61,961 nucleotides of DNA. Origin: a candidate division FCPU426 bacterium. GTDB taxonomy: Bacteria > Oederibacteriota > Muellerivitia > Muellerivitales > Muellerivitaceae. The position numbers and the translations under genes were made by a program. Each line of letters opens with the position of its first letter. Within the stretch, counting starts at the first letter, position 1. Shown here one piece after another: positions 1-61,961 of the stretch. Where the stretch lies: positions 1 through 61,961 of the forward strand of contig DAIDGV010000018.1 in NCBI GenBank assembly GCA_027452205.1. Reading direction: 5' to 3'. The notes below the pieces were generated by a model. It ran no database searches and was not told the origin of the DNA. It saw only the letters and a program-made list of their open reading frames with translations.

Positions 1-1188
1 AAGCTGATCGAATTTATACCCGCTGGCGAAGAATCCATCGGCCCCGGCGGCATTGACAGCCTTGGTGGCCCAAATACCGGTAGCGATAGCGCCCCAGGTA
101 CCGCCCACCCCGTGAACGCCAAAAGCATCCAGGGAATCGTCATAGCCCAATTGCACCTTGATCTGGATAGCCATGTAGCAGAACACGCTGACCAGAACAC
201 CGATCCAAAGAGCCCCGCCCACGGTCACATATCCGCAAGCCGGTGTGATGGCGACCAATCCCGCTACAGCGCCCGAGGCCGCGCCCAAGGAAGTGGCTTT
301 GCTGTGATGGAGGAACTCGATTAAACACCAAGTAAGGGCCGCCACGGCAGCAGCCGTATTGGTCGTAACGAAAGCGCTGCAAGCCAGCTCATTGGCCGCG
401 CAAGCGGACCCGGCGTTAAAACCGAACCAACCGAACCAAAGAAGGCCCGCGCCCAAGAGCACCAAGGTCAAATTATGCGGCACCATGGATTCTTTCTTGA
501 AGTTCTTACGGGTACCCAGAAGCAGTGCCAGGGTCAAAGCGGAATAGCCTGACGACATATGAACGACCGTTCCACCCGCGAAATCGAGGGCGTCCTTGAA
601 GTAACCTCCACCCCATACCCAGTGAGCGATCGGGTCATAGACCAAGGAAGCCCACAACAGTGAGAAGACCACAAAACCTTTAAAACTGACTCGTTCAGCA
701 AAAGCGCCGGTAATGAGAGCCGGGGTGATGACCGCGAACATCGCCTGGAAGATCATGTAAGCGAGATGAGGGATCGTCGGTGCATTGGGATTGATCGCCC
801 CGATGTTATTAAGCATGGCCCAGGAAAAGCCGCCCGCGAAATTCGGCCCGGGGCTGAAAGCCACCGAGTAACCCCAGAGCACCCATTGCACGCTGATCAG
901 GGCCACCAGGAAAAAGCTTTGCAGGATGGTCGACATCACGTTCTTACGGCGCACCATGCCGCCGTAAAAGAAGGCCAACCCCGGGGTCATCAACATGACC
1001 AGGGCCGCCGACATAAGGACCCAGGCCGTATCTCCAGCGCTGATCGGGCTCACCGGAGCCGAAGCGGGGGCCGCCGCAGGGACCGCGGTTTGGGCCATCG
1101 CCATTACGTCGCCCATCAAGGTGAACCCCGCCGCTAAAAGCAGTGTCGGGGTATTCTTGAGGGTTTTAAATATTTGCTGAACTCTCAT
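1..1188 (-). CDS. amt: Ammonium transporter (Amt family), C-terminus cut by window edge
   Basis: Inner-membrane channel for ammonium uptake. Reading from 1188 to base 1 gives 396 codons without a stop, so only the C-terminal end is missing. The protein starts with a signal-like hydrophobic stretch and an Ala/Pro segment, then enters the Amt fold near ALMTPGLAFFYGGMV-type sequence (here VMLMTPGLAFFYGGMV). Hallmark residues are visible: the Asp of LDFAGGTVVHMSSG, the first pore His in the same motif, and the second pore His in DAFGVHGVGGTWG. The start is ATG at 1188 with AAGGAG seven bases upstream. A sigma-54-like promoter lies about 60 bases upstream, fitting nitrogen control. A glnK partner is not in the window but could lie beyond the left edge. 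Family assignment is secure; substrate specificity is inferred from the family. Confidence 0.96.
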   Translation of the reverse strand, partial: MRVQQIFKTLKNTPTLLLAAGFTLMGDVMAMAQTAVPAAAPASAPVSPISAGDTAWVLMSAALVMLMTPGLAFFYGGMVRRKNVMSTILQSFFLVALISVQWVLWGYSVAFSPGPNFAGGFSWAMLNNIGAINPNAPTIPHLAYMIFQAMFAVITPALITGAFAERVSFKGFVVFSLLWASLVYDPIAHWVWGGGYFKDALDFAGGTVVHMSSGYSALTLALLLGTRKNFKKESMVPHNLTLVLLGAGLLWFGWFGFNAGSACAANELACSAFVTTNTAAAVAALTWCLIEFLHHSKATSLGAASGAVAGLVAITPACGYVTVGGALWIGVLVSVFCYMAIQIKVQLGYDDSLDAFGVHGVGGTWGAIATGIWATKAVNAAGADGFFASGYKFDQL

Positions 1189-1249
1189 TCTCGTCTCCTT
1201 ATCAAAATAGGCCTTCCCCGAAATGGGTCCGGTTTCAGCCAAACCATAG

Positions 1250-1266
1250 AGCGAATATCGTGCCAA
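1250..1266 (-). promoter_or_regulatory. Sigma-54-type (-24/-12) promoter for amt
   Basis: On the minus strand the sequence reads TTGGCACGATATTCGCT. Against the known RpoN consensus YTGGCACG-N4-TTGCW it differs only at the second T of the -12 element, and the key GG and GC pairs have the right spacing. It would place transcription start roughly 50 bases before the amt ATG. Use by RpoN/NtrC is inference; no enhancer site was identified. Confidence 0.65.
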
Positions 1267-1441
1267 CTGGAAATGATTGAAAAAAGGCGTGGAAGGGGCG
1301 GGGACGGGCGCCATTCTACGATATTTACGTTGGTTTTGTAGGTTTTAAACAAAAATGTAGTCCCGTTTGAAAGGGCTTTCACGGTTACACCGCTTCCGGG
1401 TCCTGATCTATGATAAGCGCCAATTCCCAAGGAGAAATCGT

Positions 1442-2497
1442 TTGTCCGACCTTTTTGAAAAAGCTGAAAAAAAACGGGCCGCTTCCCAATTTGAAGCTGC
1501 CCGAAAAATTTACCTATCACTTTTAAAGACTCCGCTCTTCAACGAGGAAAAGGCCGAGACCCTTTTGAGCTTGGCCGATGTGGAACGGATCCGGGGTTAT
1601 TTCCCCGAAGCCCTCAAGCATTACCAACAGTCCGCGAACCTCTTTAAAGGCATCGACAAGACCGCCGTTCTGGACGCCCAGGCGGGCTGGGCTCTCTCCG
1701 CCCGGGCCTCCGGCGAACCCTGGAAAGCCCTCAAGGTCCTGGATCAGGTCCTGATCCAATATCAAAAGCTCAAGGACAAGGACGGAGAAGCCTTTACCCA
1801 CTGGGCCCTGGGCGGCACTTGGCGTATCGCCGGGGACATGAAAAAAGGCCTCAAGCATCTGCTTATCGCCCTTGCCCTCTTTAAGAAGCTCAAGAATAGC
1901 GAAGGTCTCTCCTATACCTGCTGCGCCTTGGGCGGTATCTACCGCATGTTGGGACAGTACGACTTTTCCGGAAAATATTATCGGGAAGCCAACCAACGCA
2001 TGCGCCAACGCAAGGATACTTTCGGCATCGCTTATTCTTATTGTGGGTTGGGGAATGTTGAACGGATGGCGGGTCGTTTTAAAGAGGCTCTTCCCTTTTA
2101 CAAGAAAGCGGAGAAACTTTACGGCACCATCGGTGACCGGGTCAGTTATGCCTATACCCTTTGGTCCTTGGGAACGACTTATAAGCTGTTGGGAAAATAC
2201 AATCATGCTTGCCGTGCCTTTGACAGCGCCGATACTCTTTTCAAAAAGACCGGGGACACCCGTGGCCGCATTTACGCGCTGCTGGGACAAGCCGAGGTTT
2301 TCTTTTTAAAAGACAATATTAAGGTCGGACAGCAATGGTGGAAACAAGCTGAACGAATTGCTCACGAAAGCCATTACCTGTGGGAAAAGCTGCATGTGGC
2401 TTCGCTACAAGGCGGCAAGGTGCGGAATCTCAAAACCCGGTACCAAAAAGCCGGTTCCCGCTTCTACCCCACTCAACTACCCATTAACTGGCCATAA
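1442..2497 (+). CDS. TPR-repeat protein
   Basis: A soluble 351-residue protein built almost wholly of tetratricopeptide repeats. At least six helical pairs recur at about 40-residue spacing, with sequences such as ALGGTWRIAGDMKKGLKHL, ALGGIYRMLGQYDFSGKYY and GLGNVERMAGRFKEALPFY. The 40-residue period is longer than the classical 34 and resembles the Rap/kinesin-light-chain type. No signal peptide or enzymatic domain is seen. I place the start at TTG 1442 because AAGGAG (1429-1434) sits seven bases before it; an upstream in-frame TTG at 1367 has no such site. It is divergent from amt and convergent with htpX, sharing the terminator at 2501. It is probably a protein-protein interaction scaffold; the partner is unknown. 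A second TPR protein with the same repeat period lies at 33151-34470. Confidence 0.85.
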   Translation: MSDLFEKAEKKRAASQFEAARKIYLSLLKTPLFNEEKAETLLSLADVERIRGYFPEALKHYQQSANLFKGIDKTAVLDAQAGWALSARASGEPWKALKVLDQVLIQYQKLKDKDGEAFTHWALGGTWRIAGDMKKGLKHLLIALALFKKLKNSEGLSYTCCALGGIYRMLGQYDFSGKYYREANQRMRQRKDTFGIAYSYCGLGNVERMAGRFKEALPFYKKAEKLYGTIGDRVSYAYTLWSLGTTYKLLGKYNHACRAFDSADTLFKKTGDTRGRIYALLGQAEVFFLKDNIKVGQQWWKQAERIAHESHYLWEKLHVASLQGGKVRNLKTRYQKAGSRFYPTQLPINWP

Positions 2498-2500
2498 AAA

Positions 2501-2528
2501 AAGGCGGTTCCTTTTCAGGAACCGCCTT
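2501..2528. terminator. Bidirectional intrinsic terminator
   Basis: A perfect 11-bp stem AAGGCGGTTCC / GGAACCGCCTT closes a six-base loop, with A-rich sequence on the left and T-rich on the right. It sits between the converging ends of the TPR gene (2497) and htpX (2544) and can serve both. Confidence 0.85.
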
Positions 2529-2543
2529 TCTCATCGTTAAAGT

Positions 2544-3452
2544 TTATTCTTCCGTACTGTTTTCCAACCGCTCAATGCGCACATCCAAGGACGGATGGCT
2601 GGCAAAGAAAGAGAAGCCATCCCCACTGGAGATCTGCATGGCCCGCATGGCTGGCGCCGGCTGGGGCAAACCCTGCGCTTGAGGCTGTTCTTGGAAGGCT
2701 TTTAAGGCCTTCAAAGCGTCGATCATTTTGCGTTTTCCCGCCAACCGAGCCCCGCCCGCGTCCGCGCGGAATTCCCGCCAGCGGGAGAAAGCCATTAGGG
2801 GAATCATGCCAATGATGCCAAAAACGAATTGCAGCATCATGATGAGGAAATATTCCATCATTCCGCCGCCCCGGCGGTTGTCTTCATTCCGTTCGATCGC
2901 GTACGCGACCACCCGGGCCAGGAACATGACAAAAGCGTTGATAACACCTTGCAACAGGGTCATGGTGACCATGTCCCCGTTCACCACGTGGGTGATCTCA
3001 TGGCCCAACACCGCTTCAATCTCATCCTGTCCCATGGCGTCAAAAAGACCCGTGGAGACCGCGACCAAGGCGCTGTTACGGCTGGCACCAGTGGCAAAAG
3101 CGTTCGGGGCCGGGCTTTGGAAATAACCCACTTCCGGCATGGTGGTCATGCCGGCCTTTTCAGCCAGCCGATAGACCGTTTGGACCAATTGGCGTTCTTG
3201 GTTATTCCCCGGGTTTTCCGGGTCGATCAATTGAACGCCCATCATCATCTTGGCCATCCAGCGGGAAAGCAGGAGCGAAATGAAGGCACCGCCCATACCC
3301 CAGACCAGGCAGAAGATCATCAAGGAACTGTAATCGATGCCACGGGCCGTGAGATAGGGCTGAACGTTAAGGACACTCAGCACGATCGAAATGGTGAAAA
3401 CAACCAGCAAGTTGACCAGGATGAAAAGACCAATGCGGCGGAGCCACATCAT
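2544..3452 (-). CDS. htpX: Membrane zinc metalloprotease HtpX
   Basis: Inner-membrane M48-family protease for quality control of damaged membrane proteins. The 302-residue protein has two N-terminal membrane segments, the zinc/catalytic motif HEITH at about residues 151-155, a further hydrophobic pair and a third-ligand region near EFRADAGGARL. Length fits the HtpX family. I start at ATG 3452, where GGGAGG lies six bases upstream; the reading frame continues to an upstream TTG, but that codon overlaps the ribosome site itself. It is monocistronic, divergent from the sigma-factor gene. Family members are often induced by envelope stress; no specific operator was seen here. Confidence 0.95.
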   Translation of the reverse strand: MMWLRRIGLFILVNLLVVFTISIVLSVLNVQPYLTARGIDYSSLMIFCLVWGMGGAFISLLLSRWMAKMMMGVQLIDPENPGNNQERQLVQTVYRLAEKAGMTTMPEVGYFQSPAPNAFATGASRNSALVAVSTGLFDAMGQDEIEAVLGHEITHVVNGDMVTMTLLQGVINAFVMFLARVVAYAIERNEDNRRGGGMMEYFLIMMLQFVFGIIGMIPLMAFSRWREFRADAGGARLAGKRKMIDALKALKAFQEQPQAQGLPQPAPAMRAMQISSGDGFSFFASHPSLDVRIERLENSTEE

Positions 3453-3596
3453 AGAAAAGCCTCCCAAGTGGATTTAGACGGGTGAACGACCCGGTTAAGG
3501 TACAAAGACTTTTCCGGCATTTCAAGACAAGCCGCAGAACGCAAAAAGGCCAAACCCATAATACAAAGGCAAACGCGAAAGGTTACGGCCTTTTAT

Positions 3597-4220
3597 TTGG
3601 TAACCTCGGGCCTGGACCGGTTGTATAAAAGGGTAGGAACTTCACGACCCGGGTGCGATTTGGACTTTAACGACGAACAATGGCAGCGATGGGCCCTTTG
3701 GATGCGCCTTGTCCAGGACGGCGATACGGAGGCTTATGCCCGCCTTTTATCCGAGATCAGCCCCTTGATCTTCAACTATGTCCGGAAGCGGGTCTTCAAC
3801 CCCTCTTATGTGGAGGATATTTACCAAGAAGTGCTTTTGAGCTTCCATAAGGCCAGGCACACTTACCGCGCCGAGCGGCCCTTCAGCCCCTGGCTTTTTG
3901 CCGTGGTACGCAACGCCTTATGGAACGCCCTGAACAAGAACCGGCGCTTCTTGGAAAAAGAGGTCCTCTTGGCCGATCTGCCCGAAACCCCTTGGAGCGC
4001 GCCCGAGGACCTGGAGATGGATGGAAGATTGAAGGCCGCCTTGAACAGTCTGCCCAAGGAGAACCGTCAAGCGGTCGAAATGCTGAAACTGAAAGACATG
4101 AGCGTCGAGAACGCCGCCAAAGAGCTGGGCATTTCTAAGGTCGCTTTCAAAGTGCGGGCACACCGGGGATATGTTCAATTACGCAAATTTCTTTCAAAGG
4201 ATGGACCCCATGAGGGATAG
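3597..4220 (+). CDS. ECF-type RNA polymerase sigma factor
   Basis: A sigma-70 family factor of the ECF group. Region 2 is seen in LLSEISPLIFNYVRKRV, EDIYQEVLLSFHKARHTY and PFSPWLFAVVRNALWNALNK; region 4 is seen in LPKENRQAVEMLKLKDMSV followed by the helix-turn-helix AAKELGISKVAFKVRAHRGY. Length (about 200 residues) is typical. The start is uncertain: TTG 3597 gives the longest product but has only a weak site, and later TTG or ATG codons are possible. The next gene overlaps its end and encodes an NrsF-like membrane protein, so this pair probably forms a sigma/anti-sigma switch. The target regulon cannot be read from the window. Confidence 0.88.
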   Translation: MVTSGLDRLYKRVGTSRPGCDLDFNDEQWQRWALWMRLVQDGDTEAYARLLSEISPLIFNYVRKRVFNPSYVEDIYQEVLLSFHKARHTYRAERPFSPWLFAVVRNALWNALNKNRRFLEKEVLLADLPETPWSAPEDLEMDGRLKAALNSLPKENRQAVEMLKLKDMSVENAAKELGISKVAFKVRAHRGYVQLRKFLSKDGPHEG

Positions 4221-4899
4221 AACGGACCGTTACCTGAATAAACTGAACGGCGTCCAACGTAAGACTGCCGAGATGCTGTTGAAGGACACAAAACCCTATA
4301 AGCCCGTTTCTTCGGTCTTAAGCCAGTGGCTTGTCTGGATGGGTTTCGCGGTCTTTGTCGTTCTGACCACACTAGTCTTCATCAAACCCCAGACCCAATT
4401 GATGGAAAAATTGGAACTTCTTCCCAACGCCATTTTCATGCTGTTGGTCTTCATCGGCTCCGCTCTGTCCGCCTGGGCCGGCATTTCTTCCAGTATGCCA
4501 GGCCGGGAACCCGGCTTGACCGAAAGATCCTTCTTGGTCGGGTTAATACTGGTGCTTTTTGTGTTCCCATTCCTGTTTTTCACCCCCGACACCTTGGCGC
4601 AAGTTTGGGCCCACAGCATGGAAAGCGGCTGGTTCTGCTCGAGAACGGTGGTTCTGGTGGCTTTGCCTTCGTGGCTTTTATTGGGCTGGCTTGCGTCCCA
4701 GAACGCCTCTTTTTCACCCGCTTGGACGGGCGCTTGGCTGGGCATTTCTGCTTTTTTACTGGGGACCGGGACCATCCAGCTTCATTGTGAGCATTGGGAA
4801 TCTAACCATATGTTCGTAGACCATCTTTTACCGATGGTCCTTTTCATTGTTCTTCCGATTTGGGTGGGATCTTTCTGGTTCGCGCGGTGGAAAAAATAG
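4210..4899 (+). CDS. NrsF/DUF1109-like six-helix membrane protein, putative anti-sigma factor
   Basis: A 229-residue protein with about six hydrophobic segments after a short charged N-terminus. Its first ATG with a good ribosome site (AAGGA eight bases before 4210) lies inside the end of the sigma-factor gene, giving an 11-base overlap and translational coupling. The final part contains LHCEHWESNHMFVDHLLPM, resembling the Cys/His-rich loop of NrsF (DUF1109) anti-sigma factors, and SSMPGREPG recalls the conserved Pro-Gly loop of that family. In the known system NrsF holds an ECF factor at the membrane until a signal such as metal or oxidative stress. That role is inferred here from overlap, topology and these motifs; overall similarity looks distant. 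Confidence 0.6.
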   Translation: MRDRTDRYLNKLNGVQRKTAEMLLKDTKPYKPVSSVLSQWLVWMGFAVFVVLTTLVFIKPQTQLMEKLELLPNAIFMLLVFIGSALSAWAGISSSMPGREPGLTERSFLVGLILVLFVFPFLFFTPDTLAQVWAHSMESGWFCSRTVVLVALPSWLLLGWLASQNASFSPAWTGAWLGISAFLLGTGTIQLHCEHWESNHMFVDHLLPMVLFIVLPIWVGSFWFARWKK

Positions 4900-4912
4900 G
4901 GACTGGTTCCCT

Positions 4913-5665
4913 TCAGGGCGTTTTCTTTTCGAGGATCGAGATCAAAAAGTCATGGACCGTCGCCATCGACTCTAAGCTCATCTGATGCCCCATGTTGAAT
5001 TGCTTGAGTTCTGGATGATACCCCGCCTTCGTCAACACACCCTGGACTTGCTGGGCCAACTGGATGGAAATAATGGGATCCTGGGTGCCATGCACGATGA
5101 GGATCGGGGTCGTTTTGGGTGCTTTGACCCTTTCCATGGTCTTCGAGGGATCAGGCATATAACCGCTCATATCGACGATACCGAGTATTGGATGATTACA
5201 ATTCAACCCTACCTCGAGGGACATCACGCCGCCTTGCGAGAAACCCATCAAGATCACCGGCCGGGTCGGCTTTCCTTGCGGGTCCCTTGAATAATGTTCG
5301 ATCAACTTGAAGAGATGGTCCCGACTAGCTTCGATCCCCTTACGATTCTTTTCGAAAAGCGGGAAATACCAAGCATAAGCCTTATCTTTGGCCGTAGAAC
5401 CCGGCGCGTGGAATAAGCCGTCCGGAAAAACGGCCCGGCAAGGGGGTAAATGTAGGTCCTGAAAGAACCTCACAAGATCCGTTGCGTTCCCGCCCAAACC
5501 ATGGATCACAATGATCAACGGCGCTTGGGCCGGCAATTCCGCGGGTTCGACAACCAAACAACGGTGACCATCGACATTTTCCTCAACATAAGGAGCCTTC
5601 TGCGCGCCGACCGAAGAGAACGTCAGCAGCAAAAAAAGGCTGGAGAACAATAACCCTCGGAACAT
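4913..5665 (-). CDS. Exported serine esterase (phospholipase/carboxylesterase family)
   Basis: An alpha/beta hydrolase of 250 residues. A signal peptide (first 21 residues, ending SVGAQ) predicts export. The oxyanion region VIHGLGGN, the nucleophile motif GFSQGG (Ser143), the acid in HGTQD (Asp196) and the base in MGHQ (His227) form a complete triad. The start has AAGGAGG upstream. It is the last gene of a five-gene minus-strand run and lies ten bases after a cytoplasmic paralog. Substrate unknown; relatives hydrolyse short acyl or aryl esters. Confidence 0.88.
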   Translation of the reverse strand: MFRGLLFSSLFLLLTFSSVGAQKAPYVEENVDGHRCLVVEPAELPAQAPLIIVIHGLGGNATDLVRFFQDLHLPPCRAVFPDGLFHAPGSTAKDKAYAWYFPLFEKNRKGIEASRDHLFKLIEHYSRDPQGKPTRPVILMGFSQGGVMSLEVGLNCNHPILGIVDMSGYMPDPSKTMERVKAPKTTPILIVHGTQDPIISIQLAQQVQGVLTKAGYHPELKQFNMGHQMSLESMATVHDFLISILEKKTP

Positions 5666-5675
5666 GACAACCTCC

Positions 5676-6362
5676 TTACCCTTGGATGACCTTTTCTAAA
5701 AAAGACCGAACTTCTGCCAGTGAATCTTCGGTGATCTGGTGGGCCATGGGGAATTCTTTAAGCACCGGATGGTATCCCGCTTCTTCCAGGGCTTTTTTGG
5801 CCCGGCGCGAACCCTCGATCGGCACCACCTCATCATAGGTTCCATGGACCAACAAAATGGGCGTATCGAAAGGCGCTTGGGCCTTGGTTAGGGTCTCCCA
5901 AGGGTCCGGCATATAACCGCTCATGGAAACGATGGCCGCCACCTTGCCCTTATAGTTGAGCCCGCCCTCCAGCGACATGACCCCGCCTTGGGAAAAGCCC
6001 ATCACGATGATCGGTTTATGCTTTTTTTCCTGTCCCGGCGCGGGGCGCAAGTTGGGATCGTTGGAGAACCGGTCCATGACCTTGAAAAGATATTCCCGGC
6101 TTTTGTTGAACTCTTCCCGGTTATAGGTCTGAAAGTCATACCAGGCATAAGCTTGGTCCGGGTAACCGGGCAGATGCATGGGCGCGTCCGGAAGGACAAA
6201 ACGGCAGCCCGGAAAGTGAAATTGCTCGCAAAGGGGGGCCAAGTCGTCGCCATTGGTGCCTAACCCGTGCAGGGTCAGGATGACCGGGGAACCCGGCTCA
6301 ATGACCGGCGGGTCCAGCACCAGATTGTGGTGGCCTTGGATCAGCACATCCGAATGAAGCAC
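5676..6362 (-). CDS. Serine esterase (phospholipase/carboxylesterase family), cytoplasmic paralog
   Basis: A 228-residue alpha/beta hydrolase without a signal peptide. It shares with its neighbour the motifs LHGLGTNGDDL, GFSQGGVMSLE (Ser124), HGTYD (Asp177) and MAHQ (His208), plus the stretch MSGYMPDP, so the two are clearly duplicates. The start is GTG 6362 preceded by GGGAGG. One copy is kept inside and one exported, which suggests the same chemistry in two compartments. Substrate cannot be told from sequence. Confidence 0.88.
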   Translation of the reverse strand: MLHSDVLIQGHHNLVLDPPVIEPGSPVILTLHGLGTNGDDLAPLCEQFHFPGCRFVLPDAPMHLPGYPDQAYAWYDFQTYNREEFNKSREYLFKVMDRFSNDPNLRPAPGQEKKHKPIIVMGFSQGGVMSLEGGLNYKGKVAAIVSMSGYMPDPWETLTKAQAPFDTPILLVHGTYDEVVPIEGSRRAKKALEEAGYHPVLKEFPMAHQITEDSLAEVRSFLEKVIQG

Positions 6363-6377
6363 GGGATCCTCCCGGGA

Positions 6378-7238
6378 CTATTTCTTTAAGGCCGCCAGCG
6401 CCGCTTCGCGCACTTTGATATCGGACTCGTTCTTGGACAGATCGGTCACTTTAGCCTTCAACGATGCGTCGGACAGGTTTTGAGCGCCCTCGATCGCGGT
6501 GATCTTTGCCGATTGGATGATCTCGTCTTTTTTCGCGTCACCTGAGGGTTTGAGGTTCATCATTTCTAAAAGGGTTGGCACGGCCTTCCCGTCCTGGAGC
6601 CGTGCCAGGGCCACCGCCGAATCGTAACGCAGGGCTTGGTCATCGCTTTCCAGGTTCTTTTCCAGGGCAAATTTCGCCGGTTCATAACGCATAGCGCTCA
6701 AGGCCCCCACCGCCATCCGGCGCACCGTCTCGTCGCTATCGGACAAAGCCCCCAGGGCGGCTTCCCCGCCTTTCGGGTCCTCAATATTGCCTAAAGCCCA
6801 AAGGCTGTAGATCTTCACGTCGTTATTCTCGTCCTTGACCGCCTCCGAAAGGACGGGCACGGCTGTTTTTTCTTTTAAGCGACCCAGCACCAGCGCCAGG
6901 TATTGACGCAACCGGGGATCGTCCGACTTAGCCCCGCCAAAAACTTCCACCAACTGCTGGCGCAAGGTCTGGTCGAATTGGATATTCTCGTTCTGGTTCA
7001 ACATGCGGGAAAGCTCGTATGCGGATTGCCAGCGGCGGCTGGTGTTATCGCTTTTAAGTTCTTCCAGGTACTGTTCGGCCGTCTTGGGATGTTGAAGGGC
7101 CATGGTGCCCAGAAAGAAAATGCCCAGGGCCACCAGCACAATGATGGCAGGGATGATGAAAAGTTTGACGAAAAGCGAAAAACCCGTCTCTGGCGCGTAC
7201 AACGGGCCGCTTTCGGGATTCTGGTTCGATTCGCTCAT
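6378..7238 (-). CDS. Membrane-anchored HEAT-repeat protein
   Basis: A 286-residue protein with a short hydrophilic N-terminus, one membrane helix at about residues 24-48 (LFVKLFIIPAIIVLVALGIF), then a helical array with typical HEAT units such as DPRLRQYLALVLGRLKEKTA and DNDVKIYSLWALGNIEDPKG-like segments. Such arrays bind proteins; no catalytic motif is seen. Its ATG overlaps the stop of the upstream zinc-ribbon gene (ATGA), so the two are translationally coupled, and it is followed by the esterase pair. The orientation of the repeat domain (cytoplasm or periplasm) is not clear. Confidence 0.82.
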   Translation of the reverse strand: MSESNQNPESGPLYAPETGFSLFVKLFIIPAIIVLVALGIFFLGTMALQHPKTAEQYLEELKSDNTSRRWQSAYELSRMLNQNENIQFDQTLRQQLVEVFGGAKSDDPRLRQYLALVLGRLKEKTAVPVLSEAVKDENNDVKIYSLWALGNIEDPKGGEAALGALSDSDETVRRMAVGALSAMRYEPAKFALEKNLESDDQALRYDSAVALARLQDGKAVPTLLEMMNLKPSGDAKKDEIIQSAKITAIEGAQNLSDASLKAKVTDLSKNESDIKVREAALAALKK

Positions 7239-7696
7239 GACGGCTCCTTGGTATCTTCGGATTTCTTCGGCTTGAACTCATACTGATCATGGATCTTCAG
7301 GTCAAAACCTTCCACTTTTTCCGAGATGGGCATGCCCCGGTAAATGGCCCGGCATTGATAGCAAATGACGATATCGCCTAAGGCAAAATAAAGGATCAGG
7401 TCCAGCACCGCGCCCGCCACGAGGATGGGGATCAGGTAATTGTTGAAGATCAGGGCCAGTCCGATGATGACCGCTACCACCCACAAGCCCAGCTTGGTGT
7501 TGAAGTCCTTTTGGCGGTAAAGGTCCTTACAGCCGCAGATGCCGCAGCGCTTCAAGGCGCCCTTTTCATCCAGCTCTCCATTACCAGTGGTTTCCCGGCT
7601 CTTGTCGCAGCGGGTGCAAGGGATGGATCCCGCCGAGGGCATGGCCTTTAAAAAGATGCCGTTACCGCAACTAGGACAGAAAGTGTTGATCTCCAT
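7235..7696 (-). CDS. Zinc-ribbon membrane protein
   Basis: A 153-residue protein opening with a Cys4 ribbon (CPSCGNG then CTRC), then CGICGC, two adjacent hydrophobic helices (residues about 73-110) and a further CYQC pair. The Cys pairs suggest one or two structural zinc sites facing the cytoplasm. It overlaps the HEAT gene by four bases. I do not recognise a named family; a role as an assembly partner of the HEAT protein is only a context guess. Confidence 0.75.
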   Translation of the reverse strand: MEINTFCPSCGNGIFLKAMPSAGSIPCTRCDKSRETTGNGELDEKGALKRCGICGCKDLYRQKDFNTKLGLWVVAVIIGLALIFNNYLIPILVAGAVLDLILYFALGDIVICYQCRAIYRGMPISEKVEGFDLKIHDQYEFKPKKSEDTKEPS

Positions 7697-7721
7697 AAAA
7701 CCTCATGACTTTCGTTAACAG

Positions 7722-8513
7722 TTAGAAGGGCACACTTGAGGCCAGGGTCAGGTACAGCCCCATGCCCTCACCGATCATCGTGCAGACCATGGCGGCGTAA
7801 AGGATACCCGTCGCCGATTGGGTGGACCTCATCTTGACCGTTTCCCAGATCCAGTAAGACATTCCCAAGGTGGGCAAGATACCCCAAGCCACCCGGAAAA
7901 GGACGAAAAGGATGTCCTCGTGGAACAGCTTGGCGCCCGCGGGCGTGGCCATCTCGGTGCCCCAACCCACATAAAGGGTGTAATTAACCGCCAACTCCAG
8001 GGCAGTTAAGACCGTCAGAAGGATATAACTACCCGAATAGCGCTTCAAGGGGGTGATGGATAGCTTGGGCGTGACCAGATACCAATGGCCCAGCATCATG
8101 GCCAAAATGCCAGCCCCTAGCACCAAAGAGGAGATCAAAGCGTGCAGCGCAAAGAGATAGGCCTTGTCCTGCCCTATCCAGGGGAAATAAAGGATGGCCA
8201 TCGCTCCGCTCAGGACCGCCAGAACAAAACAGGACCATAAGAACCATTGGCGGCGGATGCGAAGGGCCACCGTGAAGCAAAGGGTGAAGAAAAGGGAGAC
8301 ACCCAGGGCCCATTCCGCCTTTTGATAACCCATTTCCAGTTCAGTCCCCACTAAGAATAACAACCCGATAGAGAGCGTTTGAAGGGCCACACAGAGAAAA
8401 CCGAAAAAGCGGTAAAAACCTTGGCCGATCTCCCGAAGGACCACTAGGGGCAAAAGGGTCAAACAGCCCCAAGCAATGAAGGCAAAATAAAGGGAACCGA
8501 TCTTGAGGACCAT
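7722..8513 (-). CDS. Polytopic membrane protein of unknown function
   Basis: A 263-residue protein of about seven or eight hydrophobic helices with no soluble domain. Notable polar residues inside the membrane region are the His of FALHALISS and the segment GHWYLVTPKLS, with another His in AKLFHEDILF. Buried His residues and the HWYLV segment are compatible with haem or quinone contact, but no family could be named. It starts at ATG 8513 after CAGGAAAA and is first in the run leading to the zinc-ribbon, HEAT and esterase genes (25-base gap). Confidence 0.7.
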   Translation of the reverse strand: MVLKIGSLYFAFIAWGCLTLLPLVVLREIGQGFYRFFGFLCVALQTLSIGLLFLVGTELEMGYQKAEWALGVSLFFTLCFTVALRIRRQWFLWSCFVLAVLSGAMAILYFPWIGQDKAYLFALHALISSLVLGAGILAMMLGHWYLVTPKLSITPLKRYSGSYILLTVLTALELAVNYTLYVGWGTEMATPAGAKLFHEDILFVLFRVAWGILPTLGMSYWIWETVKMRSTQSATGILYAAMVCTMIGEGMGLYLTLASSVPF

Positions 8514-8538
8514 GCTTTTCCTGACATCTGAAATAAAA

Positions 8539-8562
8539 AAGGGCCCGGTTACCCGCGCCCTT
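8539..8562 (-). terminator. Intrinsic terminator after the GGCT-fold gene
   Basis: A ten-pair stem with one mismatch (AAGGGCCCGG / CCGCGCCCTT) closes a four-base loop. In minus-strand sense it is followed by TTTTTTATTT. It lies just past the end of the gene at 8606. Confidence 0.75.
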
Positions 8563-8566
8563 CATT

Positions 8567-8598
8567 AATTCATAATTTAAAATTATTAATTATGAATT
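8567..8598. repeat. AT-rich inverted repeat
   Basis: AATTCATAATT and AATTATGAATT face each other across a ten-base AT spacer in an otherwise GC-rich region. A related AT-rich sequence occurs at 54027-54060, again just past the 3' end of a minus-strand gene. Confidence 0.6.
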
Positions 8599-8605
8599 GT
8601 TGCTC

Positions 8606-9061
8606 TTAGTGTTCGTAACCGTCGAAGCGGGGCATCATGACGAACTTGCGCCAGTCGCCGCCGTGTGCATGCACCGCGTACATTTCCTTGGAGTTGAATT
8701 TTTCTTTTGGAAAGATGTAAACGTAGGCTTGGACCTTTTCCCCGGTCTCGGAGATGGTCACTTCACGGACTTCGCGGAGCAACCGGCTTTGATCCGGGGC
8801 ATCCGCGCGGTAACCTTCTTGGGTGTCGATGATGTCGAGGACCGTTTCCATCTCTTTAAAGGTCATCACTTCGCCATAGACCTTACCCGGGTTCTCTTCT
8901 TCCACCACGATAGGCAGACCCGTCGGCAATTGGTAAAGCTTGCCGGCCATTTCGGCCCGGGCCCAGGTATTGATGTAAGGAACGATCTTCACGTGCTTCA
9001 CGGCGTCTTTCAAGAAAACGTCGTAAACAAAGACATAATTCGTGGTGGTCGCGGTTGTCAT
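8606..9061 (-). CDS. Gamma-glutamylcyclotransferase-fold (AIG2-like) protein
   Basis: A 151-residue cytoplasmic protein with the GGCT beta-barrel pattern: YVFVYDVFLKD at the first strand, AGKLYQLPTGLPIVV, VYGEVMTF, IIDTQEGY and a final VQAYVYIF strand. Family enzymes release 5-oxoproline from gamma-glutamyl compounds. The glutamate of the IDTQEGY segment matches the usual catalytic acid region. The family's substrate-binding YGxL/YGSN motif is replaced by YDVF, so activity or substrate may differ. GGAGG precedes the ATG. It is a single-gene unit. Confidence 0.75.
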   Translation of the reverse strand: MTTATTTNYVFVYDVFLKDAVKHVKIVPYINTWARAEMAGKLYQLPTGLPIVVEEENPGKVYGEVMTFKEMETVLDIIDTQEGYRADAPDQSRLLREVREVTISETGEKVQAYVYIFPKEKFNSKEMYAVHAHGGDWRKFVMMPRFDGYEH

Positions 9062-9138
9062 AAAGCCTCCGGAAAGGGATTAGGGAAGAAATAATACAGG
9101 CTGCTCAAAGCGGTGTAAAGATGACGGATCGGTCAGAT

Positions 9139-9765
9139 CTAAGAAAAAACCTTTGAAAGACTATGTAATACATTGGCCGGGGTCAGTTCTCGCACCTTAA
9201 TTCCCTTGGCTTCCCATTCACCGACCCGTCTTTGGTGTTCTTCCACAATGGGCTTAGCGGCTACTTCCGCGTAAACCGCCTTCAGGTGCAGGGAAAACTG
9301 TTCTTCGGTCGGGCGTTTGGCTCCGGTCAAAAGTTTTGCCGCGCCATCCTGGGCACAGGCTGTTAAAAGAAAGGAATCGGAACTGAAAGAATAGATCTCC
9401 AGATTCGGAATAACGATCTTGCCGCCCTCTTTGCCCTCCACCCAATTGACGAAAAGAAGGGTCGACTTCTTATCAGGCGCGATAAAGACCCGGGCCCAAA
9501 AAAAGATCAAGGAAGCGTAAGAATAGTCCCCGATCAGTTGATAACCCTGCTCTTGCAACTGATTTCCATAGGTCTTTTGCCAAGGCGGGGTCAGCTGTTC
9601 GGTCATTTCTTTGGGAGCCGGAGCGAGCGTGACCGGAACCTTGGGCATCTTCGCGAAAGGCGAGCTGTCGGTTTGGAACTTTTTCATCAAGCGCCTCTCG
9701 GACCAAACCGTATAGATCAACAACACCGCCATGATGAAAAGAACGATCTCGCCGCCTAAACCCAT
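9139..9765 (-). CDS. Single-pass membrane protein of unknown function
   Basis: About 208 residues: one N-terminal membrane helix (GGEIVLFIMAVLLIYTVW) then a mostly soluble domain. No known domain recognised. I start at ATG 9765, where GGGAG lies seven bases before; an upstream in-frame ATG at 9792 falls inside the lemA terminator. It follows lemA and may be expressed by read-through or from its own promoter. Confidence 0.65.
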   Translation of the reverse strand: MGLGGEIVLFIMAVLLIYTVWSERRLMKKFQTDSSPFAKMPKVPVTLAPAPKEMTEQLTPPWQKTYGNQLQEQGYQLIGDYSYASLIFFWARVFIAPDKKSTLLFVNWVEGKEGGKIVIPNLEIYSFSSDSFLLTACAQDGAAKLLTGAKRPTEEQFSLHLKAVYAEVAAKPIVEEHQRRVGEWEAKGIKVRELTPANVLHSLSKVFS

Positions 9766-9781
9766 TTTCGCTCCCAATAAA

Positions 9782-9802
9782 AAGGCGGGCAAAAGCCCGC
9801 CC
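9782..9802 (-). terminator. Intrinsic terminator after lemA
   Basis: Seven-pair GC stem GGCGGGC / GCCCGCC with an AAAA loop; on the minus strand a run of five T follows. It ends the transcript that includes lemA. Confidence 0.8.
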
Positions 9803-9818
9803 TTGGATTTTCTTTTAC

Positions 9819-10382
9819 TTAGAAATTCACCTTCGGCGCTTCTTGGGCCGCAACATTGGCTTTAAAGTAAGCGTCCTTCACGTGGAAATTGAACATTCCC
9901 GCCAGGATGTTGGTCGGAAAGGTCTGCACCCGCACGTTATAGTCCATCACCGCTTCGTTGTAGCGTTTGCGCTCCACGGCAATGCGGTTCTCAGTGCCGG
10001 CCAATTCATCCTGTAGTTTCAGGAAATTCTCGTTGGCCTTGAGTTCTGGATACTTCTCCACCACCACCATAAGCCGTCCCAAAGCATTGCCCAGGCTGTC
10101 CGAAGCGCTGGCCTGCTCCGCCGGGGTCTTGGCCGCGCCCCATTGGCTGCGAAGCCGGGTCACTTCTTCCAGTACGCTGCTTTCGTGTTTCGCGTAACCC
10201 TTGACCGTATTGACCAGGTTCGGGATTAGGTCATAGCGGCGCTGCATGTCGTTCTGCACCTGGGCCCATTGGGCATCGATGCCCTGGTTAGCCGTGACCA
10301 ACCCATTATAAGAACCGATCCCCATGAAGAACAAAAGCAACAGTACCGCCAATCCGATCCACAGCGTCAATTTCGACGACAT
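9819..10382 (-). CDS. lemA: LemA family protein
   Basis: A 187-residue protein with one N-terminal membrane helix followed by a long helical domain. The family signature is clear in YNGLVTANQGIDAQWAQVQN, RRYDLIPNLVNTVKGYAKHE and NEAVMDYNVRVQTFPTNILA-type sequence. Function is unsettled in the literature; LemA genes often neighbour TPM-domain (YgcG) genes, as here. AGGAGG precedes the start. It belongs to the minus-strand run TPM, nucleotidyltransferase, PEBP, LemA. Confidence 0.93.
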   Translation of the reverse strand: MSSKLTLWIGLAVLLLLFFMGIGSYNGLVTANQGIDAQWAQVQNDMQRRYDLIPNLVNTVKGYAKHESSVLEEVTRLRSQWGAAKTPAEQASASDSLGNALGRLMVVVEKYPELKANENFLKLQDELAGTENRIAVERKRYNEAVMDYNVRVQTFPTNILAGMFNFHVKDAYFKANVAAQEAPKVNF

Positions 10383-10403
10383 AACGACCTCCTGGATTAT
10401 TTG

Positions 10404-10973
10404 TTACTTACTGAAAGTACCGACTAACTGCGTTTGGGCCAGTACATGTCCCTTCATGGCCGTCAACAATTGCTCTTTGGTCAGCCCCGCCCCAACGGCC
10501 AAGAGACTGTCGAGCGCGTAAAGTTTGAAATAATATCGGTGAACCCCACTGGGAGGGCAAGGCCCGTCATAGCCGATCTTGCGAAAATCGTTCAATCCCT
10601 GCAGGATACCGCCGCCACCCACCTCGTCCCGCGGGTAACCTTCGGTTAATTCATAAGTATTAATGTCCGGCCCACCTTTTTTGATCGGGATGTTATAGAT
10701 GAGCCAGTGGGTCCAGACCTGCATGGGCGCGTCCGGATCCTCCACGATCAAGACGAAACTTTGGGTCTTGGGCGGCGCGCCTTTCCAATGGATCTCCGGG
10801 GAGATGTTCTTACCCTTGCAAGTATAGTCCTCCGGAATAGGTTCCCCCGCCTTGAAGGATGTGCTCAATATCTGAAGTCTCACTTTTTCCCTCCTTGTCG
10901 AGGTAGCGTTGGCCCAAGGGCCGTTCCAGGCCAACATCACCGCTAAAAAAAGCCAACCCAGGTGCCGAACCAT
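10404..10973 (-). CDS. Exported YbhB/YbcL-type PEBP (Raf-kinase-inhibitor-like) protein
   Basis: A 189-residue protein with a signal peptide (to about residue 23) and the phosphatidylethanolamine-binding-protein fold. Signature elements are LIVEDPDAP, WTHWLIYNIP and GYDGPCPPSGVHRYYFKLYA. The fold has a small anion/lipid-binding pocket; bacterial members have no firmly assigned role. It sits between the nucleotidyltransferase gene and lemA with short gaps. Confidence 0.92.
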   Translation of the reverse strand: MVRHLGWLFLAVMLAWNGPWANATSTRREKVRLQILSTSFKAGEPIPEDYTCKGKNISPEIHWKGAPPKTQSFVLIVEDPDAPMQVWTHWLIYNIPIKKGGPDINTYELTEGYPRDEVGGGGILQGLNDFRKIGYDGPCPPSGVHRYYFKLYALDSLLAVGAGLTKEQLLTAMKGHVLAQTQLVGTFSK

Positions 10974-10982
10974 AGATACTCC

Positions 10983-11687
10983 TTAACCAAGTCGGTCCAC
11001 ATGATTTACGACAGACTGGATACTGCTCAAATATCTTTGAAAAACATGGACCGTGTCAAAGTCGGGCACTTTTTCACCCCTTTTCAGCCTGTCCACGATC
11101 TCAAAAGGCTCCATATCGAAAGCGATGTGGGACTTGAGCTGACGCAAGGCTTCCATTTTTTTGGCGGGGGGCTTCGCGTTGAATAACCATAGCGCGTTCT
11201 TGAAAAGCACCAGAAAGGATGAGAGCGAATCGATCATGAGCTTTTTCACCGCGTCTTTTTTCGATTCGGTCAAGATGAACTGCGTCTTCAGGCGCAGCAG
11301 TTTGCTTTGAAGTTCGTGTTGGAGCTGGATGACCAAGTGCGAATTGGAGACCTTGATCCCCTCCAGCGGGTCTTCGCCATAAAGGACTTGGTGACTATTC
11401 TGGATATCCAAGATCTCGACCGGAAAGACACTGGCATATTCCTCCAGGTGGGTCCGGGTCAAGAAAAGGGGCGAGTGATTGCCTTCCTTGACCCAAGGCA
11501 CGATGACCTTGGAAAGACTTTGAAGTTCTTCCATCATCATGGTCTTGGTCACGACCAAAAGGTTGATATCGGAATTTTTGCCAGCGTGATCTCCCGCCGC
11601 CAAGGACCCGTAAAGCAAGATAGAGACCAATCTTTCACCCAGTTGGTGTTTGAGTTCTTCGACCATCTTTTCTTTCGTCCAAGCCAT
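10983..11687 (-). CDS. Nucleotidyltransferase-fold protein
   Basis: A 234-residue protein. The N-terminal 75 residues carry the polymerase-beta-like motif LLYGSLAAGDHAGKNSDIN, matching GSxxxG...DxD with Asn42 in place of the second metal-binding Asp. The rest is helical and resembles the substrate/partner domain seen in stand-alone nucleotidyltransferases. With an altered DxD pair, catalysis is uncertain. It lies within the TPM-LemA operon, ten bases before the PEBP gene. Confidence 0.75.
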   Translation of the reverse strand: MAWTKEKMVEELKHQLGERLVSILLYGSLAAGDHAGKNSDINLLVVTKTMMMEELQSLSKVIVPWVKEGNHSPLFLTRTHLEEYASVFPVEILDIQNSHQVLYGEDPLEGIKVSNSHLVIQLQHELQSKLLRLKTQFILTESKKDAVKKLMIDSLSSFLVLFKNALWLFNAKPPAKKMEALRQLKSHIAFDMEPFEIVDRLKRGEKVPDFDTVHVFQRYLSSIQSVVNHVDRLG

Positions 11688-11717
11688 AACTCCCCCTTCG
11701 AATGAACATCGATCGCT

Positions 11718-12452
11718 TCACCAGCCGCCGCTGGCGCCACCGCCACCCGAGCCACCGCCGCCAAAACCACCAAAGCCACCACCGCCGCCTGAACCACCGA
11801 ACCCGCCACCGCCCCAACCGCCGCCGTAAAATCCGCCGCCACCCAAGAACAATCCCCAACCCCGGGTCAAGATAATGAATAATAGGAACAAACCAAAAAC
11901 GATGAATTCCAACCAGACATGGTCGCCATTGTCCTGTGTTTGTGCTGGCACTTGCCCGGTCAAAGTGACACCCTCGCTTTGGGCGATCAGTTGGGCCACC
12001 GCGAGCACGCCATTGGTCAGTCCTTGCCCATAATCCCCTTGCCGGAAAGATGGCCGCATTTCCTGGCGGATGATGTCCCCGGCGATCCCGTCGGTGATGA
12101 CCGGTTCCAGACCATAACCCACCTCAATGCGCATTTTATGGTCTTGTACAGAAACGAGGATAAGGACACCGTTATCCTTGCCCTTTTTGCCGATCCCCCA
12201 GGTCTTGAACAGATCCGCCGCCGCCCCATCGATATCCGCCCCTTCGACCGTGGGAACGGTAACGACCGCGATCTGGGAACCGGTCTGTTGTTCGACCTGG
12301 CCCAAAAAGCTTTCAAGGGTTTGTTTTTGATCGCCGGGGATGACCTGGGCGAAATCGTTGACATAACCTTGGGGTGAAGGCCATTGGTTAGCTGCGAAGG
12401 AGAGGACGACTGTTGAAAAAAACAAGAACAGAGAAATGAAAGACTTTTTCAT
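11718..12452 (-). CDS. TPM-domain (YgcG-like) envelope protein with Gly-rich tail
   Basis: A 244-residue protein with a signal peptide (MKKSFISLFLFFSTVVLSFA), a TPM domain (GYVNDFAQVIPGDQKQTLE, QIAVVTVPTVEG, NGVLILVSVQDHKMRIEVGY, GDYGQGLTNGV), one membrane helix (about 178-198) and a Gly/Ser/Phe-rich tail ending GGASGGW. TPM proteins have been linked to acid-phosphatase-like activity and photosystem repair in plants; the bacterial role is unclear. TPM and LemA genes commonly occur together, and lemA is three genes downstream here. First gene of this operon. Confidence 0.9.
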   Translation of the reverse strand: MKKSFISLFLFFSTVVLSFAANQWPSPQGYVNDFAQVIPGDQKQTLESFLGQVEQQTGSQIAVVTVPTVEGADIDGAAADLFKTWGIGKKGKDNGVLILVSVQDHKMRIEVGYGLEPVITDGIAGDIIRQEMRPSFRQGDYGQGLTNGVLAVAQLIAQSEGVTLTGQVPAQTQDNGDHVWLEFIVFGLFLLFIILTRGWGLFLGGGGFYGGGWGGGGFGGSGGGGGFGGFGGGGSGGGGASGGW

Positions 12453-12538
12453 GAAGGTTCCCCTGGAATGACTGTTGCTACCATAGGGTTTTCACCGAAA
12501 AGATGCCAGTTCGGCCCGGTTAATTTCCGGCCCCTTTT

Positions 12539-12967
12539 TCAGACTTTAGAGCGGACCCGGGAAGCGAAAACACCCAAACAAGCGTCGGAAACGACCTTGA
12601 ACCCGGCCTGTTCCAACTTGGCCTCGGCCTGGGGATGGGTGATACCCGTTTGAAGCCAAACCACTTTGGGACGTTTCTCAGTAGGCAAAGCGATGATCTC
12701 GTCCGTCAGTTCAGGGATGGCATCACTGCGGCGAAAAACGTCCAAAATATCCACCGAAAGGGGCAGATCCTTCAAGCTGGCCAAGGCCTTTTCACCCAGG
12801 GAAGATTCGATCTTCGGGTTGACCGGGTAAAGTTTCAAACCCCGTTCCTTGAGCATGGCCGGTATTTGGAAAGCCGGACGGTCCATATGGACCTCGTCCT
12901 GCATGCCGTACACCGCCACGGTCTTGGCGTTCTTCACGATGTCGATCACTTCTTGTTCGTTCAGCAT
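12539..12967 (-). CDS. CoA-binding (Rossmann) protein
   Basis: A 142-residue CoA-binding-2 domain protein: KTVAVYGMQDEVHMDRPAF, YPVNPKIESSLGEKALASL, VDILDVFRRSDAIPELTDE, VVWLQTGITHPQAEAKLEQ and VVSDACLGV follow the family order. Members bind CoA; no further function is known. AAGGAG precedes the ATG. It ends the oxidase-assembly run, separated by 21 bases from the DUF420 gene. Confidence 0.9.
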   Translation of the reverse strand: MLNEQEVIDIVKNAKTVAVYGMQDEVHMDRPAFQIPAMLKERGLKLYPVNPKIESSLGEKALASLKDLPLSVDILDVFRRSDAIPELTDEIIALPTEKRPKVVWLQTGITHPQAEAKLEQAGFKVVSDACLGVFASRVRSKV

Positions 12968-12988
12968 GGTCGTTCTCCTTTGGACAAC

Positions 12989-13414
12989 TTAGTAAGAAGG
13001 GTACAAATGGTAAAGGATCCAGTAAACCACCACGCCCGTGACCGACACATAAAGCCAAATGGGAAAGGCCCAATGGGCGACGGCCTTATGCTGGGTAAAA
13101 CGCCCTTTTAAGGCGTGGTTCAGGGCGATCACGGCCAAGACTGGCACAAGTGCCGCCAGGACCGTATGGCTGGCCAAAAGCGTGAAATAGACCGGTCGGA
13201 TCCACCCTTCCCCCGTGAAATGCAGGGCGCCCACGTGGGCATGGTACCAAAGATAGCAACCCAGGAAGATGATAGAGGTTATAAAGGCGGAGACCATGAA
13301 GAAGCGGTGAACGTTCTTATTCTTTTGCTTGATGAAATAAAAACCGGTCAAAAGGAAGATTGCGCTTAGTCCGTTCAAACAGGCGTTCAGTGGCGGGAAG
13401 ATCGCGTAATTCAT
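12989..13414 (-). CDS. DUF420 (CtaM-like) membrane protein, probable oxidase assembly factor
   Basis: A 141-residue protein of four or five hydrophobic helices with conserved-looking His residues in NVHRFFMVSAF, CYLWYHAHVG, LASHTVLA, QHKAVAHWAFPIW. This matches DUF420; the Bacillus member CtaM is needed for haem-copper oxidase maturation. The ATG overlaps the SCO stop (TGATG), so it is translationally coupled to it. A GTG three bases upstream is an alternative start. Confidence 0.85.
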   Translation of the reverse strand: MNYAIFPPLNACLNGLSAIFLLTGFYFIKQKNKNVHRFFMVSAFITSIIFLGCYLWYHAHVGALHFTGEGWIRPVYFTLLASHTVLAALVPVLAVIALNHALKGRFTQHKAVAHWAFPIWLYVSVTGVVVYWILYHLYPSY

Positions 13415-14040
13415 CACTTGTTCTTCGTTTTCATGAGATGCCGGATATCTTTTTTGAGTTTTTCCACTTCCGCGGCTTCCTGCCCGTCATACATGCCCCG
13501 GATCATGCCATTTTCGTCCACCAGGATGAGCCGGGTGGTGTGGATGAACTCGAACCCCGGCGTACCTTGGGGATCTTTCTCAGCGGTCAAATGGAACCCC
13601 TTCTGGATGACCGGATAGATCTGACCCTTCGGCCCGGTGAGGAAATGCCATTGAGCGTCGTCCGCTTGCAGGTCCTTGGCATATTGGCGCAGGATGGGCA
13701 CGGTGTCATAGTCCGGGTCTACCGAGAAGGAGACCAATTGGAACCCCTCGTTCCCCTTCCAATCGCTTTGAAGCACTCTCAACCATTGTTCCAACATGGG
13801 ACATTGCCCCGCGCAGCGGGTAAAGATGAAATCCGCTACCCAAACTTTGCCCTTGAGTTCGGCGCTGGAAAAGGATCTGCCTGTTTGGTCCTTGAAGGTA
13901 AAGGAGGGAGCCGCCGTATCCGGGCTCATGAACCGGTCCGAAACTTGATCGCTCTTGACCTTAAACCCCAAATAGACCAGCGCCCCTAAGGACAGCACGA
14001 CCAACAGGATCATTTTCCAATTAAAATCTTTCATGCTCAT
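13414..14040 (-). CDS. SCO1/SenC-type copper chaperone
   Basis: A 208-residue protein with one N-terminal membrane anchor and a thioredoxin-fold domain facing the periplasm. The copper ligands are all present: Cys76 and Cys80 in TRCAGQCPM and His167 in FEFIHTTRL. The protein delivers copper to the CuA site of cytochrome oxidase. Its start overlaps the end of the ABC permease gene by four bases. Confidence 0.93.
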   Translation of the reverse strand: MSMKDFNWKMILLVVLSLGALVYLGFKVKSDQVSDRFMSPDTAAPSFTFKDQTGRSFSSAELKGKVWVADFIFTRCAGQCPMLEQWLRVLQSDWKGNEGFQLVSFSVDPDYDTVPILRQYAKDLQADDAQWHFLTGPKGQIYPVIQKGFHLTAEKDPQGTPGFEFIHTTRLILVDENGMIRGMYDGQEAAEVEKLKKDIRHLMKTKNK

Positions 14041-14783
14041 TTCCGTTCCCGTGTTTTTTCAACGACCAGCGACGACAAAAGATAGAAGAAAACAGCGAAA
14101 CCCAAAAGCACCCAAAGACTGGTGGAAAGACCGGGCACCTGGTCCATCGCGGCCGAGGGAAAAAGACCCCGGCGGACTCCGGCCACACCATAGGTGAAAG
14201 GATTGATGGTCATAAAGGTCCTAAGCCAACTGGTGGAGCTAACGGTGAAGATCGCGCCCGAAGCCATCCATAGGGTCAGCAGGACCATATTCATGATAGC
14301 GTGAAAACCCGGGACCGAATCGATGGTCCAGGCCAGCCAAAAACCCATGGCCGTTACTACAAAAGAGATGAGGAATAGCGAAGCGACCAGGCCTAACGCG
14401 GCGGAAAACTCAAAGGTAGCGCCGACCGAACCGGCGAAGACCAGGATGAGCAGTCCTTGAAGGGTGGCCAGGGTCGCCCCGCCGAGGATCTTTCCCATGA
14501 CAATAGCCGCCCGGCTGACCGGGGCCACCATGACCGATTGGAGGAACCCAGCCTGACGGTCCTCGATGATGGAAGCGGTGGCGAAGAGACAGCTGAACAT
14601 CATGCTCATCACGATCGTGCCCGGGAAGAAAAAGGCCCGGCCATCGGCCCCGCCGAAACCCGAACCCAGGAAAACCCAAAAGAGCAGGGCTGTTCCCACC
14701 GCGCCGAACCAGCGGCTGGGCACCCGGTAGAACCGGACCAGTTCCCTTTGCCAAAGGGTATAAACGGTCAAAAGAAAGGTCAT
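14037..14783 (-). CDS. ABC-2 type transporter permease
   Basis: A 248-residue permease with about six membrane helices. The ABC-2 pattern is visible in the FPGTIVMSMMFSCLFATASI segment, the coupling region EDRQAGFLQSVMVAPVSRAA and MNPFTY-like TINPFTYGVAGVRRGLFP. It overlaps both its ATPase gene upstream and the SCO gene downstream by four bases, so it is locked into the oxidase-assembly operon. Substrate unknown. Confidence 0.92.
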   Translation of the reverse strand: MTFLLTVYTLWQRELVRFYRVPSRWFGAVGTALLFWVFLGSGFGGADGRAFFFPGTIVMSMMFSCLFATASIIEDRQAGFLQSVMVAPVSRAAIVMGKILGGATLATLQGLLILVFAGSVGATFEFSAALGLVASLFLISFVVTAMGFWLAWTIDSVPGFHAIMNMVLLTLWMASGAIFTVSSTSWLRTFMTINPFTYGVAGVRRGLFPSAAMDQVPGLSTSLWVLLGFAVFFYLLSSLVVEKTRERK

Positions 14784-15715
14784 TCTTTGTCCTCCGTGAA
14801 ACGGCGCCCGGTCTTGTGGATGAAAACATCCTCAAGGGTCGGAAGACCCAGGGTGAGGGAAAGGATCTGGTCCCCAAAGCCTTCTTGCAGGGGAGCGATC
14901 AATTGATAGGCTTTGGGCTGTTCGATCTGGATCAAGTCCCCGACCAATTGGGTCCTCACTTTGAGCTTTTCTTGAAGTTGAGCGGCCAAAGCCATCGGGT
15001 CTTTCGCGCGAAGGCGTAGTACTTCCCCGCCGATCTGGGCCTTGAGTTCTTCAGGTTTACCCAAAGCGACCTTTTCGCCTTTATCGAGGATAAGCAGCCG
15101 GTCGCAACGGTCCGCCTCTTCCAAATAATGGGTTGTGACCAGAACGGTCATGCCTTGGGCTTGACGCAATTTTTCCAGGTGGTTCCAAAAATCCTTCCGG
15201 GCCGCCGGATCCAAACCCGTGGAAGGCTCGTCCAGGATCATCAGTTCAGGATCGTTCAAGAGGGCCTTGGCCAATTCCACCCGGCGCTGCAATCCTCCCG
15301 AGAGGCTTTCGACCTTGTCCTTGGCGCGGTCTTTCAGGTTGAGTCGTTCCAGGTCCCGGGCGATATGGCGATCCAATTCCGCGCCGTGAAGGCCATATAA
15401 GTGACCCTGGTGCCTTAAGTTTTCGGAGACTTTCAACTTTTTGTCGAGAGCCGGCAATTGGAACACGATACCCATCCGGCGGCGGATGGCGATCCTGTCC
15501 AGGGCTAGGTCCATACCAAAAAGTTTTACTTGTCCCGGTTGGGTGGAAAAAAGAGTGGAAAGGATCTTGAAGGTGGTGGTTTTACCGCCCCCGTTGGGGC
15601 CGAGAAAACCAAAGATCTCGCCCTTTTCGACCGAAAAGGTAAGACTCTTCAGGGCCTGGCGGGAACCGTACTGGTAGCTGAGGTTTTGAACTTCAAGTAA
15701 TGGCGCCACATTCAT
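14780..15715 (-). CDS. ABC transporter ATP-binding protein
   Basis: A 311-residue ATPase with Walker A GPNGGGKTT, signature LSGGLQRR, Walker B ELMILDEP and a switch His in VTTHYLEEADRC, followed by a roughly 90-residue C-terminal extension typical of drug/haem-type ABC-2 exporters. It partners with the overlapping permease gene. Position between ctaB and the SCO gene suggests a job in oxidase cofactor delivery or assembly, but this is inference from context. Confidence 0.94.
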   Translation of the reverse strand: MNVAPLLEVQNLSYQYGSRQALKSLTFSVEKGEIFGFLGPNGGGKTTTFKILSTLFSTQPGQVKLFGMDLALDRIAIRRRMGIVFQLPALDKKLKVSENLRHQGHLYGLHGAELDRHIARDLERLNLKDRAKDKVESLSGGLQRRVELAKALLNDPELMILDEPSTGLDPAARKDFWNHLEKLRQAQGMTVLVTTHYLEEADRCDRLLILDKGEKVALGKPEELKAQIGGEVLRLRAKDPMALAAQLQEKLKVRTQLVGDLIQIEQPKAYQLIAPLQEGFGDQILSLTLGLPTLEDVFIHKTGRRFTEDKE

Positions 15716-15717
15716 CC

Positions 15718-16572
15718 TTACCGCTTATCGAAGACCATGATGAGGAAAAGCAATGGCAGATAAGTGATGGACATCCAAAAAAGACCCTTGGCCGCGCGCA
15801 GGTCGTTCTTGCGGACCAGCATCACGCTTTGCCAAAGGAAAGCCAAACTTAACACAAGGGCGGACCAAAAATATACCATCCCCGAGAGATGCAGGTATGC
15901 CGGAACCAATGCCGCCGGGACCAATGCCGCCGCATAAAGGGTCGCCATCCAGCCCGCGCTGGTGCCTTCCGGGTCCACGACGGTCAACATGGGTAGGCTG
16001 GCCCGGGCATAATCGTCCTTGTACATCCAAGCGATGGCCAGAAAGTGCGGCATTTGCCACAAGAACAGGATGGCAAAAAGAGCCCAGCCCCCCGAACCGA
16101 TCTGGTCCTGGGCCGCCGCCCAGCCCATGAGCGGCGGGATCGCTCCCGGCACCGCCCCGACGACCGTGTTCAACGAGGTGATCCTTTTGAGCGGGGTGTA
16201 AAGTACCACGTAACTGATCAAGGCGCAGACCCCCAAAAGGGCGGTCAGATCATTCGTCTCGAATTCCAGGACAAAGACCCCAAAGACCGAGAGCCCCAGT
16301 CCGAACCAAAAAGCGTGACGGCTTTGAAGCCGGCCCGCGGGCAAGGGCCGCTTTTTCGTCCTCAGCATTTTCCCGTCCGTATCCTCTTCCATCCACTGAT
16401 TGAGGGCGCCACATCCACCCGCGATGGCGGTCGAGCCCAAAAGGGTGTAGAGCAACAGGGTCGTATCCACCGCTCCCCGACTACCTAAATAGAAACCGGC
16501 CCAAGTGGTGAGCAGGGCTAAAAAATTGAGCCTGGGTTTAGTAAGGGTGACGTAATCCCGAAGATTCTTCAA
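15718..16572 (-). CDS. ctaB: Protoheme IX farnesyltransferase (haem O synthase)
   Basis: A 284-residue UbiA-superfamily membrane enzyme that attaches a farnesyl tail to haem B, giving haem O for haem A synthesis. Diagnostic motifs are YVTLTKPRLNFLAL, the Asp-rich NQWMEEDTDGKMLRTKKRPL and YTPLKRITSLNTVVGAVPGA. The frame stays open much further upstream, but I choose TTG 16572: it overlaps the ctaA stop by one to two bases, has AAAGGG upstream, and gives the usual family length and N-terminus. Confidence 0.95.
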   Translation of the reverse strand: MKNLRDYVTLTKPRLNFLALLTTWAGFYLGSRGAVDTTLLLYTLLGSTAIAGGCGALNQWMEEDTDGKMLRTKKRPLPAGRLQSRHAFWFGLGLSVFGVFVLEFETNDLTALLGVCALISYVVLYTPLKRITSLNTVVGAVPGAIPPLMGWAAAQDQIGSGGWALFAILFLWQMPHFLAIAWMYKDDYARASLPMLTVVDPEGTSAGWMATLYAAALVPAALVPAYLHLSGMVYFWSALVLSLAFLWQSVMLVRKNDLRAAKGLFWMSITYLPLLFLIMVFDKR

Positions 16573-17504
16573 ACGGGGTTTCCCTTTTGGATCAAGCGGA
16601 AGCTGTTCAAGGTCAGGACCAACATCGAGGCCAAGAGCGCGGCACCGACAATGACATGGACCGAGGTTGGAATGATGGACTTTTCCGTGAGCACCACCAA
16701 TATGCCCAAAAAACATTGGATCCAGACCAGCAAGGCCGCGGCCGCGGCCGGCCAGAAGAGGGCCGGGACCTGGGTATATTCACGGCAAACCTTGAAGGCC
16801 AGCCAGTTGACCAAAGCAAGAACGACAAAGGCACCCACACGAGTGTGGCTGAATTGAAGGGTAACGGCAGCAGTCCAATCCGCCGGCAAAAGTTGACCGT
16901 TCGACAAGGGCCAATCGGGAATAGCCAACCCGAACCCGCTGTGTCGGGTCACCGCCCCGATGAGGATCTGGAAATAAATGACCAGGGTCGTGATCAGGGC
17001 CGCCTTTTGAATGGGATCGGAAACAATTTGCACGCTTTGCGCTTGTCCCTGGACCCAACCTTTGGACGTGACCAAGGCCAAACTGATGATGAGACAAAAG
17101 AAGATCTGCGCCAATCCCGCGTGGGCTACCGAGATCTGGGTCGGCAGATGGAGCAACACCGTTATGCCGCCCAGCACTGCTTGCAGCAATACCGCGCCTA
17201 AAGCGGACCAAGCGAGTTTTTTCACCCAAGTACGCCGTTCGGCAAGCTGAGTATAAATGGACAACCCCAAGGTAAGGATCGCCACCGTTCCAGCCACCAT
17301 CCGGTGACCGTGTTCAAAGAGCACTCCCCCACGCATCTCAGGAAAGAATTTGCCGAAGGACAAGGGCCAATCGGGTACCGCCAAACTGGAACCGGTGCTG
17401 GTCACCAGGGCGCCCGCTAATAGAAGAACAAAGGTACAGCAAGCGGTGACAAAGGCGTAAAGATGAAGATTAGATTGATAGACAGGAGACTTATCGGGAC
17501 CCAT
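16569..17504 (-). CDS. ctaA: Haem A synthase
   Basis: A 311-residue, eight-helix membrane enzyme (COX15/CtaA) that oxidises haem O to haem A. The two homologous halves each keep the family loop: SLAVPDWPLSFGKFFPEM and GLAIPDWPLSNGQLLPAD. Haem-ligand His residues are seen in FEHGHRMVAG, SVAHAGLAQ, QFSHTRVGAF and SVHVIVGAAL. It is the first gene of the ctaA-ctaB-ABC-SCO-DUF420-CoA-binding run, just after a strong terminator, so it needs its own promoter or read-through. Confidence 0.95.
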   Translation of the reverse strand: MGPDKSPVYQSNLHLYAFVTACCTFVLLLAGALVTSTGSSLAVPDWPLSFGKFFPEMRGGVLFEHGHRMVAGTVAILTLGLSIYTQLAERRTWVKKLAWSALGAVLLQAVLGGITVLLHLPTQISVAHAGLAQIFFCLIISLALVTSKGWVQGQAQSVQIVSDPIQKAALITTLVIYFQILIGAVTRHSGFGLAIPDWPLSNGQLLPADWTAAVTLQFSHTRVGAFVVLALVNWLAFKVCREYTQVPALFWPAAAAALLVWIQCFLGILVVLTEKSIIPTSVHVIVGAALLASMLVLTLNSFRLIQKGNPV

Positions 17505-17532
17505 GAAAAAGACCTTCTTTCACTAAAAACGA

Positions 17533-17562
17533 CAATGGCTCCGGGGTTTCCCGGAGCCATTG
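17533..17562 (-). terminator. Intrinsic terminator after the cupredoxin lipoprotein gene
   Basis: A perfect 13-bp stem CAATGGCTCCGGG / CCCGGAGCCATTG with a four-base loop. On the minus strand TCGTTTTT follows. It separates the cupredoxin gene from ctaA. Confidence 0.9.
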
Positions 17563-17582
17563 AGGATATTCACGAAAGTAAC

Positions 17583-18356
17583 TTAGTTGGCGGTGAAGGT
17601 GAAATTGACCGCCTTCGCTTCGCCGTCCTTGATATCGATCTTTTGCGGGGCCGATTCGCCGTATTTTTCCTGCCAAGCCACCAGCGTATAACTTCCCGCC
17701 GGAAGACCGCCGATCTTGAAAGAACCGTCGTCACCCGTGACCGCGAAGAAAGGATTGTTGAAAACACCGGCGAAGCAGTGCATCCAGCCGTGCACGTCGC
17801 ATTTGAAAGGCACGGGCATTTCCGGTTTGGTGAATTTTTTCTCGGTGATCATCCCTTGGTTCGGTTGACCTACGTTAAAACTATCGTTGATCTGGGCCAT
17901 ACAATGGACGTTATGCAAGGTCGGATCGCCGTTGACGATCTCGATGGGCTGGTTGACCTGCAAGGCGAACACATGGGGCTGATACATGCAACCCTTTTGG
18001 AGCAAGGTGACCGGCGTGGTCGGGGCCGGATAAGCCCCTGCACCCTCTTTGACGTAAACAATGACATTCTTCAGATCGCCCTTGGCGTCTGCAATAACCG
18101 TCTCTTCTTTGACCATGCCCGAATGCTGGGCTTTACAGACTGGATCCGCGTCCACGCTGAATAAGGCCGCCGCCGGAACTTTACCGGTGACCGTGACCTT
18201 GCCCGCGACACTGGCGGTACCCATCGGAACGGCGGCTTTCGCGCCGGACTTGGCCAAGGCTTCCATCATCATCTCGTCGTCGCTTTTTTGACCGCAACCG
18301 GCGGTCATGGCCAACGTCGCCACCGCCAAAAGGGCCCAGATTTTTTTCATTTCCAT
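17583..18356 (-). CDS. Cupredoxin-like lipoprotein, probable electron carrier
   Basis: A 257-residue protein with a lipoprotein signal (LAVATLAMTAGC), so it should be membrane-tethered and periplasmic. A plastocyanin-like domain is suggested by a His in NGDPTLHNVHC and the Cys/His/Met cluster FKCDVHGWMHC, the pattern of a type-1 copper site. The C-terminal 45 residues (GSFKIGGLPAGSYTLVAWQE) form a carboxypeptidase-regulatory-like beta module. AAAGGAG lies before the ATG. It stands alone between two terminators, yet directly between the bc-type operon and the oxidase-assembly operon; a role in shuttling electrons from the cytochrome complex to the oxidase is a fair inference. Confidence 0.8.
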   Translation of the reverse strand: MEMKKIWALLAVATLAMTAGCGQKSDDEMMMEALAKSGAKAAVPMGTASVAGKVTVTGKVPAAALFSVDADPVCKAQHSGMVKEETVIADAKGDLKNVIVYVKEGAGAYPAPTTPVTLLQKGCMYQPHVFALQVNQPIEIVNGDPTLHNVHCMAQINDSFNVGQPNQGMITEKKFTKPEMPVPFKCDVHGWMHCFAGVFNNPFFAVTGDDGSFKIGGLPAGSYTLVAWQEKYGESAPQKIDIKDGEAKAVNFTFTAN

Positions 18357-18383
18357 GGTCCTGCTCCTTTACCGTTTAAAAAT

Positions 18384-18413
18384 GAACCGCCAAACAGAGA
18401 AAGTTGGCGGTTC
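18384..18413 (-). terminator. Intrinsic terminator or attenuator before the cupredoxin gene
   Basis: Stem GAACCGCCAA / TTGGCGGTTC with a ten-base loop, followed on the minus strand by ATTTTTAAAC. It lies only 27 bases before the cupredoxin start. Confidence 0.75.
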
Positions 18414-18471
18414 GATCCTCATCCACGAACAGCGGAATTTTGATGGACTGGAACAACGGGATTCAATTTAC

Positions 18472-18500
18472 CCCCGCCCGCTTTTTAAAAGCAAGCGGGG
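18472..18500 (-). terminator. Hairpin after the eight-haem cytochrome gene
   Basis: A GC-rich imperfect stem (CCCCGCCCGCTTTT facing AAGCAAGCGGGG) begins ten bases past the cytochrome stop. The T-run after it is weak, so it may act together with the hairpin at 18384. Confidence 0.5.
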
Positions 18501-18509
18501 ATATTTGAT

Positions 18510-21317
18510 TTACTTTGCCGAGCTCAACATGAAGAGATAATTGCGCAACATTTCACGCTGTTTTTCCGAGTTGCCGTGGAAATACTGCGGCACTGGGGAT
18601 TTGTCATCCGGTTGCGGCCAGAAAGCCGGCATGCGCACACCCGGGGACAAGGCATCCGGGTTCTTCAGCCAATCCAGCACCCATTCGGGTTTCAACCGTT
18701 CGTGGACCTTCAAAAGATCCGGCGCGGCGGTGGAAAGGTCCGCCGGCACTTGGCTGCCGAACACGTGACATTTCTTGCATTGCAGCTTGTCGAACATGGC
18801 CTTGGTCTGGGTCAAGTCGCTGGCGCTCAGTTTCGGAACATTGATCGTCTTGAAGGGGAAAGCTTGTTCATCTTCCTTCAAGTTGAAATAGGTGATGACT
18901 GCGTCGATCTTCTCGTCGGTCCAGGCAAAGCTGGGCATATGGATATGCAACCACGGACGGATGGGATGGACGTTCATCAGGAAGTCATGGAACCATTCCA
19001 CTTGAACCTTCGCGCCTTCCTTACGCAGGTTCGGCGGGGCTAAGGAAAGGTCAATCCCTTCTTTTTGGTACATTTCACGGATACGCCCACCTTGATCCTC
19101 GATCAAGTGACAGCCGCGGCAGTTGAAATCGAAGATCACCCGGCGGCCTTTTTCAAGCAAAGGACCGTTCCCATGAATACCAGCGGTCATTTCATCCGGC
19201 ACATAGGTATTGGTCAAACCCAGTACCGCTGTGACGATAGATTCGCGATCCTCGGGGCTCAAGTGGAAATTAGGCATCTTCAACTTGTCATTGAAGACAA
19301 CATCCTTGCCGTTATCGAATTGACGCGGATTTTCCAACTTGGCGTTCACAAAAGCCTCATGTGTATGAGGCAAGCCTGTCGTGCCGAAATCCAATTGGCT
19401 GACCTGCTTGGTACCCCAATCAGACAGTTCGGTACCGATGCCTTGAGCGGTCTCAAAGCCTTGGATCATATGGCAACCGAAACAACCATATTTGCTCAAG
19501 CTCTTCTGGCCCAGATATTGTTCCTTGGCTTTGTCATCCATTTGGGCCAACTGGGTCTTAGCGCCGTCGATACCGAATTGGACCTTCAAATAGTCCAAGA
19601 TGAGGGCGTCACGGACCGCCGGGTCCGCTTGCGGAGCGCTAGCTTCGTCGAAGGCCTTGTTTCTTTTGGACATCAAGTAAGCCGTCACATCAGCAGCCTC
19701 TTGATTGGTTAAACGCAGCACCGGCATGCGAGTATCCGGGTTGAAATGGCGCGGGTTCTTGATCCAGGTATAAATGAAGGCTGCGGACAGTTTGCTGCCC
19801 ACCGAGGACAGGTCCGGCGCGAAATCGGCGTGATGCGAGGTCACGTCATCGATACCATGGCAAGCCAAGCAGCCGATCTCTTTGAAAATCTTCTTGCCAT
19901 TGGCCACACTGCCGCCCGCAGGCGCCTCATTGGGCGTATAACCTTCCGAATGGGTGTAGAGATAACGGACAATCGAATGTAACTCCGCCTTGTTCCGGGC
20001 GAGGGAATCCGGATCCGAATTATTCGTTTGTTGGAAGAAGCTCGGCATCCTGGCTGCGGCATTATAGGACTTCGGGTCCCACACCCACTTCTCGACGAAC
20101 TCTTCTTTCAATTTGCCCTTCACCCTCACTAGACTGGGACCGGCCTTGGTCAGACCTTCGAGGTTTTTCACTTTGTGGCATCCCACGCAACCGCGGGTGA
20201 TCATCAATTCGCGGCCTCGATTCAATTTAGGCGCGAAGTTCACTTGTTCTTGGGTACCATGACACTTCAAGCAGGAACCTTCGGTGTACTTCAATGGCAA
20301 CATGGTGCTTTGCACACCTTCAGGTTGCTCCCAGTTGTACTTTTCTTTCCATAATTTCGCTTGTTCGTCGTCGTTCGGGACGTGAGCGCAAGTATTGAAA
20401 TCGGTGGCTTGTCCCATGCCGCCGTGACAAATGGTACAACCAATCTTTTCCAACGGGTGTGGACTAGACGAGCCAATATAGAGATCCAAGTTCGGATGGG
20501 TACGGAAAGGCTGCGGGGCGTTCTCGAAACCCTTCTTATCGATGGCCATGTGACAGGTCATGCAACGGTCGACCCGCATAGTCTTGGCGAAATACATATC
20601 CTCAGGCAAGTTCTTGAGGACCACTTGTTGGATCTGGATGGTCGGCGCCAAGAAGTCGAGCATCATGGCGTTGCGGAAATAAAAAAGGAAGCTAAAGGAG
20701 TTCTTATCGATCTTGGTCTTTAACTTGAGGAAGTCCGCTTCCATCTTGGCCAGGTTGCCCGCAACTTCATCCCGGCGGGCGTAGAGGGTGGATAAGTCCT
20801 TAGCGACCTGGTCCTTTTGTTGATTGAGTTCGAAAAGCTTTTGGGTATAAGCATTGGCTTGATCGGTTTCAGCATCGATCTTTTTCTTCAGGTTCTCGTT
20901 ATCTTTACCCTCTTCACTACGGGCCATGTAGGTATATTTGTCGGCGTCGATCTGGGCCTTCAGGGGCTGATAATCGACTGTTTTTACTTTATAGATTTGA
21001 TTGTCCAGGTCAGCGGATTGTTTGTTGAGCTTGGAGATCTCAGACTCATGGGTTTCCAGGTCTTTCTCGGCCTGCTTCTTGGCCTCGTATAGTTCCTTGA
21101 ACTTGGCCACATCGATGTCCGAAACCACATCCGGGACCTGCTCAATTGCCTGTTCCTTTTGCAACTGCATGAATTGGCGCTGATAGGCCTTCCAAGGACG
21201 ATTGTAGTCTTTCCAGACCATCAAGAAAACACAGATCAAAAGAAGTAACCCGGACCAAAGGAAGACCTTGGTCAGTGTTTTGCTGTTATACGCTCTTTCG
21301 TCTTTGAAGTCGGCCAA
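18510..21317 (-). CDS. Eight-haem c-type cytochrome subunit of a Rieske/cytochrome b complex
   Basis: A 935-residue protein. One N-terminal membrane helix (about 18-35) is followed by the motif WKDYNRPWKAYQRQF, a long coiled coil (about 65-205) and then eight CxxCH haem sites at residues 252, 294, 349, 377, 483, 612, 733 and 847. The last five are each followed 45-70 residues later by a Met-Pro pair preceded by Arg, Lys or His (near 423, 531, 681, 794, 896), the usual distal-ligand arrangement of class I cytochromes c; the first three lack this and are probably bis-His or otherwise ligated. The start is TTG 21317 after AAGGACAAAGCC. It lies 15 bases after the cytochrome b C-terminal gene, so it very likely replaces cytochrome c1/f. 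Confidence 0.92.
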   Translation of the reverse strand: MADFKDERAYNSKTLTKVFLWSGLLLLICVFLMVWKDYNRPWKAYQRQFMQLQKEQAIEQVPDVVSDIDVAKFKELYEAKKQAEKDLETHESEISKLNKQSADLDNQIYKVKTVDYQPLKAQIDADKYTYMARSEEGKDNENLKKKIDAETDQANAYTQKLFELNQQKDQVAKDLSTLYARRDEVAGNLAKMEADFLKLKTKIDKNSFSFLFYFRNAMMLDFLAPTIQIQQVVLKNLPEDMYFAKTMRVDRCMTCHMAIDKKGFENAPQPFRTHPNLDLYIGSSSPHPLEKIGCTICHGGMGQATDFNTCAHVPNDDEQAKLWKEKYNWEQPEGVQSTMLPLKYTEGSCLKCHGTQEQVNFAPKLNRGRELMITRGCVGCHKVKNLEGLTKAGPSLVRVKGKLKEEFVEKWVWDPKSYNAAARMPSFFQQTNNSDPDSLARNKAELHSIVRYLYTHSEGYTPNEAPAGGSVANGKKIFKEIGCLACHGIDDVTSHHADFAPDLSSVGSKLSAAFIYTWIKNPRHFNPDTRMPVLRLTNQEAADVTAYLMSKRNKAFDEASAPQADPAVRDALILDYLKVQFGIDGAKTQLAQMDDKAKEQYLGQKSLSKYGCFGCHMIQGFETAQGIGTELSDWGTKQVSQLDFGTTGLPHTHEAFVNAKLENPRQFDNGKDVVFNDKLKMPNFHLSPEDRESIVTAVLGLTNTYVPDEMTAGIHGNGPLLEKGRRVIFDFNCRGCHLIEDQGGRIREMYQKEGIDLSLAPPNLRKEGAKVQVEWFHDFLMNVHPIRPWLHIHMPSFAWTDEKIDAVITYFNLKEDEQAFPFKTINVPKLSASDLTQTKAMFDKLQCKKCHVFGSQVPADLSTAAPDLLKVHERLKPEWVLDWLKNPDALSPGVRMPAFWPQPDDKSPVPQYFHGNSEKQREMLRNYLFMLSSAK

Positions 21318-21332
21318 GGCTTTGTCCTTAAA

Positions 21333-22421
21333 TTAGATATTAAAGAAAAACTCAGGGATACCCACGATGTACTTCAGATTGAACACCCACCGAAGCACCA
21401 TCTTGATGGGCAGCGCAGCCATCAACAGCATCAGGAACATCAAAACGCCATAGCGGACCACGCCTAATTTTTCAAGAAGCTCCTGCAGCACAGGGACCTT
21501 CTTGGTCAGAAGCGGCGGCAGGCCGATCAGGTAGAAACCAATGACCAGGAAGCCCCAGATCTCCCGGAGGAACCAATTGGTCGGTAAACCAATGCCCAAG
21601 ATACGGACCCAAACATACTCGGAAAGGTTCACGTTGTTGAGCACAACCACCTTATGCGGGTCCCAGTTCTCGTAGGGACCAAAGAAGTTCCAGCCCGGGC
21701 CACGCATGAAGGTGCCCAGGAAGATCAAGGTAACCCAGAGAATGAAGAACCCGAAGAGGAACGGCACGATAGCGAAAGGCCGTTCGTTGAAGGTGTAATA
21801 GCCTGAACCCTTTGGATTCTTGTCGATATAAGGAATGGCCATCAGACCGATGATGATGAGCGTGGGGAAAACCACCCCGGCCAGCCAGGGATCGTAATAG
21901 ACGAGCATTTCTTGAAGGCCCAGGAAGTACCAAGGAGCCTTGGAAGGGTTCGGCGTCCAGGCTGGCGTCGCGGCTTCTTCCAGCGGCGCATGCAGGCAAA
22001 GGGACCAGATCAGCAACACCACGCCGCCGATGATGGTGGCGATGAACTCGATATAGACCAAATCCGGCCAGACATAGACTTTTTTATCGGAAGTTTCTTT
22101 TTCGACCGGAGGCTGTCCTTGGGCAATGCGGCGGTCATTCACCACTGCTTGGCGGAAAGACAACCAAGTGAAGAACCCCACGCCATAGACCATCAAGAAA
22201 ATAGGCACATTATCCGGCAAGGTGGCGATATCACGGAAATGAGTGCTATAGACCATCGAGAAAATGATGAATCCGATGGAGACCCAAAGGATCTTCACGG
22301 CAAAATCGGGTTCGGTCCACTTTTCCCGGTACTTGATCATGGCCCAAAAGCCGATCACGGAAAAAATAAAATAAGACCAAGGCTGAAGTACGAAATCGAT
22401 GGCATCAAGTATGTAATGCAT
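21333..22421 (-). CDS. Cytochrome b, C-terminal (subunit IV-like) subunit
   Basis: A 362-residue membrane protein with about eight or nine helices. The central part matches the C-terminal half of cytochrome b / b6f subunit IV: SKAPWYFLGLQEMLVYYDPW, then VVFPTLIIIGLMAIPYID and ERPFAIVPFLFGFFILWVT. The Qo-site PEWY motif of bc1 complexes appears as APWYF. It is longer than subunit IV (about 160 residues), with an extra three-helix N-terminal part before residue 130 and a C-terminal extension. It follows the cytochrome b6-like gene by 35 bases in the same operon. Confidence 0.9.
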   Translation of the reverse strand: MHYILDAIDFVLQPWSYFIFSVIGFWAMIKYREKWTEPDFAVKILWVSIGFIIFSMVYSTHFRDIATLPDNVPIFLMVYGVGFFTWLSFRQAVVNDRRIAQGQPPVEKETSDKKVYVWPDLVYIEFIATIIGGVVLLIWSLCLHAPLEEAATPAWTPNPSKAPWYFLGLQEMLVYYDPWLAGVVFPTLIIIGLMAIPYIDKNPKGSGYYTFNERPFAIVPFLFGFFILWVTLIFLGTFMRGPGWNFFGPYENWDPHKVVVLNNVNLSEYVWVRILGIGLPTNWFLREIWGFLVIGFYLIGLPPLLTKKVPVLQELLEKLGVVRYGVLMFLMLLMAALPIKMVLRWVFNLKYIVGIPEFFFNI

Positions 22422-22456
22422 GGTCCCTCAAATAACCTAAGTTTTTCCCTGGCCGA

Positions 22457-23287
22457 TCAGAGCGGGCCCGAGATACCGCCGTCCTTACGAACACGCCAAA
22501 AGTGAACGGCCATCAAAGTAGCCGCCACGATGGGCACGAACACACAATGCAACACGTAGAAACGAATGAGCGTCGCTTCCGAAACGAAATGGCCGCCAAG
22601 AAGGGCAAAGTGGATGTCGGATCCGCCGTGCACCAAATGCACCCCTCCGATCTGGATCATTGAGGCACCCGGACCTTCATAACCCATGAAAGGGGTGGCA
22701 CGGGCCATATTGGTGCCTACCGTGATGGCCCACATGGCTAATTGGTCCCAAGGCAAAAGGTAGCCGGTGAAGGACAAAAGAAGGGTCAAGACCAAGAGAA
22801 CAACACCAATGACCCAGTTGAATTCACGGGGCGGCTTATAGGAACCGGTCATGAATACACGGAACATATGGAGCCACACGGCGATGACCATGGCGTGGGC
22901 GCCCCAACGATGGATTTCGCGCATGATACCCAGAGGTACGTGTTCGCGAAGGGCCACGATGTCGTAATAAGCGTATTCCGCCGTCGGGCGGTAGTAGAAC
23001 ATCAACAAGATACCTGTCACGGTCAGGTTCAAGAACAGGAAAAACGAAAGCCCCCCCATGCACCAGGTATAGCTCATTTTCACGCCCGAATGACGGGCCT
23101 TGACCGGATGAAGATGCAAGAACACGTTGGAAAGGACCGCCATAACGCGATTACGCGGGGTATCTGGATAGCCGTGGCGAAAGATGGACTTCCAGATCTG
23201 GCCTTCAGCGATGTTCTGCTTGATGGCCTCAGGGGAGGGGGCATCGGCGAACTTTTCGGCGATCATTTTCTTCAATTTATCCAGCAT
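22457..23287 (-). CDS. Cytochrome b6-like subunit (N-terminal cytochrome b)
   Basis: A 276-residue four-helix di-haem protein. The two haem-ligand pairs are visible: [18 protein letters not shown] (His residues 14 apart) and [20 protein letters not shown] ending in a second His, with 14 residues between as in cytochrome b6 rather than 13 as in bc1. The Qi/Qo-facing [19 protein letters not shown] stretch is conserved. AAAGGATG precedes the start. It is the second gene of the Rieske operon. Confidence 0.95.
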
Positions 23288-23312
23288 GTCTCATCCTTTA
23301 ACGAAGTTGGGA

Positions 23313-24068
23313 TCAGCCTTTGTAATTCAAATAAGAGCCAGGGAGACCCCATTGGCCCAATTCATATTGGTACTTAATGCTCTGGTCGATCTGGATCTGA
23401 CCGTCATCGGCCAGGGTGATATTGAAGCGTTCTAAGGGCCGGGGAGCCGGACCTTCGAAATTGATACCGGTAATGTAGTAACCGCTGCCATGGCAAGGAC
23501 ATTTGAATTTTTGTTCGGCCTGTAGCCAGTTCGGGGTACAACCCAAATGGGTACAAATGGTGGAAAGAACATAGAAACCAGTGGCTTCACGAACAACCCA
23601 AACCCTATGGGACGATTTGAACCGTTCATCCACTCCAATTGCGTAGGTGTTGGGGAACCCCGCCGCGAACTTCAGCGGGGGTTCAAAGGTCACGTTGGGG
23701 AAAAGGAACCGAACAACACCGCTCACCGCGCCCAAAGAAGCGGCAGTAAAGGCCACCCAGGCCCAACCCAAAAGAGACAAGAAGGAACGCCGGTTGAGGG
23801 AGGGATCCATCGCGCCATGTTCGATCTCAGCTTCATGCGCGTGGACTTCTTTGGCTTCTTGATAGGAATGCCATAACCACTTGATCGTAAGGACTAGGAC
23901 ATAAACGCCTAAAGAAACAAGAGCGATGAAACCAAAATTGATGATAAGGGAGCTGAATTCAATGGAGGGATTGGCGTTCGTTTCCTGCGCGAAGGAAACC
24001 CCTTGGGTTAAAAAGACCGCTAAAGCAGTAGAAGGAAAACGATATCGTTTCGCACAACGAGGGTTCAT
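23313..24068 (-). CDS. Rieske iron-sulfur protein with extended membrane N-terminus
   Basis: The [2Fe-2S] subunit of the quinol-oxidising complex. Cluster ligands are complete: CTHLGC (about residues 172-177) and CPCHGS (190-195). Ahead of the Rieske domain lies a Tat-like RRSFLSLLGWAWV helix, and ahead of that an extra signal-like segment and a second hydrophobic helix (about 38-65) joined by a charged His/Glu linker. I choose ATG 24068 because GGAGC lies eight bases upstream and a signal-like sequence follows; the frame stays open further upstream without a good site. Starting at the later Met of MDPSLNRRSFL would give a normal Rieske N-terminus. First gene of the complex operon. Confidence 0.93.
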   Translation of the reverse strand: MNPRCAKRYRFPSTALAVFLTQGVSFAQETNANPSIEFSSLIINFGFIALVSLGVYVLVLTIKWLWHSYQEAKEVHAHEAEIEHGAMDPSLNRRSFLSLLGWAWVAFTAASLGAVSGVVRFLFPNVTFEPPLKFAAGFPNTYAIGVDERFKSSHRVWVVREATGFYVLSTICTHLGCTPNWLQAEQKFKCPCHGSGYYITGINFEGPAPRPLERFNITLADDGQIQIDQSIKYQYELGQWGLPGSYLNYKG

Positions 24069-24156
24069 GCAAATCGCTCCGGAAAGACACGAGATTTTAT
24101 CAGGACAAAAGTAGCGCTCCCCGAGAAGAGAGCGAACGATGCTGAAAACAGGCCGT

Positions 24157-24186
24157 ATTCTAGACAAAGGAACGGGAATGGGTCAA
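24157..24186 (-). promoter_or_regulatory. Sigma-70-type promoter for the Rieske/cytochrome b operon
   Basis: On the minus strand TTGACC and TAGAAT are separated by 18 bases, about 90 bases ahead of the Rieske start. It is the best sigma-70-like match I found in the window. Confidence 0.7.
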
Positions 24187-24265
24187 GCCACTATGAGGAA
24201 TATCATTTTCAATAACTTTACTAATTACTACGGATTCAGCTCCATGCCGAACGATCGGTCCAAAA

Positions 24266-26863
24266 TCACTTTAAAACCAATACTTTTAAAACCGTCGAGA
24301 AAGTAGAGCCGCCTGTCACACGGATCCTCACATAATAAAGACCGTTCGCGACAGGTATACCCATCCGGTCATTCAAGTCCCAAAGTACCGTGGTAGTCAC
24401 ACCGCTCGGATTGTAGTCATGCTCCGAAACCTTGCGGAAAGCCGTGGTAAAGACCTCCATGTGGATGACACAAGGGCTGGGTGGCGTGATGACATCCACC
24501 TTTAAGGGCGCGCCTGTTACCGGGTTGGGATAGGGCTTCGAGCAGGTCACATGATCGACCGTGGTGGCCGTCGGAGTTTGGGTCACTGTCGCCGTGAAGG
24601 TGACTGTGGGGGTGTGAGTGACCGTGGCGGTCAAGGTCACCGTCGCGGTGCCGGTTTGGGTCGAAGTGACCGTTGCCGTTGACGTGGTGGTGGCGGTATT
24701 CACGGGAACCTTCGTGTTGGTCGAAGTATCCGTCGCTGTTTGGGTCGAAGAGGCCGTACTGGTAGGCGTAGAAGTTGATGTCGAAGTGGCTGACGCCGTA
24801 GAGGTCCGGGTTTGGGTGTTCGTGACCGTGGCGGTATTGGTATTCGTAGCGGTGTTCAAGACCCCGGTGGCGGTATTCGTGACCGTAGCGGTTTGAGTGG
24901 AGCTTTGGGTCATCGTCTGGGTCTGGGTAGCCGTATTGACCACCGGTACCGTGTTGGTAGAAGTTGCGGTATTCAATACACCTGTCGCCGTATTGGTTTG
25001 AGTATGGGTCACCGTGGAAGTGGACGTAAAGGTCGGGGTGTTCAACCCAGTGGTATTGGTGGCCGTGGAGCTGTTGGTCGCTGTTGCCGTATTCGCCAAG
25101 GGCGTTGAGGAATTCGTTGCGGTATAGGTTTCCGTGGCGGTATTTGACAAGGGGGTCGCCGAACTGGTGGCGGTCGCCGTATTGGCCAGGGGGGTGCTGG
25201 TCATGGTCGCCGTATGGGTTTGAGTAAAGGTCGAGGTTACCGCCACCGTGTTAGTGGAGGTCTCTGTCATCGTATTCGTTTGAGTGGCCGTATGGGTAGC
25301 CGTGGGAGGCGGAGGCGTCGAAGTAGACGTAGAGGTCTGGGTGCGGGTAACCGTGTTCGTGGTCGTCGCCGTAGGAGGCGGCGGGGTATTCGTGCTGGTC
25401 GAAGTCTGAGTACGGGTAACCGTATTGGTGGAAGTCGCCGTCGAGGGTGGGGGTGTGCTGGTATTCGTGGACGTCGCGGTGTTCGCGCTGCCGCTCAGGG
25501 GACAGGTCGATCCCCAGGTGTGGTTGTTCGAGATATGGGTCCTAAAGAATCCCCCGTCATCGTCCACCACCGGGCTACCGGTCCAACTGCCCGCGCCGCT
25601 GTTTCCGGACCCATCCTGTTGGGACGCGCTGCCGGTGTAGTTGGCCGGGTAAAAAAAATCCATCACATCGGTACAGTGATAATCACCAGGGCCCCATAGC
25701 ACTCCCATGCAACCACTGTTCACGTAAAGACAAATGTTGTGGCTGTACCCCGCCGTGTTCAGCGGTGAATCGTTCAAGAAATACTCGGGTCGGGTATCCG
25801 TGTAATGCCCCAGCACATTGTTCATTTTGGAATTGCCTTCTGGCACCTGCCACAACATGCACCGTAGGGAAACATCCGCTGTCAGGTCATTGAGCCAATT
25901 GGCATATTGCTGGGCCATGGCCCCGCCGGTGTCCCAATTATAGGTAGCTTGATAGCCGCCGTCATAACCCGAGGGATCGGTGAAAAATAGGTCCCAGGTG
26001 CTTCCGCTGGCAGGTTTACAAGCATTCAGGAAGGTCGCGATACTGCTGGCGTGGGCCGATAATGCCCCAGCGCTCATTCCACTAGTCGCCGCGGGATTCG
26101 GACTTACCGCCCAACCTGAAACGTGGAAGGCGATCTTTAAGTTCGCCCTGTTCCCTGCCGAAATTTCCTGGTCCTTCAAATAAAGCATCGCCTGGCAATA
26201 ACCCGCCAAGGTATTCGGAAAACTAGACAAGGAAACCCAAGGGCTAGAGCAGGAAGGTTGCGCCGCCGAGGCCACCGACACCGTATAGCTGCTGGGTGAA
26301 CCACCGCCCTGCTGGATGGTGCCGAACATATCGGGTTCAATATCGACGGTCACCACCTTACCCGAGTGGGCGTTCATCCAAGTATTGATCTGGATGAGGA
26401 ACTGTTCCCAATCCTGGTAATACTCGCCCATAAAGGACGTGCTGGTCATACTGCTGATATAGACCCCGCCGATCTGGTAATAGATGAAGATCGGTTGCAA
26501 TCCCGCCCCATTGGCCAAGTTAGCGAAATTGCCTACTGACCCGCCACTACCGGGATATTGGTTGTACCAACCCGATCCGGTGCAAGCTAATCCGCCTTCG
26601 AGGTAACGATAGACCGCGTCCCAGTTCGAGGCGCCTGTCGGCACCATGTATTGCGAAACGGTGTTCACTTCCGCGTTGACGCCGAGGCCATAACTATTGA
26701 GGGCGTCCTGATAATCATCGTCCACCAACCCCATCATGAAGGAAGACGGATAACCTGATGGAACAGTGCCTCCCATAGCCCACAAATGGTCCGCCGCCAA
26801 AGGAGTCAGTAAGATCAGCAGCAAAGAAAAGAAGTGGATTTTTTCGATTACGAAACGTTTCAA
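24266..26863 (-). CDS. Large secreted protein: glycosidase-like domain, Thr-rich linker, FlgD-like C-terminal domain
   Basis: An 865-residue exported protein. After a signal peptide (about 1-29) comes a domain of about 425 residues with alternating strand-like motifs IFIYYQIG, VVTVDIEPD (174-178 DIEPD), KIAFHVSGWAV, LFFTDPSGYDG and CMLWQVPEGNSKM, reminiscent of a TIM-barrel glycosidase, but I cannot name a GH family. Residues about 460-768 are a Thr/Asn/Ser/Ala-rich tract with units such as TNTATVTNT, probably a glycosylated spacer. The last 97 residues (KPYPNPVTGAPL ... GLYYVRIRVTGG ... KVLVLK) form a FlgD/T9SS-tail-like beta module. The start is TTG 26863 after GGAGACGAC. A full-length paralog lies at 30471-32906. 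Confidence 0.8.
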   Translation of the reverse strand: MKRFVIEKIHFFSLLLILLTPLAADHLWAMGGTVPSGYPSSFMMGLVDDDYQDALNSYGLGVNAEVNTVSQYMVPTGASNWDAVYRYLEGGLACTGSGWYNQYPGSGGSVGNFANLANGAGLQPIFIYYQIGGVYISSMTSTSFMGEYYQDWEQFLIQINTWMNAHSGKVVTVDIEPDMFGTIQQGGGSPSSYTVSVASAAQPSCSSPWVSLSSFPNTLAGYCQAMLYLKDQEISAGNRANLKIAFHVSGWAVSPNPAATSGMSAGALSAHASSIATFLNACKPASGSTWDLFFTDPSGYDGGYQATYNWDTGGAMAQQYANWLNDLTADVSLRCMLWQVPEGNSKMNNVLGHYTDTRPEYFLNDSPLNTAGYSHNICLYVNSGCMGVLWGPGDYHCTDVMDFFYPANYTGSASQQDGSGNSGAGSWTGSPVVDDDGGFFRTHISNNHTWGSTCPLSGSANTATSTNTSTPPPSTATSTNTVTRTQTSTSTNTPPPPTATTTNTVTRTQTSTSTSTPPPPTATHTATQTNTMTETSTNTVAVTSTFTQTHTATMTSTPLANTATATSSATPLSNTATETYTATNSSTPLANTATATNSSTATNTTGLNTPTFTSTSTVTHTQTNTATGVLNTATSTNTVPVVNTATQTQTMTQSSTQTATVTNTATGVLNTATNTNTATVTNTQTRTSTASATSTSTSTPTSTASSTQTATDTSTNTKVPVNTATTTSTATVTSTQTGTATVTLTATVTHTPTVTFTATVTQTPTATTVDHVTCSKPYPNPVTGAPLKVDVITPPSPCVIHMEVFTTAFRKVSEHDYNPSGVTTTVLWDLNDRMGIPVANGLYYVRIRVTGGSTFSTVLKVLVLK

Positions 26864-27003
26864 GTCGTCTCCGAAAAGGCAAAGCTTCGCCGGGCGATGG
26901 ATAAAAAAGCGCGTGCGTAAATAATATCAGCCTTTTTTCAGCGCAGCCCCTTCAGTACTGGACAAAATCGATACGGCAAAAGTTAAACGGGTTTTCCTTG
27001 GCA

Positions 27004-27015
27004 AAAAGCGCTTTT
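27004..27015. promoter_or_regulatory. A/T-flanked palindrome between divergent genes
   Basis: Perfect 12-bp palindrome AAAAGCGCTTTT, about 140 bases before the Thr-linker gene start and about 115 before the divergent membrane protein gene. A similar palindrome precedes the paralog (33059). Operator function is a guess. Confidence 0.35.
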
Positions 27016-27129
27016 ATTTTTTGCCATTCTTATAAAAATTTTACGCCCGTTCCAAAAGGCCCTTTTTATCCCTATTTTCACTCGCGCCTTCCTCGTTGTC
27101 TTTTCATCCCTTCCCCGCATAATGACCCC

Positions 27130-29556
27130 ATGATTCAACCGCCTCGATCTTCCCTCCTCGCCCTTTTTCTCGTCTCCGCGGCCGCCTTGGGGTTCGAGAT
27201 CCAGCTCACCCGCTATTTCGCCATCGCCAGTTGGTCCGAGTACGGTTATTGGATCATCTCTATCGTTATGGTGGGCTTATCCCTCAGTGGCGTGGCCCTC
27301 AGCTTGGCCAATCATTTTTTCCTCAAGCGGGGCGCCTTTTTGCTCGCGGTCATTCCCGGCGGCCTCATGCTCTCTGCCGCGCTGGGTTATTGGGCGGTTA
27401 CCCTTATTTCCTTCAATCCCTTGGAATTCCAAAATCATGAGCTGTGGCAAGGCCAATTGCTCTGCGTGGGCCAATACTATTTGGTCCTATTCCCTTTTTT
27501 CTTTTTGTCAGGGCTTTATATCGGTTTGAACTTCATTCTTTATCCCCGGTCCGTTGCCCAGGTCTATGCCTTCGATCTTTTAGGGGCCGCCGCGGGGTCT
27601 TTGGGCCTGATCTTGCTCATGTTCGTCCTTCACCCCTTTCAATTACTGCCGGCCCTCTTGCCTTTATTGCTGCTCGCCGGGTGGGTGGGTTCGCCCAAAT
27701 GTTCTTTTAAGATCCTGAGTCTCGCTCTCTTTTTGATCAGTGAAGGGAGCGCCTTTTATTTGAACCAAGCGGACTACTGCCAGTACAAGCCTATCTATCC
27801 GCCCCTGCACGTGGAAGGCACCCGGGTGTTGGAGGAACATTTCTCACCCCGGGGTTTGGACACGGTCTTGGATAACTTCACCGAACGTCTCGATATCGAC
27901 CTGTCCAACAATTACAGCCTGTTAAAGGTCAGCGGCCCGCCCGCCGCTTGTGGTCTTTACCGGGACGGAAATCGGCTGGAATCCCTTCCGAAGAACAACA
28001 CCCTTCCGGCCAATTACGCCAAAGCCTCCTTGGACATCCTGCCCTATTTTTTACGTCCGGGCGCCAAGACCTTGGTCATCGGCACCCGGGGTGGTTTCAA
28101 GGTCCCGGAAATTTTTTCCGTCGGGGTTTCCCAAGCCGTCGCCTTGGAATCCGACCCGGTCCTTTATCATTTCGTTTCCGACCCAACTCGTTATGGCGGG
28201 GCCTGGTTCAACCAGCCCGGGATGACCCTGCTGGACCAGAAACCCTTGCCTTATTTAAAAGGGACCGCCGAGACCTTCGACATCATTGATCTGTCGGCGG
28301 AATTCCTCGACCAGGGCCAAACCAACCGCTTGGCCTTTACCCAGCAGGCCTTGCAAGAGGACTTCCGCCACCTGAAACCCGGCGGCATGCTTTCGATCCC
28401 CTCTTCCATCCGGGAACTTACGGTCTATGCCTTGAAGACCCTGGAAAGCGCCAGGGAAGCCTTGACCAACTTGGGCGTTTCCCGTCCCGAGGACCATCTT
28501 CTTTTATATCGGTCCGCCTGGAGCACTCGGCTCTTGGTCTTCAAGGACCCCCTGACCCCCTTGGACCTCAAAAAGATCCAGGCTTTCTGTTCCGACCGGT
28601 CTTTCGATATCTCCTATTACTCGACCCTTCGACCGGGCAAGCAGGAAATTTGGAACGAGATCCCGCCGATGTCCTTTGATGGCCCTTCGAAACATTCCCG
28701 TTCCCAAGAAACTCAAGATGCCCTAAGGGACGACTGCTTAAAGTTGTTCTCCGACCCCTCTTTCAAGGGCAGTTATTTTTTCAATCTGGCCCCTTCAACC
28801 TACGACCGGCCTTTCTTTTATTCGGTGCTGCGGCTTTCTCGTTTGAAAGACCTTTGGCGACAGCTGTCCCTGATCCCCCGGGAAGAGATCGGTTACCTGG
28901 TCAATCTGGCGGTCTTGGTCCAGTCCCTTTTGTTCTCCGCGCTCATCCTATTGTTGCCCTGGTTCTTCCTCTCCCGCGCTGACGCCAAACCCCGGGGCGT
29001 CCGATTCCTGCTTTATTTCCCCGCCTTGGGCCTGGGATTCCTCTTTATAGAGATCTATCTGATCGAAAAAGCCTCGTTCCTTTTGGGGGACCAGACCCTG
29101 GCTTTTTCCGGCGTGCTGGGCGGCATGCTGTTCTTTTCCGGCTTGGGCAGTTGGTTCTCGGGGCGCTATCAGAAACCCGCTCAAGCTCTGCGGCTGGCGA
29201 TGGGGCTGGCCTTGGCTTGGTTCCTTTCGGCCTGGTTCTTCATCGATCCCCTCTTCGCCATCCTTTTGCCCTGGAGCACCCCGGTCAAATGCTTATTGCT
29301 CTTGGTCCTTCTCGCGCCGCTCTCTTTCGCGCTCGGCATGCCTTTCGCTTTGGGATTGAGCTCCTTGGAAAAAAAGAATACCGCCTTGTTACCCTGGGCC
29401 TGGGCCCTCAACGGGGCCTTTTCCGTGATCGCCACACCTTTGGCCAACATCCTGGCGGTGTCCGGTGGTTTTAGTCGTTTGCTCTGGGGCGGTCTGTTAC
29501 TATACGTTATCGTTTGGCTGACATTCCCACAGCATCCCGAAAAAGGCAGCGCATGA
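27130..29556 (+). CDS. Spermidine-synthase-like polytopic membrane protein
   Basis: An 808-residue protein with three parts: about six membrane helices, a soluble Rossmann-like domain, and about six more helices. The soluble part has KTLVIGTRGGFKVPEIFS, an acidic residue at the end of the next strand (AVALESD) and FDIIDLSAEF, the order seen in spermidine synthases and related methyltransferases, though the Gly-rich loop is degenerate. This layout matches the known group of fused membrane spermidine-synthase-like proteins, whose reactions are mostly unknown. I start at ATG 27130; the frame is open further upstream but that part is non-coding in style. Its stop overlaps the start of the exported isoaspartate methyltransferase gene (ATGA). 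Confidence 0.8.
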   Translation: MIQPPRSSLLALFLVSAAALGFEIQLTRYFAIASWSEYGYWIISIVMVGLSLSGVALSLANHFFLKRGAFLLAVIPGGLMLSAALGYWAVTLISFNPLEFQNHELWQGQLLCVGQYYLVLFPFFFLSGLYIGLNFILYPRSVAQVYAFDLLGAAAGSLGLILLMFVLHPFQLLPALLPLLLLAGWVGSPKCSFKILSLALFLISEGSAFYLNQADYCQYKPIYPPLHVEGTRVLEEHFSPRGLDTVLDNFTERLDIDLSNNYSLLKVSGPPAACGLYRDGNRLESLPKNNTLPANYAKASLDILPYFLRPGAKTLVIGTRGGFKVPEIFSVGVSQAVALESDPVLYHFVSDPTRYGGAWFNQPGMTLLDQKPLPYLKGTAETFDIIDLSAEFLDQGQTNRLAFTQQALQEDFRHLKPGGMLSIPSSIRELTVYALKTLESAREALTNLGVSRPEDHLLLYRSAWSTRLLVFKDPLTPLDLKKIQAFCSDRSFDISYYSTLRPGKQEIWNEIPPMSFDGPSKHSRSQETQDALRDDCLKLFSDPSFKGSYFFNLAPSTYDRPFFYSVLRLSRLKDLWRQLSLIPREEIGYLVNLAVLVQSLLFSALILLLPWFFLSRADAKPRGVRFLLYFPALGLGFLFIEIYLIEKASFLLGDQTLAFSGVLGGMLFFSGLGSWFSGRYQKPAQALRLAMGLALAWFLSAWFFIDPLFAILLPWSTPVKCLLLLVLLAPLSFALGMPFALGLSSLEKKNTALLPWAWALNGAFSVIATPLANILAVSGGFSRLLWGGLLLYVIVWLTFPQHPEKGSA

Positions 29557-30467
29557 AGTTCGGTTTTTACACGATCCTTTTCCTCGGTCTTATCCATTTC
29601 GCCCTAGCGAACCCAACTCCCGTTCCCAGTCCCACTTCCACGCCCCTGGTATGGAACTTCAAGGCCTATCTTTCCACCTTTAAAGCCGGCGGCCGCCGGA
29701 CCCAATTGACCCAAAAGAAGTTCGACCATGTCGTCGAGAAGCGCCTTGCCGCCATGGACAATTTGAAGGGCTACATGATGGACCGCGCGGGTGAGATGAA
29801 CCCCGACATCTTCAAGGCCTTTTGTGACGTGCCCCGGGAATATTTTCACTACGATTACCAAAAAAAGATGGCCTTCTCGGCCAGCGCTTATGACTGGCCC
29901 GCCCGGCCCTGGGCCATCGGTTATGGTTCCGCCCTAAGCGATTATCCCGGCCAGATCTATATGATCCAATTGGCCGAGCCCGAACCCACCGACACGGTCC
30001 TGGAGATCGGCACCGGCAGCGGTTACAACATCGCCTTGCTCTCGCGCTTGGTGAAAGAGGCTTATTCCATCGAGATCATCAAGCCCTTGGGCAACCAGGT
30101 CGCGAAGATCTTCAAACCCCTCGGCTTCAACAATATTCACACCAAGGTGGGTGACGGTTATTACGGGTGGGACAGCGTGAAGGGCGGGTTCGATATCATC
30201 GTCGTCACTTGCGCGGCCCAATTCGTGCCGCCCGCTTTGTTGCAACAGTTGAAGCCCCATGGCCGCATGATCATCCCCATCGGCCAGCCTTTCCGGGGCC
30301 AGCAGGTGCTTTATGTTTATACGAAGGATTCCCAGGGCAAGGTCCATTGCCGTAAGGATGTCGGGGTATTCTTCATTCCCATGACAGGCCAGATGCAAAA
30401 AGAATCGCCCATCGCCTCTCCCGGGCCCATGCCCACGATCGAATCCGCCAAAGAATCCGACCAGTAG
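29553..30467 (+). CDS. Exported protein-L-isoaspartate O-methyltransferase-like protein
   Basis: A 304-residue protein with an N-terminal signal peptide (MKFGFYTILFLGLIHFALA) and a Pro/Thr linker before the PCMT fold. Family features: the region SALSDYPGQIYMIQL corresponding to the TIS-P motif, SAM-binding motif I VLEIGTGSGYNIALLS, FDIIVVTCAA and LKPHGRMIIPIG. PCMT enzymes methylate isoaspartyl residues in aged proteins using SAM. Export is odd because SAM is not expected outside the cytoplasm. The ATG overlaps the stop of the membrane protein gene, so the two are co-translated and probably work together. Confidence 0.85.
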   Translation: MKFGFYTILFLGLIHFALANPTPVPSPTSTPLVWNFKAYLSTFKAGGRRTQLTQKKFDHVVEKRLAAMDNLKGYMMDRAGEMNPDIFKAFCDVPREYFHYDYQKKMAFSASAYDWPARPWAIGYGSALSDYPGQIYMIQLAEPEPTDTVLEIGTGSGYNIALLSRLVKEAYSIEIIKPLGNQVAKIFKPLGFNNIHTKVGDGYYGWDSVKGGFDIIVVTCAAQFVPPALLQQLKPHGRMIIPIGQPFRGQQVLYVYTKDSQGKVHCRKDVGVFFIPMTGQMQKESPIASPGPMPTIESAKESDQ

Positions 30468-30470
30468 CCT

Positions 30471-32906
30471 TCAACGCCGTATGAAAATGACCCGGGCCAA
30501 GACCCGCCGGGTCGGCCCCGTCATATAGATCACATAGACCCCCGAAGCGCAAATGGCGTTATATCGGTTCCTTCCATCCCAGCTATAGGTCTGCGCAAAA
30601 GCCTCCGTTAAGTCCTTATGGTCCAATTTTTTCACCAATTCTCCCGCTGAATTATAAATGCTCAGGTCATAGCCGCCTGGATAACGGTCGATGGCCACCG
30701 AGATCGAGACCGGCGAATCGTTCGAAAAAACGTTCTGGGAGACGAAGAACCGTTCGGGACCCACCGTCGGGGTAAAGGTGAACGTAAACGGCATCGTGGA
30801 AGTGCCTGTCAGGGTCGGGCTGGCGGTGGCCGTCCAGGTCGCGGTCGAAACCACAAAAACAGGGGTCCGGGTATTCGTCGCGGTTCCTGTGGGCACACTG
30901 GTCGATGTTCCTGTCGCCGTCGCAACCCCGGTGGAACTACTGGTCGCCGTAGCGGTCAAGGTGGCCGTCAAACTCGCCGTCGAGGTCGATAAGCCGGTGC
31001 TGGTCGAGGTGGACGAAGCGGTCATTGTCGCGGTCACAGCCAAGGTTGAGGAGGAAGTCTCGGTCAGCGTTGGCGTATTGGTGATGACCTTCGTGACTGT
31101 ATTTGTCTCGGTGGCAGTACTGGTACCGGTAGCGCTGGATGAAGCGGTTGCCGTTAGCGTAGTGGTGGAGCTAGAAGTCGCTGTGTCCGCTAGGGTATTC
31201 GTCGAAGTATTGGTCATCGAACAAGTGGGTGTCGAGGTTGGGCTCTGGGTGGCGGTTTGAGTCGCGGTGTTGGTCGTGGTATTCGTGGCCGTATTCGTCG
31301 GGGTTTGGGTCGAGCTGTTCGTGACGGTCTTGGTATTGGTGACAGAAGAGGTGCTGGTATTGGTGGCGCTGGCGGTCGGGCTGTTGGTCACTGTGGAAGT
31401 AGCGCTGTTCGTGACCGTGTAAGTCACCGTATTGGTAGCCGTACTGGTCCCGGTAGCCGTAGCGGTGTTGGTCGCTCCGCATTGGGAAGCCCACAAATGG
31501 GCATTGGCCGCGTGGCTTCGCATGAACCCGCCGTCGTTATCGATGACCGCCGGGACCGTCCAGCTGCCGGAACCCCCGTTGGCCGTGCCGTCCTCGGTCC
31601 AGGAACTATAGAGCATATCTTCCACGCTGGTACTGCTGGTGATGCTCCCTGCGCCCCAAAGGATGCCGATGATGCCCGAGGCCATGTATTGGCAAACGTT
31701 ATGAGCGTAACCCTGGTCGTTCAGCGGCGAGTCCGCTAAGAAATACTCAGGTCTCTCGTCCTTATAGTGCCCATTCACATCGGCCATTTTGGAATTACCC
31801 AAGGGCATCTGCCACAAGATGCCCCGCAAGTTCGTCAGCGTGGAAAGTTGGTTCACGAAATAAGCGTATTGGTCGGCGATCCCCACCACCCCGCCCACAC
31901 CCCAGTCATAAACATTCGGCGGTCCCCCTACCACCGGGTTATGCCCGTCATAACCGGAGGGGTCCGTGAAGAAAAGGTCGAACTGGCTGCCTGTGGCCGG
32001 CTGGCAAGCGTTCACAAAACTAGAGATCGTCTGCGCCCGGGCCGCCACCGTGGCCAGCGGATAGGGGTAACCGGTATTGGCCGCCGGGTTGCCATTGACC
32101 GCCCAGTTGGAGATATGAAAAGCGATATGGACCCGGCTGTTATTGGCCGGTGATACGACCTGGTCCTTGATATGGAGTACCGCCGCGCAATAGCCCTGGA
32201 AGTTATTGGCGTAACCCGTCAGGGGCACCCAAGCCGGACAACCCGGCGCCGCCAGGGCCGGCGAAGGTACCGTACAGTTAGCCACGTTCATGGGGAAAAG
32301 GGTCGGTCCGAAGCCGGGATAAATATTGCTTTGCTCGACCGAACCCGAAAAATCCGGCTCCAGGTCCACTGTCACCACCGGCGTATAACCCGCGGTGGCA
32401 TTGGCGGTCATCCACTGGTCGATCAGGTACATGGTATAGGTCCAGTCCTGATAATAAAGGCCCATCCCCACCGGGTCGTTCGGTGAAGTGCCTCCCTCGC
32501 CCAAGGCCTCGTTGCCGATCTGGTAATAGATGAAGACCGGTTCATAGTTGTATTGTTTGCAAAGGTCCGCGTGATGTTTGAGTACATAACCCGCGCCCAA
32601 GGGCGAGTTGGACCAGCCGTTGCCGCCGGTCGTGCCGCCGGAGTAATAACCCGCGTTCAAGTAACGATAGGACATATCGAAAGCGCTGCCGCCCACCGGC
32701 CCTTCCCAAGTGTTCAAGGTATAGACCTGGGCGTTGATACCGTAACCATACTCGTTGTTCACGTCTGGAAAATAATTGGACACCATGCCCATCAAGAAGG
32801 TGTTTGGGTAACCATTGGGCACCACACCGCCCATGGCCCAAAGATCGATTTTAGGTGAGATCAAAAGAAATAAAAAAATGAGGGCGAAGGAAACGAAACT
32901 CTTCAA
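30471..32906 (-). CDS. Large secreted protein, paralog of the 24266-26863 product
   Basis: An 811-residue protein with the same plan: signal peptide (about 1-25), N-terminal domain with shared motifs NGYPNTFLMGMV, FIYYQIGNE, VVTVDLEPD (181-185 DLEPD), HIAFHISNWAV, LFFTDPSGYDG and ILWQMPLGNSKM, a Thr/Ser/Ala-rich linker (about 480-714), then a 97-residue beta module (YDLSIYNSAGELVKKL ... SGVYVIYMTG ... RVIFIRR). The DxEPD pair is the best candidate active-site acid region. The start is TTG. It converges with the isoaspartate methyltransferase gene with a three-base gap. Function unknown; extracellular carbohydrate or cell-surface work is the likeliest. Confidence 0.8.
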   Translation of the reverse strand: MKSFVSFALIFLFLLISPKIDLWAMGGVVPNGYPNTFLMGMVSNYFPDVNNEYGYGINAQVYTLNTWEGPVGGSAFDMSYRYLNAGYYSGGTTGGNGWSNSPLGAGYVLKHHADLCKQYNYEPVFIYYQIGNEALGEGGTSPNDPVGMGLYYQDWTYTMYLIDQWMTANATAGYTPVVTVDLEPDFSGSVEQSNIYPGFGPTLFPMNVANCTVPSPALAAPGCPAWVPLTGYANNFQGYCAAVLHIKDQVVSPANNSRVHIAFHISNWAVNGNPAANTGYPYPLATVAARAQTISSFVNACQPATGSQFDLFFTDPSGYDGHNPVVGGPPNVYDWGVGGVVGIADQYAYFVNQLSTLTNLRGILWQMPLGNSKMADVNGHYKDERPEYFLADSPLNDQGYAHNVCQYMASGIIGILWGAGSITSSTSVEDMLYSSWTEDGTANGGSGSWTVPAVIDNDGGFMRSHAANAHLWASQCGATNTATATGTSTATNTVTYTVTNSATSTVTNSPTASATNTSTSSVTNTKTVTNSSTQTPTNTATNTTTNTATQTATQSPTSTPTCSMTNTSTNTLADTATSSSTTTLTATASSSATGTSTATETNTVTKVITNTPTLTETSSSTLAVTATMTASSTSTSTGLSTSTASLTATLTATATSSSTGVATATGTSTSVPTGTATNTRTPVFVVSTATWTATASPTLTGTSTMPFTFTFTPTVGPERFFVSQNVFSNDSPVSISVAIDRYPGGYDLSIYNSAGELVKKLDHKDLTEAFAQTYSWDGRNRYNAICASGVYVIYMTGPTRRVLARVIFIRR

Positions 32907-33058
32907 AGTTTTTTCCCGTGAACGTTTTTAGTCAAGGACGAATATTTTTTTCAAGAAAGTCCGCCGACCAAATCATAGGCACGGTCCTGAAATTTTTGGG
33001 CGCATGATTTCTGACAGCAAAATACGGATATGGATGAGGAAGGAAAAAGCGTTCTCAC

Positions 33059-33074
33059 GAAAAACGCGTTTTTC
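33059..33074. promoter_or_regulatory. Perfect 16-bp palindrome upstream of Thr-linker gene
   Basis: GAAAAACGCGTTTTTC, about 153-168 bases before the start of the 30471-32906 gene, flanked by two copies of AAAGCGTT (33046 and 33078). It resembles AAAAGCGCTTTT ahead of the paralogous gene. It could be an operator or part of the end of the TPR gene transcript. Confidence 0.35.
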
Positions 33075-33150
33075 AAGAAAGCGTTTCCACAAAAAACACG
33101 ATGAACGATAAGGAGAAATATTCGGAGGAAGAATTAAAGAAAAGAGGAAG

Positions 33151-34470
33151 CTACTTTTTCTTTTTCGGCTTGGGTTTGCCGGCCTTTTTGATCTTCTTTT
33201 TCGGGGCGGCCTTCACCGCGACCGGGGCTTTGGACAAGGAGTTCAACCAGCCTTGGGCCATCTCTTCCAGGTCCGCGCCCTTGGCCCAGCGGAAACCTTT
33301 GTCGATCTCGCCCGGCGTAAAGCTGGTCTCCAGGTCGTGCGCGATGGACACCATGCGATCCTTTGTTTGCTGGCGGCATGTGGGATTCGAGAGTGCCACC
33401 ATCAAGAGACTGATGGCCTTTTTATCCTCGCCCTGCACTTTCAACAGCTGGGCTACGCCTGCCAAAGCGTCCACCAACAACGGGTTCGATTTGCCGCTGA
33501 GGATCAGTTCCACGTCCCGTTTCAAATAATCCAGAGCCGGTTTGCTATTGTTCTTGCGGCAGGCAATCTCGCCCAAGTGGGTCAGGGTGGCCGCTTGGCC
33601 CAAGGTGTCTTTCAGTTCCTCGAAAAGACGCAGGGCCTTTTCGAATTCATCCTTGGCGTCATCCAATGCCCCGCGGAAAAGATAGACCGCGCCCAAGTGA
33701 TAGTGGTGCCAGGCGGTGCCCTGAGGATCATCCCCCAGGGAAGAAGAAAGATTCCGGGCTTGGCGGTAAAGTTTTTCCGACTCTTCGTCTTCTTTCATCG
33801 CCAGCTTCAAATTGCCCATCAGGTCCAGGGTCCAGGCTTGGCCGCGGATATCCTGATTGGTCCGGTAAAGGGTTAGGGCTTCTTGGTAATTTTTCCAGGC
33901 CTCATCGTAACGGCCCGTGGACCAACCCACCGAACCGAGCAAGTTCTTGTTCCAGGCCAGTGCTCGGGTGTCATTCATTTTTTCGATGAGCTCCAAGCTT
34001 TTGCCATACATCTTGGCGGCAGTCTCAAAATCCCCCAGGCCTTGGGCCGAATTGCCGATGTTGGTATAGGACCAGGCCTGTCCCTTTTCCTCGCCGATCT
34101 TCGCGTAAGCGTCCCAACCCCGGCGGTAAAAGAGATTGGCATCCTCCATCTTGCCTTGGGCGAAAGCGATATCGCCCAATAGGTTGTTGGCATAACCCAC
34201 CGCCGCATAATCGTTCATGAGAACGGCGGCCTTCAGACAATCGGAAACATATTGTTGGGCGGATTTGAATTGTTTGAGGCGGATTAGGATGTGGCCCAAG
34301 CTGCCTTGGGCCCACAGCATGGCCAAGCGGTCGTTTACGTGGCGGGCGTCGCGCAGCTCTTTTTGGTACAGGGCCTTGGCCGCCTCATAATCCACCGGCG
34401 TACCTGTGGCGATGCCCAGGCCGCTCCAAGCGAAATCCAATTGTTTGATGGCGGTGGCCGGATTGAGCAA
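33151..34470 (-). CDS. TPR-repeat protein with Lys-rich tail
   Basis: A 439-residue cytoplasmic protein made of about eight TPR-like units at 40-residue spacing (for example YANNLLGDIAFAQGKMEDAN, SYTNIGNSAQGLGDFETAAK, LDLMGNLKLAMKEDEESEKL, THLGEIACRKNNSKPALDYL). The last 25 residues are strongly basic (APKKKIKKAGKPKPKKKK), which could bind nucleic acid or acidic partners. No enzyme domain. Start is TTG 34470 with AGAGG six bases upstream. It resembles the TPR protein at 1442-2497 in repeat length. Confidence 0.85.
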   Translation of the reverse strand: MLNPATAIKQLDFAWSGLGIATGTPVDYEAAKALYQKELRDARHVNDRLAMLWAQGSLGHILIRLKQFKSAQQYVSDCLKAAVLMNDYAAVGYANNLLGDIAFAQGKMEDANLFYRRGWDAYAKIGEEKGQAWSYTNIGNSAQGLGDFETAAKMYGKSLELIEKMNDTRALAWNKNLLGSVGWSTGRYDEAWKNYQEALTLYRTNQDIRGQAWTLDLMGNLKLAMKEDEESEKLYRQARNLSSSLGDDPQGTAWHHYHLGAVYLFRGALDDAKDEFEKALRLFEELKDTLGQAATLTHLGEIACRKNNSKPALDYLKRDVELILSGKSNPLLVDALAGVAQLLKVQGEDKKAISLLMVALSNPTCRQQTKDRMVSIAHDLETSFTPGEIDKGFRWAKGADLEEMAQGWLNSLSKAPVAVKAAPKKKIKKAGKPKPKKKK

Positions 34471-34578
34471 GATGACCTCTTTCCAAGGATCCTACTGAAC
34501 TGATTATAAGCAATACAACCCGGAGACAATGGAAATTCCCTTTGAACATTCCAAGCCCCTTCAAGCACAATAGAACCC

Positions 34579-35916
34579 ATGCTCGACCGTAAAACGTTTT
34601 GGTGGCTCTTTTTGTCGGCCTTTTTATTCCGGCTCGGTTTCGGTCTTTGCCGCGACCAATTCTGGGAAATTGACCAGTTCCAAACTTACCTGATCGGCCT
34701 TAAGTTCTACACCACCCACGGCTGGCCCTTTTTCGGTCCCGATGTGACCGGCATCGAGAACCAAGCCTTCACTAGCCAGATTCCCGGGGCCTTGGAAGGC
34801 CTGCTCATCGGCCTGCCCTTCTTCCTTTTCCCTATCCCCGAGGCGCCTTTCATCCTGCTCAACCTGCTCTCTACCCTGGGTGTGGCCCTTTTGGCCTGGT
34901 ACATCGTCAAACGCTTGCCGGAACTTTCCTACGCCTGGCTCTTTGTCTGGATTAGCGTCCTGCCCTGGAGCCTGCAGGAATCCACTACCGTCATCAATCC
35001 CGCCTACACCTTCCTGCCCGCGGTGCTTTTTTTCATCGGCTTCATGGAAAGCCTTCCTTGGTTCTCCCTGGAACTGATCAGTCCCTTCTGGGCCAACGCT
35101 GTCATGGGTTTTTCCCTTTTGTGGATCATGCAATTCCACTTCTCGTATATTTATCTCGTGCCTTTAGCCCTTTTCTCCCTGGCGATCCAAACCTTCAGGC
35201 ACCAGCGTCCTTCCTCGGTCCCTTATTTCTTTTTGGGCGCACTGCCGATGATAGCGCTCCTGCTGCCCACCTATCTTCAATATGGCTGGGGGCGCAACAA
35301 CGTCTCCTCGGGTTTTGTATCCCTCTTCGACCTGGATAACGTCAAAGCTTTGTTCACCATCTTGGCCCGCTTCCTCTCGCTGGTCTCTTTCGAGATGCCC
35401 CGTTTTATCGGCATCAGCACCCGGCTTCGGATCGACTTTTTGCTCCAACGGCCCTGGCTGCTCGTCCCTGGCGGAGCGCTTTGGATCGTCGGCCTTCTCC
35501 AGCCCCTCTACTTATTGTTCGTTTGGGTCTTAGAACTAGCGCGGGGACGCCGGGTCATCAAACCCAAGCCCGGGCCCCACTGGAAGAACCTCGTCTGGCT
35601 TTTGACCGCCGTCTTCTTGATGGTCTATGGCAGTTTCTGGTTCACCATCAAGAGACCCCTTTCCCATATCTATTTCGTTTTCTTCCCCTTGCTCATGACT
35701 TTTTCCTGTTACGCCTATATGCGTTTCAAGGCTAGCCGTTGGGCCATTCGGGCGGCAAAGATCGTCATCGTCCTAGGCGTCCTTTTCCAGTTGGGTTATG
35801 CTATGGCTGTCGCTCCGCAGGATTCTTTCTATCCAGTGCGCGATAAGATCGTCCGGGCGATTCAAGAAAAGGATTACAAGGTCCTGGGCGACCGCCGTTC
35901 CGGTAGTCTTTATTAA
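34579..35916 (+). CDS. GT-C-type polytopic membrane protein (putative glycosyltransferase), copy 1
   Basis: A 445-residue protein with about ten membrane helices. The first loop holds an acidic pair (CRDQFWEIDQFQTYLIGLKF) followed by GWPFFGPD and QIPGALEGLLIGLP, a layout like GT-C enzymes (PMT/ArnT style) that use lipid-linked sugars. No close named family recognised. The next gene is a paralog, and a GH44 glycosidase follows, so the operon probably acts on cell-surface or extracellular glycan. Its ATG is the first gene after a 108-base gap from the divergent TPR gene. Confidence 0.7.
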   Translation: MLDRKTFWWLFLSAFLFRLGFGLCRDQFWEIDQFQTYLIGLKFYTTHGWPFFGPDVTGIENQAFTSQIPGALEGLLIGLPFFLFPIPEAPFILLNLLSTLGVALLAWYIVKRLPELSYAWLFVWISVLPWSLQESTTVINPAYTFLPAVLFFIGFMESLPWFSLELISPFWANAVMGFSLLWIMQFHFSYIYLVPLALFSLAIQTFRHQRPSSVPYFFLGALPMIALLLPTYLQYGWGRNNVSSGFVSLFDLDNVKALFTILARFLSLVSFEMPRFIGISTRLRIDFLLQRPWLLVPGGALWIVGLLQPLYLLFVWVLELARGRRVIKPKPGPHWKNLVWLLTAVFLMVYGSFWFTIKRPLSHIYFVFFPLLMTFSCYAYMRFKASRWAIRAAKIVIVLGVLFQLGYAMAVAPQDSFYPVRDKIVRAIQEKDYKVLGDRRSGSLY

Positions 35917-35933
35917 CCCTAAAGGGCCACCCG

Positions 35934-37244
35934 TTGAAAAAGCGAATCCTCCTGATCCTGCTCTTCCTGTCCCTGTTGGCCTTCCGCACTTTTTTTGGTT
36001 TTTCCCAATCTTTCTTTTTCCCGGATGAGCTGCAGACCTACTTGATCGGTCTCAGGACCTATTGTGAGCACACCTGGCCCTTCTTCGGTCCGGACCTGAT
36101 CGTGACCGAGACCGGTTTCTATACTCAATTGCCCGGCGCACTGGAAGGCATATTGGTCGGCGGTCCTCTTTTTATCTGGCCCGTTCCTGAAGCGCCTTTC
36201 ATCCTCTTGAACATCCTCTCGCTCATCGCCCTGGCGATGCTGGCCAACTACATCTCAAAGCGGGTCACACAGATCCCCTTTTGGTTCACCTTCGCCTGGC
36301 TGGCTCTTTTGCCCTGGAACCTGCACGAATCGACCAACATCATCAACCCTTCCTGGCTCTTGTTCGGCAGCACCTTCTTTTTTATCGGCTTCCTGGAAGC
36401 TTTTCCCGAGACCAGTTTGGGCCTTTGGGAACCCTGGTCTGCCTTCGCGGCCATGGGTTTTGGGTTTTTTTGGGACATGCAGTTCCATTTTTCCTGGATC
36501 CTCTTGCCACCCTTCATCCTGCTGGCGTTCCTTTGGCGCCTTTGGCGCAAGTCGGGACAATTCCTCCAAACTCTGGGCGGCCTTTATCTCGGCTCCATGA
36601 TCTCCGGCGCCTTTTTGCTCTCGACTTGGACCACCTTCGGTTTTGGCGGCATGGGCAAGGGCATGAACCTTTCCGTACCCTTCAGTCAGGATAACTTTTT
36701 GGCCTTCTTCACGATCCTGGCCCGTTATTTTTCCCTGGTCTCTTATGAGATACCCCGTTTCCTCGGACTTAATACCGCTGAAAGGATCAAAGCCGTCACC
36801 GACTATCCCCTCATGCTGGTCCCGGCGGTCTTCTTGTTGATCGTGGGGATCGTTCAGCCCTTGGTACTTCTAGGGATGGGCTTCAAAAAAGATGGTCTAC
36901 ACAAGGACGGCCGGGCCCTGACCCGGCTCACCTTTGGCGCCTTCTTCCTGGTCTGGATCAGTTTTTGGTTCACCGACAAAGACCCTTACGCCCACATCTA
37001 TTACATCCTGCTACCCCTCATCGCCGTTTATTCGTTCTATATTTGGGACCGCTTGGCGGTGAACAAGTTCTTCCGCATCTTCGGTGTGATCTGCCTCTTC
37101 GCCAGTCTTTGGTTCCAAGCCGTCCATCTTTTCCAACAAATGCCCAACGGATCGCTTTATTCGAACCGGGCCAAGGTGGCCCAATCTATCGACCAAAAGA
37201 ATTATCACCTCTTGGGTGAACGCCGCCCTGGGAGCCACAACTAA
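35934..37244 (+). CDS. GT-C-type polytopic membrane protein (putative glycosyltransferase), copy 2
   Basis: A 436-residue paralog of the preceding product. Shared blocks include DELQTYLIGLRTYCEHTWPF, LPGALEGILVG, PVPEAPFILLNILS, ESTNIINPSW and HIYYILLPL, and the C-terminus LGERRPGSHN parallels LGDRRSGSLY. The start is TTG 35934 after AAAGGG. The acidic residue of the first loop is kept (PDELQ), so both copies may be active, perhaps on different acceptors. It lies 17 bases after copy 1 and seven before the GH44 gene. Confidence 0.7.
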   Translation: MKKRILLILLFLSLLAFRTFFGFSQSFFFPDELQTYLIGLRTYCEHTWPFFGPDLIVTETGFYTQLPGALEGILVGGPLFIWPVPEAPFILLNILSLIALAMLANYISKRVTQIPFWFTFAWLALLPWNLHESTNIINPSWLLFGSTFFFIGFLEAFPETSLGLWEPWSAFAAMGFGFFWDMQFHFSWILLPPFILLAFLWRLWRKSGQFLQTLGGLYLGSMISGAFLLSTWTTFGFGGMGKGMNLSVPFSQDNFLAFFTILARYFSLVSYEIPRFLGLNTAERIKAVTDYPLMLVPAVFLLIVGIVQPLVLLGMGFKKDGLHKDGRALTRLTFGAFFLVWISFWFTDKDPYAHIYYILLPLIAVYSFYIWDRLAVNKFFRIFGVICLFASLWFQAVHLFQQMPNGSLYSNRAKVAQSIDQKNYHLLGERRPGSHN

Positions 37245-37251
37245 GGGACCT

Positions 37252-38817
37252 ATGTTTTACTCTTTCCTGCTGTTCTTCTTCAGCACCGCGCTCTGTTTCG
37301 CGGCGGACATGCAATTCCTGATCCTTCCGGACAAAGTGATCGGCCCTGTGAGTCCCTATATCTATGGGCTCAACGCCCAGGACCCGGGTGATACGGGCGC
37401 CACCGTGCGACGCCTCGGCGGCAACCGCATGACCGGCTATAACTGGGTCAATAACGCCTCCAACGCAGGCAACGATTACAAAAACATCAGCGACAACTGG
37501 CTTTGCGACGGCCTGTTCCATTACACCGATTGCGATAAACCCGCCGGGCTCATCACCGATTTCGTCGCCGAGAACCAAAGGTCGGGAATGGATTCGCTCA
37601 TCACCGTGCCTATCGCGGGTTACGTTGCCGCGGATAAGAATGGAACGGAGGTGACCGAAGCGGAAAAAGCCCCCAGTGACCGTTGGAAACCTATCTCGTT
37701 CCGCAAAAAGGGTCCCTATAGCCTGACACCTGACCCAAAAGCCAAGGTCGTTTATGAGGATGAGTTCGTGAACTTTCTCTCGCATACCCTGGGCGCCGCG
37801 GACAAAGGCGGCGTGAAGTTCTACGCTTTGGACAACGAGCCCGACCTTTGGTCCGAGACCCATCCCCGCATCCACCCGAAGAAAACCGGTTACTGGGAAC
37901 TGCTCAACAAGAGCCAAACCGCCGCTTACGGCATCCTGAAAGCGGACCCCACCGCGCTCATCTTTGGACCCGCCAGCTATGGCTGGAGCGGCTTTTTGAG
38001 CCTGCAGGCCGCCCCGGACAGCGCCGACGTCAACCAAAGCCTGGGGACTTTCTTGGACTTTTACTTGGACGGAATGCGCGCCGAGGAAAAACGGGCGGGC
38101 CACCGGCTGCTGCATGTCTTGGATGTGCATTGGTACCCGGAAGCCCAGGGCGGCGGCAAACGGATCACCGAGAACGACATTTCTCCCGCCTCCATCGAGG
38201 CCCGGGTGCAGGCGCCCCGCAGCCTTTGGGACCCCAGCTATATGGAAACCAGTTGGATCACCCAAAGCTGGCAAAAACCCATCCAACTGCTTCCCTGGCT
38301 CCAGGAAAAGATCGACAAGCATTATCCCGGCACCCAATTGGCCATCACCGAATACGATTATGGCGCGGGCGACCATGTTTCCGGCGGCCTGGCCCAAGCG
38401 GATTTTTTGGGCATCTTGGGCAAAAGCGGTGTTTTCATGTCCAACTATTGGGGGAACCTGAAACCTTACAACAAGGCGGCCTTAAGGATCTTCCGCAACT
38501 ATGACGGCCAAAAGGACCAGGTAGGCGACCAGGCCGTCTCCGCCGCCAGTCAGAACATCGCCGAGACTTCCATTTACGCGTTCACCAGCGCCAAATCGCC
38601 GGGCAAGTTGTGGGTGCTGGTCCTGAACAAGGACCAAAAAGAGAAAATATCGGGAAAATTCAAAGTGGACAGCGTGACGAACTACAAGACCTACATCAGC
38701 TATGGTTTTGACGCGCTTTCTTCCGACATCAAACCCTTGAAGAAAGGTTCCCTGGGTGGGAACCAGTTCAGCTATGACCTGGCGCCCTTATCGGCGACCC
38801 TATTCGTCCTGAACTAA
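37252..38817 (+). CDS. Secreted glycoside hydrolase family 44 enzyme
   Basis: A 521-residue exported enzyme with a signal peptide (MFYSFLLFFFSTALCFA). GH44 features are complete: YGLNAQDPG near the start, RLGGNRMTGYNW, the acid/base in YALDNEPDLW (Glu196), VLDVHWYPEAQGG and the nucleophile in LAITEYDYGAG (Glu367). The 171-residue spacing of the two Glu fits known GH44 enzymes. A C-terminal beta domain (from about 430) completes the usual layout. GH44 members hydrolyse xyloglucan and other beta-1,4-glucans. ATG 37252 follows AAGGG; it is the third gene of the operon with two GT-C proteins. Confidence 0.9.
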   Translation: MFYSFLLFFFSTALCFAADMQFLILPDKVIGPVSPYIYGLNAQDPGDTGATVRRLGGNRMTGYNWVNNASNAGNDYKNISDNWLCDGLFHYTDCDKPAGLITDFVAENQRSGMDSLITVPIAGYVAADKNGTEVTEAEKAPSDRWKPISFRKKGPYSLTPDPKAKVVYEDEFVNFLSHTLGAADKGGVKFYALDNEPDLWSETHPRIHPKKTGYWELLNKSQTAAYGILKADPTALIFGPASYGWSGFLSLQAAPDSADVNQSLGTFLDFYLDGMRAEEKRAGHRLLHVLDVHWYPEAQGGGKRITENDISPASIEARVQAPRSLWDPSYMETSWITQSWQKPIQLLPWLQEKIDKHYPGTQLAITEYDYGAGDHVSGGLAQADFLGILGKSGVFMSNYWGNLKPYNKAALRIFRNYDGQKDQVGDQAVSAASQNIAETSIYAFTSAKSPGKLWVLVLNKDQKEKISGKFKVDSVTNYKTYISYGFDALSSDIKPLKKGSLGGNQFSYDLAPLSATLFVLN

Positions 38818-38818
38818 C

Positions 38819-39409
38819 TTATCTTTCCTCGACGCCCATCTTCTTCAGCTCCGCCTTCACCTCTTGGAGCACCGGCTCGCTCTTCCTCAATTCGGTCGCG
38901 GCATCCTCCACGATGCTGTGCCGCAACAGTTCCCCCTTGGTCAGGAAGAAGCTTTGGGAACTGGAAAGCGGGTTGAAGTAAAGATTCTGGTAACTGCGCA
39001 CGTCCTGCTCCAAGGAATTCATGCGGAAGGCCACATTGTCCAGGTCCTGGGCCAATTCCACGTTTTCCAAGACCTGATATTTGACCTGGGCGGTCGACTG
39101 TAAAAAGAAAAGATTCAGGTTGTTCACCAGCAAGGCCCGGCCCTGGGGATTGCTCAACAGTTTCAGGATCTCCAGGTTCGATTCCAGGTTCTTCTCGAAA
39201 CCCTGCAAGAGGATGATCTTGTCCTCTTTGCGCTGCTCGATCTCCCGGTTGGCCTGTTTATGTTCCTGCAGCTGATAGACCATCAACCCCGAGCTGAACG
39301 CGATAACGCCTCCGATGAAAGCCCCGACCACCGCGTGCCAAAGGCCCCGGTCCGCGAAAAAGTGCAGGGTCTTTTCGACGACATTTTGTTTTTGCGGTTT
39401 GTTGGCCAT
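38819..39409 (-). CDS. Single-pass membrane protein with helical domain, unknown function
   Basis: A 196-residue protein with one N-terminal helix (LWHAVVGAFIGGVIAFSSGLMVYQL) followed by a long, mostly helical soluble region (QEHKQANREIEQRKEDKI...). No family recognised. AAGGAACCT precedes ATG. It follows the YncE/phosphatase gene by 19 bases and converges on GH44 with a one-base gap. Confidence 0.65.
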   Translation of the reverse strand: MANKPQKQNVVEKTLHFFADRGLWHAVVGAFIGGVIAFSSGLMVYQLQEHKQANREIEQRKEDKIILLQGFEKNLESNLEILKLLSNPQGRALLVNNLNLFFLQSTAQVKYQVLENVELAQDLDNVAFRMNSLEQDVRSYQNLYFNPLSSSQSFFLTKGELLRHSIVEDAATELRKSEPVLQEVKAELKKMGVEER

Positions 39410-39428
39410 AGGTTCCTTCTAACTTTCA

Positions 39429-42104
39429 TTAACGGATGCTCGCCGGAGCGGGGCCCGGGGCCGCGTGAGCGGCTTTGGAGGCCCGTTTCTTTTTACCACC
39501 CATCAGGTCCTGATACAACGCCTGGTCCTCGGCGGTCAATTGGGCCGAGGGCGAAGGTAGCTGATAAGGCCCATAATCGGGCGTTTGGGTGAAGAGGGAG
39601 AACATGGGCGCCGCGGTGCCGTCATTAAAATTCAGCGGGTCCAGGCTCAACAACATCTCGATGGTGCGCAGCATGCCCAGTTGGTCATAGAGATCGCTCA
39701 CCACCTCGCCGCGCTTCACGAAGGGTCCCGCCACCAGGGCGATAGACCGCATAGCGTCCACATGATCCGGCCCGTTCTGGGAATCGTCCTCGATGACGAA
39801 GACCAGGCTTTGCTTCCAGATGGGGCTCTTCGCGATGGTGTCGATCACCGCGCCCACCGCCGCGTCGTTCTGCGCCATGAACTGATAAGGGTTCAGTGTC
39901 TTGTCCGAAGTGCCGGCCGTGTGGTCGTTCGGCAACCAGAGATACTGGAAGTTGAAGACCTTCTTGGCTCTTAATTGCCGTTCGAAATCTTTCTTCCAGG
40001 CCGCCGCCCGCTTCAGGTCCGAATAGCTTAGGTCCCAGCCCAAAAAGTCGAAAGCATAGCGGTATAAAAGATCCGCCCATTGCTCGGCAAAGGCTTTGTC
40101 ACCGCGGATCGCCACCGCCAAACTGTCGTCGCCTGAATAAAAATTGGAGAGCTTCGCCAAGAAAACCGGGTCAGCCAACAGTTTCCGGCAATGGTCTAGG
40201 CTGTCGTTCTGGCCCAGATTCTCTTGGACCAGGTCGGTGAAAGCGGTGTCCCGCCGCTTGTCCTTGGAGAAATACATCAGCTGGTTATAGCATTTGTTGG
40301 CCATCTCGCTGTTAGCGCCGAATTTTTGGACCATCAGACGGTAGGGCTTGGTATAGACATAAACATCCTCGCCATAGATCCGGTAATCGACGTTCTTGGC
40401 GTCCATGGCGTCCCATAAATAAGAGGGAGAAAAGGTAAAAGGCGCGGTGCCGAAAGGCCAAAAATCCTCGTTCTTGGCCGGGTTCTTGGCGTCCTTGGCA
40501 CCCAGCCGTCCGGAGTAATCGTCCATGCCCAGCCATTCCAGGAAGGGGCTTACGTAAGCGCTGGTGGTGTAGCTGTGGCCTAACACGCTGATCTCGCCAT
40601 CGACATAGAAATTATCGAGTGTCACGAATTGCTCGGCCAGGGCATGGTGGTTCGGGGTGATGTCCTTGCCAAAGATCGTGAGGCTGGGGTCCCCGTTGCC
40701 CTTGCCCAGATCGCCCAGCACCTGGTCATAGGTGCGGTTCTCTTTCACGATGTAGAAGATGTATTTGACCGGCAGGTCGAATCCGTTCGCGGAGCTGTAA
40801 AGAGGTGAGCTGTTCTGTACCTGTTCGGTCCAAGTCGGCAGTTGGTCCTTGATCTTGACGATGTCCAGCGCGCCTAGGCTGCCCTTGAGCAAGGTCAGCA
40901 CATAACCCGGTTCTTCCCGTTTTTTGGTGGGTTGGGGGCCGTTCGGGTTAGGTCGTCGTTCATGGATGCCTTTGGCGCTGAGGATGAATAGCTTATCCCG
41001 GTCCGTCATCACCTCCGTGGGATACCAGCCTGTCGGGATATAACCGGCCACCGTGCCATCCACCCGGTCCACTACCGCCACCGCGTTCAAACGCGACAGG
41101 CTGACATAAAGCTGGTGGTTGGGGCCCAAGGCCGCGGCCGTCGGCGCCGCGCCGAACTTGAAACTTTTCTGGCCCAGGTTCCAGGTGTCCGTCAGGGCCA
41201 GAGATTTGGTATCGATCACCGATATTTCGTCGCTGTTCTGGTCCACCACATAAAGCAGGTGAGCGTCCTTATCCACCGCGAAAGCGCTTGGGGTCTTGCC
41301 TACCGGGATATCCTTCACCCATTTCAACTTACCGCCGTCCATTTGAAAGACCGACACCAGGTCATCCTGGGCGCAACTAACAAAAACTTGGTTCTCCAAA
41401 CTTTCCACCGCGTAAGGGATATGGCCGCAGTCCACTTCCTGTTCCACCTTGCCGCTTTGGGTATTCAACAAGGCCAGCTTGCCCTTGTTGGCATAGCCCC
41501 CCTGGCCATTATCGACCAACAGGTAAGCCGCCACTAACCGGTCCCCATTGACCGGGGCGATACCGGCCACAAAACCATTTAGGTTGTAGGTCTTGGTGTT
41601 CTCGAAAGAGTGGTTATAGCGGTGGATGGTCTGGTCATAACCGCCGCTCACGTAAAGGTCCCCGTCTTGGCCCACCCGGGCGCTGGGAAAAAGCGATTGG
41701 ACCAGCAAGGTCTTTTCGACCTTGGTCCCTTCTTGGTTACAAACGGAGATCTCCGGTTTGGTCTCCACGTAATAGCCGTTATTGAGCACCACCAGCTTGC
41801 CCGCGAAGGGCACCACCACCATGGGATAGCGGCCCAGTTCCAATTGGCTCCCCGCCGGGGCCATCCGCCAACCCGTGGGCAGGGTCGCTTCCATGGGCAG
41901 CTTGGCTTTGGAAAGGACCTGCTTTTCTTCCACGGCCTGTTGGGCCTTGGCGTCATATTCGGTGTTCTTGGCAAAGCGCCACAACTGTTGGTTCAGTTTT
42001 TGTTCCTGGCCCGGTACGTCAAGGCCCGGCACGTCATCGGGGTCGGCCCAGGCCGGATAGGTACCGAGGAGCAAAAAAAGCGCAAAAAGAACCTGAGCGA
42101 TCAT
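39429..42104 (-). CDS. Exported bifunctional YncE-like / alkaline phosphatase-like protein
   Basis: An 891-residue exported protein. After a signal peptide (MIAQVLFALFLLLGTYPAWA) comes a beta-propeller-like half with YncE-type repeats (KTPSAFAVDKDAHLLYVVDQ, EISVIDTKSLALTDTW, YIPTGWYPTEVMT), then a phosphoesterase half beginning VKYIFYIVKENRTYDQVLGD, with YLWLPNDHTAG and SLVFVIEDDSQNGPDHVDA, the metal-binding pattern of the phosphoesterase/alkaline phosphatase superfamily. Proteins of this fused type are known in databases but not characterised in detail. ATG 42104 follows GGAGG. A phosphate-scavenging or phospholipase-like role is inferred. Confidence 0.87.
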   Translation of the reverse strand: MIAQVLFALFLLLGTYPAWADPDDVPGLDVPGQEQKLNQQLWRFAKNTEYDAKAQQAVEEKQVLSKAKLPMEATLPTGWRMAPAGSQLELGRYPMVVVPFAGKLVVLNNGYYVETKPEISVCNQEGTKVEKTLLVQSLFPSARVGQDGDLYVSGGYDQTIHRYNHSFENTKTYNLNGFVAGIAPVNGDRLVAAYLLVDNGQGGYANKGKLALLNTQSGKVEQEVDCGHIPYAVESLENQVFVSCAQDDLVSVFQMDGGKLKWVKDIPVGKTPSAFAVDKDAHLLYVVDQNSDEISVIDTKSLALTDTWNLGQKSFKFGAAPTAAALGPNHQLYVSLSRLNAVAVVDRVDGTVAGYIPTGWYPTEVMTDRDKLFILSAKGIHERRPNPNGPQPTKKREEPGYVLTLLKGSLGALDIVKIKDQLPTWTEQVQNSSPLYSSANGFDLPVKYIFYIVKENRTYDQVLGDLGKGNGDPSLTIFGKDITPNHHALAEQFVTLDNFYVDGEISVLGHSYTTSAYVSPFLEWLGMDDYSGRLGAKDAKNPAKNEDFWPFGTAPFTFSPSYLWDAMDAKNVDYRIYGEDVYVYTKPYRLMVQKFGANSEMANKCYNQLMYFSKDKRRDTAFTDLVQENLGQNDSLDHCRKLLADPVFLAKLSNFYSGDDSLAVAIRGDKAFAEQWADLLYRYAFDFLGWDLSYSDLKRAAAWKKDFERQLRAKKVFNFQYLWLPNDHTAGTSDKTLNPYQFMAQNDAAVGAVIDTIAKSPIWKQSLVFVIEDDSQNGPDHVDAMRSIALVAGPFVKRGEVVSDLYDQLGMLRTIEMLLSLDPLNFNDGTAAPMFSLFTQTPDYGPYQLPSPSAQLTAEDQALYQDLMGGKKKRASKAAHAAPGPAPASIR

Positions 42105-42177
42105 GGGAACCTCCAAAAGGAAAATGAGTTTCATTGTGGGCGTGAAAGCCGGGGTATTTTGTAAAAAGGATGTGAAA

Positions 42178-42399
42178 TCAGGCCAGAGGCGTCGTGAATC
42201 CCACGTGTTTGGGCGGTTTCGGCCACAAAGCGATCTCCTCGGCCCTCCAAGTCACCCTTTCCGCCCCTTCCCGGTCAGGCTGCACCTCATAGAGCAGGAC
42301 CTTCTCACCACTGGCAGTGGTCACTTCTTGGGCGAATTCGAACATCGCGAATTCCCCTGTTCTCACATTCACGACCCGGTCGCTTCGATTGAATTCCAT
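42178..42399 (-). CDS. Small conserved-looking protein, unknown
   Basis: A 73-residue acidic protein (MEFNRSDRVVNVRTGEFAMF ... VLLYEVQPDREGAERVTW). No signal or membrane helix. It has a good ribosome site (AAAGGAGAAACC) and ends in KHVGFTTPLA. It stands alone between the YncE/phosphatase gene and the flavoprotein. Its beta-strand pattern suggests a small barrel, but no family was recognised. Confidence 0.6.
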   Translation of the reverse strand: MEFNRSDRVVNVRTGEFAMFEFAQEVTTASGEKVLLYEVQPDREGAERVTWRAEEIALWPKPPKHVGFTTPLA

Positions 42400-42531
42400 G
42401 GTTTCTCCTTTCCAACAGCATGGAATTAATTTAGAAACCTATCGGGAAAAAAGGAAAGACCCACGGTCATATTGGAGGGACTTTTTCAGCATCCTGCTAG
42501 AATCCTAGGGTCTTTTAACCACGAGGTAAAA

Positions 42532-43716
42532 ATGGACTCTTTCGACGTCATCATTCTGGGGGCGGGGGCAGCGGGGCTTTTTTGCGCCGCCGAAACCGCC
42601 GCCCGGGGCCGCAAAGTGCTGGTGTTGGAGAACAATTCCAGGCCCGGGCCCAAGATCCTCGTTTCCGGGGGCGGGCGGTGCAATTTCACCAATATGCACG
42701 CCAAACCGGAGGATTATGTCACGACCAACCCCGCCTTCGTGCCCTATGCCCTGTCCCAGTTCAAACCCAAGGACTTCATCGAGATCGTGAAGGCCAAGGG
42801 TATTCCCTTTCACGAGAAGAAAGACGGCCAGTTGTTCTGCGACAAAAGCGCCAAGTCCATTTTGGACCTGCTCCTGTCTCGGGCCGAAGAACGGGGCGTG
42901 ATCTTATTGAAGGAACAAGAGACCCAAGAGGTTTCGCGGAACGGGGGTCTTTTTCATGTCCGGACCCAGACGGCCAGCTATAGCGCCTCCAAGCTGGTGG
43001 TCGCGACCGGCGGGCTTTCCTGGCCCCAGTTGGGTTCCAGTGACTTGGGTTTCCGCATCGCCAAGCAGTTTGGCCTCAACATCATCGAACCCGCGCCAGC
43101 CTTGGCGGGGCTTACCTTCCCGCCAGAGGAGATGGTCCGTTTCGACGGCCTGGCGGGCATTCACCTGAACGTCAGCGTTTCGATCGACAATTGGAAAATG
43201 CAGGAAGACATCATGATCACCCACAAAGGCCTCAGCGGTCCGGTCATGCTCAACGCGTCCTTGCACTGGCAACCGGGACAAGAGATCGTCATCAATTGGG
43301 TTCCTGAGCTCGATGTGGAAGAGACTTATCAAGGTTTGAAGAAAGAAAAGAACGGCGGCAAGGTCACTTTCAAACCTTGGCTTTCCGAGCGGCTTCCCCA
43401 GCGCTTGGCCGCCCGGTTGGCTTATCACGCCGGGGCCCGGGGCAACTGGGCTGAATTACCGGATGAAACCTTAAAGAAACTGGCCGAGACCCTGCATGCT
43501 TATCGCTTTGTTCCAGCGGATACCTTCGGTTACCGCATGGCTGAGGTCATGCGCGGCGGCGTGGACACCCGGGAGTTGTCGAGAAAAACCATGGAATGCA
43601 AGAAAGTCCCCGGGCTTTATTTCATCGGCGAGGTCATGGATGTAACGGGCAAATTGGGAGGTTTCAATTTCCAATGGGCATGGTCTTCCGCTTATACCGC
43701 CGCCCAGGCGCTTTAG
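42532..43716 (+). CDS. HI0933/BaiN-type FAD-dependent oxidoreductase
   Basis: A 394-residue flavoprotein with the FAD-binding Rossmann motif DVIILGAGAAGLFCA, KILVSGGGRCNFTN, LVVATGGLSWPQLGS and the C-terminal GEVMDVTGKLGGFNFQWAWS segment that complete the family. Members were named aminoacetone oxidase or 3-dehydro-bile-acid reductase; the true reaction is usually unknown. I start at ATG 42532 (GAGG upstream); the frame is open 60 bases further upstream without a site. Confidence 0.92.
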   Translation: MDSFDVIILGAGAAGLFCAAETAARGRKVLVLENNSRPGPKILVSGGGRCNFTNMHAKPEDYVTTNPAFVPYALSQFKPKDFIEIVKAKGIPFHEKKDGQLFCDKSAKSILDLLLSRAEERGVILLKEQETQEVSRNGGLFHVRTQTASYSASKLVVATGGLSWPQLGSSDLGFRIAKQFGLNIIEPAPALAGLTFPPEEMVRFDGLAGIHLNVSVSIDNWKMQEDIMITHKGLSGPVMLNASLHWQPGQEIVINWVPELDVEETYQGLKKEKNGGKVTFKPWLSERLPQRLAARLAYHAGARGNWAELPDETLKKLAETLHAYRFVPADTFGYRMAEVMRGGVDTRELSRKTMECKKVPGLYFIGEVMDVTGKLGGFNFQWAWSSAYTAAQAL

Positions 43717-43743
43717 TCCGGAAATTGCTTATAGACAAAGCAA

Positions 43744-43823
43744 CCGCCGATCAAAACGGATAAACGCCGATAAATCTTAATGATTCTCGTTTTTTATCCG
43801 CGTCCATCTGCGTTTATCGGCGG
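43744..43823. repeat. Imperfect inverted repeat with 10-bp internal periodicity
   Basis: Two 31-base arms (43744-43774 and 43793-43823), about 24 of 31 positions pairing, separated by 18 bases. The right arm itself is three 10-base units: TTTATCCGCG, TCCATCTGCG, TTTATCGGCG. It fills the gap between converging genes. Similar CGCCGATAAACG-type repeats are known from many environmental genomes. Confidence 0.7.
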
Positions 43824-43863
43824 CTAAATTGACTTTCGATATTTATTCTTTTAAAGACCAGCT

Positions 43864-44658
43864 TTACTTGCTGGCGTGTTCTTTCACAAACTCTTGCAGA
43901 GCCGCCAATCCTTCGGCCCCCGGCAGGGTGCCGCTATGGGACGAAGTAATGAACTCGATCTCTTTATAGCGCGGCTCCAATTCCTTGAGCAATTTGGCTA
44001 ACGAATCGATACCTTCTTGGGCATTGGTACTGAACAAATAGACCGGCCCACGGATCTTGTGGTTCTTGCCGATGCTAAAAGCGTCTCCCACAAAAAGCAC
44101 CCCATCCGCAAAATAGACTCCGCTGCCCGGCGTGTGACCCGGCACCGCGTAAGCGGTCACTTTCAATCCGTCCACATCGATGGTTTCTTGATCGCTCAAG
44201 GGGTTCGTTACTTTGAAGGGCATGGGATTGGTCTTAGCGAAGATGTTGGCCAAAGGACTGCCGTAGGGCTGGGTACCCGCGGCGACGCCGACCTCGTCCT
44301 TCATGGCGTAGACCTTGGCCTTTTTGAAGACATTCACCGCGCCCGTATGGTCCGTATGGGCGTGGGTAATGAAGATGGCTTCCACATCGTCCGCGGTCTT
44401 ACCGTGGGCCTTCAAGGCCGCCAGGATCGGCGCGCCTGTCGTGTCCAATCCCGCGTCGATCAACACCACCTTGCCGCCCTTTACCTCGAAATAATAGGTC
44501 GTCGCGATGCTGTCGGCGATCTGCTCGATGCCGTGGCCTAAGGCCGGCCCCGACCGGGGTTTTTGGTTGAGCCCGAAGATATAGAAGATGGTACCGCCGA
44601 TCAGCAGGCCAAAAAGAAGCACGAGCACACCGACAACTTTGAGGATGGTCTTGAGCAT
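43864..44658 (-). CDS. Membrane-anchored MBL-fold metallo-hydrolase
   Basis: A 264-residue metallo-beta-lactamase-fold protein with an N-terminal hydrophobic anchor (VVGVLVLLFGLLIGGTIFYIF). Metal ligands: THAHTDH motif, His in VPGHTPGSG, Asp in LFVGDAFS and a final His in SSHSGTLPG. The long family covers many hydrolases; substrate cannot be assigned. AAGGAG precedes ATG. It is a single-gene unit following the terminator at 44718. Confidence 0.9.
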   Translation of the reverse strand: MLKTILKVVGVLVLLFGLLIGGTIFYIFGLNQKPRSGPALGHGIEQIADSIATTYYFEVKGGKVVLIDAGLDTTGAPILAALKAHGKTADDVEAIFITHAHTDHTGAVNVFKKAKVYAMKDEVGVAAGTQPYGSPLANIFAKTNPMPFKVTNPLSDQETIDVDGLKVTAYAVPGHTPGSGVYFADGVLFVGDAFSIGKNHKIRGPVYLFSTNAQEGIDSLAKLLKELEPRYKEIEFITSSHSGTLPGAEGLAALQEFVKEHASK

Positions 44659-44717
44659 GAAAAACTCCTTCGATGATATGAAGACGGAGGAAAGTTTAAG
44701 GGAAGGGGCGCCAATAA

Positions 44718-44750
44718 AAAAGCCCCGTCCGGAAATCCCGGCGGGGCTTA
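44718..44750 (-). terminator. Intrinsic terminator after the outer membrane protein gene
   Basis: Stem of AAGCCCCG and CGGGGCTT extended by CCGG/CCGG with a mismatch; on the minus strand it ends in six T. It lies 12 bases past the stop of the gene at 44762. Confidence 0.85.
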
Positions 44751-44761
44751 GACGCGAAAAA

Positions 44762-45898
44762 CTAGATCTTTAGCTCGTAAACCGTGGTCAGGTTCCATAA
44801 TTCATAGTTCACGTTGGTACGGTTGCCCAGGTTATCCACGCCGAAATTGAGCGCGTAAATATCGTCGAAGGACAGGCCGATCTTGAAAGAGGTATCCTTG
44901 TCGAATTTGATCTTATAAGAAGGCTCGATCCCGACCAAGAACCCGCCTCCGTCGTAATTGGTGTCCAAGGTCGAATAGTCGTTAGGCATGATGTATTTGA
45001 CCAGGCCCGCCAGGACAAAATCGCCCCAGGCATAGCTAGGGGTCACCGTGAAGCGGGGCGCGTAGGAATTATGCGCTTCAGTGCCGAACACATTGTTCGT
45101 GTCCAACCGTTGCGAGGGCAGATAAGCCTGGGCCCCGATCTCGAGGGAGAATGCCTTGGGGTTGATCCAACCATAGGAACCGGTGAAGTTGGTCCCCAAC
45201 TGGAAAACATCCTGGCCATTCACCACCGTAGCTTGTGAATAGTAGACCGAGAACCTGGCGATCTCACTCAGGTCTTTGTTATCCGGCTGGATATGATTGA
45301 AGGCCAGGAACATGGCATTCCCCAGGTTCAGGCTGGTGCTTTTGGAATAATTCAGGCCGTAGCTGGGATTAAAAGCGCCTGAGTAAAGGTAACCCACCGC
45401 CACACCGTATTCTCCCTTGGTTTCCGGCAGGGAAATACCGTACAAGGCGTCCACGCCAAATCCCCGGCCACGGTAATGGCTGTCCACGAACTCCGTAGGC
45501 ACTTCTGAATAATATTCTTTGCTTTCCCAGGTCGGGTCGCCGGTAGGCAGGTTCAACGCCAGATTGACCAAGGAAGGCAGGCCAAAGGTCTTGAAACTAT
45601 AAGTGCCGCCCAGGACCGTATCGGAAATATTGGCCAGGGTAATGGTTTCCGGGCCCGCGTAAGAATCGGTGTAACTACCCGCGGCCAATTCGGTCTGGGC
45701 ATAGACCTTCCACTGCGGATCGATCTGGAAAGAACCGGTAATGGGCAAGTAAGCCTCATAACCGGTATAGGGCTGTGCGTAATTGCTGGTCCAAATATCG
45801 CCGTTCAGGCCATAAGACAGTTCAAAGGGTCCTTCCGCCAGCGCCGTCCAGGGCAAAAGCAAACAGAAGACCAACGACCAACCGATTTTTTGGTTCAT
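44762..45898 (-). CDS. Predicted beta-barrel outer membrane protein
   Basis: A 378-residue protein with signal peptide (MNQKIGWSLVFCLLLPWTALA) and a barrel-like pattern of amphipathic strands ending in aromatic-rich turns, closing with the typical C-terminal strand LWNLTTVYELKI. No TonB box or plug was seen. It lies three bases after the FecR gene and probably forms an operon with it and the seven-repeat lipoprotein. The substrate, if it is a channel, is unknown. Confidence 0.75.
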   Translation of the reverse strand: MNQKIGWSLVFCLLLPWTALAEGPFELSYGLNGDIWTSNYAQPYTGYEAYLPITGSFQIDPQWKVYAQTELAAGSYTDSYAGPETITLANISDTVLGGTYSFKTFGLPSLVNLALNLPTGDPTWESKEYYSEVPTEFVDSHYRGRGFGVDALYGISLPETKGEYGVAVGYLYSGAFNPSYGLNYSKSTSLNLGNAMFLAFNHIQPDNKDLSEIARFSVYYSQATVVNGQDVFQLGTNFTGSYGWINPKAFSLEIGAQAYLPSQRLDTNNVFGTEAHNSYAPRFTVTPSYAWGDFVLAGLVKYIMPNDYSTLDTNYDGGGFLVGIEPSYKIKFDKDTSFKIGLSFDDIYALNFGVDNLGNRTNVNYELWNLTTVYELKI

Positions 45899-45901
45899 TT
45901 G

Positions 45902-46957
45902 TTATTTTCCCACGGTCAATACAACGTTCAATTGAAGCGCTTGTAAGACTACAGGATTGGTAATGGTGTTGTCATTATTGATCAACACTCCACTCTGGAA
46001 CTGATGGTTCAGGTCCGCGAGTCCGCTGGTGGTCAGGCTATTCGTATCCCCTGTCCCGCCAACCGGAGGAGCCCCTGCGCCCGGAGCGCCCGGTAAACCC
46101 GCGCCGGTCGTACCCGTGCCGCCGCCCGTAGTGGAACCGCCCCCGGAAGTGCCAGTGGATCCCGTGCCCGAACCGCCGGTGCCGGTGCCAGAACCGTTGG
46201 AGGTTCCATTAGAGGACCCTGTGGAACCAGTGGCAGAATTGGACGAAGAGCCGTTACTCCCAGACCCGCTAGAACTACCCGATCCATTGCTCGAGCCGTT
46301 GCTGGACCCGTTACCCGAGCCGTTGGAAGACCCGTTCGAGGAACCGCTGGTGTTCGCGCCGTTCTTCTTCCCGTTGTTGTTATTCCCGTTATTATTGTTG
46401 TTCCCACCCAGAACATTACCGTTCATGAAATTCATGTGATCACCGGCGTGCATGATGAACTGATTTCCCCCACAGTTGGTCCAGACCGTGCCACTGGTCA
46501 CGACAACATTGACCACCGGCTTAGGCGCGCCATTGTTGAATACCGAGAAAGCCGTTCCCCGGACGCCGCAGACCACCCCGCCGGACTCGATCTCAAAGGA
46601 AGAGTTGGACGTGGTCAATTTTTGAACGATGGCCGACAACTGGCCCCAGAACAGTTTGAACTTGAGCACCTTGGAATCCCCGCTGGGCTTCTGCAGGGCT
46701 GTCAGGGTGAATTCGGTGTTGGCCGCGATGGTCAGCTCGGACCCGTCGAACAGGCCCAATACCGCCTCGGAACCGTCCTTGGTCAGGATCCGCTGGCCCT
46801 CGACAACCGTTTCATCTTTTTTAGCGTGGACCCACTTTTGATGGGCGCGGAGGAGAACCTCGCCCTTCACGGATTTGAAGATACCCTGGAGCGGCGTATC
46901 CGCCCAAAGGGTCCCCGCCGAAAAAAGGATCATTAATGACAAACAGAAAGTTTTCAA
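45902..46957 (-). CDS. Exported FecR-domain protein with Gly/Asn/Ser linker
   Basis: About 351 residues: signal peptide, FecR domain (PLQGIFKSVKGEVLLRAHQK, VEGQRILTKDGSEAVLGLFD, SSFEIESGGVVCGVRGTAFS), then a long low-complexity segment of N, G, S and T, and a short C-terminal part. The classical FecR sigma-regulator context (FecI, TonB receptor) is absent, so this belongs to the secreted FecR-like group of uncertain role. I choose TTG 46957 because GGAGG lies five bases before and a signal peptide follows directly; the frame is open to 47065. Confidence 0.82.
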   Translation of the reverse strand: MKTFCLSLMILFSAGTLWADTPLQGIFKSVKGEVLLRAHQKWVHAKKDETVVEGQRILTKDGSEAVLGLFDGSELTIAANTEFTLTALQKPSGDSKVLKFKLFWGQLSAIVQKLTTSNSSFEIESGGVVCGVRGTAFSVFNNGAPKPVVNVVVTSGTVWTNCGGNQFIMHAGDHMNFMNGNVLGGNNNNNGNNNNGKKNGANTSGSSNGSSNGSGNGSSNGSSNGSGSSSGSGSNGSSSNSATGSTGSSNGTSNGSGTGTGGSGTGSTGTSGGGSTTGGGTGTTGAGLPGAPGAGAPPVGGTGDTNSLTTSGLADLNHQFQSGVLINNDNTITNPVVLQALQLNVVLTVGK

Positions 46958-47065
46958 CTTCGCCTCCAACACTAGTTGCTCATCCTTAAAAACGGAGAAC
47001 AAGAAAACCGAACGGATCAAATGCCAATAACTCTTCTTCAAAGCAACCGCTTCATTCTTTCCCAA

Positions 47066-48991
47066 TCACTGGAACTGCATGACCGTAGCGTCCGTCCCAT
47101 GGCTCGTGTCCTGATAAGCCACATCGAACCCAGCGGGATTGAATCCAGCGCAAACGAAAGCCGCCGCCCCCCCGCTAAAATCCGTGTTCCCGACAAAAAC
47201 CCAGCTGCCGCTCAGATAAGCCATGGCAGTAGCTTGATTACCATTGCTCCCATCCGCGAAAGCCACGAAGGGCCCCTGACTGTTGAAAGCGATGGAATCA
47301 TAGGTAGCTGCCCCCGGAGTAAACCCGGCAGAACCCACCGTAGTCCAGTTGACGGAGTTGTAATAGTTCATCATGGTGGCCTTGCCACCGTTGGCGGCGT
47401 CTGAATAAACCACATAAGGGTAATAGCTGTTATTGCTGTCAATTCCGAGAGATATATAAGAGGCCGCGCCCGCGGAAAAGTCCGCGTTGCCTGCGATCAC
47501 CCAGCCGCCATTCCATTCCGAAACGCTGGCCTTACCGCCATTAGCCGTATCCGAATAGGCCACATAGGCGTAGTTGTTCTGGGAATTGATCGCTAAAGAA
47601 GTATAGGTCGCGCCGCTCGGAGCGAAGGCATTACTCCCCAGCATGGACCAAGTGCCGTTGTACTGCTCTACCACACCACCATTGCTCAGGCTAGCATCCG
47701 AATAGGCCACATACGTTACACTCGCGTTCATCGCGAGGGAAAGATAACTGGCCGCTCCAGATGAAAAGTCCGGCGTGCCTAAGGTAACCCAGGACCCGCC
47801 GCTGTAATCCATCACCATGGCCTTACCGGCATAGGAACCATCCGAGAAAGCAACATAAGGAACGTTGTTCACCACTTGCAGGGAGAGGTAGGTCACGGGG
47901 CCAGGCGAGAACCCCGGCGTGCCCACTTGGGTCCACGCGCCTCCGGTGTATTCCATCACCGAGGCCTTGAAGCTGTTGGCGTTATCTTGATAAGCCACAT
48001 AGGTGTTGCCCGAATTATCAAAGGCCATCGAAACATAGGATACCGGCGCGCCGTTGAATCCTTGCGCACCCAAGGGCACCCAAGTAGGGATTGGTGTTCC
48101 ATTGTTGCCGCAGGCTCCCGATTTATCGATGTTGGTCTGTTCATAGCCGCAATAGTTCAGGGTCGTATTAGGACGGAACTCAAAGGTGACATAATTGCCC
48201 ACCGCCGTCACTTGCAACCAGGCATAACCACCGCTGAGGATCTTCACGCAATAGACGTCGCCCACCGCCACCGGGTAGTTGTTGGGATTGGTCGAGTTGT
48301 TGGCGATGACGTACCCTTTGGATTGCCCCGAACTCATGAAAAAGTTCCCTGTGGGCGGCACCGTCAAATAATTCACCCACAAACCGTTGCCCATATAGGC
48401 GACGGTGGCTTGGGCCAAAGAAGCGTTCTGCAACCAGAAACCGCCACTCGGATCGATATTGCATACCATGTCCAGACCCGCAATGCTCGTCCCGATATTG
48501 GCCCCCACGCTGGTGGTGGTATTACCCTCGAACCCATAGGCATAACCGCTGCCTAGGGTTACCGGTGCGTAGCATTGATGCATGGGACCCAGCGTGACCG
48601 GCAGGGAGGATCCGGGGACGAAAGTGAAGCCTTCCGCGCCGACAGCCATGACCGTCTGGGCTTGGGCGTCATCGACCTGGATGGAGATAAGGTTATAGCT
48701 GCTGTTCGGGATGTTCACAGCGAAGTCGTAATAGCCGTTCACCGTCGAGGACTGGATCGGACCCAGGCTGCCCGTAACAGGAGCGGAGCTGGGGCTGGTG
48801 ACCATGTAATAAAGTTGGTAAGCCGCGACGTTGTTATTGTTGTTCATCGCACGGCTCAAACTCGTGAGAGGAACTTTCACGTTAGTGGCAGTGGCCGAAG
48901 CGGGACTGATAGGTGTCGTCCCTCTTCCACAACTCCAGTAGAGACAGGTCAGTAAGAGAAAGGTTGTCACCGCCAGGATCTTTAGTTTCAA
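47066..48991 (-). CDS. Lipoprotein with seven propeller-like repeats
   Basis: About 641 residues. A lipoprotein-like signal (KLKILAVTTFLLLTCLYWSC) precedes two beta-rich domains, then seven repeats of about 48 residues from residue 304 to the end. Each has the plan W-x(2)-G-x(2)-F/A-x(4)-A/P-x-Y-x-S-x(15)-YVAYxD...A...Y. Seven is the usual blade number of a beta-propeller. The start is uncertain: TTG 48991 (GAGG seven bases before) gives a compact signal; TTG 49051 (GGGGAGG) and ATG 49039 are alternatives. It lies 108 bases ahead of the FecR and outer membrane genes. Confidence 0.8.
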   Translation of the reverse strand: MKLKILAVTTFLLLTCLYWSCGRGTTPISPASATATNVKVPLTSLSRAMNNNNNVAAYQLYYMVTSPSSAPVTGSLGPIQSSTVNGYYDFAVNIPNSSYNLISIQVDDAQAQTVMAVGAEGFTFVPGSSLPVTLGPMHQCYAPVTLGSGYAYGFEGNTTTSVGANIGTSIAGLDMVCNIDPSGGFWLQNASLAQATVAYMGNGLWVNYLTVPPTGNFFMSSGQSKGYVIANNSTNPNNYPVAVGDVYCVKILSGGYAWLQVTAVGNYVTFEFRPNTTLNYCGYEQTNIDKSGACGNNGTPIPTWVPLGAQGFNGAPVSYVSMAFDNSGNTYVAYQDNANSFKASVMEYTGGAWTQVGTPGFSPGPVTYLSLQVVNNVPYVAFSDGSYAGKAMVMDYSGGSWVTLGTPDFSSGAASYLSLAMNASVTYVAYSDASLSNGGVVEQYNGTWSMLGSNAFAPSGATYTSLAINSQNNYAYVAYSDTANGGKASVSEWNGGWVIAGNADFSAGAASYISLGIDSNNSYYPYVVYSDAANGGKATMMNYYNSVNWTTVGSAGFTPGAATYDSIAFNSQGPFVAFADGSNGNQATAMAYLSGSWVFVGNTDFSGGAAAFVCAGFNPAGFDVAYQDTSHGTDATVMQFQ

Positions 48992-49157
48992 ATGGTTGCC
49001 TCGAAAAGAACGGTCTTTGGATGTCGGAATGTTGTCCATAATGTATCGCAAAAACGTCTTCCTCCCCACGGAATAAAAGCTTTAATTTAGGCCATTTTTG
49101 GTGGATCTTGAAATAGGTTCAGGCTAGTGACGCCAAAAATAAGGCAACTGACAACTA

Positions 49158-49192
49158 AAAAAGCCCTACCGAAAAGATCGATAGGGCTTTCC
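49158..49192 (-). terminator. Intrinsic terminator after TPR lipo/secreted protein gene
   Basis: Stem AAAGCCCTA / TAGGGCTTT with extra CG pairs inside and an AT-rich loop; on the minus strand TTTTTTAG follows. It lies past the stop of the gene at 49211. Confidence 0.85.
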
Positions 49193-49210
49193 TGAACTAA
49201 AACTAAAAAA

Positions 49211-49882
49211 TTACTTTGCGGCTTTATCTCCTGCGGCACTGCTGTCCACAGAAGCGTCCTTATCCGCCGGCGCCGCGCTGTCGGCTCCCGCGTTGGTTTT
49301 GTCCCCCCCACTCTTTGACGCCATCTTATCCAGCTTCGGCTTCAAGGCATCCAAATTCGCTTGGGCCTTTTCGTCACTGCCGCCGTTGGCTTTCGCCGCG
49401 TCGATCGATTTCTGATAGGCATCCGCCGCCTTCTTCAATTGATCGGTCTGTTCATAAGCACTGCCCAAATTATTCCAAGCCACCGCGTTGTTCTCATCCG
49501 CAGCCACGGCTTTTTGCAAATAAGGGATCGCCTTGTCCGGCATCGGGTCCTTCGCGATCAGGTAAGCCAAGCCTTCGCTATTCAAGCGCCAGCTCTCCCC
49601 TTTTTTGGAAGGAAGCTCGCCGATCTTTTCATAAGCCGCGATCGCTTCCTCGGTCTTGCCCGCTTCAGCCAGATCCCCGGCCGCTTTCATTTGGGCTTTG
49701 ACCGAGTTATCCGGCTTGGCTGCCGCCGCCGGTTTGGCCGCGTCCGCGGGTTTAGCCGAGGCGTCGCTCGCCGCATTAGCCGCCGGCTGCGCTGCCGCAG
49801 GCGCCGCGTCGTCTGCCCACAAGTTTCCTGTGAACGATATGAGTCCCATCGCGAAAAGTGACACCATCAACTTGTTTGCCAT
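49211..49882 (-). CDS. Exported TPR protein with Ala-rich segments
   Basis: About 223 residues. A signal peptide (MANKLMVSLFAMGLISFTGNLWA) is followed by an Ala/Pro/Lys-rich spacer, three TPR-like units (AWNNLGSAYEQTDQLKKAAD being the clearest) and an Ala/Asp/Ser-rich tail. ATG 49882 has AAGGAG upstream; the frame runs 15 bases further. Probably a periplasmic interaction protein. Confidence 0.8.
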   Translation of the reverse strand: MANKLMVSLFAMGLISFTGNLWADDAAPAAAQPAANAASDASAKPADAAKPAAAAKPDNSVKAQMKAAGDLAEAGKTEEAIAAYEKIGELPSKKGESWRLNSEGLAYLIAKDPMPDKAIPYLQKAVAADENNAVAWNNLGSAYEQTDQLKKAADAYQKSIDAAKANGGSDEKAQANLDALKPKLDKMASKSGGDKTNAGADSAAPADKDASVDSSAAGDKAAK

Positions 49883-49990
49883 AGGTCGCTCCTTCAATTT
49901 TTAATGGTCGAAGCGGAACGCTCCCCAGGCGTTCCAGGAAGTAGCCTAGCAAAAAAACAGGTATCCGCTTGATTGACCCTTCATTTTTTG

Positions 49991-50004
49991 GTCACAAAAG
50001 TGAC
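49991..50004. promoter_or_regulatory. Perfect 14-bp palindrome
   Basis: GTCACAAAAGTGAC, symmetric around its centre, in the gap ahead of the TPR gene (start 49882). The half-site spacing resembles dimeric repressor/activator operators, but no regulator can be named. Confidence 0.35.
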
Positions 50005-50035
50005 AGTCTCGGGATGTTCGATTAACTTTTAACTA

Positions 50036-50509
50036 TTATTGAACGTGAATGACACCGGTCATATTGGTGCAAGGCAGGGTGCAAACGGTGGAAGAGGTAC
50101 CCCCCGCGCAAAGGCCATGGATACCGCAATGGAAGGTAAAGTCACCCGCGGCGCTAAAGACCTGACTATAGGGAAAGGATGTGTTGTTGGAGACCGAACA
50201 AGTACCACTACCATTATCGATATAAAGAGGGTGACCACTATTGCTACTGTCCCAAACGACCGTAGTGCCCATGGAAACCGTGATCGACGCGCTGAGGGCC
50301 GCGCCCGTGGTACCTGACAGGCTGTAACGGGGAGTTGAGTTAACACTGATCGTGACTGGAGCACTGGGTCCCTGGGTCGCGGTCGGGACAACGGTGGGCG
50401 TGGGGGTCATAGGAGTGACGGGCGAGTTCGTAGTCCGGTCGCAGGCCAATGGAAACACCGCCGCGACCGAAAAGATGGCTAAAAAGAGCAATTCTTGTTT
50501 CACGATCAA
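50036..50509 (-). CDS. Cupredoxin-like lipoprotein with Cys-rich ligand loop
   Basis: A 157-residue lipoprotein-like protein (signal ending FPLACD) with a Pro/Thr linker and a small plastocyanin-type domain. Likely copper ligands: His in SNSGHPLYID, then Cys and His in FHCGIHGLC. The normal spacing to the axial Met is about five residues; here a 13-residue insertion with two further Cys (AGGTSSTVCTLPC) precedes NMTGVIHV, which aligns with the usual GMxGxIxV end. Start TTG 50509 follows GGAGGGAAC. It may be an electron carrier or copper-binding protein. Confidence 0.75.
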   Translation of the reverse strand: MIVKQELLFLAIFSVAAVFPLACDRTTNSPVTPMTPTPTVVPTATQGPSAPVTISVNSTPRYSLSGTTGAALSASITVSMGTTVVWDSSNSGHPLYIDNGSGTCSVSNNTSFPYSQVFSAAGDFTFHCGIHGLCAGGTSSTVCTLPCTNMTGVIHVQ

Positions 50510-50574
50510 GTTCCCTCCGGGACCTTTGAAAAGTATATCACCTAAATTTTCGAAGGAATCCCGGGGGCCGGTTT

Positions 50575-50964
50575 TTATAACCCCAAAATACGCTTGATAT
50601 CCTCGGTGGGTGGTTTGAAATTCGGTCCCTTGATGACCTTTCCGTCCTCCCGGTACATAGGTTTCCCGTCGGGCCCCAGCTTGCTCATATTGCTTTTATG
50701 CACGGCGTCGAACAGTTCAGGCAGTTTGTGCTGGAAACCATAGGTCACCGCCGTGCCGATGGCGATATAGATGGAGTCGATGACTCCGTCCGCGATCTCG
50801 ACCAGGTCGCCTCTTTCAACGCCCTCGACAATCTCCTCGGCTTCTTCGACTTGCAGTTTTCCCCGGATGGATTGGGCCTTGGTCGGCACTGGCCCCACCG
50901 GCTCGTTCATGGCCAGGTTATAGGCCTTGTGGAATTCTTCCAGTTGTTCGATCTGTTTCTTCAT
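50575..50964 (-). CDS. MazG-like / phosphoribosyl-ATP pyrophosphohydrolase-fold protein
   Basis: A 129-residue all-alpha NTP pyrophosphohydrolase. Metal-binding acidic pattern: EEAEEIVEG then DLVEIADGVIDS. The C-terminal LFDAVHKSNMSKLGPDGKPM ... GPNFKPPTEDIKRI matches the common NTP-PPase group often named phosphoribosyl-ATP pyrophosphohydrolase-like. It is likely to hydrolyse a nucleotide to the monophosphate and PPi, perhaps for house-cleaning. It lies 14 bases after the double-SDR gene. Confidence 0.85.
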   Translation of the reverse strand: MKKQIEQLEEFHKAYNLAMNEPVGPVPTKAQSIRGKLQVEEAEEIVEGVERGDLVEIADGVIDSIYIAIGTAVTYGFQHKLPELFDAVHKSNMSKLGPDGKPMYREDGKVIKGPNFKPPTEDIKRILGL

Positions 50965-50978
50965 GTCAGTTCCTTTAG

Positions 50979-52739
50979 TTATGAATGAGCGTCGGTTTGG
51001 CGTGGAAATCGGCTCCAGGGAATGAGCGCCTTCAAGAAGCCCTCAAAAAGCGCGTCGGGCAGGAACCACTTCAAAAAGGCCATGAACTTCGCGTCGGCCC
51101 CCGCCAAATAGACCGGCTTCATGGGTTTGTCGTTCAGGGCTTTCCACATCAGGTTCGCCACATCCGAGGCGGGACCACCCTTGGAGAATTCTTTTTCCAT
51201 GGTCTTCATCATTTGGACGGTATAAGCATGATAGGGCGACCTTTTATTCTTCACGTTCTTTCCGTAGCGGGCCGAAGTCGTGACCTGGGTGTGATAGGAA
51301 CCCGGCGCGATCTCCGCCACTTCGATCCCCCAGGGACGCAATTCTTGCCGGAGGGCTTCGGTCATGGCCCGGACCGCGTGCTTGCTGGCCACATAGGCCC
51401 CCAGGGCCGGAAAAGCGATACGGCCTGAAATGCTGCCAACGTTAAGGATCTTGCCAGACTTTTGCTTTCGCATGACCGGCGCCACCGCGCGGATGACCCT
51501 TAAATAACCGAACAGGTTCGTGTCGAATTGGTCCTTCATATCTTGGTCCGACAGGTCTTCCAGAAATCCTCCCATGGCAAACCCCGCGTTGTTCACGAGC
51601 ACGTCCAGCTGTTTTTCATTTTGTAACAGGGTCTTCACTGCTTTTTCCACTGAAGCGGCCTGGGTTACTTCCATGAACAAGGGATGCACATCCTCTTCAT
51701 GGCTGAGCGCCTGCAGGGCTTTGAGCCTCTTGGGACTCCGGTAAGTGGCATAGACCCGGTAACCCTGATGGGCCATCAATCGGGCCATCTCCAAACCGAA
51801 CCCGGAGGAAGCACCGGTAACCAACGCCACACGGCGGTGCCTCTGTTGCGAGGCCACAAGCCGAGCGACACGCTTTGTCTGCGCCGATTCCAAATGGGAA
51901 TCGGCGAACCTTTGATAAAGACGTTTCATCAGCAGGTCATAGACCCCCTCCGGCAGGAACCAGCGCACCACCGGGAACCAGATCGCGTCGAACCCCGCGG
52001 CATAATGCACCGCCAGACGGCGGTCCTCCAAGGCCTTCAGAATGACCTCCACCACCTGCCCCGCTCCCGGGGCCTTTTGGGATTGGCCATTGCCAAAGTT
52101 GAGGATCTTTTGAAGGACCGACTGATAGGGGGACTTTTTCTTTTGAAAGAGAGTGGACCGGTACCGGTTATGTTTGAACTCGGTATTGGTGGTACCCGGT
52201 TCGATGACCGACACTTCGATGTTGAAAGGCCGCAGTTCGGTTCGTTGGGCCTCGGTCAGGGCCTCCACCGCGCACTTACTGGAGCAATAAAGCCCGATCC
52301 CCGCGAAGGTCATTTTTCCCGCCAGGGACCCGATATGCAGGATGCGCCCCCGTTTTTGCTTTCGCATAACGGGCAATACCGCGTTCGTCACCCGCATAAG
52401 CCCAAAAACATTGGTCTCATATTGGGACCAAAGCTCGGCGTCGTTGAAGTCTTCCAGGGCGCCGAAAGCGCCGAACCCGGCGTTGTTGATGAGCAGATCG
52501 ATGCGCCCGGACTTTTGAAGGACCTTCTTCACCGCCCGGGCCGGGTCCAAGGAACGGTCCACATCCAGCGGGAGGATATCGATGGGCAAGCCTTGGGCGG
52601 CTTTCTTCAAAGGGCCTGCTTTTTTTAGGTCCCGCAGGGTCGCGAAAACCCGGTAACCCCTCCGGGCCAGGGCCAAAGAAACCTCGAAACCGATACCGGT
52701 CGAGCAGCCGGTGATCAAAGCCACTGGACGTTTTTCCAT
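50979..52739 (-). CDS. Tandem fusion of two short-chain dehydrogenases/reductases
   Basis: A 586-residue protein of two complete SDR domains. Domain 1 (about 1-285) has TGCSTGIG, INNAGFGAFG, a Ser in HIGSLAGK and catalytic YCSSK; domain 2 (about 300-586) has TGASSGFG, VNNAGFAMGG, VGSISGR and YVASK. Each domain is about the length of a normal SDR and each keeps the Ser-Tyr-Lys set, so both may be active; each also ends in a similar WFLPEGVYDLL / WFLPDALFEGF tail. The two halves look like an internal duplication. Substrate unknown; membrane-associated retinol-type SDRs are similar in style. Confidence 0.92.
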   Translation of the reverse strand: MEKRPVALITGCSTGIGFEVSLALARRGYRVFATLRDLKKAGPLKKAAQGLPIDILPLDVDRSLDPARAVKKVLQKSGRIDLLINNAGFGAFGALEDFNDAELWSQYETNVFGLMRVTNAVLPVMRKQKRGRILHIGSLAGKMTFAGIGLYCSSKCAVEALTEAQRTELRPFNIEVSVIEPGTTNTEFKHNRYRSTLFQKKKSPYQSVLQKILNFGNGQSQKAPGAGQVVEVILKALEDRRLAVHYAAGFDAIWFPVVRWFLPEGVYDLLMKRLYQRFADSHLESAQTKRVARLVASQQRHRRVALVTGASSGFGLEMARLMAHQGYRVYATYRSPKRLKALQALSHEEDVHPLFMEVTQAASVEKAVKTLLQNEKQLDVLVNNAGFAMGGFLEDLSDQDMKDQFDTNLFGYLRVIRAVAPVMRKQKSGKILNVGSISGRIAFPALGAYVASKHAVRAMTEALRQELRPWGIEVAEIAPGSYHTQVTTSARYGKNVKNKRSPYHAYTVQMMKTMEKEFSKGGPASDVANLMWKALNDKPMKPVYLAGADAKFMAFLKWFLPDALFEGFLKALIPWSRFPRQTDAHS

Positions 52740-52878
52740 GCGGTCCTCTATATAGGAAGTGCGGACAGTTTAAGGGAAGCCCCCACCGGAAAGAGAGGGG
52801 TTATTTGTGGTTTATGGATTCAGAAGGGTTCTGGTAGGATAAGCCCCTGGTTTTCCCCTGTTCGATAAGGAAATCGAT

Positions 52879-53793
52879 ATGCGCATCACAACCCTGATCC
52901 TCTTCCTGCTGGCACCCCTGGCTTTGAGGGCCGCGGACATGCCGGCCTTACCCGACGCGGGCGCCGCTTCCTCGTCCAGCGCCGCCCTGGCCGCGTCGAA
53001 CGCCAATCCGGAACCGCCGCCGCCTAGTTCGGTCAGCGTGCCCAAAAAGCCCGATTCCGGCGACGCTTTGCCGCCCGAGTATCACAAGATGGTCATCGTA
53101 AGCGAAATGAAAGTCACGAAACTCAGTGGTACCATCATGGTGCAGCATGCGGACGGCACGGATCCCACTCCTCTTGGCACCGATAGCGTGGTGGAAAAGG
53201 GCGATGTGATTACCGTGTACGATGGAAGCTGGGTGATCTTGAAGACCCGCCGCGGCGACCGGATCGGCCTGGACGGCAATACCCTGGCCACCTTGGACGA
53301 GTGCTTTTTCGAGGGCCCGGACCGCCAAGTTCGGTTGTTGTTGAAGCACGGTACTGTATTCTTGGATACAAACGGGGACGATTCCCGCCAGAGCTTTTTC
53401 GAGATCTATACCGGCAAAGTGGTCACATCGGTGAACAATGTGAAAGCCATCATCAGTTTCGATGATCAAAAAGACACGGTGAACATCAAGTACATCGAGG
53501 GCAAGATCCATGTGATCGACCAGACCCACGAAGAGACCTTCCACACCCAGCAGACCCAATACAACGGCTATACCCGAAGCTCGGAGCAGGCCGAGGGCGA
53601 CCAGGGCGAGGCTGAGGAACACACTGAACACAGTTGGGTCAAGGGCCAGATGGTGCAGGATGAGCCGGTGCCCTTGGAAGAGATCGACGAATTGAACTAC
53701 CGCCGGTTCTTCGACGGCCAGCCCCGCTTGCAGGTCGAGGACAACAACATGCTGCTGGACGACAGCCAGCGGGTCCCCTTCCGCCAACGATGA
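52879..53793 (+). CDS. Exported FecR-like domain protein
   Basis: A 304-residue protein with a signal peptide (MRITTLILFLLAPLALRAA), a Ser/Ala/Pro-rich spacer and a FecR-like region (VTKLSGTIMVQHADG, VVEKGDVITVYDGSWVILKT, FFEIYTGKVVTSVNNVKAII). The C-terminal part is acidic and hydrophilic. No sigma factor or receptor is nearby. Its stop overlaps the next start (ATGA). Confidence 0.72.
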   Translation: MRITTLILFLLAPLALRAADMPALPDAGAASSSSAALAASNANPEPPPPSSVSVPKKPDSGDALPPEYHKMVIVSEMKVTKLSGTIMVQHADGTDPTPLGTDSVVEKGDVITVYDGSWVILKTRRGDRIGLDGNTLATLDECFFEGPDRQVRLLLKHGTVFLDTNGDDSRQSFFEIYTGKVVTSVNNVKAIISFDDQKDTVNIKYIEGKIHVIDQTHEETFHTQQTQYNGYTRSSEQAEGDQGEAEEHTEHSWVKGQMVQDEPVPLEEIDELNYRRFFDGQPRLQVEDNNMLLDDSQRVPFRQR

Positions 53794-53978
53794 GCCAGTT
53801 GACCGCCGAATTCGACTGCCCCTACTGTGGTCATTCCAATTTTTCCCCGGTGGATGACGTGTCCGGCGTCCAGGAATGGACCACCGATTGCGAGAATTGC
53901 TGCCGGCCTATTTCTTTAAGGGTCCGGGTCCGTCATGGGGAAATAGAGGAAATGGACATCGACCGCGAGCAGGATTAG
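53790..53978 (+). CDS. CPxCG-motif cysteine-rich protein
   Basis: A 62-residue protein with CPYCG at residues 10-14 and CENCC further on, the signature of the CPxCG small-protein family. It probably binds one metal, most likely zinc. It overlaps the FecR-like gene by four bases. Confidence 0.85.
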   Translation: MSQLTAEFDCPYCGHSNFSPVDDVSGVQEWTTDCENCCRPISLRVRVRHGEIEEMDIDREQD

Positions 53979-54000
53979 GTTCTAATTACGGATCAATGAG

Positions 54001-54019
54001 ATTTCCGTTCCACGGAAAT
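54001..54019. terminator. Small hairpin between converging genes
   Basis: Perfect stem ATTTCCGT / ACGGAAAT with a three-base loop between the CPxCG gene and the LysE gene. No good T run; termination is only suggested by position. Confidence 0.45.
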
Positions 54020-54026
54020 GACCACC

Positions 54027-54060
54027 ATTCATAATTCAAAATTAATAATTTAAAATTTAT
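54027..54060. repeat. AT-rich repeat related to 8567-8598
   Basis: An almost pure A/T stretch whose minus strand reads TTTAAATTATTAATTTTGAATT, closely resembling TTTAAAATTATTAATTATGAATT at about 8577-8598. Both touch the 3' end of a minus-strand gene. Confidence 0.5.
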
Positions 54061-54746
54061 CTTGTGAGAGCGGCGCCGCCGCCCGTATGGATGAGGTTCA
54101 TGACCACTTTGGTGGCCATGAAAAGATAATAACCGAAGAGCAGGATGCCGAAGAACCAAGTGATGTTCTTGAGCATGTGGCGGTTGAATAGGTTGCGGCT
54201 GTAATGCACCGCGATGCCCAGCGCCGTGAACCAGACCATTTCACTGACCAGGACCGCGGAGAAGAACGAGGTGGCCGCCCCTCCGGTCAGGTCAATGTCC
54301 CCAGCCAATTGCATGGTTCCCACGATACCCACCCAATAGATGAGGGTGAAGGGATTGGTCGCCGCTACCAGGAACCCTTGCACGAAGGAATAATCGATAA
54401 ACTGGACCTGTTTTTTGACCGCGCTGGTGGAGTTGGGGTCGTCCTTGATCTCGATGAAGACCGAATAGGCCAAATAAAGCAAAAAGACCACGCTCACGCC
54501 CCAAACAATGATCTTCAGGGCCCCCACGATGCCGTCCTTGGAAAGCCCGGCGAAAACGATATAGGCGAAGCTGGCGTCCACGAAGGCGGCGCCCAAACCC
54601 ACCATGAAAAGCTCTTGGAACCCGCCCAGGATGCCCCGGCGGATGGCGAGGAAATTGACCGGACCGATCAGGGTAGCCGTGCAGAAGCCAATGATGAGAC
54701 CTTGAGTGATGGCTGCGTAGACCAGTTTGAACATTTCGGTATTCAT
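54057..54746 (-). CDS. LysE/RhtB-type amino-acid exporter
   Basis: A 229-residue six-helix membrane protein with the family motifs GPVNFLAIRRGILGGFQ, GLGAAFVDASFAYI and ATNPFTLIYWVGI. Members export amino acids or small polar compounds. The stop lies inside the AT-rich repeat. Single-gene unit, divergent from purE. Confidence 0.9.
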   Translation of the reverse strand: MNTEMFKLVYAAITQGLIIGFCTATLIGPVNFLAIRRGILGGFQELFMVGLGAAFVDASFAYIVFAGLSKDGIVGALKIIVWGVSVVFLLYLAYSVFIEIKDDPNSTSAVKKQVQFIDYSFVQGFLVAATNPFTLIYWVGIVGTMQLAGDIDLTGGAATSFFSAVLVSEMVWFTALGIAVHYSRNLFNRHMLKNITWFFGILLFGYYLFMATKVVMNLIHTGGGAALTR

Positions 54747-54858
54747 GGGGACGTATTTTACAAGAAGACCGGGACAAATGGGATAAAAGCTCGATCAAAA
54801 TCGGATCCCAGCGGCGGACAAAAACCTTGGGCTTCCTCGATTTTTCCGCGAAAGGTTC

Positions 54859-54888
54859 TTACCTAGAACCGGGCGATTTTGCTATTCT
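54859..54888 (+). promoter_or_regulatory. Possible promoter and operator ahead of purE
   Basis: TTACCT and an extended -10 element TGCTATTCT are 18 bases apart. The -35 overlaps an inverted repeat GGTTCT-N5-AGAACC (54854-54870), placed where a repressor would block it. The -35 match is weak. Confidence 0.35.
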
Positions 54889-54919
54889 TGCACTCAACTT
54901 TCCCTGATTGGAGACCTCT

Positions 54920-55399
54920 ATGGCACACCTCGTGAACATCTTAATGGGCAGCAAATCCGACTGGGAGGTCATGAAGAACGCCTCTGACACCTTGAACCAA
55001 TTCGGCGTTTCGCATGAATGCCGCGTGCTTTCCGCCCACCGCACCCCTCATGAAACCGCCCAATACATCACCAGCGCCGAGGGCCGGGGTGTTCAAGTGG
55101 TCATCGCCGCCGCTGGCGGAGCCGCTCATTTGGCCGGTGTTTGCGCCGCCCATACCCTCTTGCCCGTCCTGGGCGTGCCGATGGAGAGCAAGCTCGACGG
55201 TCTCGATTCCCTTCTTTCGACCGTGCAAATGCCCGGCGGTATCCCGGTGGGCACCCTGGCCATCGGTAAGGCCGGGGCCGTCAATGCCGCCCTTCTGGCC
55301 GTGGCTATCCTGGCCCTGAAGGACGCGGACCTGAAAGTCAAATTGAAGAAGTTCCGCGAGGACCAAGCCGCGAAAGTCTTGAAAGAGACCCTCTCTTAA
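54920..55399 (+). CDS. purE: N5-carboxyaminoimidazole ribonucleotide mutase
   Basis: A 159-residue cytosolic enzyme of purine synthesis that converts N5-CAIR to CAIR. Family motifs: MGSKSDWEVMKNA, SAHRTPHETAQY, AAGGAAHLAGVCAAHT, PVLGVPMESK, GGIPVGTLAIGKAG. ATG 54920 has GGAG eight bases upstream. purK is not adjacent. It is followed by ppc after 58 bases. Confidence 0.95.
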   Translation: MAHLVNILMGSKSDWEVMKNASDTLNQFGVSHECRVLSAHRTPHETAQYITSAEGRGVQVVIAAAGGAAHLAGVCAAHTLLPVLGVPMESKLDGLDSLLSTVQMPGGIPVGTLAIGKAGAVNAALLAVAILALKDADLKVKLKKFREDQAAKVLKETLS

Positions 55400-55457
55400 A
55401 GACCGCCGCTTTCACCGAGCCCCGCCCACAGCTGGCTCCAGATCAGAAGGACCGACG

Positions 55458-58250
55458 ATGTTTAACGTGAACAAGGAAAACTATTCGCTCTCGTCCATGG
55501 TGAACCATTTGGCCACCATCCTGGGTAACGTCATTTCGTTCCAGGAAGGACCCGATGCCCTCATCCTGGTGGAGCGTGTCCGCCACTTGGCGAAGAATTT
55601 CCGTTCCAACTCCGACGTCAAGACCGCCGAGGAACTGTCCCAGATCGTCTCGAAACTTTCCATCGAGCAGCTCAACCTTTTGACCAAGGCCTTCACCCAT
55701 TTCTTCGGCCTTATCAACCTGGCCGAGAAGGTGGACCTGATCCACAAATTGCACCAACCCTATATGGTCAACGGCGAGCCCAAACCCCGGCCCGGTTCCA
55801 TCGCCTCCGCGGTGGCCATCCTGGAAGAGCAAGGCGTCCAACCCAAGAAACTGCAGGCCTTGCTGGACCAGGCCCAGGTCTTGATGGTCTTCACCGCCCA
55901 TCCCACCGAATCCAAACGCCGGACCGCCCTGACCAAGTTGCACCGTATCGCCAAGGTCACTTCCCGTTTAGTGGATTCCAACCTGTCCCCTTACGAGAAG
56001 GAAGATATCGAGAAGTTCATCCTGGAAGAGATCGTCGCCCTTTGGCAATCCGACGAGGTGCGCCAGCACAAATTGACGGTCTTGGACGAGGTAAAGGGAA
56101 GCCTTTACTACTTTGAGGAGACCCTGCCCGACGTCATTCCGCAGATCTATCGGGACCTGGAACGGGCCCTGAAGCGCGCCTTCCCCAAGACAACCTGGAA
56201 CGTGCCTCCCTTTTTACGCTTCGGCTCCTGGATCGGCGGGGACCGCGACGGGAACCCTTATGTGACCCCGGACGTGACGGTGGAGACCATTCGTCTTTTG
56301 CGCAGCGCCGCCATCCGCATCCACAGCCACGCCCTATTGGAACTGGGCCAGCGTTTGAGCCTTTCCACCCAGCAGGTCGGCATCACGCCCGAGTTGGAAC
56401 AGTCTTTATTGAAAGACTCCCTGCTCTTCCCCGATCTGGCCAAGGCCTTTGCCGTCCGCACGCCTTACGAGAAGTACCGCCAAAAGTGCACTTACATCCG
56501 CGAAAAGTTGCGCCACACGTTGGACTATGTCCAGAACTTCGGCCACGACTGGCGTAGCGCCCATCCCCAGCCCGCGCCCGGCACTTGGTACTTGAGCGCC
56601 CAAGAGTTATTGAATGAATTGAACTTGATGGATGCCAGCCTGAGGGCCCACAAGGGCGCCATTTTGGCCGATGGTTACTTGCGCAAAGTACGCCGCAATG
56701 TGCAGGTCTTCGGTTTCCGCCTGGCGACCTTGGATGTCCGCCAGCACTCGGGCCGCCACACCTCCGCCCTGGCCGAGATCCTCAAGAAAGCCTCCATCAC
56801 CGAGGACTACATGTCCTTGAGCGAGTCGCAGCGCACTGAACTGCTTGAAAAGGAACTGGCCAGCGAGAGACCCCTTATTCCCGTGCGTCCCGATTACACC
56901 CCCGAGACCCTGGAAGTGCTGGACACCTTCCAATGTGTCGCCGCCATCCTGGAACACCTCAACCCCAAGGCCATCAACACCTACATCATCTCGATGACCC
57001 ACGGCGTGTCCGACGTCTTGGCCGTACTGTTGTTCTTCCGGGAAGTGGGCCTTTACCGTCCCGGCCAATACAGCCATTTGAACATCGTGCCTCTTTTCGA
57101 GACCCTGGACGACCTGAACCAATCCAGCGGCATCTTCGAGCGCCTTTTAAAGAACGAGTCCTATCGGGCCCACCTGAAATTGCGCAGGGACGTGCAGGAG
57201 ATCATGCTCGGTTATAGTGATTCCAATAAAGAGAGCGGCTACCTATCCGCTAACTGGGCGCTTTACAGGGCCCAGACCGACCTGACCAAATTGGCCGATT
57301 CACACCTGATCGCCCTGCGCTTGTTCCATGGCCGCGGCGGCTCGGTGGGCCGCGGCGGCGGTCCCGCCAGCCAGGCCATTTTGAGCCAACCCCCCGGTAC
57401 CCTGAAGGGTCGTATCAAGATCACCGAACAAGGCGAAGTCATCAGCGACCATTACAGCGAGCCCGCCAGCGGACGCTGGCACTTGGACCAGATCGCTAAC
57501 TCCGTTCTGCGCGGTTCTTTCCCCCCGCGGGAAGTGATCCCCAAGGCCGAATGGAAACAGATCATGAACAAGTTGGCAAAGCGTTCTTTTGATGTTTACC
57601 GCGCCCTCATCTATGGCCATCCCCGGTTCCTGGAATACTTCTACAACGCCACCCCGATCACCGAGATCAGCAATCACCGTATCGGTAGCCGTCCGGCCAG
57701 CCGCAGTAACAACCGCGCCATCGAGAACCTGCGGGCCATTCCCTGGGTCTTCAGTTGGATGCAGAGCCGCTATACCTTGCCGGGCTGGTACGGCATGGGG
57801 ACCGCCATCGAGGATTACCTCAAGACCGACCCGAAGGGCCTCACCAACCTGCAGGAAATGTACAACCAATGGCCCTTCTTCCAAACCGTGCTCGAGAACG
57901 CCCAGATGATCCTGTCCAAGGCGGACATGGATATCGCCCGCCGTTACGCCGACCTGGTCAAGGACGAGGCCCTGCGCCAGGAGATCTTCGGGATCATCCG
58001 CGCTGAGTACGACCGCACCATCAATGTCATCAAACAGATCGTGCAGGAGAACGAGCTTTTGGAGAAGGACAGGGCCCTGTCCGAATCCATCAAGCGCCGC
58101 AATCCCTATATCGATCCTTTGAGCTTCGTCCAGGTCGAGCTCATCAAGCGCCTACGCCAGAACCCCACCGAGACCGAGAAGCGGGCCTTGGAAGAAGCCA
58201 TCCTCATGACCATCAACGGTATCGCCGCCGGGCTGAAGAACACCGGCTGA
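55458..58250 (+). CDS. ppc: Phosphoenolpyruvate carboxylase
   Basis: A 930-residue cytosolic enzyme adding bicarbonate to PEP to make oxaloacetate, replenishing the TCA cycle. Catalytic His148 in VFTAHPTESKRR, second signature MLGYSDSNKESGYLSANW, the Arg/Gly loop FHGRGGSVGRGGGP and KITEQGEVISDHY are all present; the C-terminus ends NGIAAGLKNTG, the usual allosteric tail. Full length for the family. It lies one base before sua5. Confidence 0.97.
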   Translation: MFNVNKENYSLSSMVNHLATILGNVISFQEGPDALILVERVRHLAKNFRSNSDVKTAEELSQIVSKLSIEQLNLLTKAFTHFFGLINLAEKVDLIHKLHQPYMVNGEPKPRPGSIASAVAILEEQGVQPKKLQALLDQAQVLMVFTAHPTESKRRTALTKLHRIAKVTSRLVDSNLSPYEKEDIEKFILEEIVALWQSDEVRQHKLTVLDEVKGSLYYFEETLPDVIPQIYRDLERALKRAFPKTTWNVPPFLRFGSWIGGDRDGNPYVTPDVTVETIRLLRSAAIRIHSHALLELGQRLSLSTQQVGITPELEQSLLKDSLLFPDLAKAFAVRTPYEKYRQKCTYIREKLRHTLDYVQNFGHDWRSAHPQPAPGTWYLSAQELLNELNLMDASLRAHKGAILADGYLRKVRRNVQVFGFRLATLDVRQHSGRHTSALAEILKKASITEDYMSLSESQRTELLEKELASERPLIPVRPDYTPETLEVLDTFQCVAAILEHLNPKAINTYIISMTHGVSDVLAVLLFFREVGLYRPGQYSHLNIVPLFETLDDLNQSSGIFERLLKNESYRAHLKLRRDVQEIMLGYSDSNKESGYLSANWALYRAQTDLTKLADSHLIALRLFHGRGGSVGRGGGPASQAILSQPPGTLKGRIKITEQGEVISDHYSEPASGRWHLDQIANSVLRGSFPPREVIPKAEWKQIMNKLAKRSFDVYRALIYGHPRFLEYFYNATPITEISNHRIGSRPASRSNNRAIENLRAIPWVFSWMQSRYTLPGWYGMGTAIEDYLKTDPKGLTNLQEMYNQWPFFQTVLENAQMILSKADMDIARRYADLVKDEALRQEIFGIIRAEYDRTINVIKQIVQENELLEKDRALSESIKRRNPYIDPLSFVQVELIKRLRQNPTETEKRALEEAILMTINGIAAGLKNTG

Positions 58251-58251
58251 T

Positions 58252-59172
58252 ATGACGGACATCCAAAAAGCTGCGCTTATCATCCAGGAAGGCGGCTTGG
58301 TGGCTTTCCCCACCGAGACCGTTTACGGCTTGGGCGCCGACGCCCTGAATTCCCTGGCAGTAGCCGCCATCTTCGAGGCTAAGAACCGCCCCACCTTCGA
58401 TCCCCTCATCGTACATGTGGCCGACCTGCGCCAAGCCGAGATATTGGTCCATTCGTTCCATCCCCTGGCCCTCAAGCTGATCGAAAAATTCTGGCCAGGC
58501 CCTTTGACGGTCGTCCTGCCCAAATCCGCCCTGGTCCCCGACCTGGTGACTTCTTCTTTACCCAATGTGGCCATCCGGGTACCCAACCATCCCCTGGCTT
58601 TGGAATTGATCCGGGAGTCGGGCCGCCCCATCGCCGCGCCCAGCGCCAATCCTTTTGGGCAGGTCAGCCCGACCACCGCGGAGCATGTGCGCCGGTCCTT
58701 GGGCGACAAGGTACAGATGATCTTGGACGGGGGTCCCTGCGGGGTAGGCGTGGAATCGACCATCGTTTCTTTCGCGGGGGAAAAACCGGTCCTGCTTCGC
58801 CCCGGCGGATTGGCCCTGGAGGAGATCGAGGCGGTCATCGGCAAGGTCCAGATCGCTACCGGGACACCCGACAGACCCCAGGCCCCCGGCCAGCTTTTGC
58901 AACATTACGCGCCTCGGACACCCTTGAAACTCACCCCTCCCCAGCCCGGACCCAAAGCCGGTTGGCTGGGATTGAAGGACCCGCCCGCGGGCTTTGACGC
59001 GGTAGAAGTCCTTTCCCAAAAGGGCGATCTTAAAGAAGCAGCCGCCAACCTTTTTGCCGCCATGCGGCGCTTGGACGAAAAAGGCTTGGAAGTCATCTAC
59101 GCCCAACCTGTTCCCAACAAAGGTTTGGGCCGGGCCATCAACGACCGGCTATCCCGGGCCAGCCAAAAATAG
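58252..59172 (+). CDS. sua5: L-threonylcarbamoyladenylate synthase (Sua5 type)
   Basis: A 306-residue enzyme making threonylcarbamoyl-AMP for the t6A37 modification of tRNA. The N-terminal YrdC domain shows GLVAFPTETVYGLGADAL, KNRPTFDPLIVHV, WPGPLTVVLPKS and GVESTIVSF; a C-terminal SUA5 domain follows a linker (GQLLQHYAPRTPLKL). It begins one base after the ppc stop. Confidence 0.94.
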   Translation: MTDIQKAALIIQEGGLVAFPTETVYGLGADALNSLAVAAIFEAKNRPTFDPLIVHVADLRQAEILVHSFHPLALKLIEKFWPGPLTVVLPKSALVPDLVTSSLPNVAIRVPNHPLALELIRESGRPIAAPSANPFGQVSPTTAEHVRRSLGDKVQMILDGGPCGVGVESTIVSFAGEKPVLLRPGGLALEEIEAVIGKVQIATGTPDRPQAPGQLLQHYAPRTPLKLTPPQPGPKAGWLGLKDPPAGFDAVEVLSQKGDLKEAAANLFAAMRRLDEKGLEVIYAQPVPNKGLGRAINDRLSRASQK

Positions 59173-59183
59173 ACCCCAAAATA

Positions 59184-59214
59184 AAAAGGGCCCCGGGTAT
59201 CCCGGAGCCCTTTT
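59184..59214. terminator. Bidirectional intrinsic terminator
   Basis: AAAAGGGC and GCCCTTTT enclose a CCGGG/CCCGG extension with one mismatch and a three-base loop. It lies between the converging sua5 gene and the aromatic-rich secreted protein gene. Confidence 0.85.
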
Positions 59215-59229
59215 CATCAAACCCGATTT

Positions 59230-60681
59230 TTATTCATCATAAGCGGGCGGAGTCGGCGGATTGCCGCTATTCTCCTGGTCTTGGTCATAAGCTCCCGGGC
59301 CATAGGCATTGCCTTGGTCGTCGAACATATCAAAAGACCCGTCGTTGAGCTTCAGGATGATCTCCAGCGGACGGCCGTTGCTGGTGTCCGAGAATTGGAC
59401 ATTTTGAACGCCCGAAGCCAGATAGACCGGCGCAAAGGAAGGCTGGGGCGAATCATCGTAAAGGAAAGCGTCCTGGGTCTCGCTGACCACTTTCACCATC
59501 CGGGTGCTATCGGGACTGAAATAATCCTGCGTGTTCATCGTGGAAGGCGCTGCCACTACGATCTGGTCGTTGGCGGAGTTACAGGGAATATAAGTCGCGT
59601 TGTTGTAACAGTAGAGATCGCCGACGTGGTAGGGATCCTGCCACCACCAAAAACCATTGTTCCAGAAACACCAGCGGTCGTAATCCGTGTCATAGGTCCA
59701 CCAGCGACCGCTGAAATAGCGGGTCCAGTAATATTGATCGCCCACATACCAGCCATACCAGTGGTAACCCGAATCATCGATATAGTGGCAATAGTTGAAA
59801 TCCTCGCCGTTATGCCAGTAATAATGGCCCCTTTCTCTTTCCATCCGGTCGGTTTGATTCAACCGGGCACGCCATTCAGGGCTATCCACCATCAACATAT
59901 TGTTGCGGACCACGTCATCGTTAAAGTGCCGGGGCGAAACAAGCCGCCCCCGGATGCCCACGTGATCCGGCCCGACCTGGGGATAACGGATGATAGAGTG
60001 ATCGCGGTCCGTGTGAATGATCTGGGACCGAAGGGTAATTAAACCAGGTTCGGAAGTAACCCCCATATTCTGCAGTTTTTTGCGCACATAGCCCGGTGTA
60101 TACGGATGGTGATGGACCGCCACCGCGGTCCGAACGCCCGGTTGGGAAAAGCTTTGCACGTCGGGCCTTGGGTAAGGCCGTATCGCGTTGCTGTTAAAAC
60201 CACGATTACCTTGGATATTGTTCCAACGTAAGTTGCCATAGGAAGGCTGTTGGTTGTGGTCCCCGAAATTCCGTTGTTCGGATTGTTGGGAAGGGAAATT
60301 GCGGTTGTGTCCGCCGCTGGCGCCATGGCCCATTTGGATGACCACAGGCCGGTTGGAATGGTTCGGCGCGTTCCAGCCGCCATTGCCACGCGAGACCGGT
60401 TGACCGTGATTCCCTTGGTTCCCATTGTTTGGCCCTTGTCCATGGCCGGATGGCATTCCTTGGTTCTGCCCGTTGGAGCCTTGATTGCCTTGTTGACCAT
60501 GGTTGCCTTGGTCATTTTGTGCCGGAGCGCCCTGGAACGGGGCGTTGGAGATCAGGTCGTTCGGCCGGCCCGAGCCCAGGGCCGCTCGGACCGCCGGCGG
60601 CAAACCACCATTATCGTCCGCCCAAGCGTTCAAGGCGGGGATCAACAAGAAGACCATTATCCATAAATGGATCCTTTTCAT
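59230..60681 (-). CDS. Secreted Gly/Asn/Gln-rich protein with aromatic-rich core
   Basis: A 483-residue exported protein (signal MKRIHLWIMVFLLIPALNAWA). The first third is rich in N, Q, G and H; the middle has a Trp/Tyr-dense stretch (YHWYGWYVGDQYYWTRYF, RWWTYDTDYDRWCFW, NNGFWWWQDPYH) followed by a shorter polar tail. No enzyme motif. The aromatic blocks recall short repeats of cell-wall or sugar-binding proteins, but no family is recognised. AAAGGG precedes ATG. The first 160 residues hold several Asn-Gly pairs prone to deamidation. Confidence 0.7.
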   Translation of the reverse strand: MKRIHLWIMVFLLIPALNAWADDNGGLPPAVRAALGSGRPNDLISNAPFQGAPAQNDQGNHGQQGNQGSNGQNQGMPSGHGQGPNNGNQGNHGQPVSRGNGGWNAPNHSNRPVVIQMGHGASGGHNRNFPSQQSEQRNFGDHNQQPSYGNLRWNNIQGNRGFNSNAIRPYPRPDVQSFSQPGVRTAVAVHHHPYTPGYVRKKLQNMGVTSEPGLITLRSQIIHTDRDHSIIRYPQVGPDHVGIRGRLVSPRHFNDDVVRNNMLMVDSPEWRARLNQTDRMERERGHYYWHNGEDFNYCHYIDDSGYHWYGWYVGDQYYWTRYFSGRWWTYDTDYDRWCFWNNGFWWWQDPYHVGDLYCYNNATYIPCNSANDQIVVAAPSTMNTQDYFSPDSTRMVKVVSETQDAFLYDDSPQPSFAPVYLASGVQNVQFSDTSNGRPLEIILKLNDGSFDMFDDQGNAYGPGAYDQDQENSGNPPTPPAYDE

Positions 60682-60783
60682 GGAAACCCTTTCTAAAGAA
60701 CGAATTACAGCCCAAGCAGCTTACCCATTAGACGCCCGGGAAGGCAAATGAAGTTTCACGAATATCGATTAATTTACGTTGAA

Positions 60784-60831
60784 ATGATCCAAAATTTGTC
60801 TTTATTAAAAGGCTGGATTCCATTGGATCAT
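60784..60831. promoter_or_regulatory. Spaced 9-bp inverted repeat between divergent genes
   Basis: ATGATCCAA and TTGGATCAT face each other with 30 bases between, in the gap between the secreted protein gene and the aldo/keto reductase gene. It could be a paired operator or loop site; nothing further supports this. Confidence 0.3.
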
Positions 60832-60917
60832 CGGCCTAGGAAATTTTCCGGACTTTGGTTAGTCTGAGGCCCGTTTCGGAAACCATCGGTTTTCCATTTT
60901 TTTCTGAAAGGTCCGTC

Positions 60918-61889
60918 ATGAAATACCGCAAGATCGGCAAATCGAACATTGAGGTCTCGGAGATCAGCCTCGGCTGCTGGACCTTAGGGGGGCTTAACTG
61001 GGTGGACGGCGTGCCCAATGGTTGGGCCAATGTGGACGAGGCCGAGGTGCGCAGGGCTGTGGATTATGCCCTGGACCAGGGTGTGAACCATTTTGATAAC
61101 GCGGACGTATATGGCAACGGCCGGGCCGAGCGTTTACTTTCCAAGATCCTGGGCGAAAGGACCAAAAAACTTGTCGTCGCCACCAAGGTCGGTTGGTTCC
61201 CCGGCACCGCCGAGCACGCTTATGAGGCCGCCCATATCCGCCATCAATGCGAACAATCGCTCATCAACCTCAAACGCGATGTCCTTGATATTTATTATTT
61301 CCACCATGGAGATTTCGGCCCCTTGGACTGTTATGTGGAAGAAGCGGTCCTGACCGTCCGACAATTGCAAAAAGAGGGGAAGATCCGTCTGGTCGGGCTG
61401 TCCGCCTATTCCAGCGACGATTTCACTCGGTTAGTACCCAAGATCAACCCCGACGTACTGCAAAGCTGGGCCCATTCCATGGATGACCAATTCATCCGCG
61501 AGGGCTCGCCGGTGCAAAAGCTTTTGGTCGAGCGAAAGATGAGTTTCGTGGCTTTCTCGCCCCTGAACCAGGGCATTCTTTTGGGTAAGTTCGATCCCAA
61601 AAACCCGCCAAAGTTCGACGAGGGCGACCACCGCAAGAAAGACAAGCGTTTCACCACCGAGTTCTTATTGGGGATCGAGCCGAAGATCGGGAAATTGAAA
61701 TCGCGTTTCGGGGCTTCCATTCAGGACCTGTCCCGGGCCGCCTTGCAGTATGACCTGTCTCACCCTTGGGTCTGCTGTGCCATTCCGGGTTTCCGGAACC
61801 TGAACCAAGTGCAGGTCAATCTGGCCGCCGAGAGCAAACCCCTGATCGCCGAGGACGTGGCCTTCATCCGGGAAGTTTTCGCGAAATAG
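60918..61889 (+). CDS. Aldo/keto reductase
   Basis: A 323-residue NAD(P)H-dependent oxidoreductase. The catalytic set is seen as Asp60 and Tyr65 in FDNADVYG, Lys90 in VVATKVG and His129 in IYYFHHGD; VGLSAYS, AFSPLNQGILLGKF and the C-terminal IPGFRNLNQVQVNLAA complete the fold. ATG 60918 is preceded by GAAAGG. Substrate unknown. Confidence 0.93.
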   Translation: MKYRKIGKSNIEVSEISLGCWTLGGLNWVDGVPNGWANVDEAEVRRAVDYALDQGVNHFDNADVYGNGRAERLLSKILGERTKKLVVATKVGWFPGTAEHAYEAAHIRHQCEQSLINLKRDVLDIYYFHHGDFGPLDCYVEEAVLTVRQLQKEGKIRLVGLSAYSSDDFTRLVPKINPDVLQSWAHSMDDQFIREGSPVQKLLVERKMSFVAFSPLNQGILLGKFDPKNPPKFDEGDHRKKDKRFTTEFLLGIEPKIGKLKSRFGASIQDLSRAALQYDLSHPWVCCAIPGFRNLNQVQVNLAAESKPLIAEDVAFIREVFAK

Positions 61890-61891
61890 AA

Positions 61892-61961
61892 TTACTGGCC
61901 GTTGATGAGCAGGAACTTACCCCGGCTGACCGCTTTGCCGCCGGATTCGACCACATAGAAA
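61892..61961 (-). CDS. C-terminal end of a secreted-type protein, cut by the right edge
   Basis: The minus strand gives FYVVESGGKAVSRGKFLLIN then GQ and a stop. Short hydrophobic strands ending in a basic GKFLLI segment match FlgD-like/T9SS-type C-terminal modules, as in the Thr-linker proteins of this window. It converges on the aldo/keto reductase gene with a two-base gap. Confidence 0.6.
   Translation of the reverse strand, partial: FYVVESGGKAVSRGKFLLINGQ

What the first reader, a model, noticed from the sequence alone, without database searches (positions are those of the whole stretch)
24266..32906. Two secreted paralogs with a possible unnamed glycosidase domain and 230-310-residue Thr-rich linkers
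Seen: both share FIYYQIG, VVTVD-x-EPD, AFH-x-S-x-WAV, LFFTDPSGYDG and WQ-x-P-x-GNSKM blocks in the same order, then Thr/Asn/Ser tracts and a 97-residue C-terminal beta module. Known: EPD-type acidic pairs and barrel-like strand order occur in glycosidases, but no GH family fits. Inference: a new extracellular enzyme family.
Basis: partly seen in the sequence, partly recalled or inferred. Interest (0 to 1): 0.65.

Follow-up and report, generated by a model that had tools for sequence, protein, structure and literature searches.

The report
Secreted enzymes distantly related to cellulases
Two neighbouring genes of an uncultured Goldbacteria-type bacterium encode secreted proteins of a widespread but unnamed family that appears to be a distant relative of the GH6 cellulases, keeping their acid residue and active-site tyrosine but not their usual base, so they are probably polysaccharide-cutting enzymes with a re-arranged active site.

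Summary
ORFs 24266-26863(-) and 30471-32906(-) are paralogs (48% identical over the N-terminal ~430 residues). All five named blocks occur in the stated order, followed by Thr-rich linkers and C-terminal beta modules. Pfam and NCBIfam name nothing in them. The domain defines a family found here in Goldbacteria/FCPU426, Myxococcota, Streptomyces, Variovorax and a few weaker hits. The EPD Asp is kept in 23 of 23 diverse members, its Glu in 22. The best supported relationship is to GH6 cellulases. A family profile against all PDB sequences puts GH6 first (E 7e-5, 0.0024, 0.037). Profile-profile score is 57.6, against 20.3 for the best shuffled control and 19.9 for GH5. The five best Foldseek matches of the better model are GH6 endoglucanases. 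The EPD Asp lines up with the GH6 catalytic acid and Tyr129 with the GH6 active-site Tyr. The GH6 Arg-Asp-Cys base motif is missing in 45 of 45 members, so this is not GH6 itself. Relatives are fused to CBM2 plus GH8, CBM5/12, a GDSL esterase or ricin lectin; a GH44 gene lies 4.3 kb away. Most likely: a secreted, probably inverting beta-glucan-type glycosidase family, new at family level. Activity and substrate are untested.

The parts
24266..26863 (-). ORF1, 865 aa secreted protein (TTG start, signal peptide, GH6-related domain, Thr-rich linker, C-terminal module)
   Evidence: GGAG ribosome-binding-like motif just upstream of the TTG
25499..26779 (-). ORF1 catalytic-like domain, residues ~29-455
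   Evidence: family alignment A6, AF2 model, profile match to GH6
26330..26338 (-). ORF1 E176-P177-D178; D178 = proposed general acid
   Evidence: D 23/23, E 22/23 in 23 diverse members; aligned to GH6 EPD in PDB chains
25958..25978 (-). ORF1 DPSGYDG 296-302; D301 invariant, candidate catalytic base or helper
   Evidence: D301 23/23; D/E296 22/23
25832..25852 (-). ORF1 WQVPEGN 338-344
   Evidence: W, Q, P and first G invariant 23/23
24515..25492 (-). ORF1 Thr-rich linker
24266..24514 (-). ORF1 C-terminal beta module (Por_Secre_tail-like / FlgD-Ig-like), plus stop codon
   Evidence: module repeated across the genome; weak Por_Secre_tail scores in proteins sharing it
30471..32906 (-). ORF2, 811 aa paralog
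31482..32837 (-). ORF2 catalytic-like domain, residues ~24-475
32352..32360 (-). ORF2 E183-P184-D185 (general-acid motif)
31947..31964 (-). ORF2 DPSGYD 315-320 (D320 = ORF1 D301)
31794..31814 (-). ORF2 WQMPLGN 365-371
30783..31481 (-). ORF2 Thr-rich linker
30471..30782 (-). ORF2 C-terminal beta module (different subtype from ORF1), plus stop codon
37216..38817 (+). nearby secreted GH44 enzyme (context, not part of the pair)
   Evidence: PF12891 E=7.7e-64

Best explanation
Each protein is exported by a signal peptide and carries an N-terminal (beta/alpha)-barrel of about 430 residues, a distant relative of the GH6 cellulase fold. It probably hydrolyses a beta-linked polysaccharide (cellulose or another beta-glucan most likely, chitin or hemicellulose possible). 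Proposed chemistry, inferred: D178 of the EPD motif, at the end of a central barrel strand, donates the proton to the leaving group as D221 does in Trichoderma Cel6A. Y129 shapes the -1 sugar as Y169 does there. A water attacks in an inverting reaction. The GH6 base D175 is absent, so the proton is probably taken up by another conserved acid, most likely invariant D301 (with D/E296 or D356 as alternatives). The Thr-rich linker spaces the barrel from a C-terminal Por/FlgD-like module that serves as a general export or surface-anchoring tail in this bacterium. Shown here: paralogy, family, conservation, remote homology to GH6, domain fusions. Inferred: activity, substrate, inversion, role of each acid, role of the tail.
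For: Profile of 23 diverse members against all PDB sequences: GH6 structures rank first (5jx5 7.1e-5, 6fao 0.0024, 1tml 0.037; 1up0 1.1), aligned through the EPD motif. hhalign to GH6: probability 92%, score 57.6; 40 column-shuffled controls at most 20.3, reversed 16.3, GH5 19.9. Foldseek of model mfc115108f083 (pTM 0.74, relative L034): ranks 1-5 are GH6 endoglucanases, E 5e-5 to 1.2e-4, probability 1.0; the model of the window protein itself has 5jx5 at rank 2. Invariant acids D178 and D301 and Y129. GH6 roles of D221, D175 and Y169: PMC6091422. Fusions: CBM2 + domain + Calx-beta + GH8 (L026), CBM5/12 + fn3 (L070), GDSL esterase (L066), ricin lectin (L098). GH44 gene in the window. Tail-sharing proteins include GH76, a GDSL hydrolase and CBM5/12. 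Goldbacteria are reported as cellulose degraders (PMC7031533).
Against: The sequence link to GH6 is significant mainly over the strands around EPD (112 columns); the C-terminal half does not align convincingly. Foldseek TM-scores are low (0.30-0.45), and other glycosidase barrels (GH26, GH39, GH53) and even a lyase are close behind. The models rest on 12 sequences, with poorly predicted stretches. The GH6 base motif RDC is absent and the base is not identified. This genome has no GH9, no GH6 and one marginal GH5-like hit, so a cellulose diet is not evident.
Confidence: 0.64

Rival explanations
1. A clan GH-A type retaining glycosidase (GH26/GH39/GH53/GH5-like barrel), with E176 of EPD as acid/base at the end of strand 4.
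For: Foldseek also returns GH26 lichenase, PslG (GH39) and GH53 with E about 1e-4; the better model has eight strands with EPD after strand 4.
Against: No conserved Glu at strand 7, where the nucleophile would sit: that position is invariant Trp-Gln. Profile score against GH5 is at noise level (19.9 vs 57.6 for GH6). One family member has Asn for E176, while the Asp is never lost.
Confidence: 0.1
2. A non-catalytic, degenerate barrel used for polysaccharide binding or adhesion.
For: GH6 base motif missing; long Thr-rich linker and surface-type tail.
Against: Polar and acidic residues are among the most strictly kept positions (D178, D301, W338-Q339) across several phyla; a degenerate barrel would be expected to lose them. 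Relatives already carry separate binding modules.
Confidence: 0.11
3. An ordinary member of GH6.
For: Significant remote similarity and the shared EPD motif.
Against: Pfam GH6 does not reach its cut-off in any member (best E 0.0081 in a single one of 23). GH6 base motif absent in 45/45; both GH6 signature patterns (from memory) absent in 45/45, though present in 9 and 3 of 13 genuine GH6. No acid six residues after the Tyr in the 22 members that have it.
Confidence: 0.03
4. A carbohydrate-active enzyme of a different activity, for example on bacterial exopolysaccharide, peptidoglycan-type glycans or alpha-linked glycans.
For: Family is frequent in Myxococcota, many of which are predators (general knowledge); the genome's other tail proteins include GH76, an alpha-mannanase family; no strong cellulase set in this genome.
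Against: Fusion to CBM2 plus GH8, CBM5/12 and a nearby GH44 point to beta-1,4-linked glucan or chitin-like substrates.
Confidence: 0.12

Closest known systems
GH6 cellulases (Pfam PF01341; T. fusca Cel6A 1tml/2bod, M. tuberculosis Cel6 1up0, Orpinomyces 5jx5, T. reesei Cel6A)
   Same: Barrel fold in predicted models, strand-Tyr and [I/V]EPD motifs in register, first in profile and fold searches
   Different: No RDC base motif, C-terminal half not alignable with confidence, 9-15% identity in fold alignments
GH26 / GH39 / GH53 barrels (clan GH-A)
   Same: Barrel fold with a catalytic acid after strand 4; Foldseek hits
   Different: No strand-7 Glu nucleophile; for the GH5 control no profile similarity; GH26/39/53 profiles were not tested
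Unnamed homologs in Myxococcota, Streptomyces (WP_329468313.1, annotated only 'RICIN domain-containing protein') and Variovorax
   Same: Same family with the invariant residues
   Different: Other accessory domains; in the examples read no Thr-rich linker of this length
T9SS Por_Secre_tail / FlgD-Ig C-terminal modules
   Same: Short C-terminal beta module; proteins of this genome sharing it score weakly with PF18962; a SprA-like gene is present
   Different: The ORF1 tail itself gives no Pfam hit; the SprA-like hit of this genome is below the curated cut-off

Membership tests
GH6 (CAZy / PF01341) | Match to PF01341 over the curated score | tested here: not met
   Window proteins 0 hits; best of 23 members E=0.0081, one member only; L026 14.7 bits against cut-off 27
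GH6 (CAZy / PF01341) | Catalytic acid Asp in EPD at the end of a barrel strand | tested here: met
   D178 23/23; aligned to EPD of 5jx5, 6fao, 1tml
GH6 (CAZy / PF01341) | Active-site Tyr (TrCel6A Y169) | tested here: met
   Y129 22/22, aligned to the GH6 Tyr
GH6 (CAZy / PF01341) | Base Asp (TrCel6A D175) in a Y-x(5)-D, RDC motif | tested here: not met
   0/45 RDC; no D/E at +6 in the 22 members with the Tyr
GH6 (CAZy / PF01341) | GH6-type barrel fold | tested here: inconclusive
   Predicted models match GH6 first or second but with TM about 0.30-0.45
GH6 (CAZy / PF01341) | Inverting hydrolysis of beta-1,4-glucan | not testable with these tools
   needs an enzyme assay
Clan GH-A | Glu acid/base after strand 4 and Glu nucleophile after strand 7 | tested here: not met
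   Strand-7 position is invariant W-Q; no conserved Glu there
GH5 (PF00150) | Profile similarity | tested here: not met
   hhalign probability 0.5%, score at shuffled level
T9SS cargo (TIGR04183 / PF18962 tail) | Tail over the curated score | tested here: not met
   Window tail: no Pfam hit; relatives in the phylum up to 20.0 of 23 bits with TIGR04183
T9SS cargo (TIGR04183 / PF18962 tail) | Secretion machinery in the genome | tested here: inconclusive
   SprA-like 2028-aa frame, E=3.4e-37, below cut-off

The most novel reading that the evidence does not exclude
A new CAZy-level glycoside hydrolase family, spread over several bacterial phyla, that shares ancestry with GH6 but has moved its catalytic base from the loop after the Tyr-bearing strand (D175 in Cel6A) to an invariant Asp after a later strand (D301), giving a natural case of base relocation in an inverting cellulase-type barrel.
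Probability: 0.35. Interest if true: 0.68.

Novelty: new variant of a known kind. Interest (0 to 1): 0.5.

Why it matters
No Pfam, NCBIfam or PDB entry names this family, yet it was found in 72 of 193 Myxococcota-phylum genomes sampled and in 12 of the 45 sampled genomes of the window's own phylum, the window's included, so many genomes may carry unrecognised glycosidases. The identity of the base in GH6 was long disputed (PMC6091422). A sister family that keeps the acid and loses that base gives a natural test of which residue can do the job.

Tried and rejected
Pfam and NCBIfam on both proteins: nothing. First genome-contig scan with the single protein found no relatives; the alignment query found ten. 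A 9-member profile against PDB gave nothing, while the 7-member profile gave GH6 at 0.012 and the 23-member one gave 7e-5; I rely on the last together with independent tests. Viral-contig scans found no relatives. phmmer of a myxococcal member against PDB: noise only. A flagellin and a dynein-lid hit were discarded as isolated weak matches outside any pattern. 2-methylisocitrate lyase as top Foldseek hit of the first, poorer model was discarded: no sequence support, rmsd 11.7 A, and it dropped behind GH6 in the better model. Literature searches found no description of a GH6-related new family; only open-licence papers are held, and CAZy itself could not be searched. The GH6 signature patterns were written from memory.

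Full report
Observation. Both ORFs are real and intact. The N-terminal domains are 48% identical and their alignment score lies far outside the shuffled distribution (975 against at most -14). Only these two copies exist in the 2.89 Mb genome. The linker is about 335 residues in ORF1 and 238 in ORF2, 39-41% Thr. The C-terminal modules are about 82 and 103 residues and not of one type.

Host. Relatives found by DNA pattern carry names such as candidate division FCPU426 and Candidatus Goldiibacteriota, and the search of whole genomes puts those genomes in the same phylum, so the window comes from a Goldbacteria-type bacterium. Goldbacteria have been caught on cellulose particles and have active GH9 cellulases (PMC7031533). 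This genome, however, has no GH9, no GH6 and one marginal GH5-like hit, which scores better as GH72/GH2.

Family. Single-sequence search finds the domain in 11 genomes of the phylum, the window's included. The Streptomyces homolog is annotated only for its ricin domain. Iterated profile search over held sequences converges at 45 members at E<1e-5 without pulling in any GH6.

Conservation. In 23 diverse members the fully invariant positions include P177, D178, G221, W251, D301, W338, Q339, P341, G343 and G393 (ORF1 numbering). Nearly invariant are Y87, W99, Y129, E176, D291, acidic 296 and D356.

Relationship. Several lines point to GH6. (a) Profile against all PDB sequences: GH6 structures rank first at E 7.1e-5, 0.0024 and 0.037. 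(b) hhalign against 13 GH6 sequences: probability 92%, score 57.6; column-shuffled controls at most 20.3, reversed 16.3, GH5 19.9. (c) Foldseek: model of relative L034, pTM 0.74, top five hits all GH6 endoglucanases; model of the window protein, pTM 0.68, GH6 5jx5 second with E 3.3e-5. (d) The best Pfam hint among the members scanned is GH6. The models are of moderate confidence and TM-scores are low, so (c) is supporting only.

Active site. In the PDB alignments the family's EPD lies on the GH6 EPD, whose Asp (TrCel6A D221) is the experimentally confirmed catalytic acid, and Y129 lies on the GH6 Tyr that puckers the -1 sugar. The proposed GH6 base D175, six residues after that Tyr in an RDC motif, is absent: no RDC in 45 members and no acid at +6 in any of the 22 members that have the Tyr. 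The remaining invariant acid near a strand end is D301, with D/E296 and D356 close behind. This makes D178 as acid well supported by homology, and D301 as base a hypothesis.

Function hints. A planctomycete-like relative (taxon guessed from the sequence) is a single polypeptide of CBM2, this domain, Calx-beta and the start of GH8 (L026). Others carry CBM5/12 and fn3 (L070), a GDSL esterase (L066), a mannanase-type galactose-binding-like module (L065, below cut-off) or ricin lectin (L098). A GH44 gene (PF12891, 7.7e-64) lies 4.3 kb beyond ORF2 in the window. Proteins in this genome that share the Thr-rich linker and tail include GH76, GDSL hydrolase and CBM5/12 proteins.

Tail. Tail-like matches occur at 19 places in this genome at E<=0.001. 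Proteins sharing it score weakly as Por_Secre_tail, and a SprA-like gene is present below cut-off. A T9SS-like export route is plausible, not shown.

Verdict. A real, conserved, secreted protein family, best read as a family of glycosidases sharing ancestry with GH6 but with a different base. It is not GH6 by its defining residues. Novel at family level as far as the held libraries go; the chemistry is an informed inference.

Noticed in passing
window 37216-38817 (+): Secreted GH44 family enzyme (PF12891, E=7.7e-64) close to the two paralogs.
   Followed up: yes
G000 contigs C21, C23, C2, C3, C24, C26 (loci L106-L116, L120-L124): Many large secreted proteins share the Thr-rich linker and C-terminal module, several clustered on C21 and C23; domains include GH76, GDSL hydrolase, CBM5/12, Kelch repeats and a GH72/GH2-like barrel.
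   Followed up: partly
L026:1-3276 (-): Planctomycete-like polypeptide with CBM2, the EPD domain, Calx-beta and the start of a GH8 domain: a possible two-enzyme cellulase.
   Followed up: partly
L067 1951-4856 (-): Another genome (G410, 2.7 Mb, same family-level group as the myxococcal hits) has two copies of the domain in tandem, plus a third copy fused to a GDSL esterase on another contig (L066).
   Followed up: no
window 26998-30467 (+): Between the paralogs, on the opposite strand, lie a membrane protein (spermidine-synthase-like by eye; no Pfam hit at E<=0.01) and a PCMT protein-repair methyltransferase (PF01135).
   Followed up: partly
window 18510-24167 (-): By eye, a cytochrome b/Rieske-type complex with a 935-aa multi-haem (CxxCH-rich) cytochrome, suggesting respiratory metabolism.
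   Followed up: no
L028:307-2448 (+): A DUF4214 protein with a divergent copy of the domain in which EPD reads NPD.
   Followed up: partly

Follow-up and report, generated by a model that had tools for sequence, protein, structure and literature searches.

Organization of the locus

The window, that is, the whole 61,961-nucleotide stretch of DNA analysed here, carries on its forward strand a gene for a large membrane protein followed by a gene for an exported methyltransferase of the PCMT fold. The features of the pair are as follows.

27130..29556, forward strand: membrane-protein gene (ATG at 27130 to TGA at 29556, 808 aa)
27145..27759, forward strand: predicted transmembrane helices 1-7, residues 6-210 (AF2 model; positive-inside count)
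27760..28878, forward strand: soluble domain of spermidine-synthase fold, predicted extracytoplasmic, residues 211-583 (model, charge bias, fold comparison)
28081..28095, forward strand: changed glycine motif for SAM binding, GTRGG, residues 318-322 (family comparison)
28879..29520, forward strand: predicted transmembrane helices 8-14, residues 584-797 (AF2 model; positive-inside count)
29553..30467, forward strand: exported PCMT-fold methyltransferase gene (ATG at 29553 to TAG at 30467, 304 aa)
29553..29556, forward strand: overlap of the PCMT start with the membrane-gene stop, reading ATGA
29553..29609, forward strand: Sec-type signal peptide, residues 1-19, ending ALA before N (N-terminal features; rule-based on relatives)
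29919..29963, forward strand: remodelled substrate loop GYGSALSDYPGQIYM, residues 123-137, replacing the canonical GxGQTISQPYIVA (sequence comparison)
30003..30023, forward strand: intact SAM motif EIGTGSG, residues 151-157 (sequence comparison)

The ATGA overlap described in the original prediction, in which the start of one gene and the stop of the other share bases, was thus found as stated; of the 63 named loci, among the matches listed, where the PCMT lies downstream, 22 have the same offset of 0. The placement between two genes for secreted proteins also holds, since both flanking genes, at 24266-26863 and 30471-32906 on the other strand, encode products that start with a hydrophobic leader.

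An export signal on the methyltransferase

The downstream product scores 133.9 bits with PF01135 over residues 83-281 (cut-off 20.3), and the best 16 matches of a fold search were all PCMTs or PCMT-like chains. It resembles E. coli Pcm (3lbf, a PCMT of PF01135) in fold (TM-score 0.90 by target), SAM motif and sequence (34%), and differs from it by its export signal and by extra N-terminal helices before the core. The N-terminus, MKFGFYTILFLGLIHFALA followed by NP, has a lysine, an ALA site and 12 consecutive residues whose hydropathy averages 2.48. These features bear out the clear signal peptide claimed earlier, and the low pLDDT of residues 1-30 in the model is what a leader would give.

We called export signals with a hydropathy and motif rule of our own, not with SignalP. 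In its looser form, which tries all starts near the stop of the membrane gene, 64 of the 67 neighbouring PCMTs among the matches listed have an export signal (50 Tat-type and 14 Sec), compared with 55 of 628 control ORFs for which only the first start was taken; the remaining three PCMTs look Sec by eye. Under a fixed start rule only 45 of the 67 leaders, among the matches listed, exceed a hydropathy of 1.8. We also rejected a start-codon artefact confined to one sequence as the origin of the leader, because leaders are common to the neighbouring PCMTs of relatives. The orthologues thus keep the leader on which the original prediction had made its case depend.

One could imagine that the enzyme is tethered to the membrane or held at the export site, with the leader as an anchor and the activity on the cytoplasmic side, so that no extracytoplasmic SAM would be involved. 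Indeed, the N-termini of three PCMTs (G071, L125 and L134) could be uncleaved anchors. However, 50 of the 67 PCMTs among the matches listed have twin-arginine leaders, a lipobox being present in nine of these, and other PCMTs have clear Sec leaders; moreover, a leader-first topology places the enzyme outside, where the SAM-fold domain of its partner is also predicted. We regard a tethered cytoplasmic enzyme as very improbable.

The two genes are linked across genomes

The named loci (n=79) were collected with the membrane protein alone as the query, in a genome scan restricted to the best 80 matches, which biases them towards the window type. Among the matches listed, a PCMT gene adjoins the membrane-protein gene in 67 of the 70 testable loci, and in the three exceptions (L104, L120 and L154) a PCMT of the same type is present elsewhere in the genome. 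In genomes of the window's own family, the pair is linked in all five others that have the membrane gene. The original prediction had named separation of the two genes elsewhere as the finding that would count against it; linkage is what these loci present. In one order represented by 150 genomes, both genes occur in the identical 20 genomes, adjacent in 19 and 13 kb apart in one, a co-occurrence with a Fisher value of 2.8e-25 when kinship is ignored. An exploratory Fisher table (17/12/6/82) was counted by hand and also ignores kinship.

These counts led us to reject a chance neighbourhood peculiar to the window genome, and at the level of genome comparison they show that the two genes are inherited together. 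Judged from the same sequences, the pair occurs in many unrelated bacteria. A conserved fourth gene was sought and rejected: the other neighbour clusters either consisted of open frames that are antisense or frame-shadow readings of these genes or occurred in just 6 to 18 loci.

Among 91 distinct PCMTs in the genomes of relatives, 7 of the 27 exported ones adjoin the membrane gene, versus none of the 64 non-exported ones, and the other 20 exported PCMTs are not beside it. Twelve of these 20 come from genomes without a homologue of the membrane protein at E<1e-20, so exported PCMTs do occur in its absence. In turn, distant homologues of the membrane protein have no adjoining PCMT in 7 of the first 20 cases and in all of the next 20, which shows that other functions exist in the wider family.

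The membrane protein resembles a transporter with a predicted outward spermidine-synthase-fold domain

In the AF2 model (pLDDT 92.8), the membrane protein consists of 7+7 transmembrane helices of MFS-like arrangement around a domain of spermidine-synthase fold. Lysine plus arginine in the predicted loops, the N-terminal loop being left out, comes to 15.0 inside versus 3.4 outside for the 79 sequences listed, and to 17.5 versus 2.6 for eight more distant ones. Model and charge bias together predict an extracytoplasmic position for this domain, which separates the two halves of the MFS-like transporter.

By fold comparison, the membrane part matches SV2A (Z 25.4 over 347 residues) and SLC45A4 (Z 16.4). 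SV2A is an MFS protein whose large extracytoplasmic loop lies between TM7 and TM8, and the likeness extends to the membrane fold and the place of insertion; here, by contrast, the inserted domain has a Rossmann-type methyltransferase fold, the helices number 14 and there is no Pfam MFS match. Residues 212-542 match spermidine synthases with Z up to 19.4 (1uir), and a weak profile match to 1inl (E 1.6e-8) was obtained. The likeness to spermidine synthases (SpeE; PRK03612) lies in the fold of residues 217-540 and this weak profile match, whereas the insertion into an MFS-like body, the predicted position outside the cytoplasm, the changed glycine motif and the loss of the catalytic and adenine motifs set the domain apart.

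Pfam returned no family at E<=0.01 for the window protein, PF01564 included, and PF01564 was weakly matched in 5 of 56 relatives. The NF002956 match reached 20.6 of 472 bits and was confined to the membrane part, and at the same threshold the Pfam MFS profile was matched by none of the 56 members and that of the GoSAMT family (MFS_5) neither by the window protein nor by these members. The earlier description "spermidine-synthase-like" is accordingly upheld by fold comparison and invisible to Pfam. We rejected a role as a spermidine maker on account of the lost motifs and the missed cut-offs.

Assuming that motif roles (glycine, adenine, catalytic) can be assigned after SpeE, the nucleoside-site residues G318, G321, G322 and E340 are conserved in >95% of the 79 sequences listed, and the adenine (D/E-G) and catalytic DSSDP-type motifs are lost in the window-type sequences listed. 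As a consequence of the latter, the outward domain may not bind SAM.

The substrate loop of the methyltransferase is remodelled

The window PCMT has SALSDYPGQ, of the type SALSDYxGQ, in place of QTISQP, which we take to be the canonical isoAsp-binding loop; the AF2 model is unsure here (mean pLDDT 58 at residues 121-130). Of 73 pair-type PCMTs, 68 have another sequence at the site of the near-universal QTISQP, which is present in 24 of 24 comparison PCMTs, the latter coming from the 24 of 30 loci where a motif search found one and including L026, which is the same gene as the "linked" PCMT of G090; the "linked" PCMT of G067 and its membrane gene are 10 kb apart. Compared with classical PCMTs, the window enzyme is distinguished by this loop and by its fixed membrane partner.

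The replacement bears on the repair function first proposed, in which the exported enzyme would keep the classical activity and act on isoaspartyl residues of secreted and envelope proteins. The PCMT fold and SAM motif are in keeping with it, the window enzyme is the only full PCMT of its genome, and pairs of a second class retain QTISQP and likewise have an exported enzyme. The changed loop makes repair doubtful, however, and both checked NCBIfam equivalog cut-offs for isoaspartate enzymes were missed (PRK00312, 156.6 of 188 bits; pimt, 116.6 of 159.05 bits). The suggested Asn-Gly richness of several secreted proteins is not borne out by the two flanking ones (NG counts of 2 versus 4.2 expected, and 5 versus 4.9); an excess is found only further off, at 39429-49069. 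We therefore rejected the Asn-Gly content of these two as a repair cue. Repair, which would also leave the hydrolase described below unexplained, is weakened by these results and appears distinctly unlikely.

An exported hydrolase often precedes the pair

Among the matches listed, 55 of the 79 loci have a gene for an exported alpha/beta hydrolase ahead of the pair, as do all 20 pair-bearing genomes of the 150-genome order set. Pfam and NCBIfam identified only its general fold. None lies beside the window pair, and the window genome has no clear orthologue; the hydrolase was not visible to the earlier reader from the window.

Discussion

The observation made on the gene pair is confirmed, and is stronger than it appeared from the window alone; the interpretation attached to it is partly supported. 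SAM-dependent enzymes are taken to work in the cytoplasm, where SAM is, and the role then suggested for the membrane protein, supplying or transporting SAM, is plausible in view of the modelled MFS-like fold and outward SAM-fold domain.

We propose that the two genes form an obligate envelope module for SAM-dependent carboxyl methylation outside the cytoplasm, with the membrane protein moving SAM, a proposal whose chances we put at about even. The membrane protein would export SAM and perhaps return SAH, its outward domain would receive or hand over the nucleoside, and the exported PCMT would form methyl esters on carboxylates of an envelope substrate. In most lineages, the ester, or the substrate itself, may then be the target of the exported serine hydrolase of the same operon. 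The main pointer to the handling of SAM rather than of the substrate is that the partner is kept in both loop classes (SALSDYxGQ and QTISQP), whose methyltransferases have the SAM motif and the export signal in common.

The opposite assignment deserves attention: the MFS body could export a small molecule or polymer part, which the outward domain would hold while the methyltransferase, with the hydrolase, tailors it, SAM arriving otherwise. MFS carriers transport many things, and SLC45A4, a match for the membrane part, is a polyamine transporter. Furthermore, the outward domain of the window type has lost the SAM/dcSAM contacts of spermidine synthases, 12 of the 20 unlinked exported PCMTs belong to genomes without the membrane protein, and the hydrolase is part of the same operon. 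Nevertheless, the same kind of partner accompanies different substrate loops, and the conserved glycines and E340 of the nucleoside site speak against a substrate carrier, which we consider rather unlikely.

With regard to the transport of SAM, PMC9946043 describes, for pectin of the plant Golgi, an MFS-type SAM transporter, a lumenal carboxyl methyltransferase and a wall methylesterase. The GoSAMT system would be comparable only as a works-like analogy, that is, a SAM carrier, a carboxyl methyltransferase and an esterase beyond the membrane (PMC9946043). The bacterial membrane protein differs in showing no relation to GoSAMT at the level of Pfam profiles, and its SAM transport is putative. 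More tentatively, and with some doubt, we speculate that bacteria of several phyla possess a dedicated counterpart of the plant pectin methylation system, a cycle outside the cytoplasm in which an MFS-based SAM exporter with a built-in outward SAM-receptor domain serves an exported carboxyl methyltransferase of new specificity and an exported methylesterase of the same operon removes the mark.

A literature search returned no description of an exported (Tat-exported included) or periplasmic PCMT, of a membrane- or MFS-fused spermidine synthase, or of a periplasmic SAM methyltransferase, and the portions consulted of PMC8939145, PMC10450907 and PMC13097080 contain nothing on exported PCMTs. If the proposal is true, a methylation chemistry thought to be intracellular also runs in the bacterial envelope. 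The conserved exported methyltransferase and its membrane partner make the presence of periplasmic SAM, and its route, directly testable, and the pair is present in culturable genera (Caulobacter, Brevundimonas, Neoroseomonas and Rhodopila). The pair would thereby be a handle on uncharacterised carboxyl modifications of the bacterial envelope.

The gene pair and its linkage

The pair lies within the window as follows:

27130–29556, membrane protein gene, 808 aa, with an ATGA overlap with the PCMT gene
29553–30467, PCMT-fold gene, 304 aa, with the N-terminal leader MKFGFYTILFLGLIHFALA followed by NP

The encoded PCMT matches PF01135 (Pfam) well over the cut-off and is the sole full PCMT in its genome, the two other matches being short, weak stretches. 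Cytochrome b, cytochrome b C-terminal and Rieske genes adjoin the locus (21333–24167). The flanking secreted proteins (24266–26863 and 30471–32906) both contain Thr-rich TNTxT linkers and resemble each other in their C-terminal part (31% across an alignment of 333 columns, most of it low-complexity sequence). An excess of Asn-Gly occurs well apart from the pair, in proteins at 39429–49069 (8, 13 and 10 against 3.0, 6.4 and 6.5 expected).

A homologue of the membrane protein is present in 23 of 117 genomes chosen as relatives. Within the same family, five of the seven other genomes encode it, with the PCMT directly adjoining in all five, and the two that lack it (G004 and G005) also lack this type of PCMT. 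When named genomes were scanned with a membrane-protein alignment as the sole query, 79 loci were among the matches listed, mostly from Alphaproteobacteria and also from candidate division FCPU426, Hydrogenedentota, Muproteobacteria, Spirochaetaceae and Desulfovibrio. A PCMT adjoins the membrane gene in 67 of these 79 listed loci (63 downstream, 4 upstream); nine others stop at a contig edge, and three (L104, L120, L154) have no neighbouring PCMT. All three genomes encode a same-loop PCMT at another location, as do five of the nine contig-edge genomes. A sixth of these, G393, gave a strong but split PCMT match that stands outside this count, and in G389, G390 and G394 the PCMT search returned other PCMT types only. 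At a Reyranella locus (L091, 10451–12419), two tandem pair-type PCMTs follow the membrane gene.

We also considered 40 more remote membrane homologues, part of a ranked list. Among the matches listed, a PCMT is adjacent in 13 of the first 20 versus none of the next 20. Eleven of the 13 fall into a second class, in which the canonical QTISQP loop is retained (VTISGP in one variant), and two (L171 and L172) are of the window type. An export leader was recognized by eye in 12, the stretch retrieved for L171 stopping short of the start.

A third gene, and co-occurrence

Neighbour comparison revealed an alpha/beta hydrolase gene that precedes the membrane gene at 55 of the 79 listed loci; it is missing despite room in 18, and there is no room in six. 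For example:

L080 5742–7952, alpha/beta hydrolase gene, upstream of the membrane gene

In 54 cases the hydrolase gene shares the membrane gene's strand and stops within 300 bases of that gene's open frame; of the 54 products, 44 pass the export rule described below. An alignment of 48 copies shows conservation of the nucleophile motif WSLG, of an Asp and of GHALF. Profile matches were to lactonase, BioH and other hydrolase families, all far under the cut-offs; the protein may act as a methylesterase. In the family of the window, the hydrolase is a tandem fusion in four genomes (G001, G002, G006, G007) and a fragment at a contig end in G003. In this tandem form, seen in the FCPU426 relatives, a proline-rich linker joins two domains. 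No such gene stands beside the pair in the window's own genome, which has only a remote hydrolase at another location (E 3e-11).

In an even draw of 150 genomes from one order (PCMT at E<=1e-60, exported hydrolase at E<=1e-30), the PCMT, the membrane protein and the exported hydrolase were each found in 20 genomes, and these were the identical 20; at these thresholds the remaining 130 had none of the three (Fisher 2.8e-25 for the PCMT and the membrane protein, uncorrected for kinship). The PCMT and membrane genes are adjacent in 19 of the 20; in G385 the two share a contig, with 13 kb between them. The hydrolase adjoins the membrane gene in all 20.

Export and substrate loop of the methyltransferase

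Export signals were called by a rule that considers charge, hydropathy, a twin arginine and a lipobox. Of the 67 PCMTs beside the membrane gene, 64 carry such a signal (Tat in 41, Tat plus a lipobox in nine, Sec in 14), and the three that fail (L084, L112, L148) have Sec-like leaders by eye. As a control, the rule was applied to 628 other open frames from the listed loci (first start only, shadows included), and 55 passed. Tat leaders direct export in the folded state. In a Desulfovibrio MAG (L149, 10515–12752), the open frame that contains the pair-type PCMT runs to 740 aa and carries a long extension at its N-terminus.

Among 91 distinct PCMTs surveyed, most from one list of relatives' genomes, 27 have a leader, and seven of these adjoin the membrane gene versus none of the 64 without one. 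The other 20 exported PCMTs stand alone (e.g. L004, L010, L013, L015, L017, L018, L227, L229), many with a lipobox and many with the canonical QTISQP loop. Twelve of the 20 come from genomes without a membrane homologue at E<1e-20. These solitary enzymes are the chief argument against a membrane partner being generally required.

When 73 PCMTs of the pair type were aligned with 24 for comparison, both sets proved to retain the SAM motif EIGTGSG. At residues 126–134 the comparison sequences read GQTISQPYIVA (QTISQP in 24/24), whereas 68 of the 73 pair-type sequences have GSALSDYxGQAYM or a close form, the canonical loop being retained in five (L156, L158, G062, G071, G090). In most pair-type PCMTs the PRHxFV motif has become PREYFHYxY. 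Since this loop binds the isoaspartyl carboxylate in PCMT structures, its alteration makes a change of substrate likely. The AF2 model of the window PCMT (pLDDT 84.8) has PCMTs as its best fold matches. Another non-classical use of the fold is the PCMT-like subunit of Paracoccus denitrificans complex I (PDB 8qby, chain t).

The membrane protein and a possible mechanism

The AlphaFold model of the membrane protein is confident (pLDDT 92.8, pTM 0.92) and comprises seven helices, a soluble domain (residues 211–583) and seven further helices. Lys+Arg residues per protein total 15.0 in predicted inside loops versus 3.4 in outside loops for 79 window-type proteins, and 17.5 versus 2.6 for eight other sequences, the N-terminal loop being excluded. 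Applied to the modelled helices, this bias predicts that the soluble domain lies outside the cytoplasm. By VIA-align, the membrane part resembles SV2A (Z 25.4, 347 residues, model 1–807) and SLC45A4 (16.4), and the soluble part resembles spermidine synthases (Z up to 19.4); a profile search concurs with the spermidine-synthase fold (1inl, E 1.6e-8). Most window-type membrane proteins have the glycine motif GxxGG[FY] and E340 is kept; the D/E-G adenine motif and the LLDS loop, features of the second class, are lost.

On the best-supported reading, the membrane protein would deliver SAM for methyl transfer outside the cytoplasm. Co-inheritance, the leaders, the predicted fold and the loop changes come from the comparisons above; we infer the direction and nature of the transport, SAM binding outside and ester hydrolysis. 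According to PMC9946043, the plant Golgi combines MFS-type SAM carriers, a lumenal carboxyl methyltransferase and wall esterases. We cite this system as a precedent that works alike, and do not claim that the membrane protein belongs to that carrier family. Every part of the module belongs to a known superfamily and no description of the module was found in the literature searched.
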